Shown in pieces: positions 1 to 64,000 of a stretch of 64,000 nucleotides of DNA. Made by a program: the position numbers and the translations under genes. Numbering within the stretch: the first letter of the stretch is position 1; each line of letters starts with the position of its first letter. The stretch is from the NCBI RefSeq assembly GCF_032268605.1, contig NZ_CP130318.1, positions 1,832,001 to 1,896,000 of the forward strand. Reading direction: 5' to 3'. The notes under the pieces are model-generated. The model did not search any database, was not told the DNA's origin, and worked only from the letters and a program-made list of their open reading frames with translations. This DNA is from Paenibacillus aurantius. GTDB taxonomy: Bacteria > Bacillota > Bacilli > Paenibacillales > NBRC-103111.

Positions 1-1
1 C

Positions 2-925
2 GGCAAGAAGAAAAACGGGTTTGCTCACGAGATGAAGCGAAACTATCCTTATTATTTGATGATGCTGCCTGCCGCAGCCGTTCTATTTCTCTTCTCCTAT
101 TTACCGATGCCGGGAATCATTATCGCTTTTCAGGATTTTAATTTTGTGGATAAATTCCGCAGTCCCTTCGTAGGGTTGAACAATTTCAAATTTTTCTTTA
201 CGAGCCCCTACGCGTTCCGCACCACGTTCAACACCATCTTTATCAATTTGAACTACTTGGTTTGGACAACGTTTTTCGCTGTTCTTATCGCCATTCTATT
301 AAATGAACTTCGGCTAAAATTTGCAAGCAAGATTTATCAAAATCTGATGTTCTTGCCTTACTTCATCTCTGCGGTCGTGGTCGGCAAGCTGGTCAATCAG
401 ATCGTATTTCCGGATCAAAACGGCATCGCCAACCAGATTCTCGGTTTTTTCGGGCACGATCCGATCAGTTGGTCGGAGAATCCGGCGCCGTGGGCCTGGA
501 TTATTATCGGTGCCCACTTATGGCAGGTGGTCGGTTATTCCACGATAGTCTATCTTGCCAGCATCACGGGGATCGATGATCATTTGTTCGAGGCGGCGGC
601 GCTTGACGGAGCGAACCGTTGGCAGCAAATCCGGCTCGTCATGCTGCCCATGCTGATGCCTGCCATTATCATCATGACTTTGTTAAGCATTGGCGGCATG
701 CTGCGCGGTGACTTCGCGACTATCTATTCCATCATCGGGGATAACGGACTGTTATTCCAAAATACGGATGTCATCGATACGTATGTTTTCCGGGCGATTA
801 AACAGGCCGCTGATTTCGGGACAACCGCCGCAGTCGGATTGTATCAGTCCATCGTAGGATTCCTGTTGGTTTACGGGTCCAACTGGCTTGTACGGAAATA
901 TGACAAAGACAGCGCGTTGTTCTAA
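2..925 (+). CDS. Sugar ABC importer permease, LplB type (5' end outside window)
   Basis: Inner-membrane subunit of a carbohydrate ABC importer. About six hydrophobic segments are visible, and the EAA loop that docks the ATPase reads EAAALDGANRWQQI followed by a LPMLMP stretch, as in LplB/YteP proteins. The reading frame is open back to base 2 (GKKKNGFAHE before the first ATG at 32), those residues fit the basic N-terminus of the family, and no ribosome site precedes the ATG. The true start is therefore left of the window. The second permease and the binding protein follow at 953 and 1855, so this is the first visible gene of an importer operon. No ATPase gene accompanies it. The sugar is not evident from this subunit. 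Confidence 0.93.
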   Translation, partial: GKKKNGFAHEMKRNYPYYLMMLPAAAVLFLFSYLPMPGIIIAFQDFNFVDKFRSPFVGLNNFKFFFTSPYAFRTTFNTIFINLNYLVWTTFFAVLIAILLNELRLKFASKIYQNLMFLPYFISAVVVGKLVNQIVFPDQNGIANQILGFFGHDPISWSENPAPWAWIIIGAHLWQVVGYSTIVYLASITGIDDHLFEAAALDGANRWQQIRLVMLPMLMPAIIIMTLLSIGGMLRGDFATIYSIIGDNGLLFQNTDVIDTYVFRAIKQAADFGTTAAVGLYQSIVGFLLVYGSNWLVRKYDKDSALF

Positions 926-952
926 CAAGCAGGGAGGGAAAGGAGAAGACCG

Positions 953-1825
953 ATGCGGAGACTGTCATTTAGCGGTTATATCGCGCAGCTTTTGATGCAG
1001 CTTTTTCTGTTGTTCTTTGCAATCGCTTGCATTTACCCGTTTATCTTGGCCTTTATGGCTTCGATCAGCAGTGAGAAAAGTATTTTGGACAACGGCTACC
1101 AGCTTATCCCGAGCGAGTTTTCGATGCTGGCGTATCAAGCGGTTTTTAAAAGCAAGTATCTTTACACAAGTTTTGGCGTTTCCATTTTGGTGACGGTTGT
1201 GGGGACCCTTTTGTCGCTTATCATTTGCGGGATGGCCGGTTACGCCATGTCGATCAAGCGGGTCAAATACCGAAACGCCGTGTCGATGTTTTTTTACATT
1301 CCCATGGTTTTCGGCGCGGGTTTGCTGCCTTGGTACTTGGTTATCACCCAAATTTTGCATTTGCAGAATACGATTTGGGCGTTAATTTTGCCGGGGTTGG
1401 TCTCTCCCTTTAATGTATTTTTGATGAGGAATTATTTTGCGACCGTTCCGTCCGAACTGATCGAATCGGCGGAGATGGACGGCGCCGGAGTCATGAGAAC
1501 CTTTTTCGGCATCATCATTCCGTTGTCCAAGCCCATTATCGCCACGATCACGTTGTTCATTGGTTTGGCTTATTGGAACGATTGGGCGAGTGCGCTGTGG
1601 TTCATCGATAACCCCAATTTGTATCCGCTTCAATATATGCTGTACCGGATTCAAGCCATCATTAACCTTGTCCGGCAGACCGGAGCGATGGGGGATATGA
1701 AAGTTCCTCCGGAAACGTTCCAGATCGCCACGATGTTTATCACAATTGGTCCCATCATTCTTTTGTATCCGTTTATCCAACGGTATTTCGTCAAAGGGAT
1801 CATGATCGGCGCAGTCAAAGGGTGA
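953..1825 (+). CDS. Sugar ABC importer permease, YtcP/AraQ type
   Basis: Second membrane subunit of the importer, 290 aa, pairing with the upstream LplB-type permease. It has six probable membrane helices, an EAA loop reading ESAEMDGAGVMRTF followed by IPLSKP, and the typical C-terminus FVKGIMIGAVKG of the YtcP family. The ATG is preceded by AGGGAGGGAAAGGAG, so this start is well supported. The gene begins 27 bp after the previous stop and is followed 29 bp later by the binding-protein gene, which suggests one transcript. In this family the ATPase is commonly supplied in trans by an MsmX-like protein, and none is encoded beside it. Confidence 0.95.
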   Translation: MRRLSFSGYIAQLLMQLFLLFFAIACIYPFILAFMASISSEKSILDNGYQLIPSEFSMLAYQAVFKSKYLYTSFGVSILVTVVGTLLSLIICGMAGYAMSIKRVKYRNAVSMFFYIPMVFGAGLLPWYLVITQILHLQNTIWALILPGLVSPFNVFLMRNYFATVPSELIESAEMDGAGVMRTFFGIIIPLSKPIIATITLFIGLAYWNDWASALWFIDNPNLYPLQYMLYRIQAIINLVRQTGAMGDMKVPPETFQIATMFITIGPIILLYPFIQRYFVKGIMIGAVKG

Positions 1826-1854
1826 TTTTATTCCATTAAAGGGAGGAAATAAAA

Positions 1855-3351
1855 ATGAAGAATATTCGAAAAACAGCCGTCGCCTTGCTTGCCGTTCCGT
1901 TGTCCGTAGCTTTGTTTACCGGCTGCACCAGCTCGGGAGACAAACAGGCAAGCGGCAGTGAAAGCCCCGGTGCCGGCAAAAGCAAAGAAATGGTCAAACT
2001 GACCGCCGCTTTCCCGGGCCAAGAATCTCCAGGGCAAAAGGCTGCCTTGCAGGCGATCAACAAAAAACTGCAAGCGGATGGACTGAACGTGGAAGTCGAC
2101 TTTAAATACCTCGACGATTACTTCAATAAACTGGCCCTCAACGTTGCCGGAGGAACCGTTTACGATTTGGCCTGGGCCCACAGTTCCACCTTGTCCGATT
2201 TGGTAGCGAAAAAGGTCTATCAGCCTATCGACCTGCAAAAAAACGGGGCGGACCTGATCAAAAATGGGCCTGACTACGTGCTCAAGGGCGGTCAAATTCA
2301 AGGCAAACAGTACGCCGTACCGAGAGCGATTCCGATGACCGGATTCAATAACGTGTATAATATCCGCGGCGACTTGCGCGAAAAATACGGGATTCCGAAA
2401 ATCACTACCGAAGAAGGCCTGGAACAATATTTTGCGGCTATCAAAAAAAATGAACCCAACATGCACCCGATCGTCGGCGACAACATTCAGGAGTTGTTCC
2501 CGGTCTACGCCAATTACTACTTCCCGATCGGTGACGGCGGCCAGTATCCGCTTTATATCGACCCGGCCGACAGCACGCACACCGTGAAATCGTTCCTGGA
2601 TTCCCCGGCCTTTGCCCAAGTCGTTGCGAAGAAGAAAGAATGGAAGGATAAAGGCTTGCTGTTTAACGATCCTAATTTTGACGGAGAAGGCGGATTTGAT
2701 AACGGCAAGGTGGCCGCCATCGCCGCCAATATTTTCAGAGCGTCCGAACGGGTTGACGCGCTCACGGGCAACGTGAAGGGGGCAAAAGTCGAAACCGTTT
2801 ACTTGGAGCCCCAGAAGCGCTACATTTTCTCGGCCGGGGACAATATGCTGGCCGTTCCGAGCACCAGCAAGCATGCGGACGAAGCAGTGGCTTTAATTAA
2901 CTGGATTAAAAAAGACCAGGCGAACTACGATCTTTGGTCGTACGGAGTAGAAGGCGTTAACTACAAGCTGGCCGGCAATGCGGTTGATACTTCGGGTATT
3001 CCCGATGCAAACAAGTACAATACAAACGTATGGATGTGGAACGATCTGCGTCTTGCCCGTTTCTCTACGAACTATCCGAAGGAAGATATCGAAGCTTTGA
3101 AGAAATGGGACAGCAAATCGGAAGTCACTCCCTTCGTCGGCTTCACGTTGGACCAAAGCAAAATTAAATCCCAGATCAGTAACATTCAAGCCATTATGGG
3201 CGAATATATTCCGAACCTGGGCATGGGCGTAACGGATTACAACAGCGTTAAAGACCAAATGATGAAAAAGCTGAACGCAGCCGGGTTGCAGGATGTTATG
3301 AAAGAAGTGCAGAGTCAAATCAATGCTTATGTGAGTCAAAATAAGAAGTAA
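1855..3351 (+). CDS. Extracellular solute-binding lipoprotein (sugar importer)
   Basis: Substrate-capturing subunit of the importer, 498 aa. A basic N-terminus and hydrophobic stretch lead to the lipobox LFTGC (Cys at about residue 24), followed by a Ser/Gly-rich linker (SSGDKQASGSESPG), so the mature protein should be a lipid-anchored surface protein. The rest resembles large family-1 extracellular binding proteins that accompany LplB/YtcP permeases. Ribosome site GGGAGGAAAT lies just before the ATG. A hairpin with a T-run 30 bp after the stop (3381-3416) may uncouple expression from the enzyme genes downstream. The ligand cannot be read from sequence. The downstream glycosidases suggest an alpha-galactoside or related oligosaccharide, which is inference. 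Confidence 0.93.
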   Translation: MKNIRKTAVALLAVPLSVALFTGCTSSGDKQASGSESPGAGKSKEMVKLTAAFPGQESPGQKAALQAINKKLQADGLNVEVDFKYLDDYFNKLALNVAGGTVYDLAWAHSSTLSDLVAKKVYQPIDLQKNGADLIKNGPDYVLKGGQIQGKQYAVPRAIPMTGFNNVYNIRGDLREKYGIPKITTEEGLEQYFAAIKKNEPNMHPIVGDNIQELFPVYANYYFPIGDGGQYPLYIDPADSTHTVKSFLDSPAFAQVVAKKKEWKDKGLLFNDPNFDGEGGFDNGKVAAIAANIFRASERVDALTGNVKGAKVETVYLEPQKRYIFSAGDNMLAVPSTSKHADEAVALINWIKKDQANYDLWSYGVEGVNYKLAGNAVDTSGIPDANKYNTNVWMWNDLRLARFSTNYPKEDIEALKKWDSKSEVTPFVGFTLDQSKIKSQISNIQAIMGEYIPNLGMGVTDYNSVKDQMMKKLNAAGLQDVMKEVQSQINAYVSQNKK

Positions 3352-3380
3352 TCGTAATGGATAAGTCCCTTTAAAAAGAC

Positions 3381-3416
3381 GTGTGGGCATCTTTCGCGGA
3401 TGCCCGCACTCGTTTT
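3381..3416 (+). terminator. Intrinsic terminator or attenuator inside operon 1
   Basis: Arms 3381-3391 and 3399-3409 pair over 11 bp with one G-T wobble around a 7-nt loop, and TCGTTTT follows. It lies between the binding-protein gene and the first glycosidase gene. The longest reading frame of the next gene nominally begins with a GTG inside this stem, which argues against that start. Confidence 0.75.
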
Positions 3417-3473
3417 AGGATGCCCGGAACGAAGCGGGGAGTAAGAATACGACGCCAAGGAGGACAACAAGAT

Positions 3474-5663
3474 ATGATCGAGAAGCAAAGCAAGCACCCG
3501 TTCAACGTGTATCTGACAGCGGGCGAATACATAAAGGTCATCGGTACGCAGGATGGCCATTTTCCGGATTTCGGCCATCACATCGCCAATGAGATGGGCG
3601 GGGCTTGGCTCCATCCGATCAAGCTGCTGGACGGCTTTTGGCTGAGAATTACAGACTTGGATCGTGAAATCTCCGTCTGGTCCAAAGCGGATGAGTTCAT
3701 CTCCCATCCCTGGGGAAACCAGTTCCGCTACGATCACAACCTCGGGCATATCCCCGTTGCGGTGGAGCGCACGCAGTTTGCGCCCGAGCTGGAAAAGGGC
3801 TTTATCGCGAGGTATGAACTGTTCAACTACTCGAAAACGGAGACGAGGCTGAATTTGGAGCTTCTGGCGCGCACCGATCTTCGCCCGGTCTGGTTTTCGG
3901 AGACATTAGGGATTCGCGACGGCAAAGAAGACGTCATGGAGAAAAAGTCGGACCGGCTTGCTTTGGCGAAGGACAGCGAGAACGATTGGTTTGTCCTGAT
4001 CGGCACGGACCTGCCGGGTGACCGGTTCGACAGCGGGCAATTGTTCGGCCCGGAATTTACAAGCGGCAACGGGCGCGGCGTGAAATTCGAAGCGACCGTT
4101 ACGCTGCAGCCCCAAGAGAGGATGACGTTCCACCTGTATGTGGCTGGATCGTATGTATCCAAAGAGGAATGCGAGAAGACCTATTCCGCCCTTGCCGGAA
4201 ATTACGATGAGCTGCTGGAAGCGAAAATGCGCGCCTGCGAGGCGGTTCGGGAACGGGCGGAGCTTGAAGTGGAAGGCGAGCCGGAATTCAACGAAATTTT
4301 CGCCTGGGTCAAATGGAACAACCAGTGGCTGGTGCAGCAGGTGGATGGTTACGGCCGTGGATTGACAGCCGGCTCTCCGACCTACCCCTGGTGGTTTGGC
4401 TGCGACAATTCGTATTCCCTCCAGGGTGTGCTTGCGCTTGGGGATCACCAGCTTGCCAAGGATACGGCCCGGCTTATCCATGATGCCTCCGTCAAAGCGA
4501 ACGGCAACGGCCGGATCATTCACGAAGTGACGACGATGGGCGCCGTGAGCAATACGGGAAATACCCAGGAAACCGCGCACTATATCGCATTGGTGTGGGA
4601 GATGTACCGTTGGATCGGCGAGAAGAGCATTTTGGAACAAAATATCACGTACTGCGAGAAGGGTATGGACTGGCTGCTGGGTGAAATGGACCCCGACGGC
4701 GATCTGCTGCCTTCCGGCTACGGCATTATCGAGATCGCCGGATTGAACATGGAGCTGATCGATTCAGCCGTGTATACGGCGAAAGCGGTGCAGGCGCTCG
4801 CTTCCATGAACCGGGAGCTCGGCGACAAAGCGAAAGCGGCGCATTACAGCGAACTGGCCGAGCGCATCGTAAGAAACGTGAACGAAATGTACTGGAACGA
4901 ACGGGAAGGCTTGTATGCCGACGCGGTCGCCCCCAAGAAAGATATCGTGCCCAAGGTGGATTTCATGGTTTCTCTGGCCGAGAGGCGGGGAGCGGACGAT
5001 TACCGGGCCTACCTCGAGAAGATACTGGATGAAGTAGAGGATGAAAACGAGGACCGCGGGTGGATCATTAATAAAAACTGGGTCATCTCGACGCCGATGG
5101 AGGCCGGGATTGCCGACAGGGAAAAAGGCGAGCGGGCCATTGCCAATATGAGGAACGAGGATTTCATCGGGGAGTACGGCTCCTATTTGTCCGGCAACTT
5201 CACCCATCACATGATGACGATCAGCACAGGGGTGCATGCGGTTGCGGAAGCCCGGTACGGCCATGCGGAAGCGTCGCTGGATTTGCTTAAGCGCATGAAC
5301 CGCTCGTTCTCGAAGGTGCTGCCGGGGTCCATGAGCGAGATGTCTCCCGATTATGGCTGCGTCGTGCAGGCCTGGACCGTTTACGCTATGGTGGTCCCTG
5401 TCGTCTCCCATTTTATCGGCCTGCAGCCGGAAGCCTACAAGAACCAGCTCGTGATTCGACCGAACCTTCCTTCCTCTTGGGAGGGGAAATGGATTCGTTT
5501 GAAAAACGTCCGGGTCGGGAGTGCGAATGTCGATGTTTCCGTGAAATCGGACAATGGACGGCTGTTTGCGGAAATTCGAAACGAATCGGGTCTGGAAGTG
5601 ACCGTCTCCTGGAACGGGAAAACCGCCACGAGCCGCGAGTCGAGCATAACGGTACAGCTCTGA
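3474..5663 (+). CDS. (alpha/alpha)6-barrel glycoside hydrolase, glycogen-debranching-like
   Basis: Predicted cytoplasmic glycosidase, 729 aa, with no signal peptide. The N-terminal half (about 1-260) is beta-rich. From about residue 290 it reads like the six-hairpin barrel of amylo-alpha-1,6-glucosidase/GDE-like proteins, with a WWFGCDNSYSL motif, a second segment NTQETAHYIAL and an acidic MDPDGDLLPSGYG loop. A small beta domain closes the protein. The ATG at 3474 follows AAGGAGGACAACAAG. An upstream in-frame GTG at 3381 lies inside a terminator stem and was rejected. The exact GH family and bond cleaved are uncertain. GH63-like or GH116-like enzymes share the fold. Neighbouring GH36 and DUF4091 genes indicate oligosaccharide breakdown after import. 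Confidence 0.8.
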   Translation: MIEKQSKHPFNVYLTAGEYIKVIGTQDGHFPDFGHHIANEMGGAWLHPIKLLDGFWLRITDLDREISVWSKADEFISHPWGNQFRYDHNLGHIPVAVERTQFAPELEKGFIARYELFNYSKTETRLNLELLARTDLRPVWFSETLGIRDGKEDVMEKKSDRLALAKDSENDWFVLIGTDLPGDRFDSGQLFGPEFTSGNGRGVKFEATVTLQPQERMTFHLYVAGSYVSKEECEKTYSALAGNYDELLEAKMRACEAVRERAELEVEGEPEFNEIFAWVKWNNQWLVQQVDGYGRGLTAGSPTYPWWFGCDNSYSLQGVLALGDHQLAKDTARLIHDASVKANGNGRIIHEVTTMGAVSNTGNTQETAHYIALVWEMYRWIGEKSILEQNITYCEKGMDWLLGEMDPDGDLLPSGYGIIEIAGLNMELIDSAVYTAKAVQALASMNRELGDKAKAAHYSELAERIVRNVNEMYWNEREGLYADAVAPKKDIVPKVDFMVSLAERRGADDYRAYLEKILDEVEDENEDRGWIINKNWVISTPMEAGIADREKGERAIANMRNEDFIGEYGSYLSGNFTHHMMTISTGVHAVAEARYGHAEASLDLLKRMNRSFSKVLPGSMSEMSPDYGCVVQAWTVYAMVVPVVSHFIGLQPEAYKNQLVIRPNLPSSWEGKWIRLKNVRVGSANVDVSVKSDNGRLFAEIRNESGLEVTVSWNGKTATSRESSITVQL

Positions 5664-5687
5664 TTTCATGCATCCTAATCAAAAATT

Positions 5688-5720
5688 GGCCGGATACCCT
5701 TTCGGGTATCCGGCCCTTAT
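5688..5720 (+). terminator. Perfect 12-bp hairpin between the two glycosidase genes
   Basis: GGCCGGATACCC (5688-5699) pairs perfectly with GGGTATCCGGCC (5704-5715) around a TTTC tetraloop. The following CTTAT is a poor T-run, so full termination is doubtful. It could instead stabilise the upstream mRNA end or attenuate transcription. Confidence 0.55.
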
Positions 5721-5735
5721 AAGGTGGGGGAGCCA

Positions 5736-7847
5736 ATGGACGTCGAAGGCGGGACCTTCAACTTTTCCAATGAACGAAAGATCGTGGAATTCGCCACGGA
5801 TCAGGGTCTGAAACTAAGCCGGTTTTCTCTTTCCGAGGGGGTTTCTTGGTTAAATCCGAACGTTTGCCATGCGGTTTTTGCCTTGTATGCGGACGGGAAG
5901 CGGATCGATGGCCAAACGGAGAACCTGACCGTCCTAGAAACCGGGAATCGAAACTTGCATGACGGTTCCGTTCATTTTGTTGCCCGTATGCAATATGAAC
6001 CGGACGGGCTTGAAATCGCTTACCATTCCATCCTGTATAAGGGTACCGCTCTCACGGAGATCTGGCTTGAGATTCGGAACAACGGTTCCAAAACGGTGAA
6101 CGTCGAGCGGGTGGATTCCTTTCTTCTGTCGGTTCCCAAGGCAGAATACGAGTTGATGTATTACACCAGCGGCTGGGGAGCGGAATTTGAAAGTGTCCGG
6201 GAAACGTTGTCGGGCGCCCAGCGGCTCGAAACCACAAAGGGACGTTCCTCGAATGGGCAGCATCCCTGGTTTACGCTATTCCGGGACAACGGAGAACTGT
6301 TGACCGCCAGCGCGATGTGGTCGGGGAACTGGGTGTTCCGCTTCGAGCCGTCGGCGGCCGGAGGCTATGAAATCAGCGGAGGACTCCATGATTGGGAGTT
6401 CAGCAAAGAGCTTTCGCCGGGAGATTCGATGGAAAGCGTCCATGTGGCGGTTGCCCTCGGTTCCGGCAACGATCTGAATACCACCTCGATTTCGTTTGCC
6501 CGCGCAGGAAGAAACCATTGGTATCCGCGCAACGAATTGTCTGAATCTCTCCCGGCCGAGTGGAACCATTGGTGGAGCTATGAAGACATCCATATTAACG
6601 AAGAGCGGTTTCTGGCCAATACGGATGCCGCAGCCCGGTTGGGCCTGGAACTGTGTACGCTGGATGCGGGTTGGTTCGGGCCGACGGACGACGGCACTCA
6701 CTGGTTTGACTACCGGGGAGACTGGGATCTTGTGAACACCGTTCGCTTTCCGCGGGGCATTCGAGTATTGGCGGATCATGTTCATGAAAAGGGCATGAAG
6801 TTCGGCCTCTGGTGCGAAATGGAAGCCTTGGGCCAGAGCGCCCGGCTCGCGGAGACGCATCCAGAATTTGTCGCCACCCGCGGCAGCGAAAGGCTTGGTT
6901 ATGTTTGCTTCGGCAATCCCGAAGTCCAAGAGTGGGCTTATCAAACCCTGGACCGCCTGATCACCGATTACAGCTGCGACTGGATCAAGCTTGACTTCAA
7001 CCTCGATCCCGGTGCGGGCTGCAGCCGGACCGACCATGGACACGGCGCCGGAGACGGTTTGTTCGAGCATTATCAAGGCTACTACCGGACTCTTCAGAGA
7101 GTAAGAGACAAGCATCCTAACGTGGTGCTGGAAAACTGTGCGTCAGGCGGACTTCGGATCGACCTGGGCATCCTGCGGCAGACGCATACGACCTTCCTCA
7201 GCGATGCCGATTGGCCGGAACACAGCCTGCAGACAGTCTGGGGCGCGTCAACCATGCTGGCGCCCGACGTATGTCTGCATTGGAGCTGGTCCGAATGGAT
7301 GGGGAACCATCCGAAGCAAACTTTTGACCCGCGAAGTCCCGAATTAAAACCGCATCAGTTGGACTTTTACACCCGCATTTCCATGCTTGGGCAATACGGC
7401 TTCTCACAAAAGCTTCCCGATCTTCCCGCATGGGTTGCGGATCGATGGGAAGAACACACGCTCTTCTACAAGAATGTCGTGAAAAAGTTTGTGCGGAAAG
7501 CCGACGTGTACCGGTTGACCGCGCAGCCCAAACGGGAGGGCCGGGGAGACCGCTGGCCGGCATTCCAGTACAGCCTGCCGGAAGGAGACGAACATTTGGT
7601 ATTCGTCTTCCGTCTGCATGGTGCCGAGGCGGAAAGGACTATCTACTTCCACAACCTGGTGAAGGAACAGCCATATGAGGTCGCCTGGCTGTCGAAGGAC
7701 CATACGGTCAAGAAAACAGGTCACGAATTAATGAACGATGGTTTGCGGTTCCACGATCTTCTGGAGGAAGATTCGGCTCTGCTCCGGCTTCGGAGGTTCA
7801 GAAGGCATTTGAAAGAAGAGAATGCAGGACGTTGTAGAGGAGGATGA
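5736..7847 (+). CDS. Alpha-galactosidase-like glycoside hydrolase, GH36
   Basis: Predicted retaining exo-glycosidase removing terminal alpha-galactosyl residues, 703 aa, cytoplasmic. An N-terminal beta-sandwich (about 1-260) is followed by a TIM barrel carrying GH36 landmarks: WNHWWSYED, DAGWFG, GLWCEMEAL, the nucleophile motif WIKLDFN (Asp at about 420), ENCASGG, and SDADWPEHS at about 489-497, where the acid/base Asp is expected. The start chosen is ATG 5736, preceded by GGTGGGGGAG. A GTG at 5724 overlaps that ribosome site. A perfect hairpin lies just upstream. It follows the barrel glycosidase and precedes the DUF4091 gene in the same direction. Some GH36 members act on other alpha-linked sugars, so the substrate is provisional. 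Confidence 0.88.
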   Translation: MDVEGGTFNFSNERKIVEFATDQGLKLSRFSLSEGVSWLNPNVCHAVFALYADGKRIDGQTENLTVLETGNRNLHDGSVHFVARMQYEPDGLEIAYHSILYKGTALTEIWLEIRNNGSKTVNVERVDSFLLSVPKAEYELMYYTSGWGAEFESVRETLSGAQRLETTKGRSSNGQHPWFTLFRDNGELLTASAMWSGNWVFRFEPSAAGGYEISGGLHDWEFSKELSPGDSMESVHVAVALGSGNDLNTTSISFARAGRNHWYPRNELSESLPAEWNHWWSYEDIHINEERFLANTDAAARLGLELCTLDAGWFGPTDDGTHWFDYRGDWDLVNTVRFPRGIRVLADHVHEKGMKFGLWCEMEALGQSARLAETHPEFVATRGSERLGYVCFGNPEVQEWAYQTLDRLITDYSCDWIKLDFNLDPGAGCSRTDHGHGAGDGLFEHYQGYYRTLQRVRDKHPNVVLENCASGGLRIDLGILRQTHTTFLSDADWPEHSLQTVWGASTMLAPDVCLHWSWSEWMGNHPKQTFDPRSPELKPHQLDFYTRISMLGQYGFSQKLPDLPAWVADRWEEHTLFYKNVVKKFVRKADVYRLTAQPKREGRGDRWPAFQYSLPEGDEHLVFVFRLHGAEAERTIYFHNLVKEQPYEVAWLSKDHTVKKTGHELMNDGLRFHDLLEEDSALLRLRRFRRHLKEENAGRCRGG

Positions 7848-7880
7848 CGGATCGGCAATCCTGAAAGAGGAGAATATATT

Positions 7881-9338
7881 ATGGATTCGGAACCGAAGTT
7901 TGAAAGCAGATGCATCCCTTCCCTCGCAAAAGTTTTTTCCGATGAAGAGTTAAGGGAAGAAGCGTACCGTCAAGGTTCCGCTTTGATCGGTGAGTACTTT
8001 TCGTTTCAAGTTGCCTATCGTTTGTCAGCGCATTTGAAAATGAGCATCTCCGTAGATTCCGAGCTTGCCGGCAATATCTCGATCAGAAGGGTGGGATTGG
8101 CGCCATCTGAATTGCCCAATTATAGCGATCATGATGATTTTTTGTTACGAACGACACCGGGATTGTATCCCGATCCGCTCTATCCCTTGGAAAATGAATC
8201 GGTTAAACTTCCTGCCAATCAATGGAGATCCCTGTGGATTACCGTTCATCTCACCGAGAAAGTAACTCCCGGAATGCACGACATTCATGTCCGATTCAAG
8301 GACGAATCAGGCAGCCAACTCGGTGCGGAAGCGTTCCGGCTCGAAGCGATCGGGGTCAAGCTGCCGGAGCAGAAGCTGATCCACACGGAATGGTTCTATC
8401 TGGACTGTCTTGCTACTCTGTACAACGTGGAAGTGTTTTCGGAGGCTCATTGGACGATCATTGAATCTTATTTGTCGAACTATGTGGAATATGGAATGAA
8501 TATGATTCTTACGCCTTTATTCACTCCGCCGCTAGAAATGCTGCCGGGAAACGAACGGCCGACGGTGCAGCTCATCGGTGTGCAGCAGGATGGAAGCCGG
8601 TATGCGTTTGATTTTTCACGATTGGACCGATGGATCGAATTGTGCCGTCGAAAGGGCCTCCGGTATTTCGAATTCTCCCATTTGTTCACGCAATGGGGCG
8701 CAAAACACGCTCCGAAAATCATAGCGACGGTGAACGGGGAGGAGAAGCGAGTCTTTGGTTGGGAAACCGATGCGGCCGGAGAAGATTATCGCTGTTTCCT
8801 CACCCAGTTTATTCCGGAATTGATTCAGCGGATTCGAACACATGAGTTGGAAAATTGCAGTTTTTTTCATTTATCGGATGAACCGGGTTTGAATGATCTT
8901 CCTTCCTATACTCAGGCGAGCAAGCTGGTGCGTTCTTTGTTGGGCAATTTCCCCATTATCGACGCCCTCTCGGAATATGATTTCTATTCTACGGGCCTGT
9001 TGTCGCACCCGGTTGTGGCCACCGGGCATATCGGACGATTTATTGACAACAAGACGCCGAATCTGTGGGCGTATTATTGCTGCAACGAATACAGAGACCA
9101 TCTGTCCAACCGCTTTTTCAATATGCCTTCTTCACGAACCCGCATGATCGGCGTTCAAATGTATAAATACGATATTCAGGGATTTTTGCATTGGGGATAC
9201 AACCATTGGTATTCGCAGAAGTCACTCAGGGAGATCGATCCGTATCTAGTCAATGGCTGTCCGATACCCGGTTTGAGAAGGTGCACCAGCGCTACGTACG
9301 TTCGGAGCTTTGGAAACAGGTTCAAGACCGGAACATGA
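7881..9338 (+). CDS. DUF4091-domain protein, C-terminus disrupted
   Basis: A 485-aa protein of the DUF4091 type, often found in polysaccharide operons and thought to be glycosidase-like with a TIM-barrel core. The beta-rich N-terminus (about 1-160) precedes the barrel region, which includes the acidic motif FFHLSDEPG (about 330-338) and the late motif FLHWGYNHWYSQ (about 435-446). In family members the helical C-terminal part continues in frame. Here the frame departs after IDPYLV (about 455) into about 30 residues rich in Arg, Ser and Thr that do not resemble the family. A frame-shifted orphan tail overlaps the end (9251-9427). Start ATG 7881 follows AAAGAGGAG. Function may be reduced or lost. 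Confidence 0.72.
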   Translation: MDSEPKFESRCIPSLAKVFSDEELREEAYRQGSALIGEYFSFQVAYRLSAHLKMSISVDSELAGNISIRRVGLAPSELPNYSDHDDFLLRTTPGLYPDPLYPLENESVKLPANQWRSLWITVHLTEKVTPGMHDIHVRFKDESGSQLGAEAFRLEAIGVKLPEQKLIHTEWFYLDCLATLYNVEVFSEAHWTIIESYLSNYVEYGMNMILTPLFTPPLEMLPGNERPTVQLIGVQQDGSRYAFDFSRLDRWIELCRRKGLRYFEFSHLFTQWGAKHAPKIIATVNGEEKRVFGWETDAAGEDYRCFLTQFIPELIQRIRTHELENCSFFHLSDEPGLNDLPSYTQASKLVRSLLGNFPIIDALSEYDFYSTGLLSHPVVATGHIGRFIDNKTPNLWAYYCCNEYRDHLSNRFFNMPSSRTRMIGVQMYKYDIQGFLHWGYNHWYSQKSLREIDPYLVNGCPIPGLRRCTSATYVRSFGNRFKTGT

Positions 9339-9427
9339 ATCCGTCCGATCCTCCGGAAAATCTGGGCGAGGACGATCTTGCCACATACGGCGCATACCGT
9401 GTATTCGACGACAGCCGGACACCGTGA
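9251..9427 (+). pseudogene. Orphan C-terminal fragment of an unrecognised protein
   Basis: In the +2 frame relative to the DUF4091 gene, a stretch beginning QWLSDTRFEKVHQRY and ending [13 protein letters not shown] runs to a TGA at 9425-9427. Its composition looks like a real protein tail (balanced, charged, aromatic). It overlaps the last 30 or so codons of the DUF4091 frame, as expected if a deletion joined two genes. I do not recognise the parent protein. Confidence 0.4.
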
Positions 9428-9493
9428 TCGTGGATCAACATTCGGCCGGAGGGCATTAGTCCTAATCAATCAAAACCAGGATCCTATAAGCAG

Positions 9494-9530
9494 GCCAACA
9501 CAGCTCTTGAGTAGTTGTGTTGGCTTTTTT
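9494..9530 (+). terminator. Intrinsic terminator ending operon 1
   Basis: GCCAACACA (9494-9502) pairs perfectly with TGTGTTGGC (9516-9524) and is followed by six Ts. It is a textbook rho-independent terminator located directly before the sigma-K relic. Confidence 0.85.
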
Positions 9531-9533
9531 CAT

Positions 9534-9890
9534 GACGAATTACATCGCTCGCTCTGTGTTCACAACCTCAAAAAATTCGATAATACCGGGGAAGACTTGG
9601 AAGATTTTATAAGTATAGGGACCATAGGCTTAATCAAGGCCTTAGAATCCTACTCCCCGGACAAAGGGACGAAGCTCGCAACATTCGCGGCGCGCTGCAT
9701 TGAGAATGAGATCATGATGCACATTCGGTTCTTGCATGATCCACACTACAATTGTGAAGAGCAGCTTAAATTCACAATTGCAGTCGAGGAACGGATAAAG
9801 AAGGCAACGAGCTCACGCTGATTGACATCCTGGGTCGAGAAGCGGGTTCTGATGAAGCTGTATCATGAGTTTTATAAGGTGAAGAAGTGA
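9534..9890 (+). pseudogene. sigK: Relic of a sigma-K-type sporulation sigma factor (copy 1)
   Basis: One frame reads [30 protein letters not shown] and [16 protein letters not shown], which is sigma-70 region 2 of SigK almost residue for residue. A different frame then gives [15 protein letters not shown], and a further frame ends EKRVLMKLYHEFYK plus a stop at 9888-9890, matching the SigK C-terminus. The N-terminal segment, region 3 and most of region 4 are missing, so the gene is frameshifted and internally deleted. It cannot make a working sigma factor. A related relic lies at 25003-25302. Confidence 0.85.
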
Positions 9891-9922
9891 ACGTTAAAAT
9901 TGCTTGGGTGCAAAACTGTGAC

Positions 9923-10204
9923 TCATAAGAAGGACACTTTGTAAGAAGTGACCCTCTTAGGGGTCACTTCTGCAAGTTGGCCAGTCCATAACATGGCTAG
10001 GACATTATGCGGATCCATTTTCATAAAGCTATCTTCCCAGACTCCGGCCATAAAATCTTCCAAGGAGTCAAATCCCTTACTTGAATCGAAGCCGACCGCA
10101 GCCATCAGCGAAGCTTTCATGCTGACCAGAACGATGGGGCCAAGGCTTGGCAATTCCCGCGAAAGGTGCCATTCGTTCCACCAAAGGGTAAGGGTTAGCT
10201 TACC
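9923..10204 (-). pseudogene. Possible minus-strand gene fragment, unrecognised
   Basis: The minus strand is open from 10204 to a stop at 9923. It gives a plausible protein-like stretch including LPSLGPIVLVSMKAS, GFDSLEDFMAGVWEDSF and NVLAMLWTGQLAEVTP. No ATG with a ribosome site starts it (only a TTG at 10153), and an in-frame stop lies directly upstream, so it looks like the C-terminal remnant of a gene. I do not recognise the family. Chance coding is possible. The rest of the interval 9891-10276 shows nothing else apart from the hairpin at 9944-9971. Confidence 0.3.
9944..9971. repeat. Perfect 11-bp inverted repeat
   Basis: AGAAGTGACCC at 9944-9954 and its exact complement at 9961-9971 flank a 6-nt loop. 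Neither side has a T-run, so it is not a classical terminator. It overlaps the 3' end of the minus-strand fragment and could be that gene's old terminator. Confidence 0.5.
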
Positions 10205-10276
10205 TCAGTCGGCAATAAGTCAACTTTTGCGGGGAATGCCCTCAATTTTGCGTGACGAGAAAGTAGGATTTGCCGC

Positions 10277-10282
10277 TATAAT
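10277..10282 (+). promoter_or_regulatory. Candidate -10 box for the PAS kinase operon
   Basis: TATAAT lies 39 bp before the kinase start. The best -35 match, TGACGA at 10253-10258 with an 18-bp spacer, is weak. Confidence 0.4.
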
Positions 10283-10320
10283 GGAACAAGAGAATGAAAT
10301 GCGACAAGAGGTGTTTGTCT

Positions 10321-12525
10321 ATGACCGGTAAGCAGGCGGGTACAATCGCAGGCGGCAGGGAAGAAATGTTTCGCATCATCGCCGAGCATACGTCAGATAC
10401 AATTGTGGTGGTCGACAGCGAAGCCATCGTTCGATATGTATCACCGTCCATTTATACGCAGAGCGGCTATACCGCAGAGGAGTATGAGGGCACCGATGCC
10501 TTCACCATCATTGTACCGGAGGACCGGGAGCTGGTTAGACTGTCGCTCGCTCAAGCGGTACAAGCCCGAACCCCGATCGATGTCGGCTACAGAGTCCAGC
10601 ACGCGGACGGCCGCATACTGGAAGCAGAGACAAAAGTTATGCCTGTCCTTCTTGCAGACGGCACCGTCAACTACGTCGTAGCGGTGGTTAGAGACGTGAC
10701 GGCGCGTAAGCAGGCGGAGAGGCTGCTCGAGAAAATCCTCGACAACGTCAATGCCGCGGTATGGTCGACGGATAAGGATTTCTCGCGATTTATGTTTTTC
10801 TCCGAGAGCGGCGAGAAGATCACCGGCCTGCCAAGAGAGGAAGTCATTCAGAATCCGATGAGGATGCATGATCATATACATCCGGACGATAATGAGCTCT
10901 TGGTAAACGAAGTGAAGGGGAAGCTTGGCCGAGGAATACCGGTCCGCCAAGAGTTTCGCTGGACCCATCATCCCGGAGAGCAGCGGTGGGGGCAATCGAT
11001 TGTACATCCACACCTGAACAACGATGGAGAAGTAGAGCGGCTTGACGGCATTATGCTCGACATCACGGATAAGAAACGTGCCGAGCTTGCACTGGAAGAG
11101 AGCGAGCAGCGGTATAAGTCACTGTTTGAGTATAATTTGGACGGTGTATTCTCGATCGTGCTGGATGGGCTCTATTTTGCACATGCGAACGCAGCCTTTG
11201 AGCGAATTACGGGGATCCGGCGGGAGACGCTGGAGAATCAATGCTTCATCGGGATGATATTCGATGAGGATCACGGCATGGTATATGAAACGCTGTTTGA
11301 GGTTCTGCGAGAAGGAGCGCCTCGGGATATCGAATGCCGGTTGGCCGATATGTCGAAAGGGGAGCGGATCGTGAGCATCACGTTCGTGCCGATTCTTTTG
11401 TCAGGCAAACTGAATGGAATCCACGGCATCATTAAAGATATTACGAAGCGAAAGCAGGAGGAAAGGGAGTTGACTCGGAGTGAGGAACGTTCCAACTTCC
11501 TGCAGTCGAGCTTGAATCAGCTGTCTTCGGATCTTGCAGGCGTCATGAAGGTGGCGGAGCTGGAAGCCAGACTCATCGATGAGGTGCGGATCGTGCTTAA
11601 AGTACAAGAGGTTAGGATTGAGGAAGCATCGGACATTGCCTTGCTAGAACAAGGTTCGGCGGATGAACATACAATTCAGATCCGAATTGGGGAAAAGCCG
11701 CAGCCTGTATGGCTGTCGATCGGACTGAACCGCCCGCTTCCTGAACTAGAGAAGAAGTGGCTGCAGACGGCCGTTCGCTACGTGACCATTCTTTACGATA
11801 ACCTATATCGCACAGAAGACCTGATGAAGCGTATGGAAGAGACGGTTGCGGGGAGTGAAACACCCAAATGGATGCTCCGGCTGTTGTTTAAACTGTCGGA
11901 GAAGGAGCGCGCATCGTTGTCCAGTGACCTGCACGATTCGGTGCTGCAGGATCTAATTATTTGGTACCGGAAGCTGGAATCCTTGCGGTCGTCCAACGTC
12001 TTCGAAGCTGAACTTGGCGCACAGCTCTCAGGCATTGAGGAGGGCCTGCTGGATGCGATCCACCAAATCCGAATCACGTGCAACGAGCTAAGACCTCCTT
12101 TTCTGGTGAAAATGGGGCTGGTGGAATCGCTTAAGAGCCTGTTCAACTATTCGCGTATGTTTGCCAACTACGAAATTGAATTTCATGCAGAGAACATGAA
12201 CGATCCACTGAACGAGGATCAGATTCTCGGCGTCTACCGGATCGTCCAGGAGCTGCTGAATAACGCCACGAAGCATGCAAAATCCTCGAAGGTGACGATG
12301 TCACTGATCGATACTGGCAAGCAAATCGCATTCAACTATTCGGATGACGGCGTAGGTGTACATTTATCGCGACTTGAAGGCTCATTCCAGCATATGGGGA
12401 TCGCAGGTATAGAGAAGCGGGTGCTCAGTATGGAAGGAAAGGTGGATTTCCAGTCAGCGCCTGGTAAGGGATTCCACGCTGCGTTACGGTTTCCCAAGCA
12501 CACAACGGAAAGGGGAGAGTCATGA
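10321..12525 (+). CDS. PAS-domain sensor histidine kinase, NarL/ComP-class
   Basis: Soluble sensor kinase of 734 aa with no membrane helix. Three PAS-type modules lie at about 15-130, 135-255 and 260-385, each ending in the typical VRDVTARK, MLDITDKK and IIKDITKRK exits. A linker of about 100 residues leads to a HisKA_3 domain whose phosphate acceptor is in DLHDSVLQDL (His about 538), then a HATPase domain with ELLNNATKHA and SDDGVGV. Start ATG 10321 follows AAGAGGTG. An ATG nine codons upstream lacks a ribosome site. The stop overlaps the regulator start by 4 bp (ATGA), so the two are translationally coupled. The signal is unknown. PAS modules often sense redox state, oxygen or small ligands. 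Confidence 0.93.
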   Translation: MTGKQAGTIAGGREEMFRIIAEHTSDTIVVVDSEAIVRYVSPSIYTQSGYTAEEYEGTDAFTIIVPEDRELVRLSLAQAVQARTPIDVGYRVQHADGRILEAETKVMPVLLADGTVNYVVAVVRDVTARKQAERLLEKILDNVNAAVWSTDKDFSRFMFFSESGEKITGLPREEVIQNPMRMHDHIHPDDNELLVNEVKGKLGRGIPVRQEFRWTHHPGEQRWGQSIVHPHLNNDGEVERLDGIMLDITDKKRAELALEESEQRYKSLFEYNLDGVFSIVLDGLYFAHANAAFERITGIRRETLENQCFIGMIFDEDHGMVYETLFEVLREGAPRDIECRLADMSKGERIVSITFVPILLSGKLNGIHGIIKDITKRKQEERELTRSEERSNFLQSSLNQLSSDLAGVMKVAELEARLIDEVRIVLKVQEVRIEEASDIALLEQGSADEHTIQIRIGEKPQPVWLSIGLNRPLPELEKKWLQTAVRYVTILYDNLYRTEDLMKRMEETVAGSETPKWMLRLLFKLSEKERASLSSDLHDSVLQDLIIWYRKLESLRSSNVFEAELGAQLSGIEEGLLDAIHQIRITCNELRPPFLVKMGLVESLKSLFNYSRMFANYEIEFHAENMNDPLNEDQILGVYRIVQELLNNATKHAKSSKVTMSLIDTGKQIAFNYSDDGVGVHLSRLEGSFQHMGIAGIEKRVLSMEGKVDFQSAPGKGFHAALRFPKHTTERGES

Positions 12526-13169
12526 ATATTCTGCTAGTCGACGACCACCGATCAGTGGTGGAGGGCACCAAAATGCTCTTAGAATCAGAACCCGACATTA
12601 ACGTCACGATCGAGACGGATGTCTTCCTTGTTACCGATTTGGTTCGGTTAACTAAATTTGATGTCATCCTACTGGATCTATATATGCCGAATATCAACGG
12701 CGCTGACTTGACGCGCAAGCTGCTCGAGTACATGCCGGATACGGTTATCCTCATCTACTCAGGCTTTGAAATTGCACCGCATTTCAATCTGCTAATGGAA
12801 TCCGGTGTGTCCGGGTTTATACCAAAGACATCCACTCGAGAAGAGCTCATTCTCGCCATTCGATGTGCCGCAAGGAAGCAGGCGATTATCCCGATGCAGC
12901 TTCTACGGCAATTGAGGAGGCAGGAAATTCAGGTACAGGGCGATCAAGAGCATGAGCTGACGACCATTACTCGGGAGGAGGATCGCTTGCTGCGAGAGCT
13001 GGCCAAAGGCAAGAGCAATAAAGAAATCTCTCAAACACTCTTGATCAGTCAGCGCTCGCTCGAATATGGCTTGACGGAGCTGTTTCAGAAGCTGCATGTC
13101 AACTCGCGTGTTGATGCGATTCGTAAGGCGAAGAGCCTCGGTATATTACCTGTTGAGGACTTATGCTAA
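12522..13169 (+). CDS. Response regulator, NarL/LuxR family (ComA-like)
   Basis: DNA-binding partner of the upstream kinase, 215 aa. The receiver domain (about 1-120) has the acidic pocket VDDH, the phospho-acceptor Asp at about 52 in ILLDLYMP, and the conserved Lys in FIPKTS. The C-terminal LuxR-type helix-turn-helix (about 145-205) contains LAKGKSNKEIS and VNSRVDAIRKAKSLG. The ATGA overlap with the kinase stop fixes the start. Two tandem terminators follow, so the pair forms a self-contained operon. No adjacent gene is an obvious target. The fragmentary ABC exporter at 13345-13515 may once have been one, which is inference. Confidence 0.93.
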   Translation: MNILLVDDHRSVVEGTKMLLESEPDINVTIETDVFLVTDLVRLTKFDVILLDLYMPNINGADLTRKLLEYMPDTVILIYSGFEIAPHFNLLMESGVSGFIPKTSTREELILAIRCAARKQAIIPMQLLRQLRRQEIQVQGDQEHELTTITREEDRLLRELAKGKSNKEISQTLLISQRSLEYGLTELFQKLHVNSRVDAIRKAKSLGILPVEDLC

Positions 13170-13182
13170 TCTAACTATTCAA

Positions 13183-13212
13183 ACGCGGAAGGGATGCCTC
13201 CGCGTATTTTTT
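13183..13212 (+). terminator. Terminator after the response regulator
   Basis: ACGCGGA (13183-13189) and TCCGCGT (13199-13205) form a perfect 7-bp stem followed by ATTTTTTT. Confidence 0.82.
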
Positions 13213-13219
13213 TGTTGAC

Positions 13220-13251
13220 CGCTTCACCCTGACTAGGGTGGGGCGTTTTTT
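13220..13251 (+). terminator. Second, tandem terminator
   Basis: CGCTTCACCCT (13220-13230) pairs with AGGGTGGGGCG (13235-13245), 11 bp including two G-T pairs, with a GACT loop and six Ts. It follows the previous terminator by 8 bp. It may originally have served a gene lost from this interval. Confidence 0.75.
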
Positions 13252-13344
13252 GCGTGGAACGCGCAAGGATTTGCGGGTAAGGTACCTGACAAATTCGCGG
13301 CAGCACGCAACCATTGCGCGTTGGATCGCCCATTCCCGCGATAA

Positions 13345-13515
13345 GATGAATCCAGTCTTAGAGAGGAGGCTGCCCTTGAATTCTTTACGACGGTAGTCCA
13401 TACAACTCGGATATTCGCCGTCCGCCCAGGTGCGATTGTCGAAAGTGGGGCCCATGAAGAGCTGCTTCAATCGAAAGGGTGTTATAAGGAGCTTTACCAA
13501 ACAAAATCAAAATGA
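13345..13515 (+). pseudogene. C-terminal relic of an ABC exporter ATPase domain
   Basis: One frame reads DESSLRREAALEFF, then TTRIFAVRPGAIVESG and AHEELLQSKGCYKELYQ, ending at TGA 13513-13515. This matches the end of the nucleotide-binding domain of fused MDR/MsbA-type exporters: the D-loop, the shrunken H-loop region, then the hallmark IVESGTHEELL and LYKELY segments. An in-frame TAA at 13342-13344 cuts it off, and the Walker and signature motifs are absent. The remainder of 13252-13344 holds nothing recognisable. Confidence 0.7.
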
Positions 13516-13533
13516 GATGTCGGAGGCGTTCCT

Positions 13534-14931
13534 ATGAAGAGGGTTTTGCTGCGTTTAACCGTGTATTTATTGCTGGTGATTATCTTTGTTGGAGGTGTTG
13601 GTTTCTATGGATTTAATCGTCACAAGAAAGATTTCTACTACAATGTCCGCCATGAGGTGGTTCCTTCCCTGCAGGTCGTGGATAAACCTCCTTACAATCC
13701 TCATAAACCGACCGTCGCTGTCGTGTTATCGGATTCTTCCATAACGACGGAGGACTTCGACTTTCTTATTCCCTACACCTTGTTATCCATGACAGATGCT
13801 TATAATGTATACGCCGTGGCGCCGGACACCAGCGTAAAGTCCCTCTCAGGCGGGCTGGATGTAATTCCCCATTATTCTTATGAGGGCCTGGATCGTCTGC
13901 TAAATAAAAGTCCTGATATTATTGTGGTTCCTTACATGCCCAAAATTAACTCACCAAAATATGAACCGACCCGAGCTTGGATCCAAAAACAAGCTGGCAG
14001 CCCAACGACGACATTCATAAGCATTTGTGGAGGGGCACTTAATTTAGCTGATGCTGGAATGTTGAAAGGGAAAGCGGGTACCTCACATTGGCAATTCATT
14101 CCCATCCTAAAGAAGCAATATCCGGATACGCAATGGGAAGATAATGTCCGCTATGTGGATGATGGCCATACGATCTCCTCGGCGGGCCAGAGTGCCGGTA
14201 TCGATGCCGTGCTTCACCTTATTGAGCGGCAGTTGGGTGAACCTATGGCTGCACGGATTTCCAACGATATCCACTATCCTTCCTATCCATTCGTGCAGCA
14301 TCCGGAGGTAGACCACCCTTTTCACAGTGATATTAAATTTGCAACCTATTGGCTCAATATTGGTTTCCATTGGGATAAGAAGAAGGTCGCTGTAATGCTT
14401 TATAACGGGATGGACGAGATCGCCTTATCTTCGATCTTTGATTCTTATGGTGATACCGGAACGACACAGCTCTTGACCGTTTCCAATTCCAATGCACTCA
14501 TTACGACAAAACATCATCTACAGCTGCTGGCCAGAAATTCGATATCGAAAGTGCCTCGTTTGGACCAAATGATCATTCCGGGCAGCGACGCCCAAACACA
14601 AGCAGCAGCGGAGATTAAGCGTTGGAATGAGGAAGGGAACTCGAAGGAGACACTCCTTATCCATAGCGATGCGCCTAATCGATATGCATTCGAAGCGCCG
14701 TTGGAGGACTTAGCTAAGCAAGAGGATATTCTGACTGCCAGGCATGCTGTAAAACGGTTCGAATACCGCTCCACCGGAATCAAATTGGAAGGGGATCTGC
14801 TTCCGCTTGCAACCTACAAGAATCTGTTGATTACGGTGTTAGCGGCTTTGTTTATCGCGTTCTGGATCGATAGACGCTTCATCATGAAGAAGAAAATGTT
14901 GGCACGCTTGTATCATCCGTCAGCCGTGTGA
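13534..14931 (+). CDS. Membrane-anchored protein with two DJ-1/PfpI-like domains
   Basis: A 465-aa protein with a helix at about 5-27 and another at about 433-452. Between them lie two class-I glutamine-amidotransferase-like (DJ-1/PfpI) domains. The first (about 58-240) begins PTVAVVLSDS, has the nucleophile-elbow motif ISICGGALNLADAGML (Cys about 165) and a TSHW segment, as in GATase1 modules of AraC-type regulators. The second (about 285-425) begins KKKVAVMLYNGMDE and has no elbow Cys. Basic residues flank the outer ends of both helices (MKRVLLRL and RRFIMKKKM), which predicts both termini inside and both domains outside the membrane. Start ATG 13534 follows GGAGG. Function is unknown. The next gene may be its partner. 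Confidence 0.78.
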   Translation: MKRVLLRLTVYLLLVIIFVGGVGFYGFNRHKKDFYYNVRHEVVPSLQVVDKPPYNPHKPTVAVVLSDSSITTEDFDFLIPYTLLSMTDAYNVYAVAPDTSVKSLSGGLDVIPHYSYEGLDRLLNKSPDIIVVPYMPKINSPKYEPTRAWIQKQAGSPTTTFISICGGALNLADAGMLKGKAGTSHWQFIPILKKQYPDTQWEDNVRYVDDGHTISSAGQSAGIDAVLHLIERQLGEPMAARISNDIHYPSYPFVQHPEVDHPFHSDIKFATYWLNIGFHWDKKKVAVMLYNGMDEIALSSIFDSYGDTGTTQLLTVSNSNALITTKHHLQLLARNSISKVPRLDQMIIPGSDAQTQAAAEIKRWNEEGNSKETLLIHSDAPNRYAFEAPLEDLAKQEDILTARHAVKRFEYRSTGIKLEGDLLPLATYKNLLITVLAALFIAFWIDRRFIMKKKMLARLYHPSAV

Positions 14932-14970
14932 CGGTAGGTTTGTCGTTAACGAAAAGGAGCTGCGATCTAT

Positions 14971-15471
14971 ATGAATGATCTGTTGTTACAATGGGGGCTT
15001 GTATCGTTTATGATCGGGGTCGTTTTATCTCTGCCGCTTGCAGCTGTATACTACGATCAATCCCCACCTTGGACCAAAATATTTTCAAATCCACGTAAAT
15101 TAAAGTCAGCGCATCTCGATTTCTTCATGCAAGCTTTTGGTGCGGGCTTGGTCTATCTATTGGCTTATGCCGCAGGTTTCACCTTGCCCTTATGGATCAT
15201 AACCCCCATGATTTTCGGCATGATGGGCAACCCTCTCATTCTACTACTTGAATCGACCGCGTTGTTCCGAGTGGGACGGATGAGTGTTTTTTACAAAATG
15301 TTGAAAGGAACAAGTCCGGTATCGTTACTGTTTGCATGGATCATGATAGCTGGAAACCTTCTTCCCGCGATGCTGCTCGTGTTCTTATCCACGTTCGTAT
15401 TAGTCGGCGTGTTTATCGTTTGGCGATACCATTCAAAGGCTCGAACGCAAAGGATTCTAAATCAAGGCTGA
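14971..15471 (+). CDS. Small four-helix membrane protein, unknown function
   Basis: A 166-aa protein with about four hydrophobic segments (about 5-27, 48-68, 72-92, 115-143), short loops and a basic C-terminus (WRYHSKARTQR). The second helix starts HLDFFMQAFGAG, a polar His/Asp entry reminiscent of membrane enzymes or small transporters. I cannot place it in a named family. AAAAGGAG precedes the ATG, 39 bp after the stop of the DJ-1-like gene, and a terminator overlaps its stop, so the two genes are probably one operon. Co-function with the DJ-1-like protein is inference from position only. Confidence 0.7.
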   Translation: MNDLLLQWGLVSFMIGVVLSLPLAAVYYDQSPPWTKIFSNPRKLKSAHLDFFMQAFGAGLVYLLAYAAGFTLPLWIITPMIFGMMGNPLILLLESTALFRVGRMSVFYKMLKGTSPVSLLFAWIMIAGNLLPAMLLVFLSTFVLVGVFIVWRYHSKARTQRILNQG

Positions 15472-15495
15472 CTCAGTGCGGGTCAGCTTTTTTTT
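15467..15495 (+). terminator. Terminator of the DJ-1-like operon
   Basis: GCTGAC (15467-15472) and GTCAGC (15482-15487), plus one wobble pair, form the stem, and eight Ts follow. It overlaps the stop codon of the membrane-protein gene. Confidence 0.85.
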
Positions 15496-15581
15496 ATGAT
15501 CGAGCTAAGGAAATCACACTTATTACATGTAAACTTTATTTAAGCTGCTGGGCTAACATGCGGACTTCATGTCCTTCTATC

Positions 15582-15600
15582 ATGTTATGAATCATAACAT
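15582..15600. promoter_or_regulatory. Palindromic operator candidate upstream of the DUF2294 gene
   Basis: ATGTTATGA and TCATAACAT form a perfect 9-bp inverted repeat around a single A and end 7 bp before the -35 box. The half-site CATAACAT recurs at 15676-15683, downstream of the promoter. The arrangement fits binding by a dimeric regulator on both sides of the promoter. Confidence 0.6.
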
Positions 15601-15607
15601 AAAAGTG

Positions 15608-15635
15608 TTGACAGCTTTCTTTTTCAAGCTATAAT
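15608..15635 (+). promoter_or_regulatory. Consensus sigma-A promoter
   Basis: TTGACA at 15608-15613 and TATAAT at 15630-15635 are both perfect, with a 16-bp spacer, placed 66 bp before the start of the DUF2294 gene. Confidence 0.85.
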
Positions 15636-15700
15636 AAAAAATATCAAAGCAAACACCCACATTTATGTAAGGAAACATAACATTAAAGGGGGTGGTTGAG

Positions 15701-16069
15701 TTGAAAGCAACAGCCGGAAGCTTGAAACAAGATATTCTTAAATTGTACAACGAAATCAACAGGGGAATGTTCAGTGCGGGCGTCAACCGGACGAAAGTCG
15801 ACTTTATCGGCAACAAAATTATTATTCTTTCCATTAACCACAGGGTGCCCGTGCTCAGTCTGCTTGACGGGAGAGACCGTGATACCACCCGTAAGATGGA
15901 TAATTTGCTGGGTGAGCATTTCAAGGCGGAAATCAAGAAGACGTTTGAAGACATGTTCCAATTGAATATCGTCGCGATTTTGAAGGATTACGATATTGAG
16001 ACCGAATATTCGGGTACGATCGTGATTCTCGATCGGGACGTGGAAAGCTATCTGAATGATATGTTGTAG
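15701..16069 (+). CDS. DUF2294-family protein
   Basis: A small cytoplasmic protein (122 aa) of the DUF2294 type. It has an N-terminal helix, a beta strand pair (VDFIGNKIIILSI), an amphipathic helix with a Lys/Glu-rich face (GEHFKAEIKKTFEDMF) and a closing strand TIVILDRD. The biochemical role is unknown. TTG 15701 is placed correctly behind AAAGGGGGTGG. A GTG at 15692 lies inside that ribosome site and is less likely. It is monocistronic: a perfect promoter and palindromic operator lie upstream and a terminator downstream, so it appears strongly and specifically regulated. Confidence 0.78.
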   Translation: MKATAGSLKQDILKLYNEINRGMFSAGVNRTKVDFIGNKIIILSINHRVPVLSLLDGRDRDTTRKMDNLLGEHFKAEIKKTFEDMFQLNIVAILKDYDIETEYSGTIVILDRDVESYLNDML

Positions 16070-16098
16070 CTCCTCATTGGAGAGACGGCCTGTCGTCA

Positions 16099-16158
16099 GT
16101 TCCGGGGATAACGGACACAACCCCCTTGTGACCGTCCCCAGAACCGGCGGCTTTTTTT
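16099..16158 (+). terminator. Terminator after the DUF2294 gene
   Basis: A long interrupted stem: GTTCCGGGGA (16099-16108) with TCCCCAGAAC (16135-16144), an inner CGG/CCG and CACAA (16116-16120) with TTGTG (16126-16130). GGCGGC and seven Ts follow. Confidence 0.7.
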
Positions 16159-16195
16159 ATTATTGCTTGTCAATCACGATCAGGAGGGATGCGCT

Positions 16196-16987
16196 ATGAG
16201 TATCAAGATTGAGATCAGCGGCGTGAGTAAAATGTTTCGAAAAGGAGGTAAGGACATTACCGCCATGCAGGAGACGAATCTTGCGATCGAAGAGGGCCGC
16301 TTCGTCAGTATTATCGGGCCAAGCGGCTGCGGGAAGTCCACACTCTTTAACATCATCGCCGGCCTGATTCCTCCCTCAACGGGGCGAGTGCTTGCGGATG
16401 GGGAGAACATTATCGGCAAGACCGGACATGTCGGCTATATGCTTCAGAAGGACATGCTGCTCCCGTGGCGCACCATTCTGGATAATATCATCCTCGGCAT
16501 GGAAATTCGAGGCGTTCCGCGTAAGCAGGCGGTGGAACGTGCGCTGCCGCTTATGGAGAAATATGGGCTGAAGGGCTTCGATAAGCATTATCCGGCCGAG
16601 CTGTCCGGCGGCATGAAGCAGCGGGCGGCGCTGCTGCGGACGCTGATGTATGACCGGGACATTATTTTATTGGATGAACCGTTCGGCGCATTGGATGCCC
16701 AGACGCGGATTACGATGCAGAACTGGCTGCTGCAGTTGTGGAGTGATTTCGGTAAAACCGTGCTGTTCGTCACGCATGACATCGACGAAGCCATTTATCT
16801 GTCGGACGACATCTATGTCTTTACCGCACGGCCCGGCCGCATCAAGACCAAAGTCAGCGTGAACATGGAACGCCCCCGAAAGCAGGAGGATCTTACGTCG
16901 GAAGCGTTCATGGAGCTGAAGCACTACCTGATGGGCCTGCTTTCCGAGGAGCAGCAGGCTGCCCAGTCGGCCGAAATGATTTCCTGA
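16196..16987 (+). CDS. ABC importer ATPase, SsuB/TauB/NrtD type
   Basis: ATP-hydrolysing subunit of a nitrate/sulfonate/taurine-class importer, 263 aa. Visible motifs are Walker A GPSGCGKST, the Q-loop in MLQKDMLLPWRT, the signature LSGGMKQR, Walker B IILLDEPFGALD and the H-loop FVTHDIDEA. ATG 16196 follows AGGAGGG at 7 bp. An upstream TTG in frame has no ribosome site. The permease and binding-protein genes follow in order with short gaps (16196-19042), forming a complete three-part system unlike the sugar importers in this window. The substrate is unknown, and an isochorismatase-family hydrolase downstream hints at an amide-containing compound. Confidence 0.94.
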   Translation: MSIKIEISGVSKMFRKGGKDITAMQETNLAIEEGRFVSIIGPSGCGKSTLFNIIAGLIPPSTGRVLADGENIIGKTGHVGYMLQKDMLLPWRTILDNIILGMEIRGVPRKQAVERALPLMEKYGLKGFDKHYPAELSGGMKQRAALLRTLMYDRDIILLDEPFGALDAQTRITMQNWLLQLWSDFGKTVLFVTHDIDEAIYLSDDIYVFTARPGRIKTKVSVNMERPRKQEDLTSEAFMELKHYLMGLLSEEQQAAQSAEMIS

Positions 16988-17017
16988 ATCTAAGCTTCTA
17001 AGTATGGAGGGATACCC

Positions 17018-17893
17018 GTGAAAATGGAAAGCGAAGCGACAGTGCTTAAGTCCGCCGTTATCTGGAACATAAACAAGAAGGAAGAGCAGCGGAGCGAGGT
17101 GCCGCTCATCCAGGACGAGGAGCAGAAGGAGCGCCGGAATAAGCGCATCATCGCGCTGGGCCGGCTGCTGATTACGATTCTGATCGCAGCGGTCTGGGAG
17201 GGCTTTACCCGAATGGGCTGGCTTGACTCCTACTATTGGAGCAGCCCCGTCACCATAGCCCAAACCTCCTGGGAGCAGATTGTGAAGCACCATATGCTGT
17301 CTGATCTGCTGTACACCTCAGGCTCCACGATTATCGGGTTCGCCGCCGGGACTTTCCTCGGTGCGCTGCTCGGGTTATCCTTCTGGTGGTCGAGACGCTA
17401 TGCTCTCATCAGCGAGCCGTTTCTGATCATTCTGAATGCCATGCCGAAACTGGCGCTTGCTCCGATCATCGTTATCCTGCTTGGCATCGGTTTCTTCTCC
17501 AAGGTGGTTCTGGCTTTCGCGCTGACGGTCATCGTAGCGGCGCTATCCGCCTACAGCGGCGTAAGAAGCGTCGATCCCGACATGGAAAAGCTGATGTATT
17601 CGCTTGGTGCGAACCGGTATCAGGTGTTCACGAAGGTTGTGGTGCCCTGGTCGATGCCATGGATCATCAGCAGCCTGCGCATCAACATAGCGCTTGCGCT
17701 TGCCGGTGCAATCGTCGGCGAATTTATCGCTTCCGACCAAGGGATCGGGCGGATGATTGTCTACGCCGGCACGATTCTTGATATCGATCTTGTCTGGGTA
17801 GGCGTCGTGGCGCTGTCCATCCTGTCCATCGTGATGTATTGGGGAGTCGTGGCGCTGGAGAAATGGCTGTCCAAAGGCTTTATCAAGCAGTAA
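17018..17893 (+). CDS. ABC importer permease, SsuC/TauC type
   Basis: Membrane subunit, 291 aa. A long charged cytoplasmic N-terminus (to about residue 48, rich in Glu, Lys and Arg) precedes about six helices. The docking loop reads MEKLMYSLGANRYQVF followed by VVPWSMPWI, typical of BPD_transp_1 proteins in this class, and GEFIASDQGIG is the usual late motif. GTG 17018 lies behind GGAGGG. The ATG two codons later is the alternative. It lies between the ATPase and binding-protein genes on one strand. Confidence 0.92.
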   Translation: MKMESEATVLKSAVIWNINKKEEQRSEVPLIQDEEQKERRNKRIIALGRLLITILIAAVWEGFTRMGWLDSYYWSSPVTIAQTSWEQIVKHHMLSDLLYTSGSTIIGFAAGTFLGALLGLSFWWSRRYALISEPFLIILNAMPKLALAPIIVILLGIGFFSKVVLAFALTVIVAALSAYSGVRSVDPDMEKLMYSLGANRYQVFTKVVVPWSMPWIISSLRINIALALAGAIVGEFIASDQGIGRMIVYAGTILDIDLVWVGVVALSILSIVMYWGVVALEKWLSKGFIKQ

Positions 17894-17971
17894 GGGCACA
17901 AGCTGCCGGTGAGAGGGAATTTGTTGGACAAAAAAGAGAGGCCGCTAACGGCCAAGGGAGAGGTTGAAACC

Positions 17972-19042
17972 ATGTTGCGTACCCATAAGAAGCTGGTTGT
18001 CCTGATCTGTATCTGCATTCTCGCCGTGGTGGCTGCGGCATGCGGCAAGAGTGAAGCGGGGGCGAACCTATCGGCCGCGGGCAGTACCGCAGGCGCCGGC
18101 GGGACGACCGCCGCTCCCGCTTCCCTGAAGAAGCTGGTCATCGCGGAACCGCTTCACTCCATCGGTTATCTGCCCCTCTATATCGCCCAGCGAGACGGTT
18201 ATTTCAAAAAGTACGGTCTAGACGTCAAGGTGATTACCGCTGCGGGCGGCACCCATGTGACGGCAGTCGTCAGCGGAGACGCCTGGGGCGTGATAGGCGG
18301 ACCGGAGTCGAATGCGATGGCAAACCGGAAGAACGACGATCCGATCATCTCCGTCGTGAACGTTGTCAACCGGGCGAACGTGTATTTGATGGCCAAGAAA
18401 GGCACCGGGCCGAAAAGCAATTCGCCGGAGGACCTCAAGGCGTTCCTCAAGGACAAGAAGCTGATCGTTGGCCGTCACGGCGGTACGCCGAATTTGCTGA
18501 GCCGCTATCTGCTGATCCAGCTCGGTCTGGATCCGGACAAGGATTCGCGGCTTCTGGAACCGGCGGACAGCTCCGCCGTCGTCGCCATGATGCAGCAGGG
18601 TGCAGCGGAAGTGGCGAACGGCGCCGAGCCGCAAGTCAGCGACGGCATGGCGAAAGGCGTATGGGACGAGCCCTTTTATAAATTCCATTCGCTTGGCGAT
18701 TACGCCTACTCCGTGCTCAGCGTTAAAAAATCCGCGATCGACAAAGATCCGGCAACGGTGCAGGGGTTTGTGAATGCGATTGTAGAGGTGCTGCAAAAAA
18801 TCAAGGATGACCAAGCGTATTTGACGGAACAAGCCAAATTGGAGTTCCCGACCATGACACCCGAGGCACTTAAAGCTTCGGTTGATCGGGCCTATGCGGA
18901 CAATCTGTGGAGCCTGGACGGGCAAATATCGGAGACGGCACTCAAGAACGACATGGATGTCATGCAAAAGACGGGTATCTTCACCGAACCTTATACCTAT
19001 GACGGTTTGGTGGACATGCAGTTTGTAAAAAGCGGGAAATAA
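17972..19042 (+). CDS. Substrate-binding lipoprotein, SsuA/NMT1-like
   Basis: Lipid-anchored ligand-binding subunit, 356 aa. A hydrophobic signal ends at the lipobox VAAAC (Cys about 25), followed by an Ala/Gly/Thr-rich linker. The mature part has the class motif GYLPLYIAQRDGYFKKYGLDV (shortly after residue 60), seen in binding proteins for sulfonates, nitrate, thiamine precursors and pyrimidine-like compounds. ATG 17972 follows AAGGGAGAGG. The frame is open further back to a GTG at 17909, but that would place extra charged residues before the signal peptide. Ligand unknown. Confidence 0.9.
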   Translation: MLRTHKKLVVLICICILAVVAAACGKSEAGANLSAAGSTAGAGGTTAAPASLKKLVIAEPLHSIGYLPLYIAQRDGYFKKYGLDVKVITAAGGTHVTAVVSGDAWGVIGGPESNAMANRKNDDPIISVVNVVNRANVYLMAKKGTGPKSNSPEDLKAFLKDKKLIVGRHGGTPNLLSRYLLIQLGLDPDKDSRLLEPADSSAVVAMMQQGAAEVANGAEPQVSDGMAKGVWDEPFYKFHSLGDYAYSVLSVKKSAIDKDPATVQGFVNAIVEVLQKIKDDQAYLTEQAKLEFPTMTPEALKASVDRAYADNLWSLDGQISETALKNDMDVMQKTGIFTEPYTYDGLVDMQFVKSGK

Positions 19043-19069
19043 CAAATCCATTTATATGAGGTGACGAGG

Positions 19070-19705
19070 ATGCGAATGGTTAAAGAAAACTTGAAGCCAG
19101 AGAAAACCGCCGTAATTGTGGTGGACGTACAGAATGATTATTGCCATCCGGAAGGGGCTTGCGCGCGCCGGGGAAATGATGTCAGCGGCGTGAAGGCGAT
19201 GATGCCGAATCTTCACGAACTGCTCCGTGCGGCCCGCAGCCAGGATGTGCCCGTTATCTTCATCCAGACCTTCCATGAACGGGCAACCGACTCCGCCGCA
19301 TGGACGGTCCGTTCCGACGGGCGTTCCGGGGATGTGTGCCGGACGGGCACATGGGGGGCCGACTTTTTCGAGGTGACGCCGCTTCCGGATGATATTATCG
19401 TCAACAAGCACCGCTACAGTGCTTTTATCAACACCCGGCTGGACTCGGTACTCCGCACGCTGAAGGTCGAGACTCTGGTGATGACGGGCGTCAGCACCAA
19501 TGTGTGCGTAGAATCGACCGCTCGTCACGGGTACATGCTGGATTACAACATCGCCTTTGTGGGTGACGCCTGCGCTGCCTTCTCCCGGGATGCGCATAAC
19601 ATGACGCTTGAGAATATTGACGGCTTCTTTGGCTCCGTGGTTACCACTGAGGAGCTCATCGAGACATGGGCTGCACTTGCCGTAGACGTGACAACCGCGG
19701 GCTGA
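19070..19705 (+). CDS. Isochorismatase-family cysteine hydrolase
   Basis: Predicted cytoplasmic amidase or hydrolase, 211 aa. The Asp-Lys-Cys triad of the family is complete: Asp about 19 in VVDVQNDY, Lys about 113 in NKHRYSAF and Cys about 146 in GVSTNVCVES, followed by the cis-peptide-type loop. Family members include nicotinamidase, N-carbamoylsarcosine amidase, RutB-like ureidoacrylate amidases and isochorismatase. The specific substrate cannot be assigned. GAGGTGACGAGG precedes ATG 19070. A GTG at 19061 overlaps that site. It sits 27 bp after the binding protein of the upstream importer, suggesting that the imported compound is its substrate (inference). Confidence 0.88.
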   Translation: MRMVKENLKPEKTAVIVVDVQNDYCHPEGACARRGNDVSGVKAMMPNLHELLRAARSQDVPVIFIQTFHERATDSAAWTVRSDGRSGDVCRTGTWGADFFEVTPLPDDIIVNKHRYSAFINTRLDSVLRTLKVETLVMTGVSTNVCVESTARHGYMLDYNIAFVGDACAAFSRDAHNMTLENIDGFFGSVVTTEELIETWAALAVDVTTAG

Positions 19706-19821
19706 ACCCCGCTTGGCACAAGGAGGCGGCTTCGGAGATGGCTTTTCATCGCCGGGGCTGCCTTTTCCATATGGGATCATGACGAGCGGCGGCCTGGATC
19801 CAAGAACGGAGGAAGCTGAAA

Positions 19822-21276
19822 TTGAAAACAACATCGGTTGCCAGAATTCAATATGTGATCTGCCTGGGGGCCTTCCTCTCCAACCTGTCAGCGGGCATGT
19901 TCAATATCGCTCTTCTAGATATCTCGCGCGACTTTCAAAGTACAATGACCTCCACCCAATGGGTGGTCGCCATCTATCTGCTTACCATCTCCGTTTGTCT
20001 CCCTCTTATGGGTTCATTGGGAGACGGAAAAGGAAAGCGGACCGTGCACAACCTGGGTTTGCTTATTTTTGCGGCGGGCGGCCTGCTCTGTGCTCTGTCA
20101 AATAGTCTGCCTGCCCTGATCTTATTTCGCATAGTGCAGGGAATAGGCGCTTCCATGTACCAGGCAAACAATATGGCACTGGTCGTATCCCTTTTTCCGC
20201 CTGAGCGGAGAGGGCGCGCACTCGGGACCGTTAGCACCTTCGTGGCCGCTGGAGCCCTTATAGGGCCAAGCCTCGGAGGCATGATCATCCAGTGGCTCTC
20301 CTGGCGGGCCAATTTTTGGCTGCTGGCAGCCGTGGCCTTGGGTACATGGCTGCTGGCCCAGCGGTTCATACCGGCCGACCGAACCGCCGGAAGCGGTGCG
20401 CCCGATTATCCGGGCGCCGCCCTGTTTGCCGTCGCGCTCACCAGCATGGTTACAGCACTCAATCTGGGAACCTCCCAAGGGTGGGCTTCCGGCTCCGTAT
20501 GGCTGCTTCTGGGCTTGGCCGTTCTGTTCGGCGCATGGTTCGCACGCCGGAGCCTGTCTCCGCGCTGGGAGCGGGCGGCGGAAGGGAGCGGTCCGTTTAT
20601 CCGGCTCACCCTGTTCAACCATCCCTACATTGGTTTCGGCGTGCTTCTGACTATTCTGACCTATGCCGCGGCCTTCGGCACCCAGCTCGTTCTGCCGGTT
20701 ATTCTTCGTAACGTGATGGGCATACCGCCGGCCGGTGCCGGGCTGATCGTCATGGCCTATCCGGCATCCCTGATTTTCTCCGCGCCGCTGAGCGGGACGG
20801 GTTCCGACCGGTTCGGCTCGGCGCCGCTGATTATCGCAGGGCTGGGAAGCATGGCGGTTTCGCTGGCCGCCTTCAGTTTTCTGTCGGCGGATTCCCACAC
20901 GCTTTACGTCATCGCGGTGGTCGTGCTGCTTGGATGGTCTATGGGACTGATCACGTCGCCGAACAACAGCATCGTCATGAGCCGGACGCCGAAGCAGAAT
21001 CTCGGCTTAATGAGCAGCATGATCGCGCTTTGCCGAAATCTCGGCATGATGCTTGGCGCTGCGGTAGGGGGCCTGCTGCTCAGCACGGAGCCGGGTGCGG
21101 GTACGGCCACCGCTGCGGCACTGAGCGGCTTCTCGCACAGCATTCGCGACTGGTATATGGCCATGGCGATGCTCATCGTCGCCGCACTCCTTGTGTTCCT
21201 GTGGGTAACCCGGTATAGCGATAAGAAGGCGGCCGCCATGCACGGCCGAGGTAATCAACGGGAAACCATGGTCTAG
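19822..21276 (+). CDS. MFS exporter, DHA2 (EmrB/QacA) type
   Basis: Proton-driven multidrug-type exporter, 484 aa, about 14 hydrophobic segments. The motif-A-like loop GSLGDGKGKR, motif B around LFRIVQGIGASM and motif C GALIGPSLGGMI are all present, which identifies the drug:H+ antiporter 14-helix class. TTG 19822 follows GGAGGAAGCTGAAA, and no nearby ATG fits. It is codirectional with the ABC/isochorismatase genes after a 116-bp gap, so it may export a product or analogue of the imported compound, or be independent. Confidence 0.88.
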   Translation: MKTTSVARIQYVICLGAFLSNLSAGMFNIALLDISRDFQSTMTSTQWVVAIYLLTISVCLPLMGSLGDGKGKRTVHNLGLLIFAAGGLLCALSNSLPALILFRIVQGIGASMYQANNMALVVSLFPPERRGRALGTVSTFVAAGALIGPSLGGMIIQWLSWRANFWLLAAVALGTWLLAQRFIPADRTAGSGAPDYPGAALFAVALTSMVTALNLGTSQGWASGSVWLLLGLAVLFGAWFARRSLSPRWERAAEGSGPFIRLTLFNHPYIGFGVLLTILTYAAAFGTQLVLPVILRNVMGIPPAGAGLIVMAYPASLIFSAPLSGTGSDRFGSAPLIIAGLGSMAVSLAAFSFLSADSHTLYVIAVVVLLGWSMGLITSPNNSIVMSRTPKQNLGLMSSMIALCRNLGMMLGAAVGGLLLSTEPGAGTATAAALSGFSHSIRDWYMAMAMLIVAALLVFLWVTRYSDKKAAAMHGRGNQRETMV

Positions 21277-21456
21277 CAGTTGGTGGCTGACACATAGGCA
21301 CTAACCCGGGGAATGCTGCGGATAAACGTATAGCAGGATTCAGCCTGCACACTTTAATTTGTTGTCGGAATCCGTACGGTTGTGATAGGATGAAAAACAG
21401 ACTTTCTGCTTTGAGAGACTTGGATAGGGAAGGAAGAATAGGAGATTCTCTTTATT

Positions 21457-22659
21457 ATGACCAACAAGAACAATCAGCATGTGGTTAGACTGGCTTTGCT
21501 GCTCGGTTTATTTTCGACACTCGGGCCTTTTACTATCGATATGTATTTACCGGCGTTCCCGCAGATTGTGAAGCAATTCGATACGACGGCTTCGCTGGTG
21601 CAGCTGAGTCTGACCGCTTGTTTACTTGGACTCGGTATCGGCCAACTCGTCATGGGTTCGCTAAGCGACGTCTACGGTAGACGCAATCCGCTGCTTCTCT
21701 CCATGGCCGTTTATGTCTTCGCCTCGTTAGCTTGCGCATTTGCGCCAAATATCGGGCTGTTGATTGCCTTCCGGTTCGTGCAGGGTTTTGCCGCTTCGGC
21801 GGGCATTGTTATTTCGCGCGCTATCGCACGTGATCTATACAGCGGTCACGAGCTCACAAAATTTTTCTCGCTGCTCTTGCTTGTCGGTAATTTGGGTCCG
21901 CTCGTCGCACCGGTTACCGGTAGTGGAATTCTGTCTTTCACTACTTGGATAGGTGTATTTATAGCGCTGGCACTTCTGGGAATCTACCTATGGACGATGA
22001 CAAAATGGGGGCTGCAGGAGACGTTGCCATCGGATCGCCGCAGGCCCAGCAATTTTGCACAACAACTGCGGAATTACGGATCGCTCTTGCGAGATCGCCA
22101 GTTTATCGGCTACATGCTGGCACAGGGTATTATGATCGCGGGGGTCTTCGCGTATGTTTCGGGAACGCCCTTTATCTATCAAAATATTTACGGGGCCTCG
22201 CCAACCGTATTCGCGCTATTATTCGGATCGAACGGCATCAGCCTGATCCTCGGCTCCCAACTGGTCGGCCGGATGGCGCATCGCGTAACCGAACACACCT
22301 TTCTGTTGTTCGGCCTATGGCTTGCCTGTTTGGCAAGCGTCACGGTCTTAGTGGTGGCCATCGTCCATGGACCGCTTTTCGCATTGGTGATTCCGCTGTT
22401 TTTCTTCGTAGCGGCAATCGGCATTACCTCAACGGCAGCATTCCCGCTCGCCATGGAGAGCCAGGGTCATATGGCGGGCAGCGCTGCTGCGCTGCTTGGT
22501 GTCATTCCCTTTTTGCTCGGAGCCGTCGTGTCTCCGCTAGTTGGCATCGCGGGTGAAGACACTGCCGTTCCGCTGGGTGTAATTATTTTATTAACCAGCG
22601 CCGCAGCGATGCTAGCTTACTTCCTGCTGGTCAGAAGATGCACCGGTCGAGCAGCTTAG
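21457..22659 (+). CDS. MFS exporter, Bcr/CflA type
   Basis: Predicted 12-helix multidrug or sulfonamide/bicyclomycin-type exporter, 400 aa. The N-terminus has the Bcr/CflA hallmark GPFTIDMYLPAFP, then motif A GSLSDVYGRR, RFVQGFAAS and the motif-C-like LVAPVTGSGIL. The ATG at 21457 is 12-14 bp after AGGAG, somewhat long. A 180-bp gap and its own terminator (22724-22767) suggest a separate transcript from the DHA2 gene. A weak promoter-like pair TTGTCG/TAGGAT lies about 80 bp upstream. Confidence 0.88.
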   Translation: MTNKNNQHVVRLALLLGLFSTLGPFTIDMYLPAFPQIVKQFDTTASLVQLSLTACLLGLGIGQLVMGSLSDVYGRRNPLLLSMAVYVFASLACAFAPNIGLLIAFRFVQGFAASAGIVISRAIARDLYSGHELTKFFSLLLLVGNLGPLVAPVTGSGILSFTTWIGVFIALALLGIYLWTMTKWGLQETLPSDRRRPSNFAQQLRNYGSLLRDRQFIGYMLAQGIMIAGVFAYVSGTPFIYQNIYGASPTVFALLFGSNGISLILGSQLVGRMAHRVTEHTFLLFGLWLACLASVTVLVVAIVHGPLFALVIPLFFFVAAIGITSTAAFPLAMESQGHMAGSAAALLGVIPFLLGAVVSPLVGIAGEDTAVPLGVIILLTSAAAMLAYFLLVRRCTGRAA

Positions 22660-22723
22660 GTTAGTTTCATAAATAATAGGCGTCAGGCAAACTCGCAGCA
22701 TTTAAAAAGTGATCGATAATAAG

Positions 22724-22767
22724 AAAACTGCCATAACCCGTGAAGCACTAGGGGATGGCAGTTTTTC
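22724..22767 (+). terminator. Terminator after the Bcr/CflA-type gene
   Basis: AAAACTGCCAT (22724-22734) pairs perfectly with ATGGCAGTTTT (22755-22765), followed by further Ts. Confidence 0.8.
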
Positions 22768-22855
22768 TGTTTCATCCGGGTACAAGCTTAAGGTGCTCTG
22801 TTTCCAAGATAAGGTCGGAGATAAACGTACGGGTTGGAGGCATGACGCCCCATGC

Positions 22856-23683
22856 TTACTGCAGCTGATTCCGCAAGCGGTATTCGCCGGGCGATGCGCC
22901 GAACCGGGTGCGGAAGGACCGGCAGAAATAAGGATAGCTGACGAAGCCCGAGGCTTCGGCGATTTCCTCCAGCTTTAGCCCGCTCTGAAGCATGCGCTCG
23001 GCCGCGAGGGAGAGACGGATGTCTACGACGTACCGCATGATCGATTGGCCGAACGCGGCTTTAAACAAGTGGGCGGCCGACGACACGCTGACGCCAGCAG
23101 CTCTGGCGATCTGCTCCAGGGTGAGCGTCTCGATGGCATGGTGTTCGATATATTCCTTGATCCGATACGGGACGTAGGATCCGCCTCTCGCCTCGTTGCC
23201 CTCCGCGGCCCGGCGTACCAGTCGTTCAAGCGACAGCAGGAGTGCGCGCAGGAGGTAGTCCGTCAGCTCTTCGTTCCGTTCGTAGATATTGCGTTTCTCA
23301 AAGATGATCCTGCGCCATTGCGAGAGTATGCCTTCATCCTGCGCGATTCGAGTGCAGGGCCGAAACCGGGCGCGGCTCCACCAGGCTTCCAACCACGGTC
23401 CTCCGCAGCTGAGGTAATAATCCGTGCTTTCGATCTGAATCCCGTCCCGGCTCTCGTTGGTTTCGGCGTCGATTCGAAGCAGATAATCGTCGCCGGGCTT
23501 TAAAAGCAGGAGGTCGCCCGGGCGGATCGTATAGACTTCTCCGTTCACGGACGCTTGGCAGCTGCCGTTTACCTGCAGCCGAATCAAGTAAGTGGAGGTA
23601 GGCGCCGGTGTCCGGCCGCTGACGAATAATCGGGTATGCCTTGAGCATCCGACGCTGTAAACGACCGCTTCCGTATGACTCAT
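22856..23683 (-). CDS. AraC-family transcriptional regulator
   Basis: Carbohydrate-type AraC regulator, 275 aa. The N-terminal cupin-like sensor domain (about 1-130) includes IRPGDLLLLKPGDDY. The C-terminal double helix-turn-helix (about 180-275) has LEQIARAAGVS-type and LEEIAEASGFVSYPYFCRSF motifs and ends with the family's GASPGEYR. The minus-strand ATG at 23683 lies behind AAAGGAGTGACGATC, so an in-frame start further upstream was rejected. It is divergent from the Gfo/Idh/MocA gene, which it probably controls. Most relatives activate neighbouring sugar genes, and the ligand is unknown. Confidence 0.9.
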   Translation of the reverse strand: MSHTEAVVYSVGCSRHTRLFVSGRTPAPTSTYLIRLQVNGSCQASVNGEVYTIRPGDLLLLKPGDDYLLRIDAETNESRDGIQIESTDYYLSCGGPWLEAWWSRARFRPCTRIAQDEGILSQWRRIIFEKRNIYERNEELTDYLLRALLLSLERLVRRAAEGNEARGGSYVPYRIKEYIEHHAIETLTLEQIARAAGVSVSSAAHLFKAAFGQSIMRYVVDIRLSLAAERMLQSGLKLEEIAEASGFVSYPYFCRSFRTRFGASPGEYRLRNQLQ

Positions 23684-23707
23684 GATCGTCACTCCTTTGT
23701 CTCTCAC

Positions 23708-23782
23708 TTTAAAGAATTCTTGCAAGATAAGTCAACCATTTCCTTAATTGGTCATTTGTTTTCGCCGGTAAAATCTTATACT
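23708..23782. promoter_or_regulatory. Divergent promoter region between araC-type and dehydrogenase genes
   Basis: For the minus strand, TTGACT (23735-23730) and TTTAAA (23713-23708) are 16 bp apart. For the plus strand, TTTGTT (23755-23760) and TATACT (23777-23782) are 16 bp apart. Both are imperfect, as expected for activated promoters. Confidence 0.4.
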
Positions 23783-23819
23783 GGTATCTGGAAGGAAACC
23801 TTAAAAGGAGGAATGACAA

Positions 23820-24908
23820 ATGAGTGAAGCACTTCGAGTAGGCATCGTGGGAACCGGGGGGATTTTTCAGGCGGCTCATAAACCTGCATGGCTGGGGCAC
23901 CCGGAAGCGGAGATCGTCGCGGTATGCGACATAAACGGAGAACGGGTGCGGGCGGTAGCGGAGGAACTGGGCGGCGTGCCGTCCTACGAAGATTACCGGG
24001 AACTGCTGGAGCGGGAGGACTTGGACGCGATCGACATCTGCACGCCGAACCTATACCATTCGGAGATTGCCGTTGCAGCATTGAACAAGGGCTTGCACGT
24101 TTTTTGCGAGAAACCGGACGCCGTCAGTCCCGAGGAAGCGCAGCGAATGGCCGACGCGGCGAAGAGGAGCGGCAAGCTGCTGATGGTCATGCGCAACAAC
24201 CGTTTCTCCCCGGGCTCCCGCTACCTGAAGCGATACATTGATCAAGGCTTAATGGGGGAGATCTATACGGGCCGGTGCGGGTGGGTTCGCCGGAGGGGAA
24301 TCCCGGGCAAGGGAGGCTGGTTTACTACCAAATCTTTGTCCGGAGGCGGCCCGCTGATCGATTTGGGCGTTCATTTCATCGATTTGGCGTTATGGCTGAT
24401 GGGCAACCCGAAGCCAATCGCGGTCAGCGGGGCGACCTATACCAAGTTCGCCGCCAGTAACGTGTCTGATTCCGCGCACAGCCAGTTCGGCGACCGAAAC
24501 GCGGAGGGGATATTCGACGTAGAGGATCTGGCGACGGGATTTATCCGGTTCGACAATGGGGCTACTCTGCAGATTGAGTTCAGTTGGGCTTCCAACATCG
24601 GGGAGGAAATGAACTTCGTCGAGCTCCGAGGTACGCAGTCGGGCGCTTCTCTGAAGAACGGCAGCCTCAAGATTTTCTCCGAGACAGCCGGGCAGCTGGC
24701 GGACATCCATCCGGTGCTGAACGAAGCAAAAGCCAAGCCGCAGCATACCGAGAATATCTTTCACTTTGTCGATTGCGTGCGGAACGGCGCCGAGCCGACG
24801 ATTCGTCCGGAGCACGGAGTCGACATGATCAAGATCCTCACCGCCATTTACGAATCCGCCGCGAGCGGACGGGAAGTGCGTCTCGTGGAAGAGAGAGCCG
24901 TGCTGTAA
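23820..24908 (+). CDS. Gfo/Idh/MocA-family NAD(P)-dependent oxidoreductase
   Basis: Predicted sugar or inositol-type dehydrogenase, 362 aa. The Rossmann fold starts VGIVGTGGIFQAAH, with the acidic end of strand 2 at VCDINGE, the family's EKP motif at FCEKPDAVS (about residue 97) and the catalytic-region GGPLIDLGVHFIDLALWL (about 180-197), whose Asp and His are expected in the active site. AAAAGGAGGAATGACAA precedes the ATG, a very strong ribosome site. It is transcribed divergently from the AraC-type regulator and ends before the second sigma-K relic. The substrate is unknown. Confidence 0.93.
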   Translation: MSEALRVGIVGTGGIFQAAHKPAWLGHPEAEIVAVCDINGERVRAVAEELGGVPSYEDYRELLEREDLDAIDICTPNLYHSEIAVAALNKGLHVFCEKPDAVSPEEAQRMADAAKRSGKLLMVMRNNRFSPGSRYLKRYIDQGLMGEIYTGRCGWVRRRGIPGKGGWFTTKSLSGGGPLIDLGVHFIDLALWLMGNPKPIAVSGATYTKFAASNVSDSAHSQFGDRNAEGIFDVEDLATGFIRFDNGATLQIEFSWASNIGEEMNFVELRGTQSGASLKNGSLKIFSETAGQLADIHPVLNEAKAKPQHTENIFHFVDCVRNGAEPTIRPEHGVDMIKILTAIYESAASGREVRLVEERAVL

Positions 24909-25002
24909 CGCTGAAATCTTACTAAATAAGGTGAAGCGGTGATCGGAAGCTGCCTCAGATCCTCCCATGAGGAGGGGGAAGGGCGGCTTCTTCATTGGCA
25001 TC

Positions 25003-25302
25003 TGTCAACGCTTAAAGATTACATCGCTTTGTGTTCCCATCGTCAAGAAATTCGATACGAAGAACTGGAGGACCTGATTTCGATCGGGACGATCGGGCTG
25101 ATCAAAGCGATTGAATCCTACTCCCCTTACATAGGGACGAAGTTCGCTTAGGGTCCGACGTCTTCTTTTTGTTTTATAAATGGGATGAGTGCACGCAGCG
25201 GGAGATTGCGAAGGGCTCGGCATCAGCCGCTCGTATGTATCACGGAACGAGAAGCGGGCACTGACGAAGCTGTACCATGAGTTATATAAGGCGAAGAAGG
25301 GA
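25003..25302 (+). pseudogene. sigK: Relic of a sigma-K-type sigma factor (copy 2)
   Basis: Fragments of SigK occur in shifting frames: PIVKKFDT, then [20 protein letters not shown] and GTKFA before an in-frame TAG. After a deletion of region 2.4-4.1 come TQREIAK, LGISRSYVSRNEKRAL and TKLYHELYKAKK, the region 4.2 helix-turn-helix and C-terminus. At least two frameshifts and one large deletion are present. The upstream junction ATTACATCGCT followed by TGTGTTC is shared with copy 1 at 9541, so the two relics appear related to each other as well as to SigK. Confidence 0.85.
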
Positions 25303-25322
25303 ATGGATCCCTTCTTTTTTTT
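25294..25322 (+). terminator. Terminator at the end of sigma-K relic 2
   Basis: AAGAAGGGA (25294-25302) pairs with TCCCTTCTT (25308-25316) around a 5-nt loop and runs into Ts. It is probably the ancestral terminator of the lost sigma gene. Confidence 0.75.
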
Positions 25323-25388
25323 GTTGGCAGGCTCCGTTTGGGTGTTGAAGATGTCTGGATTCCTCACTTTTCCAGCACATAATTTGTA

Positions 25389-25417
25389 TTCAATGTTTGG
25401 GTGCCACAAGGTATGAT
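25389..25417 (+). promoter_or_regulatory. Candidate promoter of the first YesM/YesN-type pair
   Basis: TTCAAT (25389-25394) and TATGAT (25412-25417) with a 17-bp spacer, 58 bp before the kinase gene. Confidence 0.4.
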
Positions 25418-25475
25418 AAGAATCAGATGTTTTTCTGAAGAGCCTTTTGACTATAGATAGGGAGTTGCTTGACGC

Positions 25476-27236
25476 ATGAATTTTTTCTCCATCAAAAAGC
25501 TGATTTCGCCAAGTGTAAGCATTCAAGGAAAAATCTTTGTTGCCTTTACTTTGGTTACCCTGCTCGGAATCGTGGCCGTGACAAGCATCGTTTATTTGTA
25601 TATGAGGGAAACCGTGAAACACAATGCCTTTACTTCCGTTACGGACAGCATACGGCAGGCGGACGAATCCTTGAATCTCCGGCTGGAGGAAATCAGCCGA
25701 TTGAACACGGTTGTCGTTACCAATAGCACCGTTTTGGCTACCTTGCAAAGCCATACCGAGGAGCCCAGCTACGAGTGGTTCCAAGAGCAAAAGCGGATCG
25801 AAGAGTTTCTATCTGCCGTAATCGCTTACAAGCCTTATATTTCAAGGATTTCCGTCATTGGAATGAACGGAAAGGTTTTTTTCGTTGGCTCCCCTTGGCT
25901 CGATAAGAGAATAATCCAGGCTCCGATGATGCAGTATTTTCTGCAGAATGGCTCGGGACATGCCTATTTTCATCAACCGGGGAGCAGTTCCATCGTAACC
26001 GGCCGTGAGATCAGGTATAACCGGGAGACAATCGGCATGGTGATGTTCGACCTCAATGACGATTTTATTAAGAAGATCTACGATGTTAAACCAACGCCCG
26101 ACAGTATGCTGTACGTGGCAGACGAGAAGAACGAATTCATTTATGAGCCCCGAGCCAGCCTTGTGGATAAGGAAACGGTCTTGAAATTAAACCAGGAGCT
26201 GGCCGGATCAAGTGCTTCGGTTGAAAGGGTGATTAAGGGAAAAAGCTACCTGGCGGTAAGCCGGAAATCGGATTATACCGGATGGTCTACGCTGGCACTA
26301 ATCCCCATGAAATCGCTGTTAACTGAAACGGTGCGGATCCGCAATCTATTGGCTGAAGTGTCCATTATCGTGTTTGTCCTTATCGTCATCGGCACCTTGC
26401 AGGTTTCTTCAAGAATAACCAAAAATATACGAATGCTGAGGTCCATGATGATGCGGGTGATGGACGGCAATTTGACGCCCCCGGCGACCATCATTCATTC
26501 CAAGGATGAAATCGGGCAGCTCTACCTAGCCTTCAAAAGGATGGTAGAGGAGGTAAATCGTCTGCTTGAAGGGATCCGGACAACCGAGAGGGAGAAACGG
26601 GAAGCGGAGCTCGCGGTCCTGCAGGCTCAAATCCGTCCCCATTTTCTGTACAACACGCTGAACACCGTCAAGTATCTGGCCAAGCTGAACGGGGTACCGA
26701 ATATTGTGGAGGTATCCGAATCCTTAATTGAACTTATGCGCGGCGTATTGGGCAATTCAAATGAATATCTTTCACTGCAGGACGAACTGCAGTATGTCAG
26801 CAGCTACGTAACGATTGAAAAGTATAAATACGTGGAACCCATTCAGTTGAACATTGAAATAGAAAGGGAAGAGCTGCTGCGGTGCCGTGTGTTAAAGCTC
26901 ATGCTGCAGCCCATTGTGGAAAACGCCATTATTCATGGAATCGCTTCCTCGGAGCATGGGGGAGTGGTGCAGATTCGTATCTATAAGCAGCTCCATGAAC
27001 TCAGAATCGAAGTCAAGGATTATGGCAAGGGCATGTCCGAGGAGCAGATCGAGGCTCTTTTTGCAGGGAGTAACAGCCAGAGCGGCAGCCGCTTCAGCGG
27101 AATGGGGGTACGCAATGTGCATGAACGCATCGTCCGAGTGTATGGAGAGCCTTACGGTGTGTCGGTTTACAGCGAGCCGGGGACGTTTACCAACGTGCTG
27201 ATCCGGTTCCCTTTGCTGCCGGAGAAGGAGGAATGA
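25476..27236 (+). CDS. Membrane sensor histidine kinase, YesM type (locus 5)
   Basis: Sensor for the arabinose-polymer locus, 586 aa. One helix at about 22-43 and another at about 290-310 bracket a large extracellular Cache-like domain. A HAMP segment follows (about 312-365), then the His_kinase domain with LQAQIRPHFLYNTLN (His about 389) and a HATPase domain with PIVENAIIHG and KDYGKGM. This architecture defines the YesM/LytS-like class that partners with AraC-type regulators. The regulator begins 4 nt after the stop. The gene lies upstream of a binding protein, two permeases and four glycosidases, so the signal is probably an arabinose-containing oligosaccharide, directly or through the binding protein (inference). 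Confidence 0.93.
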   Translation: MNFFSIKKLISPSVSIQGKIFVAFTLVTLLGIVAVTSIVYLYMRETVKHNAFTSVTDSIRQADESLNLRLEEISRLNTVVVTNSTVLATLQSHTEEPSYEWFQEQKRIEEFLSAVIAYKPYISRISVIGMNGKVFFVGSPWLDKRIIQAPMMQYFLQNGSGHAYFHQPGSSSIVTGREIRYNRETIGMVMFDLNDDFIKKIYDVKPTPDSMLYVADEKNEFIYEPRASLVDKETVLKLNQELAGSSASVERVIKGKSYLAVSRKSDYTGWSTLALIPMKSLLTETVRIRNLLAEVSIIVFVLIVIGTLQVSSRITKNIRMLRSMMMRVMDGNLTPPATIIHSKDEIGQLYLAFKRMVEEVNRLLEGIRTTEREKREAELAVLQAQIRPHFLYNTLNTVKYLAKLNGVPNIVEVSESLIELMRGVLGNSNEYLSLQDELQYVSSYVTIEKYKYVEPIQLNIEIEREELLRCRVLKLMLQPIVENAIIHGIASSEHGGVVQIRIYKQLHELRIEVKDYGKGMSEEQIEALFAGSNSQSGSRFSGMGVRNVHERIVRVYGEPYGVSVYSEPGTFTNVLIRFPLLPEKEE

Positions 27237-27239
27237 TAA

Positions 27240-28844
27240 ATGTTTCAAGTATTGTTGGTTGACGATGAAGCCTTGGCCCGTAATGACGTTAAAAGCATGC
27301 TGGACTTCGAAAGCCACGGGTTCACCATATGCGGGGAAGCGAACAGCGGGTCGATGGCTCTTTCCATGATGGAGCGGCTGACCCCGCATATTGTCATTCT
27401 GGATGTGAGCATGCCGGTCATGAACGGGGTGGAATTGAGCCGCCTGATCCGGGATCAATTTCCCCGGGTGAAGATGATCATGCTCAGCAGCTATGACGAT
27501 TATGATTATGTCCGGACTTGCCTGATGAACGGGGCTATGGATTATTTGCTCAAGCATCGGCTGAACCCGGATTCCCTACTCGCGCTTCTGAATAAAGCGG
27601 TACAAGATTTGCGGGACGAGGACCAGGAGCAGGAGGCGCGCAGAGTCCATACCCAAATGATAGAGCAGCTCAGTCCCGTTATTCATCGCGAGTACGTAGC
27701 GAACTTAGCCAGAGATCCGCAAGCAGCCGGGGAAGAGCTGCATGCTTACGCGCGGGAGAATAAGCTTTATCCGGATTCCGAGAATTATGGAGCCGCCGCC
27801 GTACAGCTCGTTCCTTTTTTGCTATTGACGGAAACGCTTACCGACGTACAGAAGAACCGGCTGGTGCAGCAGGCGGCCGATGTCATGCAGATGGCGATTG
27901 GCGACATTCAGAGGCGAACCGTAGCCTATGTGGGAGAGGGACGCTATATTGTCCTTTTTTCTTCGGCGGATCGAAGTGAGCACACGGCAGCCTCCCAAAT
28001 GAATCAAGCGATGAGCAGCCTTTCCCATTCCCTTGAGAAGTTCCTTAACTTAAAATGCGTCCACGCGGCAGGGCCGCTATGCGGAAGCTTGAAGCAGCTT
28101 GGAGACAGCTACCGCAAGGCCAACCAGGCCATGAATGACAGGCTCCATCAAGGGTCAAATACACCCGTGAGGAGAGAGTCTTTGGCTATGGAAGAGCAGA
28201 AGCAGCTGCTGCTTTCTTTGGAGCAACTAAATGAAGAAAGAATGAACCGCATCCTTTCCACCCTATTTGCTTCGCTGCAGGGTTATCCCGTCTACTCCAT
28301 GACGGTGCAAATCATCGTAAGTGAGATGCTGCATATGGTGGAAATGCTCTGGAAACGACATTTCCCTCACGCTTCCAAGGAGGACAATAAGCTATTTCCT
28401 TCCCGAAATGACCTTGGCCGAATAGGAAGCTTGGCCGAACTGGAGCAATGGCTGCTGCACTACTGCGCATGTCTGATGGAGGAGCTTAAGAAACAGCATG
28501 CCGGAGGACCTTATTCGCGCCATATTTCGAAAGCCACTCAATTTATTGCAGACCACTATGCTTCCAACATATCTTTGGAACTCGTAGCGGGTGAATTGAA
28601 TCTTAACCCTTCCTACCTAAGCCGGTTGTTCAAAGAGGAAACCCAAATGACGTTCACCGAGTATTTAAACCACGTTCGCATTAAATCCAGCTGTCTGCTC
28701 ATGGAATCCGGCTCCTATGCTTTGAAAGAAATCAGCAGCCAGGTCGGTTTTTTTAACTATACTTACTTTTTTAAAGTTTTTAAGCTGATAACCGGTATGA
28801 CACCGCAGGCTTACATGGATAGCCGGAAACAGTCAAATAAGTAG
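27240..28844 (+). CDS. AraC-type response regulator, YesN type (locus 5)
   Basis: Transcription factor paired with the YesM-like kinase, 534 aa. The N-terminal receiver domain has VDDEALAR and phospho-acceptor Asp about 55 in VILDVSMPVMNG. A long middle region (about 125-425) of unknown role follows. The C-terminal AraC helix-turn-helix pair (about 430-530) contains LELVAGELNLNPSYLSRLFKE and the GFFNYTYFFKVFK segment, ending TGMTPQAY. GGAGGAATGATAA precedes ATG 27240. It probably activates the promoter at 28890, whose -35 region is poor. Confidence 0.94.
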   Translation: MFQVLLVDDEALARNDVKSMLDFESHGFTICGEANSGSMALSMMERLTPHIVILDVSMPVMNGVELSRLIRDQFPRVKMIMLSSYDDYDYVRTCLMNGAMDYLLKHRLNPDSLLALLNKAVQDLRDEDQEQEARRVHTQMIEQLSPVIHREYVANLARDPQAAGEELHAYARENKLYPDSENYGAAAVQLVPFLLLTETLTDVQKNRLVQQAADVMQMAIGDIQRRTVAYVGEGRYIVLFSSADRSEHTAASQMNQAMSSLSHSLEKFLNLKCVHAAGPLCGSLKQLGDSYRKANQAMNDRLHQGSNTPVRRESLAMEEQKQLLLSLEQLNEERMNRILSTLFASLQGYPVYSMTVQIIVSEMLHMVEMLWKRHFPHASKEDNKLFPSRNDLGRIGSLAELEQWLLHYCACLMEELKKQHAGGPYSRHISKATQFIADHYASNISLELVAGELNLNPSYLSRLFKEETQMTFTEYLNHVRIKSSCLLMESGSYALKEISSQVGFFNYTYFFKVFKLITGMTPQAYMDSRKQSNK

Positions 28845-28889
28845 AATGGAAAGTCAAATATTTGGAATCACCGAAAGACGAACCTTTTT

Positions 28890-28895
28890 TATAAT
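28890..28895 (+). promoter_or_regulatory. Candidate activated -10 box for the arabinose-polymer operon
   Basis: TATAAT lies 64 bp upstream of the binding-protein gene with no recognisable -35 box at 16-18 bp. This fits dependence on the YesN-type activator encoded just upstream. Confidence 0.4.
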
Positions 28896-28958
28896 GAAGG
28901 CAACCGACAGAAAACGCTTACTTTCTGGTGGGGTCCAATCGAACGGAGGAACAGGTAA

Positions 28959-30536
28959 ATGAAAAAAAAATGGGGGACGGTACTGCTTTCCACCTTGGTT
29001 GTTTCCGGCATGTCGCTTACCGCGTGCAGTACGAACAAGGGAGACGAGCCCAAATCTACGGCGGATGCTGCTGCGAATGGGGTGTCTGCGGATGGATTTC
29101 CGATTGTCAAAGAACCGATCAAGTTAAAGATGTTCACCAGAATTGCCCCAACCAATGGGCCGTTTAAGGATATGCCGGTGTTCCAGGAATACGAAAAAAA
29201 GAGCAATATTCAGGTTGAATTTTTGGAAGCGCCCACGGACGGTTTCAATGAGAAGAAGAATCTGTTGTTTGCCTCGAACGAGCTTCCCGATGCCTTGTAC
29301 CGCTCCGGTCTTACTCCTTTAGAAGCAATTCGCTATGGTTCGGCCGGTCAATTGATTCCGCTGGAGAAGCTTATTGAAACCTACGCTCCCAACCTGAAAA
29401 AGCTGATGGATACCTATCCCGAGATTCGTTCGGCGATTACAACGCCCGAAGGCCATATTTATGCCATCCCGGGAATCGTGACCGTGGGCTCGGCCCGAAC
29501 CGATAAAAAATGGATGAATCAAGCATGGCTGAAGAAACTGAACCTGAAGGAGCCGGAGACGACGGACGACCTGTACGAAGTGCTGAAGGCTTTCCGGGAC
29601 AAAGATCCGAATGGCAACGGCAAGCAGGATGAAATCCCTATGACGGCCCGCAACGGCTTGAGTATCGTCCCGATCATGGGCGGATCGTTCGGACTTGATT
29701 TCCAGTTGGGTTATAACATCAACCTGGAGAATGACAAGGTTAATATTTGGATGGGAAATGACCGGAATAAAGAATTGTTGATGTACTTGAATAAGCTGTA
29801 TTCGGAAAAGCTGCTCGATCAAGAGCTGTTCTCCCAGAAGGAAGCTCAATATTTGGCCAAGCAAGGGACGGGCAGCACCGGCTTTTTCTTTGATCAGACG
29901 AACAATCCGATGCTGGACACGAAAGTCAATGATCAATATATCGGGATAGCCCCGCTCAAGGGACCGCACGGCGACAGATTGCAGCTGGCTGCCCCAGTAC
30001 CAAGGGATTTTGGAGCCTTTGCCATCACCTCGGTAAATAAGCATCCGGAGGCCACGATACGTTGGATCGATTATTTCTTCGGAGACGAAGGCTCCACCTT
30101 ATTGCGGTTCGGCCGTCAAGGAGAGAACTATGAGCTTCGCGATGGAATTCCTTATTATACGGACGCCTTCCTCGCCACGGGCAATCAGTCCAAAATCACC
30201 CCGTACGCCGGAGGCGGAGCGCCGCATCTGATCAGCGAGAAGGTGGCTTCCTACATCAATCCGCCGCAGGTTCAGGAGGCTCAAAAGAAACTCGATCCGT
30301 ACATGCCGAAGATCCGCTACGCGGCCCCTATGTTCGACGAGCAGACGGCTCAAAAAATCAACGTGCTGCGCAACGATATCGACAAATATTACGAGGAGCA
30401 GAGCACCAAGTTCATTGCCGGCGCCCTCTCCTTCGATAAGTGGGATGAGTTCCAGTCGACGCTAAAGAAAATGAAAATTGACGAGCTGCAAAAGCTGTAC
30501 CAGGACGCTTACGACAACCTCAAAAAGCAAAAATAA
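28959..30536 (+). CDS. Extracellular solute-binding lipoprotein (locus 5)
   Basis: Ligand-binding subunit, 525 aa, with signal peptide and lipobox SLTAC (Cys about 23) followed by STNKGDEPKS. The mature protein resembles LipO/YtcQ-type family-1 binding proteins of oligosaccharide importers, including a calcium-site-like loop KDPNGNGKQDEIP, common in this group. ATG 28959 follows AACGGAGGAACAGGTAA. It is the first gene after the regulator and precedes both permeases. The enzyme set downstream suggests arabino-oligosaccharides as ligand (inference). Confidence 0.93.
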   Translation: MKKKWGTVLLSTLVVSGMSLTACSTNKGDEPKSTADAAANGVSADGFPIVKEPIKLKMFTRIAPTNGPFKDMPVFQEYEKKSNIQVEFLEAPTDGFNEKKNLLFASNELPDALYRSGLTPLEAIRYGSAGQLIPLEKLIETYAPNLKKLMDTYPEIRSAITTPEGHIYAIPGIVTVGSARTDKKWMNQAWLKKLNLKEPETTDDLYEVLKAFRDKDPNGNGKQDEIPMTARNGLSIVPIMGGSFGLDFQLGYNINLENDKVNIWMGNDRNKELLMYLNKLYSEKLLDQELFSQKEAQYLAKQGTGSTGFFFDQTNNPMLDTKVNDQYIGIAPLKGPHGDRLQLAAPVPRDFGAFAITSVNKHPEATIRWIDYFFGDEGSTLLRFGRQGENYELRDGIPYYTDAFLATGNQSKITPYAGGGAPHLISEKVASYINPPQVQEAQKKLDPYMPKIRYAAPMFDEQTAQKINVLRNDIDKYYEEQSTKFIAGALSFDKWDEFQSTLKKMKIDELQKLYQDAYDNLKKQK

Positions 30537-30563
30537 GACCCCATGATGGTTGGAGGTTTATAG

Positions 30564-31514
30564 ATGAAAAGTACAGCAATTCCGGTGGACGCTGCGCCTC
30601 GATCCAAATCGAGGCGTCTCTTTAAATCCATTGTCAGTCGTTACGATCTCTACCTTATGCTGCTTCTCCCCATCGTATGGTACCTGGTGTTCCATTATGG
30701 ACCCCTGTACGGTTTGCAAATCGCCTTCAAAAATTTCAGTCCGGCCAAGGGCATCCTGGCCAGCCCATGGGTGGGATTGGAGCATTTTCAGCGGTTCGTA
30801 GAATCCTATTACTTCTGGAGACTGCTCTGGAACACCGTATCGATCAATTTGTTTTCCTTGTTGTTTGCCTTTCCGATTCCGATCCTTCTGGCTTTGCTTA
30901 TCAACGAGATTCGGAGCAAAACGTTCAGCAAGATCGTACAAAACGTGACCTATATCCCGCACTTTATTTCCGTCGTCGTCATGGTGGGCATGCTGATGCT
31001 GTTCCTATCTCCGAGGGGAGGGCCGGTGAATTCGATCCTTCAGGCCTTCGGCGCAGCGCCGGTTCGTTTTCTGGATTCGGCGGCATGGTTTAAAACCATC
31101 TTCATCGGTTCTAACATATGGCAGAACATGGGCTGGCAATCGATCATTTACATTGCGGCTCTTAGCGGAGTGAATCCGCAGCTGTATGAAGCGGCCAAAA
31201 TGGATGGAGCCGGCCGGCTCAAGCGCATTTGGCATGTGTCCGTTCCCGGCATTCTGCCGGTCATCGTCATTCTGCTCATTCTGGATGTAGGACACTTCAT
31301 GAATGTCGGCTTTGAGAAAATTCTCTTAATGCAAAACAATCTCAACATACAATCAAGCGACGTCATCTCTACTTTTGTCTATACGACCGGTATTCTTAAA
31401 GGAGAATACAGCTATACAGCGGCCATCGGTTTATTTAACTCCGTCATTAACTTGGCGCTGCTGGTACTGGTAAACCGCTTTGCCCGTAAAAAGGCCGAGA
31501 CAAGCTTATGGTGA
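30564..31514 (+). CDS. Sugar ABC importer permease, LplB type (locus 5)
   Basis: Membrane subunit, 316 aa, six probable helices after a basic N-terminus. The FHYGPLYGLQIAFKNF segment near residue 50 is characteristic of LplB-like proteins, and the EAA loop reads EAAKMDGAGRLKRIWHV. GGAGG lies before ATG 30564, 27 bp after the binding-protein stop. The next permease gene begins 14 bp after this stop, so the genes are clearly cotranscribed. Confidence 0.95.
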   Translation: MKSTAIPVDAAPRSKSRRLFKSIVSRYDLYLMLLLPIVWYLVFHYGPLYGLQIAFKNFSPAKGILASPWVGLEHFQRFVESYYFWRLLWNTVSINLFSLLFAFPIPILLALLINEIRSKTFSKIVQNVTYIPHFISVVVMVGMLMLFLSPRGGPVNSILQAFGAAPVRFLDSAAWFKTIFIGSNIWQNMGWQSIIYIAALSGVNPQLYEAAKMDGAGRLKRIWHVSVPGILPVIVILLILDVGHFMNVGFEKILLMQNNLNIQSSDVISTFVYTTGILKGEYSYTAAIGLFNSVINLALLVLVNRFARKKAETSLW

Positions 31515-31528
31515 GGAGGGGCCATGCG

Positions 31529-32422
31529 ATGGGCGAACAAACGGTCAAGAAAAGGAAGTCGGATGAACAACTATTCGATACGGTCGTCAACGTGTTGGCC
31601 GTAGTTATTTTAATCGTGGTGCTGTACCCGCTGATCTTCATTGTCAGTGCATCCTTCAGTGATCCGGCACTCGTCTTGAACGGCGAAGTGTATCTTCTGC
31701 CTAAACACATTACTTTCGAAGCTTATAAGAACGTTTTTCAGAACGAAAAAATATGGAATGGCTATGGCAACACCATTATTTATACGACCGTCGGCACAGC
31801 GATCAATGTGTTGATGACGACTTTAGCGGCCTACCCGCTTTCCAGACGTGACCTGCCCGGGCGGGGAGTCATTATGTTCTTTATTACGCTGACGATGTTT
31901 TTCAGCGGGGGTCTTATTCCCTCGTATCTCCTCGTGAAAAGCTTGGGTATGGTCAATACGATGTGGGCGCTTATCATTCCGGGCGCCATTGCCACCTACA
32001 ATCTGATCGTCATGAGAACCTATTTTCAATCCAGCATCCCTTGGGAGATTCAAGAAGCGGCTCATATCGACGGGTGCTCGAACTGGAAACTGCTTACCCA
32101 TGTGATCCTGCCCTTGTCCAAGCCGATCTTGGCGGTGATGGTCCTGTTCTATGCTGTAGGTCACTGGAATTCCTACTTCAATGCGCTGATCTATATTCGC
32201 ACCAAGGAGCTTTACCCGCTGCAGCTCGTGCTGCGCGAAGTACTCCTCGTCAGTCAGGCGGATGCGGTTGACAGCAGTGTCGGGATGGAATCCAAGATTC
32301 TGCTGGCCGAAAGCATTAAATATGTCGTCATCATTATTTCCAGCTTGCCGGTGCTGGTGATGTATCCGTTTGTGCAAAGGCATTTCGTGAAGGGCGTCAT
32401 GATCGGCTCGTTAAAAGGATAA
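31529..32422 (+). CDS. Sugar ABC importer permease, YtcP type (locus 5)
   Basis: Second membrane subunit, 297 aa, with six helices, EAA loop EAAHIDGCSNWKLLTHVILPLSKP and C-terminus FVKGVMIGSLKG. ATG 31529 is preceded by GAGGAGGGGCC. An in-frame ATG at 31508 would overlap the previous gene and has a weaker ribosome site. The GH51 gene follows 20 bp later. No ATPase is encoded in the locus. Confidence 0.94.
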   Translation: MGEQTVKKRKSDEQLFDTVVNVLAVVILIVVLYPLIFIVSASFSDPALVLNGEVYLLPKHITFEAYKNVFQNEKIWNGYGNTIIYTTVGTAINVLMTTLAAYPLSRRDLPGRGVIMFFITLTMFFSGGLIPSYLLVKSLGMVNTMWALIIPGAIATYNLIVMRTYFQSSIPWEIQEAAHIDGCSNWKLLTHVILPLSKPILAVMVLFYAVGHWNSYFNALIYIRTKELYPLQLVLREVLLVSQADAVDSSVGMESKILLAESIKYVVIIISSLPVLVMYPFVQRHFVKGVMIGSLKG

Positions 32423-32442
32423 CGGAAGGAAGGTTTGTGCAT

Positions 32443-34458
32443 ATGAGGCAATCCAGAGCAAGCATAAAGATAAATCCCGATCCAATCGGTAAAAACAAAA
32501 TAAATCCTTATCTGTTCGGACATTTTGTGGAAGACATTCGCGATCATATGGATGCCATGCTGGCCTATCCGCTTTCGGATATGGATTTTGAAAGCATAGA
32601 CAATACATACAGAGGACTGTCCGGAAGCTGGCGTCCCTATACGAATGGGAAAAGCACGAGGTATGCCCTAGAACCTGCAGCTGCGCATCATTCCGGCCAC
32701 AGCCAGATGATTCGGGTCTTTAGCTCTGACGGGGGCTATGCAGGCGTAAGGCAAGCCATCGCGGTAGAACAAGACCGGGAAGGCTATCGTATGGCTCTAT
32801 ACGCTAGAGCCTCGATTGAAATTAAATACGTTGTGGCAGAGATCGCGGATAAGAACAGCGGAGAAGTGCTGGGTTCGACCCGGATCGATCTGGACAGCCA
32901 TAATTGGAAGCATTATGAATCGCGTCTTACGGTTGAGCGGGACTGCGAGCTGGCGGAGTTCCGGGTATATGTCCCTTCGGAGCATGAGCCATGGCTGGAC
33001 CATGTATCCACCGGGATGCTTTGGCTGGATCATGTTTCCCTGCTGCCCTCCGATAGCCAGGGTATCGTTCGCAAAGAAGTCATGGATAAGACGATGGACT
33101 TAAACGCCGGGATGATGCGGCTAGCAGGGAATTATATCAGCGCCTATCACTGGCGGCAGGCGATTGGACCGGTCTACGAGCGGCCCTGTGTGGTGAATGA
33201 GGCATGGGGCGGATGGACGAATAAATATTTCGGTACGGATGAGTTCCTTACCTTTTGCCGTGAGTTGAAGGTAGAGCCTCTTATCTGTGTAAACGATGGT
33301 TCGGGAACACCACAGGAAGCGGCCGAGTGGGTGGAATACTGCAACGGCGATGCCGATACGCCGATGGGCAAGCTGAGAGCCGCTCACGGGCATGCCGAGC
33401 CGTACGGCGTGAAATATTGGGAGATCGGCAATGAAGTCTGGGGACCTTGGCAGGTCGGCCATTGCAGCGCGGAGGAATTTGCCGAACGCTACCTTCGCTT
33501 TGCCCAAGCCATGAAGGCTGCCGATCCGGAGATCGTGCTGCTCGCCTGCGGGCACACTGCAATGGAATGGAACAAGACCTTATTGGACCGGGCCGCTGAG
33601 CAGATGGATTACTTAACGCTGCATCTGTATCACGGATACAATCGTTTTGGAATGAACGAGCAGACGCCGAAGGATGAGCGGTATAAAGCCATGGTCTCTT
33701 ATCCGGAATGGACGCGGGAAACGCTGCATCATCTGAGGGAAATGTTCGGTTCGGATGAACGGTACGCCCATATGAAAGTGGCCGTCACGGAATACAACAC
33801 GATGTACTATCCGAATACGATGCGCAAAGGGCTTCCCAACGAGCACACCCTGGAAGCGGCGGTGGCTAATGCCGCTAATTTGAATGAATTTATCCGGAAC
33901 CGCGATTTGATCGAGATCGGCAGCTTCTCCGACCTTGTCAACGGCTGGCTCGGCGGGTGTATCCGGGTAGGGGACTATTTTGCAGATCAGTTCCGGGGCA
34001 AATCCCGGGGATGGAGCGGGAAATCGTTAACGGTGTATGGGACACCGACCTATTATGTGATGCAAATGTATGCCAACCGGGACATAGCTTATGTGGTAGA
34101 AAGTCATACCGAATGCGGCAGCTTCCAGGTGAACAGCCCGGTGTCCGCTGCCCCAAAGCTGGATGACCTGCCGAATCTGGATGTCGTGGCATGCCAGAAT
34201 GCGAATGGGGATAAGCTGACGATCTTCCTGGTGAACCGAAGCCTCGAAAATACGGTGGCAGATGTGCAGCTGGGAGGGTTCGCAGCGGAGGGTGCAGCTC
34301 AGCTGTTTGAATTAACAGCGGACGATTACGAAGCCGTAAACAGCGTGCATACTCCGAATTCCGTTGTCCCAGCAGCCCGGGAACTATCTTTTGCCGATGG
34401 TCAAGTGACCTGTGAGGTTAAGGCCCATTCCGTATATGTCTTGGAAATCACCCGATAA
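32443..34458 (+). CDS. Alpha-L-arabinofuranosidase, GH51
   Basis: Retaining exo-enzyme that removes alpha-L-arabinofuranosyl residues from short oligosaccharides, 671 aa, with no signal peptide and so cytoplasmic. The N-terminal strand INPYLFGHFVEDI, the acid/base Glu about 331 in WEIGNEVWGPWQ and the nucleophile Glu about 450 in VTEYNTMYY are the GH51 hallmarks. The C-terminal beta domain contains LTIFLVNRS. The protein is longer than the usual 500 residues because of a CBM4-like beta insertion at about 60-200. GGAAGGAAGG precedes ATG 32443. It lies between the importer and the GH43 gene and fits degradation of imported arabino-oligosaccharides. Confidence 0.93.
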   Translation: MRQSRASIKINPDPIGKNKINPYLFGHFVEDIRDHMDAMLAYPLSDMDFESIDNTYRGLSGSWRPYTNGKSTRYALEPAAAHHSGHSQMIRVFSSDGGYAGVRQAIAVEQDREGYRMALYARASIEIKYVVAEIADKNSGEVLGSTRIDLDSHNWKHYESRLTVERDCELAEFRVYVPSEHEPWLDHVSTGMLWLDHVSLLPSDSQGIVRKEVMDKTMDLNAGMMRLAGNYISAYHWRQAIGPVYERPCVVNEAWGGWTNKYFGTDEFLTFCRELKVEPLICVNDGSGTPQEAAEWVEYCNGDADTPMGKLRAAHGHAEPYGVKYWEIGNEVWGPWQVGHCSAEEFAERYLRFAQAMKAADPEIVLLACGHTAMEWNKTLLDRAAEQMDYLTLHLYHGYNRFGMNEQTPKDERYKAMVSYPEWTRETLHHLREMFGSDERYAHMKVAVTEYNTMYYPNTMRKGLPNEHTLEAAVANAANLNEFIRNRDLIEIGSFSDLVNGWLGGCIRVGDYFADQFRGKSRGWSGKSLTVYGTPTYYVMQMYANRDIAYVVESHTECGSFQVNSPVSAAPKLDDLPNLDVVACQNANGDKLTIFLVNRSLENTVADVQLGGFAAEGAAQLFELTADDYEAVNSVHTPNSVVPAARELSFADGQVTCEVKAHSVYVLEITR

Positions 34459-34469
34459 AGGATACCTAC

Positions 34470-36848
34470 ATGATGGAGAGGATAAGGCAAATCAAGAAAA
34501 TTTGGATCTCTGTCGCGGCTGCTTGTCTTTTGGTCCCGGCGATTGTGCTTGGCTCCCTGCATCCGACAGAAGGGAAGGGGACGGCGAACCGAATGGCGAT
34601 CACCCTGAGTCAAACGTATCAAAATCCGTTCGTGCTGGACCAGGAATGGGAGGATTACGGCGTTGGGGATCCTTACCTTCTTCGCTATGACGGCCGCTAT
34701 TATCTTTACTGCAGCACGAAGGACGGGAGAGTCGGGGTGAAAGCGTGGAGCTCCGATGATCTTGTGAACTGGCGCTATGAAGGCTTGGTGACCGAGGACC
34801 CCGTCAGTACAGGTGCTTATGCACCGGAGGTCGTCTATTGGAACGGGCTGTTCTATATGTACACTTCCCCTGCAGGCAAAGGGCATTATGTCCTGCAGAG
34901 CGACAAACCGGCGGGACCGTTCGTGAAGAAGACGGACAACCTTGGCCTTACCATCGACGGCTCCGTCTTTATCGACGACGACGGGAAATGGTATTTCACC
35001 CATGCCAAGTTCGGAGGCATTATGGCGAGCCCGATGGCCGACCCGTTTACCATCGGACCGGACAAGCCGTTGAACGCCTCCCTTGGGCACTGGACGGAAG
35101 GCTCCATGATCATCAAGCGGAACGGACGTTATTTCATCACCTATACGGGCAATCACGTCTTTAGCGCGGGGTACCGTGTCAACTATGGGGTAAACCGCGA
35201 ATCTCCGATTGGTACGTATGCCATACCGGAGAACAACCCGATCCTTCTTTCCACTGCAAAAGATTTTAACGGGCTTGGCCACAGTGCGACCGTTATGGGA
35301 CCGGATTTGGATTCTTATTATATCGTTTACCATAACCTTATCGGCCGTTCCGCAGAAGGGCCTCCCGTTCGAAGGCTGAACCTGGACCGGCTTGTCTTCA
35401 ACGGCGATAAGATGTCCGTTCTCGGGCCGACGCACGGTGCGCCGCAGGAAGCGCCCCGGCTGCCGGATTTCCGGGATGTGCCGGGTACAGCCCCATCCGA
35501 AGACAAGTGGGAGCGCCTGGTTCAAGCCGGGGGAAGCGAGGCTTTGTTGACCCGAATGGATGTGGGCAGCCGGTATACCGGCGAATATAACTTTCGATTC
35601 GAAGATCGGAAGGAGGATGCCGCGACGTCTTCCCTGGAAGCCATATTCGCCTACGGGGATTCAGGGAATTACCGGGCGGCCCGTGTGGACGAGGAAAAGA
35701 ACGAGCTGACGCTGATCGATTACACGAGCGGCAGGGAGACGGTGGCGGCCAAGAAGACGCTGCCGGAGGACACCGACCTGACGAAGCTCCATACGATCCG
35801 GATCGAGTCGGACGGTACCGGCACGAAGCTGTTCTGGGACGGGCTGCTTCAGCTCGAGCAAGCATCCATGGCCGCGAAACCCGGCCGCATGGGCTATCGC
35901 TGGCCTCAAGGGGCGAAGCCGGATTTGCATTACACGGCCTTTTCCAATGAAGCGGGGGGCAGCAGCGATCAGAAAGCGCTCAAACCGCTGCCCGGGTCAA
36001 TGGAAGCCTTACACGGCGTTCAGGAGGGCCATCCAAGCGTCCGCTCGGGCCTTACACCAGACGGCAGCGATGCCGTCGTTCTCTCGAGCAAGGGGGACGG
36101 TCTCTCTTTTCCAGTGAACGTTCGCCAAGAGGGCCCTTATCTGGTGTCCGTCAACGTTTCCAAAGCCTCGAAGGGCTCGACGCTCGTATTAGAAGCGAAC
36201 GGAAGGGAGAAGGAAATCAAGCTGGATCCCTCCTTATTCGCAGACGATGCCGACTGGACGAAAATACCGCTGGGCGAGGTTGAGCTGAAGAAAGGGACCC
36301 AGTGGCTGTCGCTGCGCCGGGGGAAGGGAGACATTTCCCTTCGGTACGTGGAAGCGGGTCTGACGGTGCCGGTGCCGGAGCAGTCGGTCATTAAGCCGTC
36401 AGCAGTCGGCTTGGTCAATCGGTTCGGCGGCGATTCCGGCTGGGCGGATTATACCGTCAGCTTCGATCTGACACGGAAAGAAGCGACGACGGACGAGATC
36501 GGGGTTCTGCTGCGGACCTCCAACGAGTCGGAATTCAAGGATCAGGTCAAAGAAGCCTACATGGGCTACTCGCTGGTGTTTCAAGACGGGAAGGCCGTTC
36601 TGTCGCGAGTGAGCTATGAGAATGTTGCCGAAAAGGCATCCGCACCCCTTGCCTTCGCGTCCGGGCAGACCCGGCGGATTACAGTAAAACTAAGGGGTAC
36701 GACGATTGCGGTTTACGCAGATGGCAGTGGCGAGCCCCTCTTGAGATGGACGGACCCGAACGCATTTCTGCTCGGCCGTGTAGGCCTTAGAGGGGTATCG
36801 ACGGCTTGGATCGTCTCACCATTGACGGTAACGGGCAATCAAAAATAA
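34470..36848 (+). CDS. Secreted GH43-family arabinan/xylan-type hydrolase with C-terminal beta domains
   Basis: Exported multi-domain enzyme, 792 aa. A signal peptide (to about residue 36) is followed by a GH43 five-blade propeller with the expected triad regions: Asp in YGVGDPYLL, the pKa-modulating Asp in TIDGSVFIDDDG and the Glu in HWTEGSMI. GH43 enzymes cleave alpha-L-arabinofuranosyl or beta-xylosyl bonds by inversion. Residues about 340-490 and 640-790 look like LamG/concanavalin-like sandwiches, with a CBM6-like segment between. AAAGGA precedes ATG 34470, 12 bp after the GH51 stop. It shares its propeller type with the enzyme at 38657. Exact linkage specificity is not readable. Confidence 0.88.
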   Translation: MMERIRQIKKIWISVAAACLLVPAIVLGSLHPTEGKGTANRMAITLSQTYQNPFVLDQEWEDYGVGDPYLLRYDGRYYLYCSTKDGRVGVKAWSSDDLVNWRYEGLVTEDPVSTGAYAPEVVYWNGLFYMYTSPAGKGHYVLQSDKPAGPFVKKTDNLGLTIDGSVFIDDDGKWYFTHAKFGGIMASPMADPFTIGPDKPLNASLGHWTEGSMIIKRNGRYFITYTGNHVFSAGYRVNYGVNRESPIGTYAIPENNPILLSTAKDFNGLGHSATVMGPDLDSYYIVYHNLIGRSAEGPPVRRLNLDRLVFNGDKMSVLGPTHGAPQEAPRLPDFRDVPGTAPSEDKWERLVQAGGSEALLTRMDVGSRYTGEYNFRFEDRKEDAATSSLEAIFAYGDSGNYRAARVDEEKNELTLIDYTSGRETVAAKKTLPEDTDLTKLHTIRIESDGTGTKLFWDGLLQLEQASMAAKPGRMGYRWPQGAKPDLHYTAFSNEAGGSSDQKALKPLPGSMEALHGVQEGHPSVRSGLTPDGSDAVVLSSKGDGLSFPVNVRQEGPYLVSVNVSKASKGSTLVLEANGREKEIKLDPSLFADDADWTKIPLGEVELKKGTQWLSLRRGKGDISLRYVEAGLTVPVPEQSVIKPSAVGLVNRFGGDSGWADYTVSFDLTRKEATTDEIGVLLRTSNESEFKDQVKEAYMGYSLVFQDGKAVLSRVSYENVAEKASAPLAFASGQTRRITVKLRGTTIAVYADGSGEPLLRWTDPNAFLLGRVGLRGVSTAWIVSPLTVTGNQK

Positions 36849-36873
36849 CGGGAATCTAGGAGCGAAGGACGCT

Positions 36874-38637
36874 ATGACGACGAAGAAATATATTAAAAAT
36901 TATCCGAGACCCCAGTTCGTGAGAGAAAACTGGGTCGATTTGAACGGCGAGTGGCGCTTCGGCTTTGACGATGAAGACGCAGGGGAGGCCAATGGGTGGC
37001 ACCGGAGCTTCGGAGGAGACCGCCAAATCCTTGTTCCTTTTACTTATGAAACGAAGGCGAGCGGCATTGGGGAGGAGGCTCACCATCCTTGCGTTTGGTA
37101 CAACCGAACGCTGGACCTTCCGGCGGAAGCTGCCGGCAAACGAATTCTCCTGCATTTTCAAGCGGTGGATTATATCGCGACCGTATGGGTCAACGGCGAA
37201 TACGTCGGAAGGCATCAAGGCGGGTACGCGGCATTTTCATTCGACATTGCCCCTTACGTGACGGCGGGGTCCGCGAATGAGCTGACGGTTAAGGTTGAAG
37301 ACAGCAAGGATGCTACCCAGCCGCGTGGCAAACAGCGCTGGGTGGACGATAACTTCGAATGCTTCTATGTGCAGACGACGGGCATTTGGCAGTCGGTTTG
37401 GCTGGAATACGTAGACCAGGAATACGTGGATTCGGTAAAAATCACGCCGGATGTAGACGCCTCCTCCGTTCGATTCGAGTACCAGGTGAATGGCGATGTG
37501 CACGCGGACAGCAAGCTTCGACTGGAAGCGATTATTACGATGAAGGGACGGCAGGTCAAACAGGCAAGCCTGACGATCGACCGCCCCTGGCTTATGCTCG
37601 AGGTCGACCTCGTTCACGAGATGAACGGGCCTTGGAAGCGCTGCTACTGGGCCCCGGGCCGTCCGAATTTGTACGATGTGGAATTTATCCTGTACCGGGA
37701 CGACGTTGCGATTGATCATGTCTACTCTTATTTCGGCATGAGAAAAATATCGATCGAGAAGGGCAAAGTGCTCCTGAACAATGTACCGGTCTATCAACGA
37801 ATGCTCCTGGATCAAGGCTACTGGCCGGAAAGCCATTTAACGCCGCCTTCCGAGGAAGCGTTGATCGAGGATATCGATCTGCTTCTGCAGATGGGGTATA
37901 ACGGGGTGCGCAAGCACATGAAGATTGAGGATGCCCGGTTCTTGTATTGGTGCGATGTGAAGGGAGTGCTTGTCTGGTCCGAGATGGCGGCCACCTACGA
38001 ATTTAACGACAAGGCGGTGCAGCAATTCACCGAAGAATGGATGGAAATCGTTCGCCAGCAGTATAACCATCCGTCCATTATCACTTGGGTTCCTTTCAAT
38101 GAATCCTGGGGCATCGCGAATATTTTCAAAGACCGCCGGCAGCAGAAATTCACCGAAGCGATCTATCACCTCACCAAGGCGTTTGATCCGAACCGGCCGG
38201 TGATAACGAATGACGGTTGGGAGCATACCGTGTCCGATATCTTGACGCTGCATGATTATGTGGAAACGAAGGAACAATTCCTTAAGCGCTATGCCAATAA
38301 GGACGAAATCGTGAACAACGAGAAGACGTTCAACCAATGGAAATATGCCTTCGCCGACGGCTACGGCTACAAGGGACAGCCGATTATCGTGAGCGAATTC
38401 GGCGGCATCGCTTTCCAGTCCGACAAAGGCTGGGGATACGGCGGTCAGGTCGCTTCAGAGGAAGCGTTCCTGGAAAGATTCCGCGGCATTCACGAAGCGA
38501 TTAAGCAGACGGGGTATATCGTAGGATACTGCTACACCCAGATTACCGACGTTCAGCAAGAGGTGAACGGGCTGTTGACCGAGGAGCGGAAGCCAAAGGT
38601 GCCGCTGGAGAAGATCAGGGAAATCAATCTATCCTGA
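36874..38637 (+). CDS. GH2-family glycosidase (beta-galactosidase/arabinosidase-like)
   Basis: Cytoplasmic retaining glycosidase, 587 aa. The jelly-roll domain (about 20-185) includes VWVNGEYVGRHQGGYAAFSFDI, an immunoglobulin-like domain follows (about 186-280), then the TIM barrel with acid/base Glu about 410 in PFNESWG and nucleophile Glu about 508 in VSEFGG. It is much shorter than LacZ and lacks its C-terminal domains, resembling small GH2 enzymes of plant-polymer loci. Activities in such enzymes include beta-galactosidase, beta-glucuronidase and arabinopyranosidase, and the sequence alone does not choose. GGAGCGAAGG lies before the ATG. The gene lies 25 bp after the GH43 gene in the same operon. 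Confidence 0.9.
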   Translation: MTTKKYIKNYPRPQFVRENWVDLNGEWRFGFDDEDAGEANGWHRSFGGDRQILVPFTYETKASGIGEEAHHPCVWYNRTLDLPAEAAGKRILLHFQAVDYIATVWVNGEYVGRHQGGYAAFSFDIAPYVTAGSANELTVKVEDSKDATQPRGKQRWVDDNFECFYVQTTGIWQSVWLEYVDQEYVDSVKITPDVDASSVRFEYQVNGDVHADSKLRLEAIITMKGRQVKQASLTIDRPWLMLEVDLVHEMNGPWKRCYWAPGRPNLYDVEFILYRDDVAIDHVYSYFGMRKISIEKGKVLLNNVPVYQRMLLDQGYWPESHLTPPSEEALIEDIDLLLQMGYNGVRKHMKIEDARFLYWCDVKGVLVWSEMAATYEFNDKAVQQFTEEWMEIVRQQYNHPSIITWVPFNESWGIANIFKDRRQQKFTEAIYHLTKAFDPNRPVITNDGWEHTVSDILTLHDYVETKEQFLKRYANKDEIVNNEKTFNQWKYAFADGYGYKGQPIIVSEFGGIAFQSDKGWGYGGQVASEEAFLERFRGIHEAIKQTGYIVGYCYTQITDVQQEVNGLLTEERKPKVPLEKIREINLS

Positions 38638-38656
38638 GAAAGGAGCTGAATTCGAT

Positions 38657-41600
38657 TTGAGAAAGTGGATGATGGGGCTGCTCGCTGCTGTCTTGATCAC
38701 AACTTTTCCTGCAACAGGATTCTCTTACAGCAATCCGCAAGTCGTCACGGACTCTTGGTACTGGAATAACGGTACCTTTTATGGGGAAGGCGACCCGTTT
38801 ATCTTGAAATTTAACGGAGTCTACTATTTATATACCAGTACCGTGGACGATAAGCCCGGTGTGAAGGTATGGTCGTCGGAGGATTTGGTGCACTGGGAGT
38901 ATCGCGGTCTGTGTGCAACCGAGCCCGTTACAAAAGGAGCTTATGCTCCGGAGGTGGTTTACTGGAACGGGGATTTCTACATGTACACGGCTCTTCTTCA
39001 AGATGACGGCTCAACGCCGAGGGGCCATCGGGTGCTGAAGAGCTCCAGTCCTACAGGGCCCTTCACGGCCCAGACCGGCAGTAAGGTTACCGGCATTGAC
39101 GGACATGTGTTCATCGACGATGACGGCCAGTGGTACTTCTACAGTACGGGCAATGGCAATATCGATGCCCGCCCGATGTCCGACCCCTATACATTCGGGG
39201 CGAAATCCAATACGGGAGCGGCCATGAAGGGCTGGACGGAAGGGCCGACGGTCATCAAACGCAATGGAAAGTACTATATGACGTATACCGGGAATCACGT
39301 ATGGAGCGATGCCTACCGGGTGGATTATGCGAGCAGCACGAATCCGGTTTCCGGGTTCGTGCCGGCGGCCTCCCAGAATCCGATATTGCTCGATACGGAA
39401 GGGGATCATGTCGGTCTGGGGCACAATTCCATCGTTCGCGGTCCCGATCTGGATTCCGATTATATCGTCTATCACAGCCATGCCGATCCGGGACGGAATT
39501 TGAACCTGGACCGGATCGTATGGAACGGGGACAAGATGGCCTTGCTCGGCCCTACAACATCCGAACAGCCCGATCCGGCCATGCCTGATTTCAGCGACCG
39601 GTTCCAGAGAAAGGAATTAGGTAAGGATTGGAAAGTAGTGAGCGGAGGCAGCTGGGGAATCGGGGATGGTCATTCGCTGTACCAGAACGCATGGGGGGAA
39701 CCGGGCTCTCCGTCTCATGTCCTTCTTTCCGGGAAGCAGACGGACGACAGCTTCACAGCGGAGTTCAACCTGAAGCAGGTGGAGCAGGGAACAAGCGGCG
39801 ATCCGCTGATGGGAGCGGTATTCTCCTATAGGGATGAGAACAATTACGGGACTGCTGTTCTGAACCGCAATCAAAATCGCCTGGAGTCGGTATTCCGTGT
39901 CGATGGCAAAGATACCGTCCGGGAAACGACTCCTCTTCCGGAAGGGTATGATTATACGAAATGGCATCAAATCCGCGTGGAGAAGGAAGGCTCCGATTAT
40001 CGCATCTATGTGGATGGCATGCTGAAGCAGACCCGTTCCGTTGAACGGCTCGGCAAAGGCGGGATCGGCTATTCCACAACCGATGTACAGGCGGAATTCG
40101 GTTATACCGCTTTCAGCAACAAAGTGGGCGGCAGCAGCGCTAAAGACGCCTACAAGCCGATCCCCGGTGAGATTCAGGCCGTTCACTTCAACTCGAAGGG
40201 AAAAGGCAAGTCCGAGCGCGATGCCGGATGGATCCGCAAGGTTAAGGATCCGGAAGGCGGGTATGATGTCGCATCGCTCGATACGGGTAACTTGGCATAC
40301 AACGTCAATGTGTCCGAAGCGGGGACCTATGATGTTGTGATCCGGTACGCTGCGGCGGCCGATGCCGGTCTGAAGCTGGAGCTGGATGAATCGACCGGGC
40401 TGACGGACATGGTGCGGCTCCCTTCGACAGGCGGAACGGACCAATGGAACAACCTGGTGCTGAAGGATATTCAGCTTCCGCAAGGGCTGCATAAGCTTAA
40501 AGTGATTTCCGGCCAAGGATCTTTGGATTTGGCAACTCTTAAGTTCAGCCTTTCCGTCGCAACGGCTGCCCTTTCCGATGATTTCGATGACGGCGACGAC
40601 GCGGGCTGGAAGAAATTCGAACAGGGCTGGCGGGTCGATACGGGGGAAACACCTCCGTTTGATCTTCCGAAACCGGTTCCGGGGATCATTGAAGCGCCTT
40701 TCTATAATACGGGCGGTGAAGGGATCGGCTACCATGATAACACGGCGGAAAACATAGGGGGCGCATACCGGAGCGATTCCGTCGATATTCGGACGAACAC
40801 CAATTTCAACGGGCTTAACGTCGGTTGGAATCAGGCCGGCGAATGGCTCAACTACAACATTGACGTGAAGCGTGCAGGAACGTACCGGGTCGAAGTTACG
40901 GCGGCGACAACGTTCAGCGGCAATGGGGCACGGATCTGGCTGGACGGCCAAACGGATTTGACCGGTGTGATCCCTATTCCGGCTACCGGAGGATGGAACA
41001 ATTGGCAAACCACGCTGTCCCCCAGCTTCCAACTGCCGGAAGGCCGGCATACGATTACCTTTGAAACAGCGAAGGGAGAATATGACTTCGCAAGATTGAA
41101 GTTCGTCTCGTTCGATGCACCTAAACCCGTTCCCGGAATGGTCGAAGCCGTTCACTATAACCCAGGAGGCGAAGGAGTCGGTTACCATGACATTACGGCC
41201 TCAAATATCGGCGGCCAATACCGGAATGATGGGGTGGACATACGCGTTAATCCGAAGGGCGGCTGGAATGTCGGCTGGAACCAGACCGGCGAGTGGCTGA
41301 AGTATAACGTAAACGTGGACAAGTCCGCTGCATACAACGTGAGCGTCAGGATCGCAACGGCCCTTAGCGGAGGGAAAATTCGGTTATGGCTGGATGATAC
41401 GACAGACTTGACCGGTGTCGTTGACATTCCCAATACCGGAGGGTGGAATAACTGGAGAAACGTTGATCTTGGTGACATAACGCTGCCGGAAGGCGACCAT
41501 ACCGTCAAGGTGGAAATCGTTAACGGGGAATACGATTTCGCCGGTCTCTCCTTCCGGCCGTCCGATGAACCGATCCAGCTGCCCGGCACCGTACATGCCG

Positions 41601-42514
41601 TGGATTACAGGAATGGAGGAGAAGGAGTTGCGTACCATGACAATACACCGGATAACATTCGGGGTCTGTACCGCTCCGATGACGTCGATATCCGTTTGCT
41701 GCCGGAAGGATTTACGACAGGGTGGAACCAGACCGGCGAATGGCTGAAGTACGATGTCAACATCGCCGATGCCGGTACCTATAAGCTGGATTTGCGAGTG
41801 GCAACGGGCATGGACGGCGGCAAGGTCAGATTTTGGCTTGATGAGGTAACCGACCTTGCCGGGATTGTCGATATTCCGAATACCGGCGGTTTTCAGGAGT
41901 GGAGGACGATAACGAAGGACGGGATCGCCCTTCCGGCAGGCCGCCACACCATTAAGGCGGAAATCGTAACCGGCGAGTTCGATTTTTACAGCTTCCGTTT
42001 TCACAACGACCCCGACCTGCCCAAACAGGGCGTCTATAAATCCGGGGCCAAAGGGTATCCGAAATCGATTATCGGCGACAGCAGGTGGTCGGACTACATC
42101 GTGGAGGCGGATATCCAATTAGGCTCCCTTACGCAGGGAGGGGGCAATGCGGGCATCCTTCTCCGGGTCAACAATCCGGCCGACGGAACGGAATGGGGGC
42201 AGAACAGAGACGACTTTCTACAAGGTTACGCTGCCTATCTGACTTCGGACGGTGTGCATCTCGGCAAATACAATTATAACTTCCAGTACTTGACCGGAAC
42301 GCCGTTAACCGGAACGGCCGGGGAGTGGCAGCATATGAAGGTAGTGGCGAGAGGCACTCTTATCCAGGTCTATGTGGGGGACATGGATTCCCCGCTTATA
42401 GAGTACACGGATCAGAGCGGGACGGCATTTACTCATGGCAGCGTCGGCGTAAGGAGCTTCAATAGTGAGAGCTCAATCGATCATTTCACCGTGAAGCCGA
42501 TTCCGGCAGAATAA
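38657..42514 (+). CDS. Giant secreted GH43 enzyme with three CBM6-like modules
   Basis: Exported enzyme of 1285 aa. A signal peptide (to about 23) precedes a GH43 propeller (about 25-310) with YGEGDPFIL, GIDGHVFIDDDG and GWTEGPTV carrying the three catalytic carboxylates. A LamG-like domain spans about 315-490 and a further beta module about 500-635. Three tandem CBM6-like modules follow at about 670-820, 822-968 and 970-1118, each with GEGVGYHD-type and WNQTGEWLKY-type motifs, then a C-terminal LamG-like domain. The repeated carbohydrate-binding modules suggest attachment to insoluble polysaccharide. TTG 38657 follows AAAGGAGCTGAATTC. The first ATG is four codons later. It is the last gene of the operon, closed by a bidirectional terminator. 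Confidence 0.9.
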   Translation: MRKWMMGLLAAVLITTFPATGFSYSNPQVVTDSWYWNNGTFYGEGDPFILKFNGVYYLYTSTVDDKPGVKVWSSEDLVHWEYRGLCATEPVTKGAYAPEVVYWNGDFYMYTALLQDDGSTPRGHRVLKSSSPTGPFTAQTGSKVTGIDGHVFIDDDGQWYFYSTGNGNIDARPMSDPYTFGAKSNTGAAMKGWTEGPTVIKRNGKYYMTYTGNHVWSDAYRVDYASSTNPVSGFVPAASQNPILLDTEGDHVGLGHNSIVRGPDLDSDYIVYHSHADPGRNLNLDRIVWNGDKMALLGPTTSEQPDPAMPDFSDRFQRKELGKDWKVVSGGSWGIGDGHSLYQNAWGEPGSPSHVLLSGKQTDDSFTAEFNLKQVEQGTSGDPLMGAVFSYRDENNYGTAVLNRNQNRLESVFRVDGKDTVRETTPLPEGYDYTKWHQIRVEKEGSDYRIYVDGMLKQTRSVERLGKGGIGYSTTDVQAEFGYTAFSNKVGGSSAKDAYKPIPGEIQAVHFNSKGKGKSERDAGWIRKVKDPEGGYDVASLDTGNLAYNVNVSEAGTYDVVIRYAAAADAGLKLELDESTGLTDMVRLPSTGGTDQWNNLVLKDIQLPQGLHKLKVISGQGSLDLATLKFSLSVATAALSDDFDDGDDAGWKKFEQGWRVDTGETPPFDLPKPVPGIIEAPFYNTGGEGIGYHDNTAENIGGAYRSDSVDIRTNTNFNGLNVGWNQAGEWLNYNIDVKRAGTYRVEVTAATTFSGNGARIWLDGQTDLTGVIPIPATGGWNNWQTTLSPSFQLPEGRHTITFETAKGEYDFARLKFVSFDAPKPVPGMVEAVHYNPGGEGVGYHDITASNIGGQYRNDGVDIRVNPKGGWNVGWNQTGEWLKYNVNVDKSAAYNVSVRIATALSGGKIRLWLDDTTDLTGVVDIPNTGGWNNWRNVDLGDITLPEGDHTVKVEIVNGEYDFAGLSFRPSDEPIQLPGTVHAVDYRNGGEGVAYHDNTPDNIRGLYRSDDVDIRLLPEGFTTGWNQTGEWLKYDVNIADAGTYKLDLRVATGMDGGKVRFWLDEVTDLAGIVDIPNTGGFQEWRTITKDGIALPAGRHTIKAEIVTGEFDFYSFRFHNDPDLPKQGVYKSGAKGYPKSIIGDSRWSDYIVEADIQLGSLTQGGGNAGILLRVNNPADGTEWGQNRDDFLQGYAAYLTSDGVHLGKYNYNFQYLTGTPLTGTAGEWQHMKVVARGTLIQVYVGDMDSPLIEYTDQSGTAFTHGSVGVRSFNSESSIDHFTVKPIPAE
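40670..42006 (+). repeat. Three tandem CBM6-like coding repeats
   Basis: Units at roughly 40670-41110, 41122-41558 and 41571-42006 encode related modules of about 145 residues. Each shares a GEG(I/V)xYHD start, a GWNQ(A/T)GEWLxY centre, IP(A/N)TGG and a final (A/V)xGE(Y/F)DF. Units 2 and 3 share more motifs with each other than with unit 1, which has an insertion TNTNFNGLN. Confidence 0.8.
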
Positions 42515-42516
42515 CG

Positions 42517-42569
42517 AAAAATCACCTTCTTTTTGGGGCCTTTCCGGCACAGAAGAAGGTGATTTTTTT
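42517..42569. terminator. Bidirectional terminator between convergent genes
   Basis: AAAAATCACCTTCTT (42517-42531) is the exact complement of 42553-42567. A-runs and T-runs on both outer sides serve the GH43 gene from the left and the sulfatase gene from the right. Confidence 0.88.
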
Positions 42570-42642
42570 GTTTAGGTCCGCCTGAGATTATTCGTGCGTT
42601 TGGTCGCCGAAAGGATAAAGGGGTCCGTACTTGTCCATTACC

Positions 42643-44178
42643 CTACGCGTGATGAATTCGCGGCATGGGCAGCGGTTCTTTGCCAAGCTCCGCCCATACG
42701 TATTTGAGCAGCAGTTCGGACTTAAGGGAGGCGGATTCCGGGTCGTACCATAGATTGTGAAGCTCTCCTGGATCCTCCTGAAGATCAAAGATTTCTCCAT
42801 AGCTCTGATTGTAATAAACGGTAATTTTGTACCTCTCGTCGACGTAGGTTTTCTGGTGGATGGTGGTGGGCTCGTGACGGAACTCGCAGATGGCATGATC
42901 CCTAGCTTTTTCCTTACGGCCGAGCCACACATCCCGTTGGTCGATGCCTGTCATGGCGTGAGGAATGGGGATGCCGCAAAAGGATAAGAACGTGGGGGCC
43001 AGATCAACCAGCGATTGCATGGCCTCCGACACATGGCCGGCCGGTACCTGCCCCGGGTATTTCACAATAAAGGGGAGCTTGATTAAATCCTCATAGTGAA
43101 AACCTCCCTTGGCCTGCAATCCATGCTGTCCAAAGAAGTGGCCGTGGTCGGTGGTAAAGACGACGATCGTGTTTTCCGAAAGCCCGAGCTCGTCCAGCTT
43201 GTCGAGGATTTTTCCGATGTATTTGTCCATCAGGCTGATCATGCCGTAGTAAACGGCTACCAGCTTCTTTTTGTCATAGTCCGTCAATCTGAACTTGGTC
43301 CCGTACTCATAATAGTGATGGGAACGATAGCCATGAATACCGAACCCCGTCTCGGCCAGGTCGCTGAAATCCGGATGGTCTTCCTGGGTTTTACGGAAAT
43401 GCGGGGGGTTCTGATCATGCTCTCCGGGAACCATTTGGGGAATCGTGAGGGCTTCCGGATCGTACATGGTGTCCCATGGTTCAGGCACTAAATACTCGGG
43501 ATGGGGATCAAAGAAGCTGGCCCACATGAAAAAGGGATCTCCCGATTCCTTGTAATCCGTCAAGAGAGCATTCGTACGTTCCGCAATCCAGGTGTTATAG
43601 TGATACTCCTCCGGAATCGGCCACTTGTACGTGATCGAACGATCCATCGTCCCGGTAGGCGGCAGGAAGTAGTCCCGCCAATTCGTACACCCTTTCTCTT
43701 CCAGCCACAGCGCATAATGCTGCCCGGCATGGGCTTCATTGGTATGGTTCCGTGCAAGCTCCACGTGGTCGAATCCATAAAACGGTCCGTTAAACGTTTT
43801 CCAGTAGTCCAAGTCCTGCATAATCGGATAGGCTTCGATAGACGGGTATTCGTCTGTCGATTTCAACGGCTGAAAATGGGCTTTTCCGACCAGAGCCGTG
43901 CGGTATCCGGCAGCTTGTAAGTCTTCTCCTACGGTGTGTCTGTCTTCCAGCAGCTTGGTGCCTAAGGTCCAAGCCCCGTGCTGGCTCGGATACATTCCCG
44001 TAATGATGGAAGCCCTGCTGGGGGTACAGGTCGGATTCGGGCAATACGCCCGGGTGAAGGTAGTCCCTTCCTGCACCAAGCGGTCCAAATTAGGGGTGTG
44101 GACTTCCTTGTTAAAGGACCCGATGGTATTCCAATGCTGCTGATCGCTCGTTATTAGCAAAATGTTAGGTTTTTTCAT
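42643..44178 (-). CDS. Sulfatase (arylsulfatase superfamily, formylglycine type)
   Basis: Hydrolyses sulfate esters, 511 aa, with no signal peptide. The N-terminus has the metal site NILLITSDQQ (Asp about 12). The activation motif CTPSRASIITG has the Cys at about 51 that is converted to formylglycine. FTTDHGHFFGQHG carries later metal ligands, and the end has the usual DP.E..NL tail. The minus-strand ribosome site AGGAGG is 8 nt from a TTG (44181) and 11 nt from ATG 44178, and either could start. Members also include phosphonate hydrolases and choline-sulfatase-like enzymes. It converges on the arabinose-polymer operon, suggesting removal of sulfate from an imported sugar. No maturase gene is visible here. 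Confidence 0.9.
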   Translation of the reverse strand: MKKPNILLITSDQQHWNTIGSFNKEVHTPNLDRLVQEGTTFTRAYCPNPTCTPSRASIITGMYPSQHGAWTLGTKLLEDRHTVGEDLQAAGYRTALVGKAHFQPLKSTDEYPSIEAYPIMQDLDYWKTFNGPFYGFDHVELARNHTNEAHAGQHYALWLEEKGCTNWRDYFLPPTGTMDRSITYKWPIPEEYHYNTWIAERTNALLTDYKESGDPFFMWASFFDPHPEYLVPEPWDTMYDPEALTIPQMVPGEHDQNPPHFRKTQEDHPDFSDLAETGFGIHGYRSHHYYEYGTKFRLTDYDKKKLVAVYYGMISLMDKYIGKILDKLDELGLSENTIVVFTTDHGHFFGQHGLQAKGGFHYEDLIKLPFIVKYPGQVPAGHVSEAMQSLVDLAPTFLSFCGIPIPHAMTGIDQRDVWLGRKEKARDHAICEFRHEPTTIHQKTYVDERYKITVYYNQSYGEIFDLQEDPGELHNLWYDPESASLKSELLLKYVWAELGKEPLPMPRIHHA

Positions 44179-44233
44179 CAAGTATACCGCCTCCTACTAT
44201 GAGAATAATGAAACTAGCGAGATTATCATATGG

Positions 44234-44264
44234 CATTTTGTTATTTTAAATTATACATTTTGTT
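44234..44264. promoter_or_regulatory. Direct repeat CATTTTGTT, 22-bp period, over the sulfatase promoter
   Basis: CATTTTGTT occurs at 44234-44242 and again at 44256-44264, two helical turns apart. A minus-strand TATAAT (44255-44250) lies between them without a good -35 box. Direct repeats of this spacing are typical of AraC-type regulator sites. An AraC-regulator relic begins 46 bp further on. Confidence 0.5.
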
Positions 44265-44309
44265 GTTTTGGGTGATCTTTGAAGAGAAGACGGTCAAGGG
44301 GGAACGGCT

Positions 44310-44444
44310 ATGCTTCAGGAATAGGACCATGAATACGCAGAGTTTATCTATTACATGCCGGGGGATATAGATAAGGAAAGTCAATTATGGCCGGTCCGCG
44401 CGGGCCGGAATATAGCGAAAGCCATGGTATTGCAGATTTTGTAA
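44310..44444 (+). pseudogene. N-terminal relic of an AraC-family regulator
   Basis: ATG 44310 follows a good site, AAGGGGGAACGGCT. The frame reads four codons, a TAG (44322-44324), then HEYAEFIYYMPGDIDKES and QLWPVRAGRNIAKA before TAA at 44442-44444. The tyrosine-rich opening and the SQLWPVRAGRNIAK segment match the start of the cupin domain of AraC-type regulators common in Paenibacillus. The rest of the gene, including both helix-turn-helices, is missing. It was divergent from the sulfatase and may have controlled it. The remainder of 44445-44560 holds no clear gene. Confidence 0.65.
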
Positions 44445-44560
44445 GCGCGTTATTGTCCGCAGGATTTGGCCTCTCGGAGTCACGGAGATACTGGACTCAT
44501 GCCTTTTAGTCTTGCCTTTACCCGTTTGTGATTGTACTAAGTAAGCGGATTTAAGGTAAA

Positions 44561-44634
44561 AACAAAAATCGTACAGAAAGACCTAAAGATTCTTAAGGCC
44601 TGGAATGGAGGGATCACAGTACAGTGTAAGCATC
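44561..44634 (+). promoter_or_regulatory. Shared 74-bp upstream element, copy A
   Basis: This stretch aligns without gaps to 52854-52927, with 64 of 74 bases identical by hand count and 46 of the first 49. It contains an imperfect palindrome around GACCTAAAGATTCTTAAGGCC (the two 10-nt arms agree at 8 positions). It lies 107 bp before the first giant GH43 gene, and copy B lies 40 bp before the importer genes. It is probably a common promoter and activator-binding region for the YesN-type regulator at 59656 (inference). Confidence 0.7.
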
Positions 44635-44740
44635 CATGGAGCGAAGCTTTTAGTGGAAAGGAAAGCGGTTTATTGTTGGTGATCATTTCCTGCCTGTCGA
44701 AAAGCTCCAAATAAAATTCCCTAAGGAGGAAATTGGTGCA

Positions 44741-47700
44741 ATGAGGAGAATTGGTTTGGTTTCCGTGTCCCTAGCGGTACTGCTCGTCATGATGCTGACC
44801 CATATCGCCTATGCGGATGTATCATCCCATTATCTTAACCCGCTGATGAAAGGAGCCGACCCCACCATTGAACGGCAAGACGATGGGTACTATTATTCGG
44901 CGGCAGGCGATGGCAATGTTGTATTGAAACAGCATGAAACCATTCTTGGTGTTTCCACCGCGAAGAGTAAAGAGGTATGGAAGTTACCTGAAAACCTGGA
45001 ATTTATATGGGGGCCCGATGCGCACAGGATCGATGGCAAATGGTACATCTACTTCGCTTCCGGTCCGAAGATTAGTGATAAAGCGGGGCGCTTTGCTTAT
45101 GGCCATCCCAGCTCCTATGTTCTGGAGAACAGCTCGCCAGATCCATTTGAAGGGACCTGGGAACTGAAGGGAACATATGATAATGGAGACGGACTTACAC
45201 CCCAACAGGGGTTGCTGAATACGCAAAGCTATGGACTGCCTACCGGCTTTGTCACCATCCATGGGCAGAGATACCTTACCTACACCAAATATTTCTATTT
45301 TATAGATCCAAAAACGGGAAAAGAGAGATTTGATGAATGTCCCACGATTGTCAAAATGAAAAACCCGTGGACATTGGAAGGCGAAGAGATTACGTTAGCC
45401 AGGCCGACATACGACTGGGAGAAGTATGTTGATAATGTTAATGAAGGCGCAGCCGTGGTGGAGCGAAACGGAAAAGCGTATTTTGCCTATTCCGCCAGCA
45501 GCTACACGAGTGATAACTATGCTATCGGCCTGTCTTGGGCCGATCTGGACCAAAGTGTGGAGAATGAAGCGGCATGGAATAAACATCCCGAACCGATCAT
45601 GAAACGTTCGGATGAAAACAGTTCTTATTCGACAGGCTCGCCGTTATTCCTGAAATCCGAAGACGGGACAGAGGACTGGATTACATACCATGGCATACCC
45701 ACACATAGTCAAGGCGGCAAGAACAGAGAGGTTCGCGCCCAGCGGATCAATTGGGACGACAATGACTTCATCAATCTGGGCATCCCTTCCAACCCCGGCA
45801 CCGTGCTTAGCCGCCCCTCCGGGGAGGAGAAGAGCGAAATCTATGAAGCGGAATACGCGCAATTATCAGGGGCTGTAAGAGCAACCATGAACAGCATCTA
45901 TGCCTCGTCCGGCCGATATGTCCGGTACAGCAATAGCAATGACAGCGACTATGTAGAGTTTACAGTCAACACTAATGCAGGGGGGATTTACTCGCTGGAC
46001 TTCCGTTACAACAACAATACGACAGAACCGGTCAACATGACATTGGGCGTGAACCAGGAGGCTCCCACGGCGCTTGTATTTCCGTCTAATGCTGGACCGG
46101 AGAACAAGCTGAACTTCGACTTAAAAACCGTTCACAACATCCGGCTGAATGACGGCAGCAACATCGTACGTCTTTCCGGCAAAAGCGCTTTGGGGCTGGA
46201 TGCAATCATTGCCAAGAAAAGTGTCTTGTATGAAGCGGAGAGCGCAGAGTTGTCCGGCGGCACGGGAATTGCTCAAGATCATACGGGATATAGCGGTTCA
46301 GGCTTTGTCAGAGGGTTCACGAAGCCGAACGCGGCGATCAGCTTTACAGTAAACGCTCCTCACGCGGGCAGCTATTCGGTCAAGCTGGCTTATGGAGCTG
46401 GGACCGGGGAAGATCGAACTTTGTCCATGTATGTGAATGGCACCAAGATCAAACAAGTCAATTTCTTCGGTCTGAAGAAATGGGACAAGTGGGCCGATAG
46501 ATATGACAATGTATTCCTGAAGGAAGGAAGCAATGTCATCACCTATAAGCGTGACGGAGGCGATCCGGCGAATGTCAATCTGGACTATATCTCCGTTACC
46601 GAAGCGGCGACCTGGACGTATGAGGCGGAATCCGCCAAAACGACAGGTGGAGCGGATGCCAGGGTCGTTCAGGCTCAGCATGGAAATACGGGAATCGGTT
46701 ATGTGAGTGGTCTTTCCCAATTGAACTCGTCCGTGGAATTCTCTGTGGATATCGAGTATGCGGCTTCCTACGATCTCAAGCTGCGGTACGCCACAGAACA
46801 GGGCGGCAAAACATTGTCGCTGGAGGTGAATGGCACGCCTGTGCAGGACATGGTCTTTCCCTACTCCGGAGGTGTCAAGGTGTGGAAGGAACAGATTGTA
46901 ACCGTTCCCCTGAACAAAGGGAAAAACAGCATCACTTATAAGAATGCGGACGGAGATTCAGGTGTTATCCATATCGATCATATTCATCTGAATAAGCGCA
47001 CACCCTGGAAATATCAGGCAGAAGCAGCAACCCTCTCAGGCACGGTGGGCATCGGAAGAGACCGTCTATGGTTTGAAGGCAACGGTTATGTCGGATTATT
47101 CCAGAAAAAAGGGGATTCTATCGGGTTTGAGGTGAATGTCCCCTATACAGCGGCCTACACGTCAACCTTGCGCTATTCGGGTGTACAATCGTCGAATCGA
47201 ACCATGAGCATGTATGTGAACGGCAAACGGATCAAACAAGTTTCCTTGCCGCCGACAGAGAATTGGGATACCTGGACGGACGCGACCGAGACGGTCAATT
47301 TGGAAGCGGGGAAGAATAGTATTGAATTCCGCCGTGAGGAAGGGGATACCGGACAGCTCAATATAGACAGCCTGATCCTGGATAAATTCAGCGGAGGCTT
47401 CATCAGCACGAAGGCTAGGGAACTTACCCCCGAGAAGATGGTGAAAATCCAGCCGAAGCATAGCGGCAAGGCGCTGAGTGTGGCCGGTGAGAAGTTCAAT
47501 CAAGGAGCAGCCGTTATCCAATATTCCAATGGCGATACCAATAGTCAATTGGTGCGATTCCTGGATCTGGGGACAGGTTATTACCGGATCCTAGTTATGC
47601 GTGGCGCACGCTTCCTCGATATCAAGCCTGATTCAGATAGTCAAGAACTTATTCTAAATCAGACCATTGAAGCTGCCCCCACTCCCTCCGATACGGAACA

Positions 47701-48601
47701 GTGGCGTCTGGAAAAGGATGGCGATTATTACAAAGTGATCAACAAAAGCAACGGAAAGGTGATTACGGTCAATGAAGCATCCAAAGGAAACAACGCTGTT
47801 CTGCGGTTGGCTGATGACGAGGGGAAAGACAACCAGCGGTTTAAGATTGAGCTGCGCAACCTTTATGACACTACATTCCACGCGGTGTCGGACATTACTG
47901 CTGTCCCGGCGGCAGTGCAGGCAGGACAGAAGCTGACCCTCTTCGGAACAGTCTCACCGGATTGGGCTACGCGCAAGAGCATCACCTGGAGCATCAAGGA
48001 TGCCGGGCAAACAAGAGCCACCCTAGATGGGAATGTGCTGTCCGCGACAAGAGCGGGAACAGTCGTTGTCACCGCTACGATTGAAGAAGGAAGCGAGAAC
48101 GGCGTGAACTACTCCAAGGACTTCACAATTACTGTCTCCAAGAAGGACGCGGATGTTAATCCTGAAAAGGCCACCTATGATCTCTATGTTCCCGGGGGTG
48201 TAAGCGCCAGCATCATATGGAATGAAGCCAAGTCTGTGACCGGGGTGGTATACGCAGCAACAGTAAAAGGTGTCGTTTACAATGGCACATTGGGAACGGA
48301 TGGTTATACGGTCAGCGGAGATAAGTTGACCATCAAGCGCGAAACTATGGCCGCACTGGGGGTGAAGAGCGGTGATAAGGCGGACTTCTCTATCCTATTT
48401 AATCTTGGGAATCCGGCTGTGCTCAGTGTCAATGTGGTGGACAGCGTTGCTTTGACCAGCCATAGCATCACAGCGGCAACAGAGGGACACGGCACTGCTA
48501 TCGCCGATGTATCATCGGCGGTCAAGGATACGGCGATTGCCGTTCCAGCAGATAAGAAGGGCGAATTTGGCAACTCATCAGGGCTGAATGGCGGTGCTTA
48601 G
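44741..48601 (+). CDS. Giant secreted GH43 enzyme with CBM6/CBM35-like modules and ricin-type lectin
   Basis: Exported enzyme of 1286 aa. The signal peptide ends near IAYA (about 25). The GH43 propeller (about 27-365) has KGADPTIE, WGPDAHRIDG and VNEGAAVV near the expected catalytic carboxylates. Four CBM6/CBM35-like modules follow (about 370-500, 500-625, 625-755 and 755-885), each opening with a YEAE or YQAE motif and ending with a DYI or DHI type strand. A ricin-B-like lectin spans about 900-1040 (KVINKSNGKVITV, DNQRFKIE), then Ig-like domains. The C-terminus stops abruptly in a repeat of InlB-like type (ITAATEGHGTAIADVSSA), suggesting a truncated tail. TAAGGAGG precedes ATG 44741. It probably releases arabinofuranose from an insoluble polymer. 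Confidence 0.87.
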   Translation: MRRIGLVSVSLAVLLVMMLTHIAYADVSSHYLNPLMKGADPTIERQDDGYYYSAAGDGNVVLKQHETILGVSTAKSKEVWKLPENLEFIWGPDAHRIDGKWYIYFASGPKISDKAGRFAYGHPSSYVLENSSPDPFEGTWELKGTYDNGDGLTPQQGLLNTQSYGLPTGFVTIHGQRYLTYTKYFYFIDPKTGKERFDECPTIVKMKNPWTLEGEEITLARPTYDWEKYVDNVNEGAAVVERNGKAYFAYSASSYTSDNYAIGLSWADLDQSVENEAAWNKHPEPIMKRSDENSSYSTGSPLFLKSEDGTEDWITYHGIPTHSQGGKNREVRAQRINWDDNDFINLGIPSNPGTVLSRPSGEEKSEIYEAEYAQLSGAVRATMNSIYASSGRYVRYSNSNDSDYVEFTVNTNAGGIYSLDFRYNNNTTEPVNMTLGVNQEAPTALVFPSNAGPENKLNFDLKTVHNIRLNDGSNIVRLSGKSALGLDAIIAKKSVLYEAESAELSGGTGIAQDHTGYSGSGFVRGFTKPNAAISFTVNAPHAGSYSVKLAYGAGTGEDRTLSMYVNGTKIKQVNFFGLKKWDKWADRYDNVFLKEGSNVITYKRDGGDPANVNLDYISVTEAATWTYEAESAKTTGGADARVVQAQHGNTGIGYVSGLSQLNSSVEFSVDIEYAASYDLKLRYATEQGGKTLSLEVNGTPVQDMVFPYSGGVKVWKEQIVTVPLNKGKNSITYKNADGDSGVIHIDHIHLNKRTPWKYQAEAATLSGTVGIGRDRLWFEGNGYVGLFQKKGDSIGFEVNVPYTAAYTSTLRYSGVQSSNRTMSMYVNGKRIKQVSLPPTENWDTWTDATETVNLEAGKNSIEFRREEGDTGQLNIDSLILDKFSGGFISTKARELTPEKMVKIQPKHSGKALSVAGEKFNQGAAVIQYSNGDTNSQLVRFLDLGTGYYRILVMRGARFLDIKPDSDSQELILNQTIEAAPTPSDTEQWRLEKDGDYYKVINKSNGKVITVNEASKGNNAVLRLADDEGKDNQRFKIELRNLYDTTFHAVSDITAVPAAVQAGQKLTLFGTVSPDWATRKSITWSIKDAGQTRATLDGNVLSATRAGTVVVTATIEEGSENGVNYSKDFTITVSKKDADVNPEKATYDLYVPGGVSASIIWNEAKSVTGVVYAATVKGVVYNGTLGTDGYTVSGDKLTIKRETMAALGVKSGDKADFSILFNLGNPAVLSVNVVDSVALTSHSITAATEGHGTAIADVSSAVKDTAIAVPADKKGEFGNSSGLNGGA

Positions 48602-48693
48602 ACAGTTCGTTTCGCGGGGGAATCCTTTGGCTTCTCCAGGTGAACAGGAACGCCATAGACAACAGGATGATATGATTCCAAGGAGGATTGCAC

Positions 48694-51600
48694 ATGGTCA
48701 AAAAAAAATTCAGACATTATCTGCTTTGTCTCGCAGTACTGCTGATGCTGCCGCAATGGAGCGGAGTGGCTGCGGCGGCAGAGCCGATGTCAGCTAAGCC
48801 GGATTCGGCGTCTGAGCAGGAGGGAAAGAATGTGTCGGATTTCTACAATGTCATCATGCAGACAGGAGCCGATCCCTGGGTTTACAAGCACACGGACGGC
48901 TATTACTACAACGCATTTGCCAACTCCAGCGGCATCATGATCCGAAGAGCGAAGACCATCACCGGCATTGAGGCGGGGGAGAGGAGCCTGGCCTGGACAC
49001 CGGTTAAGGGCACCATGTACAGCTCCAATGTGTGGGCGCCGGAAATGCATTATCTCAAGGATACCGACGGCAAATCCAAATGGTTTATTTACTTTGCGGC
49101 TGACAACGGAACCAACGCAAATCACCGCATGTACGTGCTGGAGAACGCCAGTGAAAATCCGCTGACCGGCACCTGGGTGTTCAAAGGGAAGATTGCCGAT
49201 TCTACCGACCGTTGGGCGATCGATGGCACGGTGCTGACTGTAAATGAGAAGCACTATTTCATCTGGTCCGGTTGGGAAGAAACGGACGGGAGCTTCCAGA
49301 ATCTATATATTGCGCAGATGAGTGATCCGCGAACCATCAGCTCGGAACGGGTATTGCTCTCGACGTCTGAATATGATTGGGAATCGTCCCCGGCCAGAAT
49401 CAACGAAGGCCCCGAGGTTACGATCAAGGGCGACACGATCAATCTGATCTATTCCGCAAACGGAAGCTGGACAGACAGTTACTGTCTTGGGGTCATTACG
49501 GCCAAGATCGGCGACGATTTGATGAATCCCGGCTCCTGGGTGAAAAAAGACAGGCCGATCTTCTCCAGCGCCAATGGCGTTTACGGCCCGGGCCACCACA
49601 GCATCGTCACGTCCCCTGACGGTTCAGAGGACTGGATCATCTACCATGCCGCCCGCTGGCCGGGATCGGGATGGACCCGTAAAGTCCACACGCAGAAGTT
49701 CACGTGGAACGCAGACAATACGCCGAATCTGGGGGAGCCGGCCGATCCGAACACACCGATTGAAAGGCCTTCGGGCGAGCCGCTGCGGAAGCGCTATGAA
49801 GCGGAAAACGGGCTGCTGGTGAAGGATCCGAGCGGTGAAACTTCTCCCGCTGTCCGGATGGAAAGCACCGCTTCCGGCGGAATGAAGATCGCCAACATCA
49901 AGAACGCCAAAGATTATGCCCAGTTTACCGTAAACGTGCCGGAGACGGGATTTTATATGCTGTCCGTGCGCAATGCCAACGGATCACCCAATGCGGCCGA
50001 TGCCTCCCATATCTTGTCGGTCAACGGGAGCTCCGGCGCCAATTTGAACATTGTCTATTCCGGTACGAATCGTTGGGGGCTCTCCACGGCGAAAGTCTAT
50101 CTAAGGGAAGGTAACAATATTCTCCGCTTCTCAAAGGGGAACAACCTTGCCGAAATTGACAGCCTGGATCTATTTAAGCTGGATGCATCGGAAATGTTAT
50201 TCGATGCCCCGGGGTACACGTTGGGGCTCGGTGAAAGTCGCAGCTTGCCCCTGTATAACGTAACAGGCACTACCTATACCGCTGTTGACACAGGAGCCAT
50301 CTTCAGTTCTTCCGATACGAAGGTTGCCGTTATTGACGGTGGGGTTAGGGTTAAGGCTGTAAGTGCGGGCAGTACCACAATCACCGGGACATATAACGGG
50401 AAAACGGCTACAGCCACGGTTACCGTTGCAGCGGAGCTTAAAGCGGTGCAGGCCGTTGCCATCGGCGGCTTGCCAAGCATCCTGACTATCGGGCAGAAAA
50501 GCGGACCATTGCAGGTAACCGCACGTTATAACAATTATGAGATGCAGAATGTGACAGCGGCTGCCCAGTATACCAGCAGCGATCCTGGGGTGGCCAGGGT
50601 GGAATCGGATTCTGTGACCCAATCGGTGTATGCGATTAAACCGGGCACAGCTCTTATTACAGCCGAATACAACGGAAAGAAAGCTGCGTTCAGCTTGACC
50701 GTTATTGCAGCTTCCGATGCGGTTCAGGTTGCTTCCGTAGAGAAGATTCCTTCCGGAGTGGCTCCTAGGCAGCCCGGCGTTGTTGATGTTGTCTACAACA
50801 GTCAGTCGAAGAAGGCAGAGATTGTCAGCTGGGAGCCGGAGGGACTTGACTTCAGCTCCCTGGGCACTGTTCAGGTGCCTGTCACACTAAAGCTAGATGG
50901 CCACGATTTTCCTTCCACCGTTGCCGTAAATGTTATTCCGGGATGGGGCCTCGATGAGATTGTGAATCAACTCCGCAGCAAGCTGGCGAATTTCTCCTAT
51001 CCTTTGGGCGACGGGCTTGGCAACTATAGCCAATCCAAGTATGATGCGTTCGTGGCCGAAGTGAACAAGGCGGAAGAGATGGCTGTAAACGCCGATCTGA
51101 GCAAAGAGCAGTTTGACGAGGAGCTGGATAAGCTTGCTCAAGCGGAAGAAGCTTTATTAGGTTCGCTGAACAGCATTCAGAACGGCGTAATCTATAACGC
51201 TTACCGGGATTTCTCCGGCGATACGGTTGGCAAGTACCCTTATGGCATTACCACCGAGGATCTGACCAATGGCGCTACCGCCACGGTACAGGAAGAGGCC
51301 GGGAATAAATTCCTACGGCTGACCACAACCGCTACATCGGGCAAGGCAAACCTATTCCTGCCGTATGCAGGCGAGGTAAAGGCTGAGGCAGATCAGCGTA
51401 TCGTCATCGAATACCGCGCCAGACTAAACACTAGCTTCCAATACGCCAATAGCGCCATGGTGCGAAATGACAGCGGCACAGGCAATTATTCCATGGTTAC
51501 AGCCTTTGATACGGGGAAAATTATAGTCCAGAATGGACCATCCACCAAGGTCAAGGTCAAAGACTCTCAGTTAAATAAATGGTACAAAATCAAAATGGTG

Positions 51601-52647
51601 GCAAACTGGGACGCCAAGACTTATACCGTCTATATAGACGATGTTGAGGTGGCCACGGACTACAACTTCCGACACACAGGCGGCGACAAGCTGACAGCCC
51701 AGCGGTTCGGCATCGATGGCTATGCCAACGCCTCCATCGACTTTGACGATTTCAAAGCGATGGTTATCGGAGGACCGAAGGCTGCGCCCGAGGGGCTCAA
51801 TCACACCGATGAAACAGCGGTTGGGGCCAACGATGGACGTATCACCGGGGTCAACCCCTCCATGGAGTGGTCCTCCGACAATGGCAGCACTTGGTTGAGG
51901 GTAGAAGGGGATACGATCGCCAATCTTTCTCCCGGGACTTATTGGGTTCGTTACTCTGAGACGGATACCCATAAAGCTAGTCCCCCTGTGGGTTTGACCA
52001 TTGCAGTCTATACTCAGCATGTCATCGGGGTGAGCCTGAATCAGACCACTGCCCAACGGTATACCAACCATGGGGACTCGACTATCCAGCTTATCGCAAA
52101 GGTGGAACCCGCTGACGCAGCCAACAAAGCTGTGTTCTGGAGCAGCTCCAATCCGGCAGTAGCTACCGTGGATGGAAATGGGCTTGTGACGGTGCATGCC
52201 GCAGGTACAGCTGTTATTACGGTAACCACGGAAGACAGCGGTTACAGCGATACATGTACAGTAACCGTAAGCTTGTACACTGATTCGGAAAATCCGGGGA
52301 CTCAGCCAGTCCATGTGACGGGTGTAAGCCTTAAGCAGACCACCGCCCAACGATATACCAACCATGGGGCTTCGACAGTCCAGCTTAACGCCAATGTGGC
52401 ACCCGCTAACGCAGCCAACAAGACGGTGTCCTGGAGCAGTTCCAATCCGGCTGTAGCTACCGTGGATGGACATGGGCATGTAACCGTTCATGCCGCAGGT
52501 ACAGCAGTTATTACTGTAACGACTAATGACGGCGGCTACACAGCTCCTTGTGTTGTTAGTGTGGGTGTATATCTAAAGGACAGCGGTAAAAGCGGCGTAG
52601 ATATCCAAATTGGCGGCAGTAATCTCACTATCCCAACTACACCCTGA
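48694..52647 (+). CDS. Giant secreted GH43 enzyme with CBM, Big_2 and LamG-like modules, SLH anchor lost
   Basis: Exported enzyme of 1317 aa. A signal peptide (to about 30) precedes a GH43 propeller (about 50-365) with TGADPWV, WAIDGTV and INEGPEV for the three catalytic carboxylates, and SSNVWAPEMHYL as in exo-arabinofuranosidase-like members. A CBM6/35-like module lies at about 370-500, Big_2-like domains at about 505-585 and 590-670, a helical spacer at about 750-830, a LamG-like domain at about 830-1030 and two more Big_2 domains at about 1110-1200 and 1210-1300. The frame ends NLTIPTTP, and an SLH fragment follows in another frame (52649-52747), so the cell-wall anchor appears broken. 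AAGGAGG precedes ATG 48694. Confidence 0.88.
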   Translation: MVKKKFRHYLLCLAVLLMLPQWSGVAAAAEPMSAKPDSASEQEGKNVSDFYNVIMQTGADPWVYKHTDGYYYNAFANSSGIMIRRAKTITGIEAGERSLAWTPVKGTMYSSNVWAPEMHYLKDTDGKSKWFIYFAADNGTNANHRMYVLENASENPLTGTWVFKGKIADSTDRWAIDGTVLTVNEKHYFIWSGWEETDGSFQNLYIAQMSDPRTISSERVLLSTSEYDWESSPARINEGPEVTIKGDTINLIYSANGSWTDSYCLGVITAKIGDDLMNPGSWVKKDRPIFSSANGVYGPGHHSIVTSPDGSEDWIIYHAARWPGSGWTRKVHTQKFTWNADNTPNLGEPADPNTPIERPSGEPLRKRYEAENGLLVKDPSGETSPAVRMESTASGGMKIANIKNAKDYAQFTVNVPETGFYMLSVRNANGSPNAADASHILSVNGSSGANLNIVYSGTNRWGLSTAKVYLREGNNILRFSKGNNLAEIDSLDLFKLDASEMLFDAPGYTLGLGESRSLPLYNVTGTTYTAVDTGAIFSSSDTKVAVIDGGVRVKAVSAGSTTITGTYNGKTATATVTVAAELKAVQAVAIGGLPSILTIGQKSGPLQVTARYNNYEMQNVTAAAQYTSSDPGVARVESDSVTQSVYAIKPGTALITAEYNGKKAAFSLTVIAASDAVQVASVEKIPSGVAPRQPGVVDVVYNSQSKKAEIVSWEPEGLDFSSLGTVQVPVTLKLDGHDFPSTVAVNVIPGWGLDEIVNQLRSKLANFSYPLGDGLGNYSQSKYDAFVAEVNKAEEMAVNADLSKEQFDEELDKLAQAEEALLGSLNSIQNGVIYNAYRDFSGDTVGKYPYGITTEDLTNGATATVQEEAGNKFLRLTTTATSGKANLFLPYAGEVKAEADQRIVIEYRARLNTSFQYANSAMVRNDSGTGNYSMVTAFDTGKIIVQNGPSTKVKVKDSQLNKWYKIKMVANWDAKTYTVYIDDVEVATDYNFRHTGGDKLTAQRFGIDGYANASIDFDDFKAMVIGGPKAAPEGLNHTDETAVGANDGRITGVNPSMEWSSDNGSTWLRVEGDTIANLSPGTYWVRYSETDTHKASPPVGLTIAVYTQHVIGVSLNQTTAQRYTNHGDSTIQLIAKVEPADAANKAVFWSSSNPAVATVDGNGLVTVHAAGTAVITVTTEDSGYSDTCTVTVSLYTDSENPGTQPVHVTGVSLKQTTAQRYTNHGASTVQLNANVAPANAANKTVSWSSSNPAVATVDGHGHVTVHAAGTAVITVTTNDGGYTAPCVVSVGVYLKDSGKSGVDIQIGGSNLTIPTTP
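52030..52569 (+). repeat. Tandem Big_2-coding repeat, 294-bp period
   Basis: Two copies start at 52030 and 52324. Both encode GVSL(N/K)QTTAQRYTNHG, WSSSNPAVATVDG and VTVHAAGTAVITVTT. Long identical nucleotide stretches, such as around ATACCAACCATGGGG, indicate a recent duplication or ongoing homogenisation. Confidence 0.8.
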
Positions 52648-52648
52648 A

Positions 52649-52747
52649 GCTTCCATTACCCGGGAACAACTGATTACTGTTCTGCACCGTTACGCCGGAC
52701 AGACTGCTGCAAGCAGCAGTGGCAGGAGCTTTGCGGACGCAGGCAAA
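52649..52747 (+). pseudogene. SLH-domain fragment cut off from the GH43 gene
   Basis: In the +1 frame relative to the GH43 gene, 52649 onward reads ASITREQLITVLHRYAGQ, then SFADAGK. The ITREQ and RYAG motifs are diagnostic of S-layer homology repeats, and SFADAGK is the start of the next repeat. Only about one of the usual three SLH repeats remains before the terminator. The GH43 stop lies 2 bp upstream. Confidence 0.7.
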
Positions 52748-52790
52748 ACAAGGAGCCAAGCGGGAACATCCGCCCGGCTCCTTGTTTTTT
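52748..52790 (+). terminator. Terminator after the GH43 pair
   Basis: ACAAGGAGCC (52748-52757) pairs perfectly with GGCTCCTTGT (52776-52785), with an inner GCGG/CCGC pairing, followed by Ts. Confidence 0.88.
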
Positions 52791-52853
52791 GCTTTACGCT
52801 CCCGGCTTTAATGGTCCGATGAATCCGGGAAACTCCTGCTGATTGGAAGGAGA

Positions 52854-52927
52854 AACAAAAATCGCACAGAAAGACCTAAAGATTTTTAAGGCCCGGAATG
52901 GACGAACCGCGGTACATTATAAGCATC
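52854..52927 (+). promoter_or_regulatory. Shared 74-bp upstream element, copy B
   Basis: Ungapped partner of 44561-44634 (64 of 74 identical by hand count). It lies between the GH43 terminator and the LplB-type permease gene. GTACATTATAAGCATC at the right end could include a -10 box. The conserved left part AACAAAAATCG through AAGGCC is the likelier regulator site. The intervals 52791-52853 and 52928-52966 show nothing else apart from a GGAAAGAAGG ribosome site. Confidence 0.7.
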
Positions 52928-52966
52928 ACATCCAACAAAAACTTTCAGTAGGAAAGAAGGGAAACC

Positions 52967-53923
52967 ATGAAAACAACGCCTGCCGCCGTAGGAACGGATA
53001 GAGCACCGGCAGCGAAAGAGGCTTTTTACCAGACAAAGCGGTTTCGGCAGAATATTCCGCTATTTGTCATGCTTATACCGGGAGTGCTTTATTATCTGAT
53101 ATTCCGCTACTTGCCTATGGGCGGTCTTGTGATTGCTTTCAAGAACTACAATTTTCGCGATGGCATATGGTCAAGTCCGTGGGTCGGCTTGAAGTATTTC
53201 GAGATTCTATTCCAGTCCAACGTCACGCTGCAAATTATCTGGAATACCCTTAACCTGAGCGTACTGAGCCTGATCTTCGGGTTCCCTGCGCCGATTATTA
53301 TTGCCATTGCCTTGAATGAGGTCCGGAAGAGCTGGCTGAAGCGCTGGATTCAAACCATTATTTATCTGCCTCATTTTTTGTCCTGGGTTATCGTTGCAGG
53401 CATTATCCTGACTCTGTTCTCCATTGACGGAGGCACCATCAACAAGCTGCTGGGCCAATGGGGGATGGAGCCTGTGCCTTTCCTGTACCGCTCGAACTCA
53501 TGGATCGCCATCTTTATCGGCTCCGGCATGTGGAAGGAGATGGGCTTCAGCGCTATTATCTATCTCGCCGCTATCTCCGGCATTGACCCCAGTCTGTACG
53601 AATCCGCAGGGATGGACGGCGCAGGCAAGCTTAGGCAGATTTGGCATATCACCCTGCCAGGCATCCGTCCTACGATTATCCTGCTGCTGATTCTTGGAAT
53701 GGGCCGTCTGATGGAGGTAGGATTTGACCAGGTTTACAATTTGCAGAATCCCACAGTCCTGCAGAAAGCGGAGGTCATCAGCACCTACGTGTACAAAGTG
53801 GGGCTGCAGCAGGCCCAGTTTGGCCTGACTACAGCCATGGGCTTGTTTGAATCCTTTGTCGGTCTGGTGCTTGTGCTGTCGGCTAATGCATTAGCCCGTA
53901 AATTCGATCAGGGCTTATTCTGA
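52967..53923 (+). CDS. Sugar ABC importer permease, LplB type (locus 6)
   Basis: Membrane subunit, 318 aa. A charged N-terminus is followed by six helices. FRYLPMGGLVIAFKNYNF near residue 45 and the EAA loop ESAGMDGAGKLRQIWHI are typical of LplB-like proteins. GGAAAGAAGGG precedes ATG 52967. It starts the importer section of locus 6 downstream of element B and is followed 19 bp later by the second permease. Confidence 0.95.
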   Translation: MKTTPAAVGTDRAPAAKEAFYQTKRFRQNIPLFVMLIPGVLYYLIFRYLPMGGLVIAFKNYNFRDGIWSSPWVGLKYFEILFQSNVTLQIIWNTLNLSVLSLIFGFPAPIIIAIALNEVRKSWLKRWIQTIIYLPHFLSWVIVAGIILTLFSIDGGTINKLLGQWGMEPVPFLYRSNSWIAIFIGSGMWKEMGFSAIIYLAAISGIDPSLYESAGMDGAGKLRQIWHITLPGIRPTIILLLILGMGRLMEVGFDQVYNLQNPTVLQKAEVISTYVYKVGLQQAQFGLTTAMGLFESFVGLVLVLSANALARKFDQGLF

Positions 53924-53942
53924 AGAAAGGAGGGAAATCCTC

Positions 53943-54815
53943 TTGAGGGAATCCACAGGCGGAAAAATTTTTGTAATCTTTATTCACGTGGTATTGATCA
54001 TCATTTCACTCACCTGCATTCTGCCTTTCCTGCATCTGATTGCGCTGTCCATAAGCTCAGGGCATGCGGTTGACCTGGGTCAAGTCTGGTTCTGGCCGGT
54101 GGGGCTTGATTTCACCGTTTACATATACTTTTTTGAGAATACACCGGCCTTACGCGCCTTTACCAACAGCGTGATCATTACCTTATGCGGAACGGCCTTG
54201 AGCATGCTGGCCACGGTGCTGACGGCCTATCCCTTATCCCGCCGTTACCTCTACGCCCGCAAACCGATCACAACGGCCGCATTGTTCACCATGCTCTTCA
54301 GTGGAGGGATGATCCCTACATATCTGGTCATGAATAGCCTGCATTTGACCAATACTTACTGGTCCCTCTGGTTTGGCGGGCTGATCAGCACCTATAATAT
54401 GCTGATTATGAAAAGCTATTTTGAGAGCATCCCGGGAGAAGTGGCGGAATCCGCCCAGATTGATGGCTGCGGCGAGGTCCAACTGCTCATGCGCATCATA
54501 CTGCCCTTGTCTCTTCCCATGTTGGCTACGCTGACGTTATTCTACGGAGTGGGCTACTGGAACATGTTCATGAGCGTTATTCTTTACATCAATAAGACGA
54601 ATTTGCAGAATCTTACTGTTATCGTTCAGGGGATGTTGCAAATTCAGGGGAACTTCAATATGTCGGCCATGGATATGATGCAGCAGCAGGAAATGGTATC
54701 CGAAAAGCTGAAAGCGGTTGGGGTTGTGGTTATGGTTGTGCCTATGCTGGTGGTATATCCGTTCCTGCAGAAATATTTTGTCAAAGGCATTATGCTTGGC
54801 TCTATCAAGGGTTAG
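53943..54815 (+). CDS. Sugar ABC importer permease, YtcP type (locus 6)
   Basis: Second membrane subunit, 290 aa, six helices, EAA loop ESAQIDGCGEVQLL followed by ILPLSLP, and C-terminus FVKGIMLGSIKG. TTG 53943 lies behind AAAGGAGGG, and no nearby in-frame ATG fits, so a TTG start is accepted. The binding protein follows 44 bp later. As in the other two loci, no ATPase gene is present. Confidence 0.94.
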   Translation: MRESTGGKIFVIFIHVVLIIISLTCILPFLHLIALSISSGHAVDLGQVWFWPVGLDFTVYIYFFENTPALRAFTNSVIITLCGTALSMLATVLTAYPLSRRYLYARKPITTAALFTMLFSGGMIPTYLVMNSLHLTNTYWSLWFGGLISTYNMLIMKSYFESIPGEVAESAQIDGCGEVQLLMRIILPLSLPMLATLTLFYGVGYWNMFMSVILYINKTNLQNLTVIVQGMLQIQGNFNMSAMDMMQQQEMVSEKLKAVGVVVMVVPMLVVYPFLQKYFVKGIMLGSIKG

Positions 54816-54859
54816 CGGCAACAAGGAAATGTATCATAGATTGATGAGGGGGATTCCAC

Positions 54860-56500
54860 ATGTTTGGACAAACATTGGCACCAAAAATGAAGATTACGTT
54901 AGCGCTGGGACTGTCGGCGGTTATGGCAGCAGGGGCAGCTGGTTGCAGTCAAAAGGAAGAAGGGACAGAAGGGCAAGCTGAAGGAAAAGCCACAATTACC
55001 GTTTCCAACTATGACAGGGGCAATATTCCCGCAGCGGAGGGAACGGTTGAGGACAACCGTTGGACCAAGTGGATCAATGAGCATTCTCCCGTTACGGCCA
55101 AGTTTGTGCCGGTGGCCCGGGCAGAGGCAGTCAAGAAGCTGAATGTGTTGTTCGCATCGGGCAGTGCGCCGGATATTGTCAATGATTATGATACGGGGTT
55201 CCGGAATTCCCTGTACCAGCAGAAGCAATTGATGCCTCTGGACGATTACTTGCAATATGCCCCTGAATACCAGAAGCTGCTGGAGAAGTACCCCCAGCTT
55301 CGCAAAATAGGCACCAAGCCGGACGGCAAGCTTTACGAAATTGGTAAAATTAATGAGCCCCATCTGCAGAGTGTAGCCTTTATCCGGATGGATTGGCTGA
55401 AAAAGCTGAAGCTTGAGGTTCCGAAGACCACCGACGAATTGCTTGTCGTTCTGAAAGCATTCGTTGAGCAGGACCCTGACGGCAACGGGAAGAAGGATAC
55501 TTATGGAACCAATATGAGCTACACCTCGGACGGCATGGTGGATTCCATGTTCGGCTCGTACGGCTGGAAAATCTCCAATGATGACAAAATTATCAGAACT
55601 TGGGATAATACGCTGGAGTCTCTTAAGTTCAAGAAAAGGTTATTTGAGGAAGGGCTTATCGATAAGGATTACCTGGCGGACAAGAATGGAGCCAAAGCCA
55701 AGCAGGATTATCTGAACGGAAAAATAGGCGTTTATCTTCCTCCTGTTGTCAGCAACTGGTTTGAGAGTACGGTAACGGACGTCAAAACGCTCCGCAAGAT
55801 TGTTCCGGAGGCGGAGATTGCGCCAATGGCGCAGCCCAAGTCTTCCATGGGGCAATTCGTTCACCATGTGGTCAATCCGGTTCAAATGACCACGGTGATC
55901 AATGCCGCGGCCAAAAATCCCAAGGCTGCTATGGAATATATTAACTTCATCATCAAGCCGGAGAACAGTCTGATTCTGAAAAAAGGTATGGAAGGAGAGC
56001 ATTGGAAAAAAGGTGCGGACGGTTTTCCCAAGGTCATTGATCCTGCGAAGAATGCCAAGGAACTGGATTGGGCCATGGACTACTCCATGTTTTACTCGAT
56101 CCCAGAGAATCCGCTTCTGATTTCCACCACTGCGTTCGACATGAGTGATCCTGACCAGAAGGCTGGTCTGGACATGTTGAAGAAAGCCGACGAGTTTCTG
56201 CTTAATCCCGAGGCCCAGTATCCCGCGCTGAGTCACTATGAGCATATGCCTACCCTGTCGAGCGAGTTGGTAGTGATCAATACCAATATCGACAAGGAAA
56301 TGAAGGACATCTATACCAAAGGCATTATCGGCGGGGCCCCATATACCCCTGAGCAGGCCATTGTAGATGCCAAAGCTGCCTGGGAGAGAGGCGGCGGCAA
56401 ACAGATAGAAGAATTCATGAATACCTGGTATAAAGAAAATAAGGGCAGAGCCTTCCTAGGTAAGGATATCCTGGAGTTGGTCCGCTCCCAACACAAGTAA
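54860..56500 (+). CDS. Extracellular solute-binding lipoprotein (locus 6)
   Basis: Ligand-binding subunit, 546 aa. The signal peptide ends in the lipobox AAGC (Cys about 30), followed by SQKEEGTEGQAEG. The mature region contains the Asp/Asn-rich loop QDPDGNGKKDTYGTN, a calcium-site-like feature of LipO/YtcQ-like proteins. GAGGGGGATT precedes ATG 54860. Its neighbours, a GH88/GH105 hydrolase and two GH43 enzymes, suggest a pectin- or arabinan-derived oligosaccharide as ligand (inference). Confidence 0.93.
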   Translation: MFGQTLAPKMKITLALGLSAVMAAGAAGCSQKEEGTEGQAEGKATITVSNYDRGNIPAAEGTVEDNRWTKWINEHSPVTAKFVPVARAEAVKKLNVLFASGSAPDIVNDYDTGFRNSLYQQKQLMPLDDYLQYAPEYQKLLEKYPQLRKIGTKPDGKLYEIGKINEPHLQSVAFIRMDWLKKLKLEVPKTTDELLVVLKAFVEQDPDGNGKKDTYGTNMSYTSDGMVDSMFGSYGWKISNDDKIIRTWDNTLESLKFKKRLFEEGLIDKDYLADKNGAKAKQDYLNGKIGVYLPPVVSNWFESTVTDVKTLRKIVPEAEIAPMAQPKSSMGQFVHHVVNPVQMTTVINAAAKNPKAAMEYINFIIKPENSLILKKGMEGEHWKKGADGFPKVIDPAKNAKELDWAMDYSMFYSIPENPLLISTTAFDMSDPDQKAGLDMLKKADEFLLNPEAQYPALSHYEHMPTLSSELVVINTNIDKEMKDIYTKGIIGGAPYTPEQAIVDAKAAWERGGGKQIEEFMNTWYKENKGRAFLGKDILELVRSQHK

Positions 56501-56601
56501 GGGCTGAAGGGCCTGGAATAGGATAAATGCGGACTTGGTTCGGCAAAGGCCGGGCCAAGTTTGCTTTCGGAACATTTTATATGAGGAGGAGTATAGGAAT
56601 C

Positions 56602-57717
56602 ATGACAAATGAAATGCTGCTTCAAAAAATCGGACTAGTAGTGGACAAGCTTATGAATCTGGGCGGCAGCGACTATGAAAAGGATAAAACCGTGGTCCAG
56701 GCCGATACAAGAAAAGGAATTGTCCAGCGGGATTTCGGAATTGAAGAATGGGACTGGCCCCAGGGCATCGGTCTTTATGGTCTGTACAAGCTGCAGGAGT
56801 ATTACAGCGATCACCGCTATATAAAGTTTTTTCAGAACTGGTATTCCCGCAATTTTGAGGTTGGTCTGCCGTCAAAAAACATTAATACGACCGCCCCTTA
56901 TCTGGCTCTGGTTCTGCTCCTAGATCAGCTTGAGCCTTCCAACCAGCTGGAACAGTTATGCCGGGATCACGCGGACTGGCTCGTTCATGAGCTGCCCAAG
57001 ACCAAGGAAGGCGGCTTCCAGCATACAGTCACTGCCATTGGCAACCGGGATGGAATCCACTTGCACAATGGGCAGTTATGGATTGATACGCTCTTTATGG
57101 CGGTTCTGTTTCTGAACCAGGCCGGGCGCAAGTTCAATCGGCCGGAGTGGGAGCAAGAAGCAGTACACCAGATTTTGCTCCATATCAAGTACTTGTTCGA
57201 CAAACATACCGGACTGTTCTTCCACGGCTGGAGCTTCGAGCGCAATGATAATTTTGGCAGCATCTTCTGGTGCCGCGGCAATTCCTGGTTCACCTACGGC
57301 CTCGTCGATTACCTGGAAACTTGCCAGGATACGATGAACCCGGGTGTCCGTCAATTTCTGGTCGATACGTATAAGGCTCAGGTCAACGCTCTGGTTCCGC
57401 TCCAGGCCGTTTCCGGTCTATGGCACACCGTCCTGCAAGACCCAACCAGCTATGAAGAGGTATCCGGATCGGCCGCAATTGCCGCGGGTATCCTAAAAGG
57501 CATAAAAGCCGGTATTCTGGATTCCTCCTATCAGGCTGTTGCAGACATGGCCATCCAGGCGGTTTGTCAAAATATCAGCGGGGATGGAACCGTGCTGAAT
57601 GTGTCAGCCGGAACCGGTATGGGAATGGATAAAGACCATTATAAAAACATTACCATTATGCCAATGGCATACGGACAGTCCCTTGCTCTTATTGCCTTGT
57701 ATGAAGCTTTAAAATAA
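56602..57717 (+). CDS. GH88/GH105 unsaturated (rhamno)galacturonyl hydrolase-like protein
   Basis: Cytoplasmic (alpha/alpha)6-barrel enzyme, 371 aa, the usual size of YteR/YesR. Family members hydrate the unsaturated uronic residue left by polysaccharide lyases. The visible signatures are EEWDWPQGIGLYGL, LHNGQLWIDTLFMAVL (catalytic Asp expected here), WCRGNSWFTYGL and LWHTVLQDPTSYEEVSGSAAIAAG. ATG 56602 follows GAGGAGGAG. An in-frame start at 56527 has no ribosome site. Its presence implies that the imported oligosaccharides come from a lyase-cleaved pectin or similar uronic polymer, although no lyase gene lies in this window. Confidence 0.9.
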   Translation: MTNEMLLQKIGLVVDKLMNLGGSDYEKDKTVVQADTRKGIVQRDFGIEEWDWPQGIGLYGLYKLQEYYSDHRYIKFFQNWYSRNFEVGLPSKNINTTAPYLALVLLLDQLEPSNQLEQLCRDHADWLVHELPKTKEGGFQHTVTAIGNRDGIHLHNGQLWIDTLFMAVLFLNQAGRKFNRPEWEQEAVHQILLHIKYLFDKHTGLFFHGWSFERNDNFGSIFWCRGNSWFTYGLVDYLETCQDTMNPGVRQFLVDTYKAQVNALVPLQAVSGLWHTVLQDPTSYEEVSGSAAIAAGILKGIKAGILDSSYQAVADMAIQAVCQNISGDGTVLNVSAGTGMGMDKDHYKNITIMPMAYGQSLALIALYEALK

Positions 57718-57745
57718 TTCAGGTAAACCGGACCGGAACGTGACG

Positions 57746-57806
57746 CGCTTCCTTCCTACGTAGACAGGTAAAATGTAAACCTTGTTTGCTTGGAAGGAAG
57801 CGTTTT
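57746..57806 (+). terminator. Terminator-like hairpin before the second sensor kinase
   Basis: CGCTTCCTTCC (57746-57756) pairs perfectly with GGAAGGAAGCG (57792-57802), followed by TTTTAT. The 35-nt loop is unusually long. Confidence 0.6.
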
Positions 57807-57844
57807 ATAACACAGTATGAAATTCAAAGGGGGAGGGGAGTCGA

Positions 57845-59659
57845 CTGCATCCGACAAGCTGGCCGGGTTATATAGCCGGAAAAATAAAGGGCAGCTTCAA
57901 GATCAAACTGATCGTGCTGCTCTCGTGTATGGTAACACTTGCCTTTGCCTTGGCAGGCTGGATGGTTTATCGGTCAAATATCCAGTTAATGGAGGATGAA
58001 ATCAGCAAGCAGTTCTCCATCGCCAACGAACAGGCTTTGGCCAGACTGGAGATGACCTTCCAGGAAATCAACCGCGTATCCCAATCCATTATCCTGAATC
58101 CGTCCATCGAACTGTTCCTCAGGGAGAACGTCGTTCCCGTAAACGATTCCTACACCCAATTCAAGAACCGCAAGTATGTGGAAGAACAGTTGAATATGCT
58201 CCTGGTGGATGCGCCGTCCATCCGTTCCGTTTTCCTGTACAATGAGGACGGGGAAATGACGGCTCTCTCCAAAACCGGTGCGTCGGGAGAGCCGGGAACG
58301 GATGACTTGACCAGGATGATGGAAAAGCTTAAGCCCCATCGGGGGAATATGGTCTGGGGCCGAGCCGAGGCGGCCAGCACCATTGATCCGGAGGGCCGCA
58401 GAACGGTTCTGGTTGCAGCCAGACGGATGCTCAATGAGAGGCTGATCCCGTACGGCACCATGGTGATGGTGATGGAGGAAAGCTTGGTATCCAAGGTGCT
58501 GCGTGATCTTACGGAGAACAGCAGCGGCAAGGTGTTGCTGCTGGAGCCTGCAGGCGGTGTGCTCTACTCCAATAACGATCAGAGCGAGATGGAGCAACTC
58601 GTGCAACTGACAAAGGCACATTATCCTCGTTATGTCAAAATGAATGGCATCACCTATCTGTTTGTCCGCCACGAGCTGATTCCGGCAGGTTTTACCCTAT
58701 ATGGAGGGGCTTCCTTGCAGGAGATACAGAGGAAAAATAAAGACATCATCCAGGTATTGGCATTTGCCGGAATCGGCGTGATCCTGCTCAGTGCACTACT
58801 TATTACGATTTCCACCCGGACGCTCCTCACTCCTCTTGCCCATCTGATGCAGGGACTGCGTATGCTGCGTTCCGGCGATTTCACGGTCCGTGTCAAAGTG
58901 GATTCCGGCGATGAGCTGGGCTTCATCGGAGACAGCTTCAACAGCATGGCGGAGCAAGTGAGCGAGCTGATTAATAAGGTATATCTGGCCCAGATCAGCC
59001 AGAGGGAATCGGAGCTGAAGGCCATCCAGGCACAGCTGAACCCTCATTATCTGCACAACCTGTTCAATGAGCTGTATTGGAAGCTGTACAGCAACGATCA
59101 GGAGGAGGCGGCGCTTCTGATCAACGCCATCTCGGAGATGTTGAAGTATTCCCTTAAATCTGTCCAGACGGATACGACTCTTGGCGAAGAGCTGCACCAG
59201 ATCCGCAATTACATCAAGATCCAGACAGAGCTGTTCACCGGCGGGATTGAAACCATTATCCAAGCTGAGGAGTCCCTGCTGAGTCTGCGGATGATGCGAT
59301 CCCTCTTGCTGCCGGTGGTGGAAAATGTTTTTGTGCACGCTTTCCGTGATATGGAGAAAGACCGGGTGCTGCGGATTAAAGCGTTCCTGTTAAATGAGGC
59401 GCTGCATATCGTGGTGGCTGACAACGGATGCGGTATGGATAAAGAAACCCTGAGAACCTTGACAGAGGCGGAGGCTATACTGCCGGACGGCGATAAGACA
59501 GGAATCGGCTACAAAAGTGTGCTGCGGCGCATTCAACTGGTATACGGACCCGCATATGGAGTGGAAATTACCAGTAGTAAAGGAAAAGGAACGGTTGTTC
59601 ACATGACGCTTCCTATTAAATCCGGGACACTGGGGAGTCATGAGGAGGGAAACGGGTGA
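57845..59659 (+). CDS. Membrane sensor histidine kinase, YesM type (locus 6), atypical start
   Basis: Sensor for locus 6, about 604 aa if begun at CTG 57845. One helix follows the basic stretch KIKGSFKIKL, an extracellular domain of about 260 residues precedes a second helix, and HAMP, LNPHYLHNLFN (acceptor His about 401) and HATPase (VVENVFVHAF, ADNGCGM) follow. The frame is open only from 57821 and contains no ATG, GTG or TTG before GTG 57914, which lies inside the first helix and has no ribosome site. AAGGGGGAGGGGAG directly before CTG 57845 looks like a real ribosome site. Alternatively, one base too many in the G-run could hide ATG 57817. The regulator overlaps the stop. Confidence 0.85.
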   Translation: MHPTSWPGYIAGKIKGSFKIKLIVLLSCMVTLAFALAGWMVYRSNIQLMEDEISKQFSIANEQALARLEMTFQEINRVSQSIILNPSIELFLRENVVPVNDSYTQFKNRKYVEEQLNMLLVDAPSIRSVFLYNEDGEMTALSKTGASGEPGTDDLTRMMEKLKPHRGNMVWGRAEAASTIDPEGRRTVLVAARRMLNERLIPYGTMVMVMEESLVSKVLRDLTENSSGKVLLLEPAGGVLYSNNDQSEMEQLVQLTKAHYPRYVKMNGITYLFVRHELIPAGFTLYGGASLQEIQRKNKDIIQVLAFAGIGVILLSALLITISTRTLLTPLAHLMQGLRMLRSGDFTVRVKVDSGDELGFIGDSFNSMAEQVSELINKVYLAQISQRESELKAIQAQLNPHYLHNLFNELYWKLYSNDQEEAALLINAISEMLKYSLKSVQTDTTLGEELHQIRNYIKIQTELFTGGIETIIQAEESLLSLRMMRSLLLPVVENVFVHAFRDMEKDRVLRIKAFLLNEALHIVVADNGCGMDKETLRTLTEAEAILPDGDKTGIGYKSVLRRIQLVYGPAYGVEITSSKGKGTVVHMTLPIKSGTLGSHEEGNG

Positions 59660-61191
59660 AGGGCAAGTTGTTTATTGCAGAGGATCAGCCTAACTTCCGC
59701 AAGGGGCTGCTGAAACTGGTGGGGAAGCGGTCCGCCGAGTGGGTGGTGACTGGGGAAGCGGCCAATGGCCGGGACGCCTTGTTAATGATGGAGAATTGTG
59801 TCCCGGATCTCTTGCTGACCGATATCCGGATGCCCCATATAGATGGTCTGCAGCTGGCAGAAGAAATCAGAAGACGCGGCTGGCTGACGAAGATTGTGAT
59901 TGTAACCGGATTCAAGGATTTTTCGTATGCCCAGTCCGCCGTCAAGTTCGGTGTGCTGGACTTTATCACGAAGCCTTGTGTGGAAACGGATATATTAAGC
60001 GTACTCGAGCGGATTTATGTGCAGCTGATTGAAGAAAGCCAGTCTCAGCTCTTGGTGGAGGGCTGGAAGCGCCAGCATGAAGACAGCGAGCTGCGCTCGG
60101 CCATTATGGGCATGCCCTGCAGCGGGGAAAAGGTGGAGGCACTGCTGAAGCGGTTGAAGCAATGTGAGCTGCATTTTCTCCGTATTCCTACCTATTTCCC
60201 CCCGGAGAAGCATTATTCCGCCGAGGATGTGCCGCTTTTGCAGTTTGCTTTCGCCAATATTGCCGGGGAGCACTTGAATAAATGGTTTCCCGGCGGCTTT
60301 CGCCTGTTTCCCATGAACGCATCGGAGTGGGCTTTATTGGTGGACCGGAGTGCTTCCCAGCCGGATACATCCCCCTCATGGCCGCAGATACTCACCGATT
60401 CGGTCCATCATTATCTGAGGCTGGCTCTTGAATACAGCGGACAAGGGCTATGCGCCAATACGGAGGAATTGCGTCAGGGCTACAGACGCTATTGCCGGGA
60501 AGGGGACAGGGACTACGGTTCTGCCAATGAATCACTGCTCAACCAGACGGCGCTTTACGAGAAGGAGAAGGAAATTGTAACCTGGCTTATGTCGGAGGAT
60601 AACAGCCGGCTGAGCCGTGAGCTGCAGGAGCAAGCCGTCCGGATCAGCCATTTGCCCCCGCAAACCGCCAAGATTGAAGCGCTGCTGCTGGCTGCTGCCA
60701 TTCTTCGGCTAGTGCAGGTCCAGTTTCCCGAATGGCAAATGGCTGTGCGCCCCATAGAGTGGGATACTGTCTACAAATGTGCGACGCCGGAGGATATTGC
60801 GGCATGGCTGCAGGGATATATTCATGAATTCCTGCAGTCCCACAATAACTGGCTTGCCAGCAAGAATGATAATCCGGTCAAGCAGGCTATCCGGTTTATT
60901 GAAGAGTCATACATGGGGGTATGCGGCTTGGCCGAGGTGGCGGCCCATGTCCATCTCAACCCCAGCTACTTCAGTAATATGTTTAAAAAGGAAACCGGGG
61001 AAAGTGTAACCGGCTATATCCAGAACCTGCGCGTACAAAAAGCGAAGCTTCTGCTGAAAAGTACAGATATGAAAATATTCGAAATTTCCGAAGCCACGGG
61101 CTTCAACGACTCCAATTATTTCACGCATATCTTCAACAAAATAGCGGGAGTCTCGCCCAAAGAATACCGCAAGCAGATGGCCGGCCAGTGA
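59656..61191 (+). CDS. AraC-type response regulator, YesN type (locus 6)
   Basis: Partner of the preceding kinase, 511 aa. The receiver domain has AEDQPNFRKG and phospho-acceptor Asp about 56 in LLTDIRMPHIDG. A middle region of unknown role follows. The C-terminal AraC domain (about 410-508) contains LAEVAAHVHLNPSYFSNMFKKE and FEISEATGFNDSNYFTHIFNK and ends GVSPKEYRK. GTG 59656 overlaps the kinase stop as GTGA behind GGAGGG, so translation is coupled. It is the best candidate to bind the duplicated element at 44561 and 52854. Confidence 0.94.
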   Translation: MKGKLFIAEDQPNFRKGLLKLVGKRSAEWVVTGEAANGRDALLMMENCVPDLLLTDIRMPHIDGLQLAEEIRRRGWLTKIVIVTGFKDFSYAQSAVKFGVLDFITKPCVETDILSVLERIYVQLIEESQSQLLVEGWKRQHEDSELRSAIMGMPCSGEKVEALLKRLKQCELHFLRIPTYFPPEKHYSAEDVPLLQFAFANIAGEHLNKWFPGGFRLFPMNASEWALLVDRSASQPDTSPSWPQILTDSVHHYLRLALEYSGQGLCANTEELRQGYRRYCREGDRDYGSANESLLNQTALYEKEKEIVTWLMSEDNSRLSRELQEQAVRISHLPPQTAKIEALLLAAAILRLVQVQFPEWQMAVRPIEWDTVYKCATPEDIAAWLQGYIHEFLQSHNNWLASKNDNPVKQAIRFIEESYMGVCGLAEVAAHVHLNPSYFSNMFKKETGESVTGYIQNLRVQKAKLLLKSTDMKIFEISEATGFNDSNYFTHIFNKIAGVSPKEYRKQMAGQ

Positions 61192-61202
61192 CTCTTCCAG
61201 GA

Positions 61203-61310
61203 AAAAAGTTCATTTTACACCGTGCCCAAACCGGCTTAACAGAATTTCTAAAGGAACTTCATCCACTGGCAGACAAGCATCGCCAGCCGAATCATGGGGT
61301 GCTTGAATAA
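61203..61310 (+). other. Orphan reading frame, possible gene tail
   Basis: One frame in the gap after the regulator reads FILHRAQTGLTEFLKEL then HPLADKHRQPNHGVLE and a stop at 61308-61310. There is no start codon with a ribosome site. It could be the end of a deleted gene or chance. Confidence 0.2.
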
Positions 61311-61330
61311 AGATTTAGGGCCAGTCTTAT

Positions 61331-61346
61331 TGTTGCAAATGCAACA
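61331..61346. promoter_or_regulatory. Palindromic operator candidate for the MarR regulator
   Basis: TGTTGCA and TGCAACA form a perfect 7-bp inverted repeat around AA, 49 bp before the marR-type gene, and a half-site GTTGCA recurs at about 61365. MarR proteins usually bind such palindromes in their own promoter. Confidence 0.6.
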
Positions 61347-61394
61347 TAAAAAGGCTATTATTTAGTTGCAGTTAATACGTCCTAAGGAGTTAAT

Positions 61395-62574
<1,180 letters not shown>

Positions 62575-62637
62575 TTATCACACTCATTCGCTATATTCCG
62601 CGATGAACGGCAGCCATGATACGTTACACGGAAAGCA

Positions 62638-63336
62638 TCAGCGGAGGACATTCATCAGGAGGGGAAAGGTCAACGGGGCGAAAGCCAGACTGACGACCGC
62701 CGCCGCAATCATGGACAGGCAGGACACCGTACCTTCCACAGGCCCGAACTCAAAGGCCTTCGAGGTGCCGCCTCCGTGTGCCCCCATCCCGAGCATGACA
62801 CCTTTGGCGATGGGCGTTTGAATGGAAAGCAAGCGGATCAGCAAAGGACCGAGGAACATCCCGAGAATCGCCGTGACGATGACGCAAGCCGCCGTCAAGG
62901 AGGCGATGCCCCCTATTTTCTCGGTTATGGCCATCGCAATCGGTGTCGTGACAGACCTTGGCGCCAAATTCGCCAGCATGGACAGCTCCAGACCGAACAA
63001 CCGGGCGATCAGGATGGAAGAGGCAAAAGCCAAAAGCGACCCGAGCATTACGCTGACGATAAGCTCGGCCGCATGCTTCCGCAGCAGGGGAAGATGCTTG
63101 TAGATCGGAATGGCGAAGGCGACGGTTGCGGGCTTCAACAAATCAAGCAGAACGTGCGTCCCGGAGGCATAGGCGTCGTAGGAGGTACGGGTGGCCAACA
63201 AGCAGCCGATGAGCACGACCGGACTGACGAGCAGGGGGGAGAAGACGAACCACTTCCACCGTCTATACATTTTCTTGGAAAGCAAATAGACTCCAACGGT
63301 CACAATCAAACTGAGGATGGGAATAAGGATGGTCAT
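62638..63336 (-). CDS. LrgB/CidB/YwbG-type membrane protein
   Basis: Inner-membrane protein of the LrgB family, 232 aa, about seven hydrophobic segments. Hallmarks are LLKPATVAFAIPIYKH, LAPRSVTTPIAMAI and MGAHGGGTSKAFEFG followed by EGTVSCLSMI. Family pairs have been linked to murein hydrolase control, programmed lysis and, in B. subtilis YsbAB/PftAB, pyruvate transport. The ATG at 63336 overlaps the LrgA-type stop (ATGA), so the frame upstream of it was discarded. It is the second gene of a two-gene operon. Confidence 0.92.
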   Translation of the reverse strand: MTILIPILSLIVTVGVYLLSKKMYRRWKWFVFSPLLVSPVVLIGCLLATRTSYDAYASGTHVLLDLLKPATVAFAIPIYKHLPLLRKHAAELIVSVMLGSLLAFASSILIARLFGLELSMLANLAPRSVTTPIAMAITEKIGGIASLTAACVIVTAILGMFLGPLLIRLLSIQTPIAKGVMLGMGAHGGGTSKAFEFGPVEGTVSCLSMIAAAVVSLAFAPLTFPLLMNVLR

Positions 63337-63701
63337 AAGTCCGTTTCTCTCCTTTTTTTGTTCATATAATCGACTAGCAGTCCGGAAACGGACATGACGA
63401 GTATGGTACTCAGGATAATCACGAGGGTGATCCGGAGGCCCTCGGCGGCGATCAGGTCCCCGTATTGCATGACTCCGACAGCGGCCGGAACGAAAAAAAT
63501 GAGCATCTCGGCGAGCAGGAAGGACGCGCCGCCTTCCACCCATTCTAGCCGGATTAGGCGGCATTGGAGGCTCAAGAATAACAAAAGCAACCCGATGATG
63601 CTGCCCGGAATGTTGACGCGGAACAGCTCCGCCAAGAGGTGACCGGCGAGTACGAACAAAGTGATCAAGCTGATCTGACAGGCGAGCTTCACGGCTTTCA
63701 T
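63333..63701 (-). CDS. LrgA/CidA-type holin-like membrane protein
   Basis: Small holin-like membrane protein, 122 aa, four hydrophobic segments. Family landmarks are VNIPGSIIGLLLLF and SFLLAEMLIFFVPAAVGVMQY. It is partner of the LrgB-type gene with a 4-bp overlap. AAAGGGGGG lies before the minus-strand ATG at 63701. An inverted repeat bracketing a TATAAT upstream (63747-63768) may be its operator. Confidence 0.93.
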   Translation of the reverse strand: MKAVKLACQISLITLFVLAGHLLAELFRVNIPGSIIGLLLLFLSLQCRLIRLEWVEGGASFLLAEMLIFFVPAAVGVMQYGDLIAAEGLRITLVIILSTILVMSVSGLLVDYMNKKRRETDL

Positions 63702-63746
63702 AATCGGATATAGCCCCCCTTTCTTGATCCCTTAATCTGCCTTTGA

Positions 63747-63768
63747 ACTAAATTATAAAGCATTTAGT
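63747..63768 (-). promoter_or_regulatory. Operator-like repeat around the LrgA-type -10 box
   Basis: ACTAAAT (63747-63753) and ATTTAGT (63762-63768) are perfect inverted arms. The minus-strand TATAAT at 63757-63752 lies between and partly within them. A protein bound here would block transcription of the pair. Confidence 0.45.
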
Positions 63769-64000
63769 GTCAAGTTGGAGTGAGGTATTCCTATACAAAA
63801 TGGATCGAAACAGCTAAAACCTTATTTAATGTTAGGTATTATTACATATTTAATCGAATAATCGACTGAATCGCCTTAGTTAATCTATTCTGACTGGGTA
63901 TTTTGTGTTATGGTTGTGTCAGTATAGCTGCTTGGCTGGTATCGCAAAGGAAAGGGGACCGGAGCTTATCCTGAGTGAGATTCAGCTGCCCGGCGGCGGG
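63769..64000. other. Right-edge intergenic stretch without a recognisable gene
   Basis: The region is AT-rich to about 63900, then contains AAAGGAAAGGGGACCGGAGC, which could be a ribosome site for a gene starting near or beyond the window edge. No start codon or protein motif is clear. Confidence 0.3.

Follow-up and report, generated by a model that had tools for sequence, protein, structure and literature searches.

DJ-1 proteins have been much studied and their function is much disputed, and most of those known are found in the cytoplasm or in organelles. What would a protein with two DJ-1/PfpI domains do between two membrane helices, and is the small membrane protein encoded behind it a partner? 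These questions are raised by two neighbouring genes, called P1 and P2 here, in a window of 64,000 nucleotides of Paenibacillus aurantius (the whole stretch of DNA that was analysed). Judged from sequence comparison and predicted structure, P1 is probably an envelope protein of the copper-stress response.

13534-14931, + strand: P1, tandem DJ-1/PfpI protein (465 aa; ATG start; ribosome-binding site ggagg)
14971-15471, + strand: P2, multi-spanning membrane protein of no known family (166 aa; five predicted long helices)

P1 is laid out as a membrane helix (residues ~8-27), domain 1 (~58-250), a degenerate domain 2 (~280-420), a second membrane helix (~428-446) and a basic C-terminal tail. The Pfam profile PF01965 (DJ-1_PfpI) matches residues 71-231 at E=1e-18 and with 68.2 bits (gathering score 26.6), which places P1 in the DJ-1/PfpI superfamily; the second copy alone gave E=0.0012, which is below the cut-off and weak by sequence. 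Using a profile of 43 homologs, isocyanide hydratase was found twice in P1, its C-terminal half at domain 1 and its N-terminal half aligned to residues 278-346. Structure prediction of both domains, which the original prediction had proposed as a check, was done by AlphaFold2 (pLDDT 90.9, pTM 0.90) and gave the DJ-1 fold for both. A Foldseek search with this model returned single-domain DJ-1 structures at rmsd ~2 to 3; the tandem plant DJ-1D matched over 456 columns, with an rmsd of 18. Each domain is therefore DJ-1-like, but the two pack differently from those of DJ-1D. The alpha/beta sandwich fold and the invariant nucleophile-elbow Cys (C165) agree with the superfamily assignment, and the two tandem domains between terminal helices that had been proposed are confirmed by Pfam, the homolog profile, AlphaFold2 and Foldseek. 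P1 homologs at E<=1e-60 were found in 50 of 250 related genomes and are nearly all full length, an abundance which puts the reading frame and its predicted architecture far beyond chance; P1 is also present in Bacillus, Neobacillus and Gottfriedia, and neither P1 nor P2 was found in the other 347 genomes sampled across the phylum.

The end helices have mean Kyte-Doolittle values of 2.41 and 2.14, and both are conserved in 54 homologs. All 54 show the positive-inside pattern at the C-terminal helix and 52 of them at the N-terminal helix, so the charge pattern from which both termini had been placed inside is seen in nearly all of these homologs. The C-terminal tail has a mean charge of +4.5 against -0.4 ahead of the helix, and the soluble part holds exactly one Cys, the elbow Cys165, in all 54 homologs; both features support the predicted extracytoplasmic location. 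The DJ-1 domains of P1 thus very probably sit outside the membrane with both termini inside.

Asp76 and Cys165 of P1 align with Asp17 and Cys101 of isocyanide hydratase, which are its proposed acid/base and its nucleophile (PMC10971408), and both are invariant in 43 of 43 aligned homologs. The second copy has A297 and A380 at these dyad positions, so that the elbow Cys, earlier placed at about residue 165 and only in the first copy, is indeed confined to it and lies exactly at 165. The isocyanide (isonitrile) hydratase InhA/ICH of Pseudomonas (PDB 3non, 6ni5) is the best-characterised sequence match and shares with P1 the DJ-1 fold, the Asp/Cys dyad and the GLLxGKxATTHW region; it is, however, a homodimer whose chains have a single domain each and no membrane helix, and it has Thr (Thr102) after the Cys where residue 166 in the P1 family is G, A or N. 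The Arabidopsis glyoxalase DJ-1D (PDB 4ofw) likewise joins two DJ-1 domains in tandem in a single chain, but both are full length and it has no membrane anchor, whereas copy 2 of P1 is shortened and without the dyad. The best NCBIfam match of domain 1 was to FtrA/GbdR-type AraC regulators with a DJ-1 sensor domain (NF006902, E=1.9e-27); P1 scored 96.3 bits against the curated cut-off of 425 and matched no HTH/AraC DNA-binding domain, and it was rejected as an FtrA transcriptional regulator. The Cohnella DJ-1 protease Coh01147 (169 aa, no signal peptide) was set aside as a different protein. In the papers covered by our literature search, nothing relevant turned up on extracytoplasmic DJ-1, or on PfpI with CsoR.

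In the structural model of P2 there are five long helices, not the four counted originally, and the conserved motif of the protein is PRKLKSAHLDFF-QA / NPL-LL-E / TSP-SL-FAW. An H48..Q54 pattern in P2 had suggested kinship with styrene-oxide isomerase/HabB; as a relative of these enzymes P2 was rejected, for there was no profile match at E<=10, they were absent from the top 50 Foldseek matches, and the P2 model gave no styrene-oxide isomerase match at E<=0.001. The two genes lie on the same strand with a gap of 39 bp, next to a two-component system, and the neighbourhood reads as follows.

10294-12525, + strand: HK, soluble histidine kinase (three PAS domains, HisKA_3, HATPase), overlapping the start of RR
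12522-13169, + strand: RR, NarL-type response regulator (LuxR/GerE), presumed regulator of P1-P2
13220-13245, + strand: terminator-like hairpin after RR, separating the HK-RR unit from P1-P2
13250-13275, + strand: RR-box TTGCGTGGAACGCGCAAGGATTTGCG, predicted response-regulator site preceding P1-P2, the single exact copy in the 6.3-Mb genome
15464-15490, + strand: terminator-like hairpin closing the P1-P2 unit

The flanking terminators agree with P1 and P2 forming one operon in this genome. Co-occurrence was computed over the 250 related genomes, of which 50 have P1, 10 have P2, 6 have both and 23 have an RR ortholog. P2 is missing from 44 of the 50 P1 genomes and adjoins P1 only in the window species, in its close relative L034 and in G012, so the pair is not conserved as such. 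In G012 P2 comes first and a single RR-box lies upstream of both genes, and in G171 the two are 2.4 kb apart. At 2978-5666 of L034 (CP106741.1) the match to the HK ortholog and that to the RR ortholog are each split in two, as though by a frameshift, whereas P1 and P2 are intact. The RR ortholog is present in 10 of 10 P2 genomes (Fisher p=5e-12) and P1 in 6 of them (p=0.005), while 15 of the 23 RR genomes carry P1 and 8 do not (p=7e-7), these p-values being optimistic because related genomes are not independent. In 10 of the 23, P1 lies less than 10 kb from RR (Poisson p ~4e-19). P2 thus tracks RR better than it tracks P1; P1 and P2 are predicted co-regulated members of a larger regulon, and the putative two-component system is what links them. 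Recurrent near RR orthologs are an ABC ATPase, an FtsX/MacB-type permease, a lipoprotein (LPP), an MsbA-like ABC protein, an MFS protein, P1 and P2. LPP has seven invariant His in 16 members, with two HxH-type clusters, and the family has no match in Pfam, NCBIfam or PDB; one example, L101:5500-6318 (- strand), is perhaps an undescribed metal-binding lipoprotein. A second P1 paralog (39% identity) adjoins an OmpR-type two-component system at L126:7240-10941, an arrangement seen also in L040, L043, L109, L119, L121 and L125.

Comparison of promoters gave the RR-box consensus TTGCG-N7-CGCAA-N4-TTGCG, which was located by exact pattern search in 30 genomes (23 with RR, 7 without). The full box was found in 22 of the 23 genomes with RR (1-7 sites each) and in 0 of the 7 without, and the reversed control gave 0 of 30, so that the box is shared only alongside the regulator. 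It occurs in 10 of 51 P1 promoters against 0 in shuffled promoters, and most sites lie upstream of P1, P2, ABC-FtsX(-LPP), MsbA-like ABC or MFS genes. From this pattern of presence and absence we infer that RR binds the box, and we regard membership of P1 in the regulon as highly likely. The P1 promoter is without a TTGYGG-N4-CCRCAA box, and P1 was rejected as a ComA-type quorum target.

Most P1 genes belong to genomes without an RR ortholog, and there a second control appears. The pattern ATACCC-N5-GGGTAT, allowing one mismatch, is present in 11 of 51 P1 promoters against 0.05 in shuffles; it is found in lineages without RR, plus two genomes with both (in one of them, L122, only when two mismatches are allowed). 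The pattern is the one published for type-2 CsoR operators (PMC3902906), and Staphylococcus aureus copA carries ATACC-N4-GGGGGTAC (PMC5947656). It recurs at the csoR-copA loci of several of the genomes examined, the P1 genome G033 among them. The operator of the CsoR-copZA copper regulon of Firmicutes precedes many P1 genes, whereas the window promoter has the RR-box instead; P1 as a member of that regulon was not reported in the literature searched. P1 has CopA as a neighbour in L093 and both CsoR and CopA in L140, and in L109 it adjoins CsoR and lies near a multicopper oxidase; this neighbour count alone is modest, and it is the operators that carry the argument for copper. Two RR-box sites precede copper-exporter genes (CopZ-CopA in G092, CopA in G097), and CopA is preceded by the box in these two related genomes only. 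In the window genome the TTGCG-N7-CGCAA box is absent from both CopA loci examined, and no copper genes were identified in the examined part of the window. These points count against the copper reading, as does the lack of an obvious Met/His metal site in P1. About 12 Paenibacillus P1 genes (L133-L146) have neither RR-box nor CsoR operator and share a 20-bp upstream element, ATAGCCCTATCGAGTCATGC; Rfam gave no match for this element or for a known riboswitch upstream of P1. A CsoR-family paralog that responds to a different ligand may recognise a similar operator. Taken together, the promoter patterns make it quite likely that copper is the stress to which P1 responds.

We propose that P1 is part of the regulons with which Paenibacillaceae and some Bacillaceae/Brevibacillus answer copper stress. 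The soluble PAS kinase HK would phosphorylate RR, which would bind the box at 13250-13275 and activate the operon of P1 and P2; where a lineage has no RR, P1 would often stand under a CsoR-type copper repressor. On the outer side of the membrane, domain 1, with its isocyanide-hydratase-type dyad, could be a hydratase/hydrolase or a repair enzyme that works through its Cys and whose substrate, a small molecule or an adduct, builds up under copper stress; domain 2, lacking Cys and Asp, may complete an internal pseudo-dimer. P2 and the ABC-FtsX-lipoprotein, MFS and MsbA-like genes would supply co-induced envelope transport functions. Without the enzyme step this proposal is likely; with P1 acting as an extracytoplasmic Cys enzyme of the copper regulon, its chances are about even.

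The main rival accepts the copper control and reads P1 as an extracytoplasmic protein that binds or buffers copper, Cys165 and nearby acidic and His residues binding Cu(I). It would account for the copper-type operators, the CopA/CsoR neighbours and the single invariant Cys of the soluble part. It can also draw on reported copper binding by human DJ-1 and on Naegleria gruberi, in which copper induces a mitochondrial DJ-1 (PMC9035749). The Naegleria protein, which is a precedent for the main reading too, resembles P1 as a DJ-1 family member whose level follows copper; it is, however, eukaryotic and mitochondrial, and the part of that report drawn on here describes neither anchors nor tandem domains. 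Against copper binding, the Cys-Asp pair matches an enzyme dyad, the strongly conserved elbow suits catalysis better, and the homolog alignment has no conserved Cys/Met/His cluster. Action of P1 as an enzyme rather than by metal binding is thus somewhat favoured, and a copper-buffering role looks unlikely.

A second alternative keeps the operators and changes the signal. A different member of the CsoR repressor family, such as one that senses persulfide or formaldehyde, would read them, HK-RR would sense redox or thiol stress, and P1 would serve against reactive sulfur or aldehydes. Most of these genomes have 2-9 CsoR-family genes, thiol and carbonyl chemistry is a known property of DJ-1 proteins, and redox is often sensed by PAS kinases. 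However, the P1 operators match those of csoR-copA loci, the CsoR adjoining P1 in L140 is most like the copper-sensing RicR, and the RR-boxes before CopZ-CopA and CopA in two genomes point to copper as well, which leaves this reading improbable.

If P1 is a copper-stress enzyme, a more specific version, which we hold as a doubtful guess, would make it an isocyanide-hydratase-like surface enzyme, induced with the copper exporter, that destroys copper-binding isonitriles made by competing microbes, the PAS kinase and NarL regulator being an undescribed copper-envelope-stress system. Isonitriles destroyed at the cell surface could then not load or strip copper at the membrane.

The sensor role suggested for P1 in the original prediction is very unlikely. 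HK has no clear membrane helix (maximum hydropathy 1.45) and could receive a signal from outside only through a membrane partner, and the ten places where P1 lies close to RR would fit such a role. The inside tails of P1 are short, though, RR occurs without P1 in 8 of 23 genomes, most P1 genes are in genomes without this RR, and P1 promoters carry the RR-box, which makes P1 a predicted target and not an input of the two-component system. Of that prediction, the tandem domains, the catalytic-like first copy alone, the inward termini and the operon in this genome have stood, and the conserved pair and the sensor role have not; the part played by the two-component system and the connection to copper went unnoticed in it. 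That the domains are cytoplasmic and the terminal helices misread, as the mostly cytoplasmic location of known DJ-1 enzymes might suggest, is highly improbable given the strongly hydrophobic and conserved helices, the positive-inside pattern at every C-terminal helix, the reduction to one elbow Cys in all 54 homologs and the envelope nature of the genes co-regulated with P1.

A conserved extracytoplasmic DJ-1 protein with two copper-linked controls in different lineages would give an independent handle on the role of the fold and would tie it to copper. It also predicts, in ordinary soil Bacillales, a new regulon under two-component control that has its own defined DNA box and includes a metal-binding-like lipoprotein and transporters.

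Two further observations were made in the window. At 9378-9821 (+ strand) a 147-aa frame matches only region 2 of SigK, a sporulation sigma factor (best E 2.7e-28), and resembles a truncated sigK copy. At 15608-16069 (+ strand) a perfect TTGACA-N16-TATAAT promoter stands before the gene of a 125-aa MpsC-domain protein (PF10057, 1.2e-7).

Follow-up and report, generated by a model that had tools for sequence, protein, structure and literature searches.

A predicted cytoplasmic sulfatase associated with a divergent GH51 glycoside hydrolase in Paenibacillus and its relatives

The polysaccharides of land plants are usually regarded as unsulfated, and the enzymes of family GH51 are furanosidases. 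For a sulfatase gene that keeps company with a GH51 gene, the closest functional precedent is BpS1_8 of Bacteroides plebeius, a sulfatase reported to act on the sulfated AGP of wine and to be pivotal in the use of both wine and Codium AGP, in a study that gives evidence for the sulfation of wine AGP, a land-plant AGP, and presents it as an exception for land plants (PMC8406133). As described there, BpS1_8 is an S1_8 enzyme linked to an arabinogalactan locus that acts after import; it is predicted to be periplasmic, has a signal peptide and is accompanied by a SusC/D-type system (PMC8406133). The sulfated arabinans of the Bryopsidales and Cladophorales are reported to be mainly pyranosic beta-L-arabinans, with sulfation at C-2 or C-3 described for some algal 5-linked alpha-Araf (PMC7550628). 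The sulfatase considered here resembles BpS1_8 in its linkage to a glycan locus and in a predicted role after import, and is unlike it in having no signal peptide, in standing beside an ABC/two-component system and in belonging to the Paenibacillales. As a whole, the module appears to be a variation on Gram-positive glycan loci that are already known; a search of open-licence papers returned no earlier description of a sulfatase-GH51 module.

The window, by which we mean the whole stretch of 64,000 nucleotides that was analysed, occupies C1:1832001-1896000 of a one-contig genome of 6.30 Mb. Its central operon lies on the plus strand (25476-42514) and opens with a histidine kinase with HAMP and cache-like domains (HK, 25476-27236) and a response regulator with an AraC-type HTH (RR, 27240-28844). 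A lipoprotein-like solute-binding protein of 525 aa (SBP, 28959-30536) and two ABC permeases (30564-31514 and 31508-32422) follow, and behind them the divergent GH51 without a signal peptide that proved to be the conserved partner of the sulfatase (32437-34458), a GH43 of 792 aa with a hydrophobic N-terminal segment (34470-36848), a GH2 of 587 aa without a signal peptide (36874-38637) and a second GH43 of 1285 aa with a signal-peptide-like start and CBM6/35 repeats (38657-42514). The sulfatase gene (42643-44178, minus strand, 511 aa) does converge on this GH51/GH43/GH2 operon, as a preliminary description had claimed, and because the two face each other across a terminator-like hairpin (42512-42580; MFE -26.6, z -4.92) the sulfatase is probably a transcription unit of its own. 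From 44741 onward there is a second cluster, so that the sulfatase is flanked by glycan clusters on both sides; it comprises, on the plus strand, a GH43 with CBM35 and ricin-type domains (44741-48601), a GH43 with Big_2 domains (48688-52647), a second ABC importer of two permeases and an SBP (52967-56500) and a GH88 family protein (56527-57717), together with an HK/RR pair, and the membership of these genes in the sulfatase locus is uncertain. The GH43s and SBPs of the window carry hydrophobic N-terminal segments whereas GH51, GH2 and the sulfatase have no leader, which suggests a division of labour in which GH43 would work outside the cell and, after import, GH51, GH2 and the sulfatase would work within it.

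The sulfatase starts with an ATG at 44178, with a TTG one codon further upstream. PF00884 covers residues 5-403 (E 2.1e-50, 172 bits against a cut-off of 25), SGSH_C is the second Pfam domain (E 7.6e-24), and the formylglycine (FGly) motif reads C51-T-P-S-R55. In an alignment of 49 of the 81 available sequences (those of 80 related loci and the window), D12, Q13, C51, R55, K99, H101, H226, D344, H345 and K357 are identical in all 49 rows, the window's included; we take them to be the metal ligands, the nucleophile and the sulfate-binding residues of S1 sulfatases. Every row has the C-x-P-S/T-R motif, with S54 replaced by T in seven. Domain, motif and catalytic residues place the protein in the formylglycine S1 type, and hydrolysis of sulfate esters is predicted. 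No hydrophobic N-terminus was found in the window protein, where the Kyte-Doolittle maximum for 12-residue stretches is 0.05; the same maximum does not exceed 0.32 across the 49 rows, whereas the SBPs and GH43s of the window reach 1.9-2.8. Since no hydrophobic leader is seen and the first beta strand of the AlphaFold model already starts at residue 5, a cytoplasmic location is likely. On the intact CTPSR motif and on the missing signal peptide, the preliminary description thus holds.

Its suggestion that a maturase gene might be sought elsewhere in the genome was also borne out: an aerobic FGE (PF03781, 305 bits) is encoded at C1:2181344-2182186, by which the window sulfatase could, on this prediction, be matured aerobically. 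The FGE gene is convergent with another sulfatase match about 1.5 kb off, with a 300-aa open frame between the two. A profile search with TIGR03942 (E <= 0.001) found no anaerobic maturase in this genome. Ten of the 80 related loci include a relative of the radical-SAM sulfatase maturases, and the sole one of the ten that was examined, in L028, exceeds the TIGR03942 cut-off (409 against 349 bits). Further sulfatases are found in the same genome. A cluster at C1:5403829-5416536 combines five PF00884 matches, one of them a 68% paralogue of the window sulfatase, with an ABC permease, and another sulfatase at C1:1824576, about 6 kb before the window (L096:9552-10979 in the locus set, where the five-match cluster is L097), has as neighbours a GH38, a piece of GH31, an ABC permease and a transglutaminase-like protein. 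G001, another genome of this species, has the sulfatase in two pieces of 97% identity (C1:3786370-3787819), of which one contains a stop, and there the paralogue likewise matches only in part; assembly error is possible.

The GH51 partner has the catalytic machinery of its family in an unfamiliar setting. Its motifs W-E-I-G-N-E and T-E-Y-N align to the acid/base and nucleophile regions of arabinofuranosidases, regions that it has in common with the Thermotoga maritima enzyme 3ug3 and with AbfA (1pz3), and E333 and E452, aligned to 3ug3 and presumably the catalytic Glu pair, are invariant in all rows of an alignment of 26 of the 39 available sequences. Its aligned core, however, begins some 140-155 residues further along than those of 3ug3, 2c7f and 1pz3, the first motif of the clade is GHFVEDIRDHM, and the neighbourhood of the sugar site is altered relative to AbfA (NGWLGGCIRVGD), with an invariant Asp499 aligned to a Gln of AbfA that we assume to be a sugar-site residue. 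The NCBIfam ArfA cut-off is missed (214 against 625). By its sequence, the protein belongs to a distinct, divergent GH51 clade, for which arabinofuranosidase is the likeliest activity and action on a beta-D-galactofuranoside or another furanoside a possible one; in view of this divergence, arabinofuranose itself is a sugar that we infer.

The reading we prefer, at a probability of roughly 0.5, is that a sulfated, probably arabinofuranose-bearing oligosaccharide is imported and, once in the cytoplasm, loses its sulfate to the sulfatase and is cleaved by GH51. Secreted GH43 enzymes would trim a polymer outside the cell, the two-component system would sense a product of this trimming, and the SBP and both permeases, powered by a shared ATPase encoded elsewhere, would import a sulfated oligosaccharide that probably contains arabinofuranose. 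Inside the cell, the FGE-matured sulfatase would strip off the sulfate and GH51, here with GH2, would free the sugars. What the sequences contribute to this scheme is the fold family, the catalytic residues, the lack of an export signal, the gene order, the conserved linkage and the co-occurrence; we infer the order of the steps and a single molecule, sulfated and arabinofuranosylated, on which both enzymes would act. With 25 PF00884 matches in the genome, other sulfatases could desulfate too. As GH51 is a furanosidase family, the classical pyranosic algal arabinan should not be its natural target. The sulfated green-algal arabinan that had been proposed as a target is accordingly a weak candidate, given that the known ones are mostly pyranosic and that this GH51 is divergent. 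The substrate we would choose, at about even odds, is a sulfated oligosaccharide with furanose residues, whether arabinogalactan-like or of another kind, because of the furanosidase family, the BpS1_8 precedent and the species names among the 80 relatives; these include rhizosphaerae, solanacearum, tritici and oralis, several of which are related to soil or plants, going by the names alone.

Conservation of the pairing was followed through related loci, defined as the best 80 of 385 sulfatase relatives in reference genomes; they are 78-90% identical to the window sulfatase, and most are from Paenibacillus or Cohnella, a few being from Bacillus-type genomes. At thresholds of our choosing (at least 45% identity, within 10 kb of the sulfatase), 38 of the 80 contain a relative of the window GH51, and they show at least four arrangements; in 37 of these it aligns over 488-674 residues, many being cut by the edge of the locus. 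The other partner genes of these loci were likewise scored by identity thresholds that we set. Just a 161-residue GH51 piece is left in the remaining one, L062, where fragments of GH51, ABC permease and HK lie beside the sulfatase (L062:7183 onward) and the usual operon has seemingly decayed. The other 42 loci have no GH51 within 10 kb, seven of them being cut by contig ends. Most often the genes run GH51-ABC2-ABC1-SBP-RR-HK-AraC-sulfatase, the last of them being divergent; the sulfatase directly adjoins GH51 in L017 and L073, is separated from it by an AraC gene and a GH2 in L042, L059 and L063, and in L018, as in the window, by the GH43s and GH2. When loci of up to 21 kb without a GH51 match are left out, the state of linkage changes at least 11 times on a quick sulfatase tree, an approximate count since 27 of its 79 inner branches are unresolved, and this is more than one arrangement passed down. 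Absence of the sulfatase from orthologous loci had been set beforehand as a test of the association; in the event, many of these loci contain a linked sulfatase. The association with the GH51 locus, as judged from gene content and order, is real and wider than the preliminary description had envisaged. A tblastn search of phages returned 35 records, all below 60% identity.

The two genes also keep company at the level of whole genomes. Among 80 genomes of the family, the sulfatase was found in 44 (E <= 1e-220) and GH51 in 27 (E <= 1e-150), and all 27 are among the 44. The sulfatase is thus present in 27/27 GH51-positive genomes against 17/53 GH51-negative ones (Fisher P 8e-10, uncorrected for phylogeny); the association has a P of 3e-5 in genomes of at least 7 Mb and a within-genus product of 8e-5, and neither figure corrects fully for kinship. 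In a set of 119 genomes from the order, 35 have the sulfatase and 22 have GH51, and again all 22 GH51-positive genomes have the sulfatase. Thirteen of these 22 are shared with the family set; the nine from outside the family all have the sulfatase, within 8.3 kb of GH51 in eight and 153 kb off in one. Physical linkage is looser than co-occurrence: the genes lie within 25 kb of one another in 10 of the 27 GH51-positive family genomes and beyond that in 17, many on different contigs, and in two one-contig genomes (G047 and G050) they are megabases apart, so the partnership outlasts the loss of linkage. At the thresholds used, 17 of the 44 sulfatase-positive family genomes are without GH51, which makes the dependence one of GH51 on the sulfatase and not the reverse. 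Together with the loci without GH51, these genomes indicate that the sulfatase is also used without its partner. The window's GH36 was tried as a co-occurrence control and was uninformative, being found in one of the 80 family genomes, its own (E <= 1e-150).

This use without GH51 bears on the foremost rival explanation, a tentative but real possibility, in which the substrate of the sulfatase is a small sulfated solute (some sulfated monosaccharide or another small sulfate ester), the importer varies and GH51 provides one route of supply among others, perhaps by freeing a sugar that bears sulfate. The neighbours of the sulfatase lend it some weight. In the Bacillus-type loci L071, L055 and L086, a sodium:solute symporter (SSF, PF00474, identified in L071 and assigned in the other two by the same protein cluster) stands between the AraC gene and the sulfatase in place of the ABC/GH51 operon, and in L016 and, by the same protein cluster, L019, an MFS transporter lies beside the AraC gene. 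A symporter adjoining the sulfatase would be more apt for a small solute than for an oligosaccharide, and these neighbours suggest that the substrate is small in some lineages. Yet ABC importers with a large SBP, which we take to be typical of oligosaccharides, are the most common kind, and the complete absence of GH51-positive genomes without the sulfatase (0/27 and 0/22 at the thresholds used) also favours import of a sulfated oligosaccharide followed by cytoplasmic desulfation and GH51 cleavage.

The AraC-type regulator (AraC_binding and HTH) of these loci is itself a regular companion, present at 25% identity or more in 71 of the 80 and near the sulfatase in 67. In the window, positions 44301-44420 (plus strand) encode 40 residues with 72.5% identity to residues 17-56 of the AraC protein of L016, in the same divergent position; the similarity ends there, and nothing more of the gene is left before the GH43 cluster that begins at 44741. 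The window lineage has therefore lost this regulator, and its sulfatase may have lost the mode of regulation of its relatives, so that its control may differ from theirs.

That the enzyme is a phosphonate- or phosphodiester-type, or a promiscuous, member of the FGly superfamily and no carbohydrate sulfatase appears improbable. Its support is structural: on a middling AlphaFold model (pLDDT 77, pTM 0.86), Foldseek ranks phosphonate monoester hydrolases and SpAS1/SpAS2, both dimeric sulfatases, as the nearest folds (2vqr, 2w8s, 4upi and 4upl, at 24-27% identity), with the D-Q and D-H pattern of the window sulfatase found also in 4upl. The VIA Z-scores of 2w8s (28.9) and of the S1_7 ulvan sulfatase (28.4) are tied, and host-glycan sulfatases are level with them. 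Neither phmmer nor a profile search found a close solved relative. The top phmmer match among solved structures is the carrageenan sulfatase Bt3731_S1_30A (9ihk, 155 bits, Foldseek rank 11), and BT1918_S1_46 (7oz8) stands at VIA rank 4; both share the K-x-H and D-H motifs with the window sulfatase in alignment, but they are 23-24% identical to it and differ in glycan context, 9ihk has D-E where the window has D-Q, and both PDB sequences have Ser aligned to C51. Against a phosphonate-type enzyme stand the invariant sulfatase pair K99 and H101, at whose positions the phosphonate monoester hydrolases carry Tyr/Thr, and the conserved glycan context; we know of no glycan locus for the phosphonate monoester hydrolases or for SpAS1/SpAS2. 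Placement with choline-sulfate or phosphonate enzymes, which had been named earlier as the outcome that would speak against a glycan role, is disfavoured by the NCBIfam profiles, with scores far below the cut-offs for choline sulfatase (TIGR03417, 185 against 433 bits) and PehA (NF045661, 188 against 900), while the folds leave phosphonate monoester hydrolases and sulfatases tied. Still less probable is an origin of the linkage in CAZyme-rich genomes with drifting clusters and no functional tie between sulfatase and GH51: the GH88 control does co-occur with the sulfatase (16 of 18 GH88-positive genomes, P 0.001) and the 17 unlinked genomes would fit, but the GH88 effect is gone among GH51-negative genomes (P 1, with only three GH88-positive), the GH51 effect persists among GH88-negative ones (P 1.4e-5), and physical adjacency recurs in several orientations.

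A GH51 clade that, in either of two overlapping genome sets, never turned up without the sulfatase would suggest a widespread, non-marine, sulfated, furanose-bearing substrate, and the sulfatase-GH51 pair would be a defined gene pair by which to trace it. The fullest version of this idea, which we consider rather unlikely, is an undescribed cytoplasmic route throughout the Paenibacillales for a sulfated arabinofuranose glycan of land plants or soil, with GH51 strictly dependent on the sulfatase; some lineages would add, next to it, a chromate-type sulfate exporter and a dedicated anaerobic maturase.

Chromate is a sulfate analogue, which is the reason for considering export of sulfate at all. 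A pair of short chromate-type transporter genes occurs in 27 of the 80 related loci (among them L020:11639-12819, where PF02417 was identified, L033, L032, L042, L059 and L052) and within 6.5 kb of the sulfatase in 24. It is found in several orientations, and on the sulfatase tree its presence changes at least five times. PF02417 is common in the family, in at least 78 of 80 genomes and with up to 11 per genome among the matches listed, so some adjacency to the sulfatase is to be expected; judged informally from the fetched loci, the pair seems to lie near the sulfatase more often than random placement would predict. That it exports the sulfate freed in the cell is our guess by analogy, and its recurrent neighbourhood offers a testable disposal route for intracellular sulfate. 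The genome of the window has three chromate-type loci, two of which (C1:4532805-4533964 and C1:5385096-5386177) lie about 6 kb and about 18 kb from other sulfatase matches.

The GH88 of the second cluster is matched at 90-97% identity in several other genera, many of the matches having internal stops, for which decay, start-site misreading or recent transfer are possible explanations. At the opposite end of the window, a further glycan cluster occupies positions 1-9340; its genes include ABC permease-like ones and those for a DUF3502 protein, a GH78-like protein, the GH36 and a GH123.
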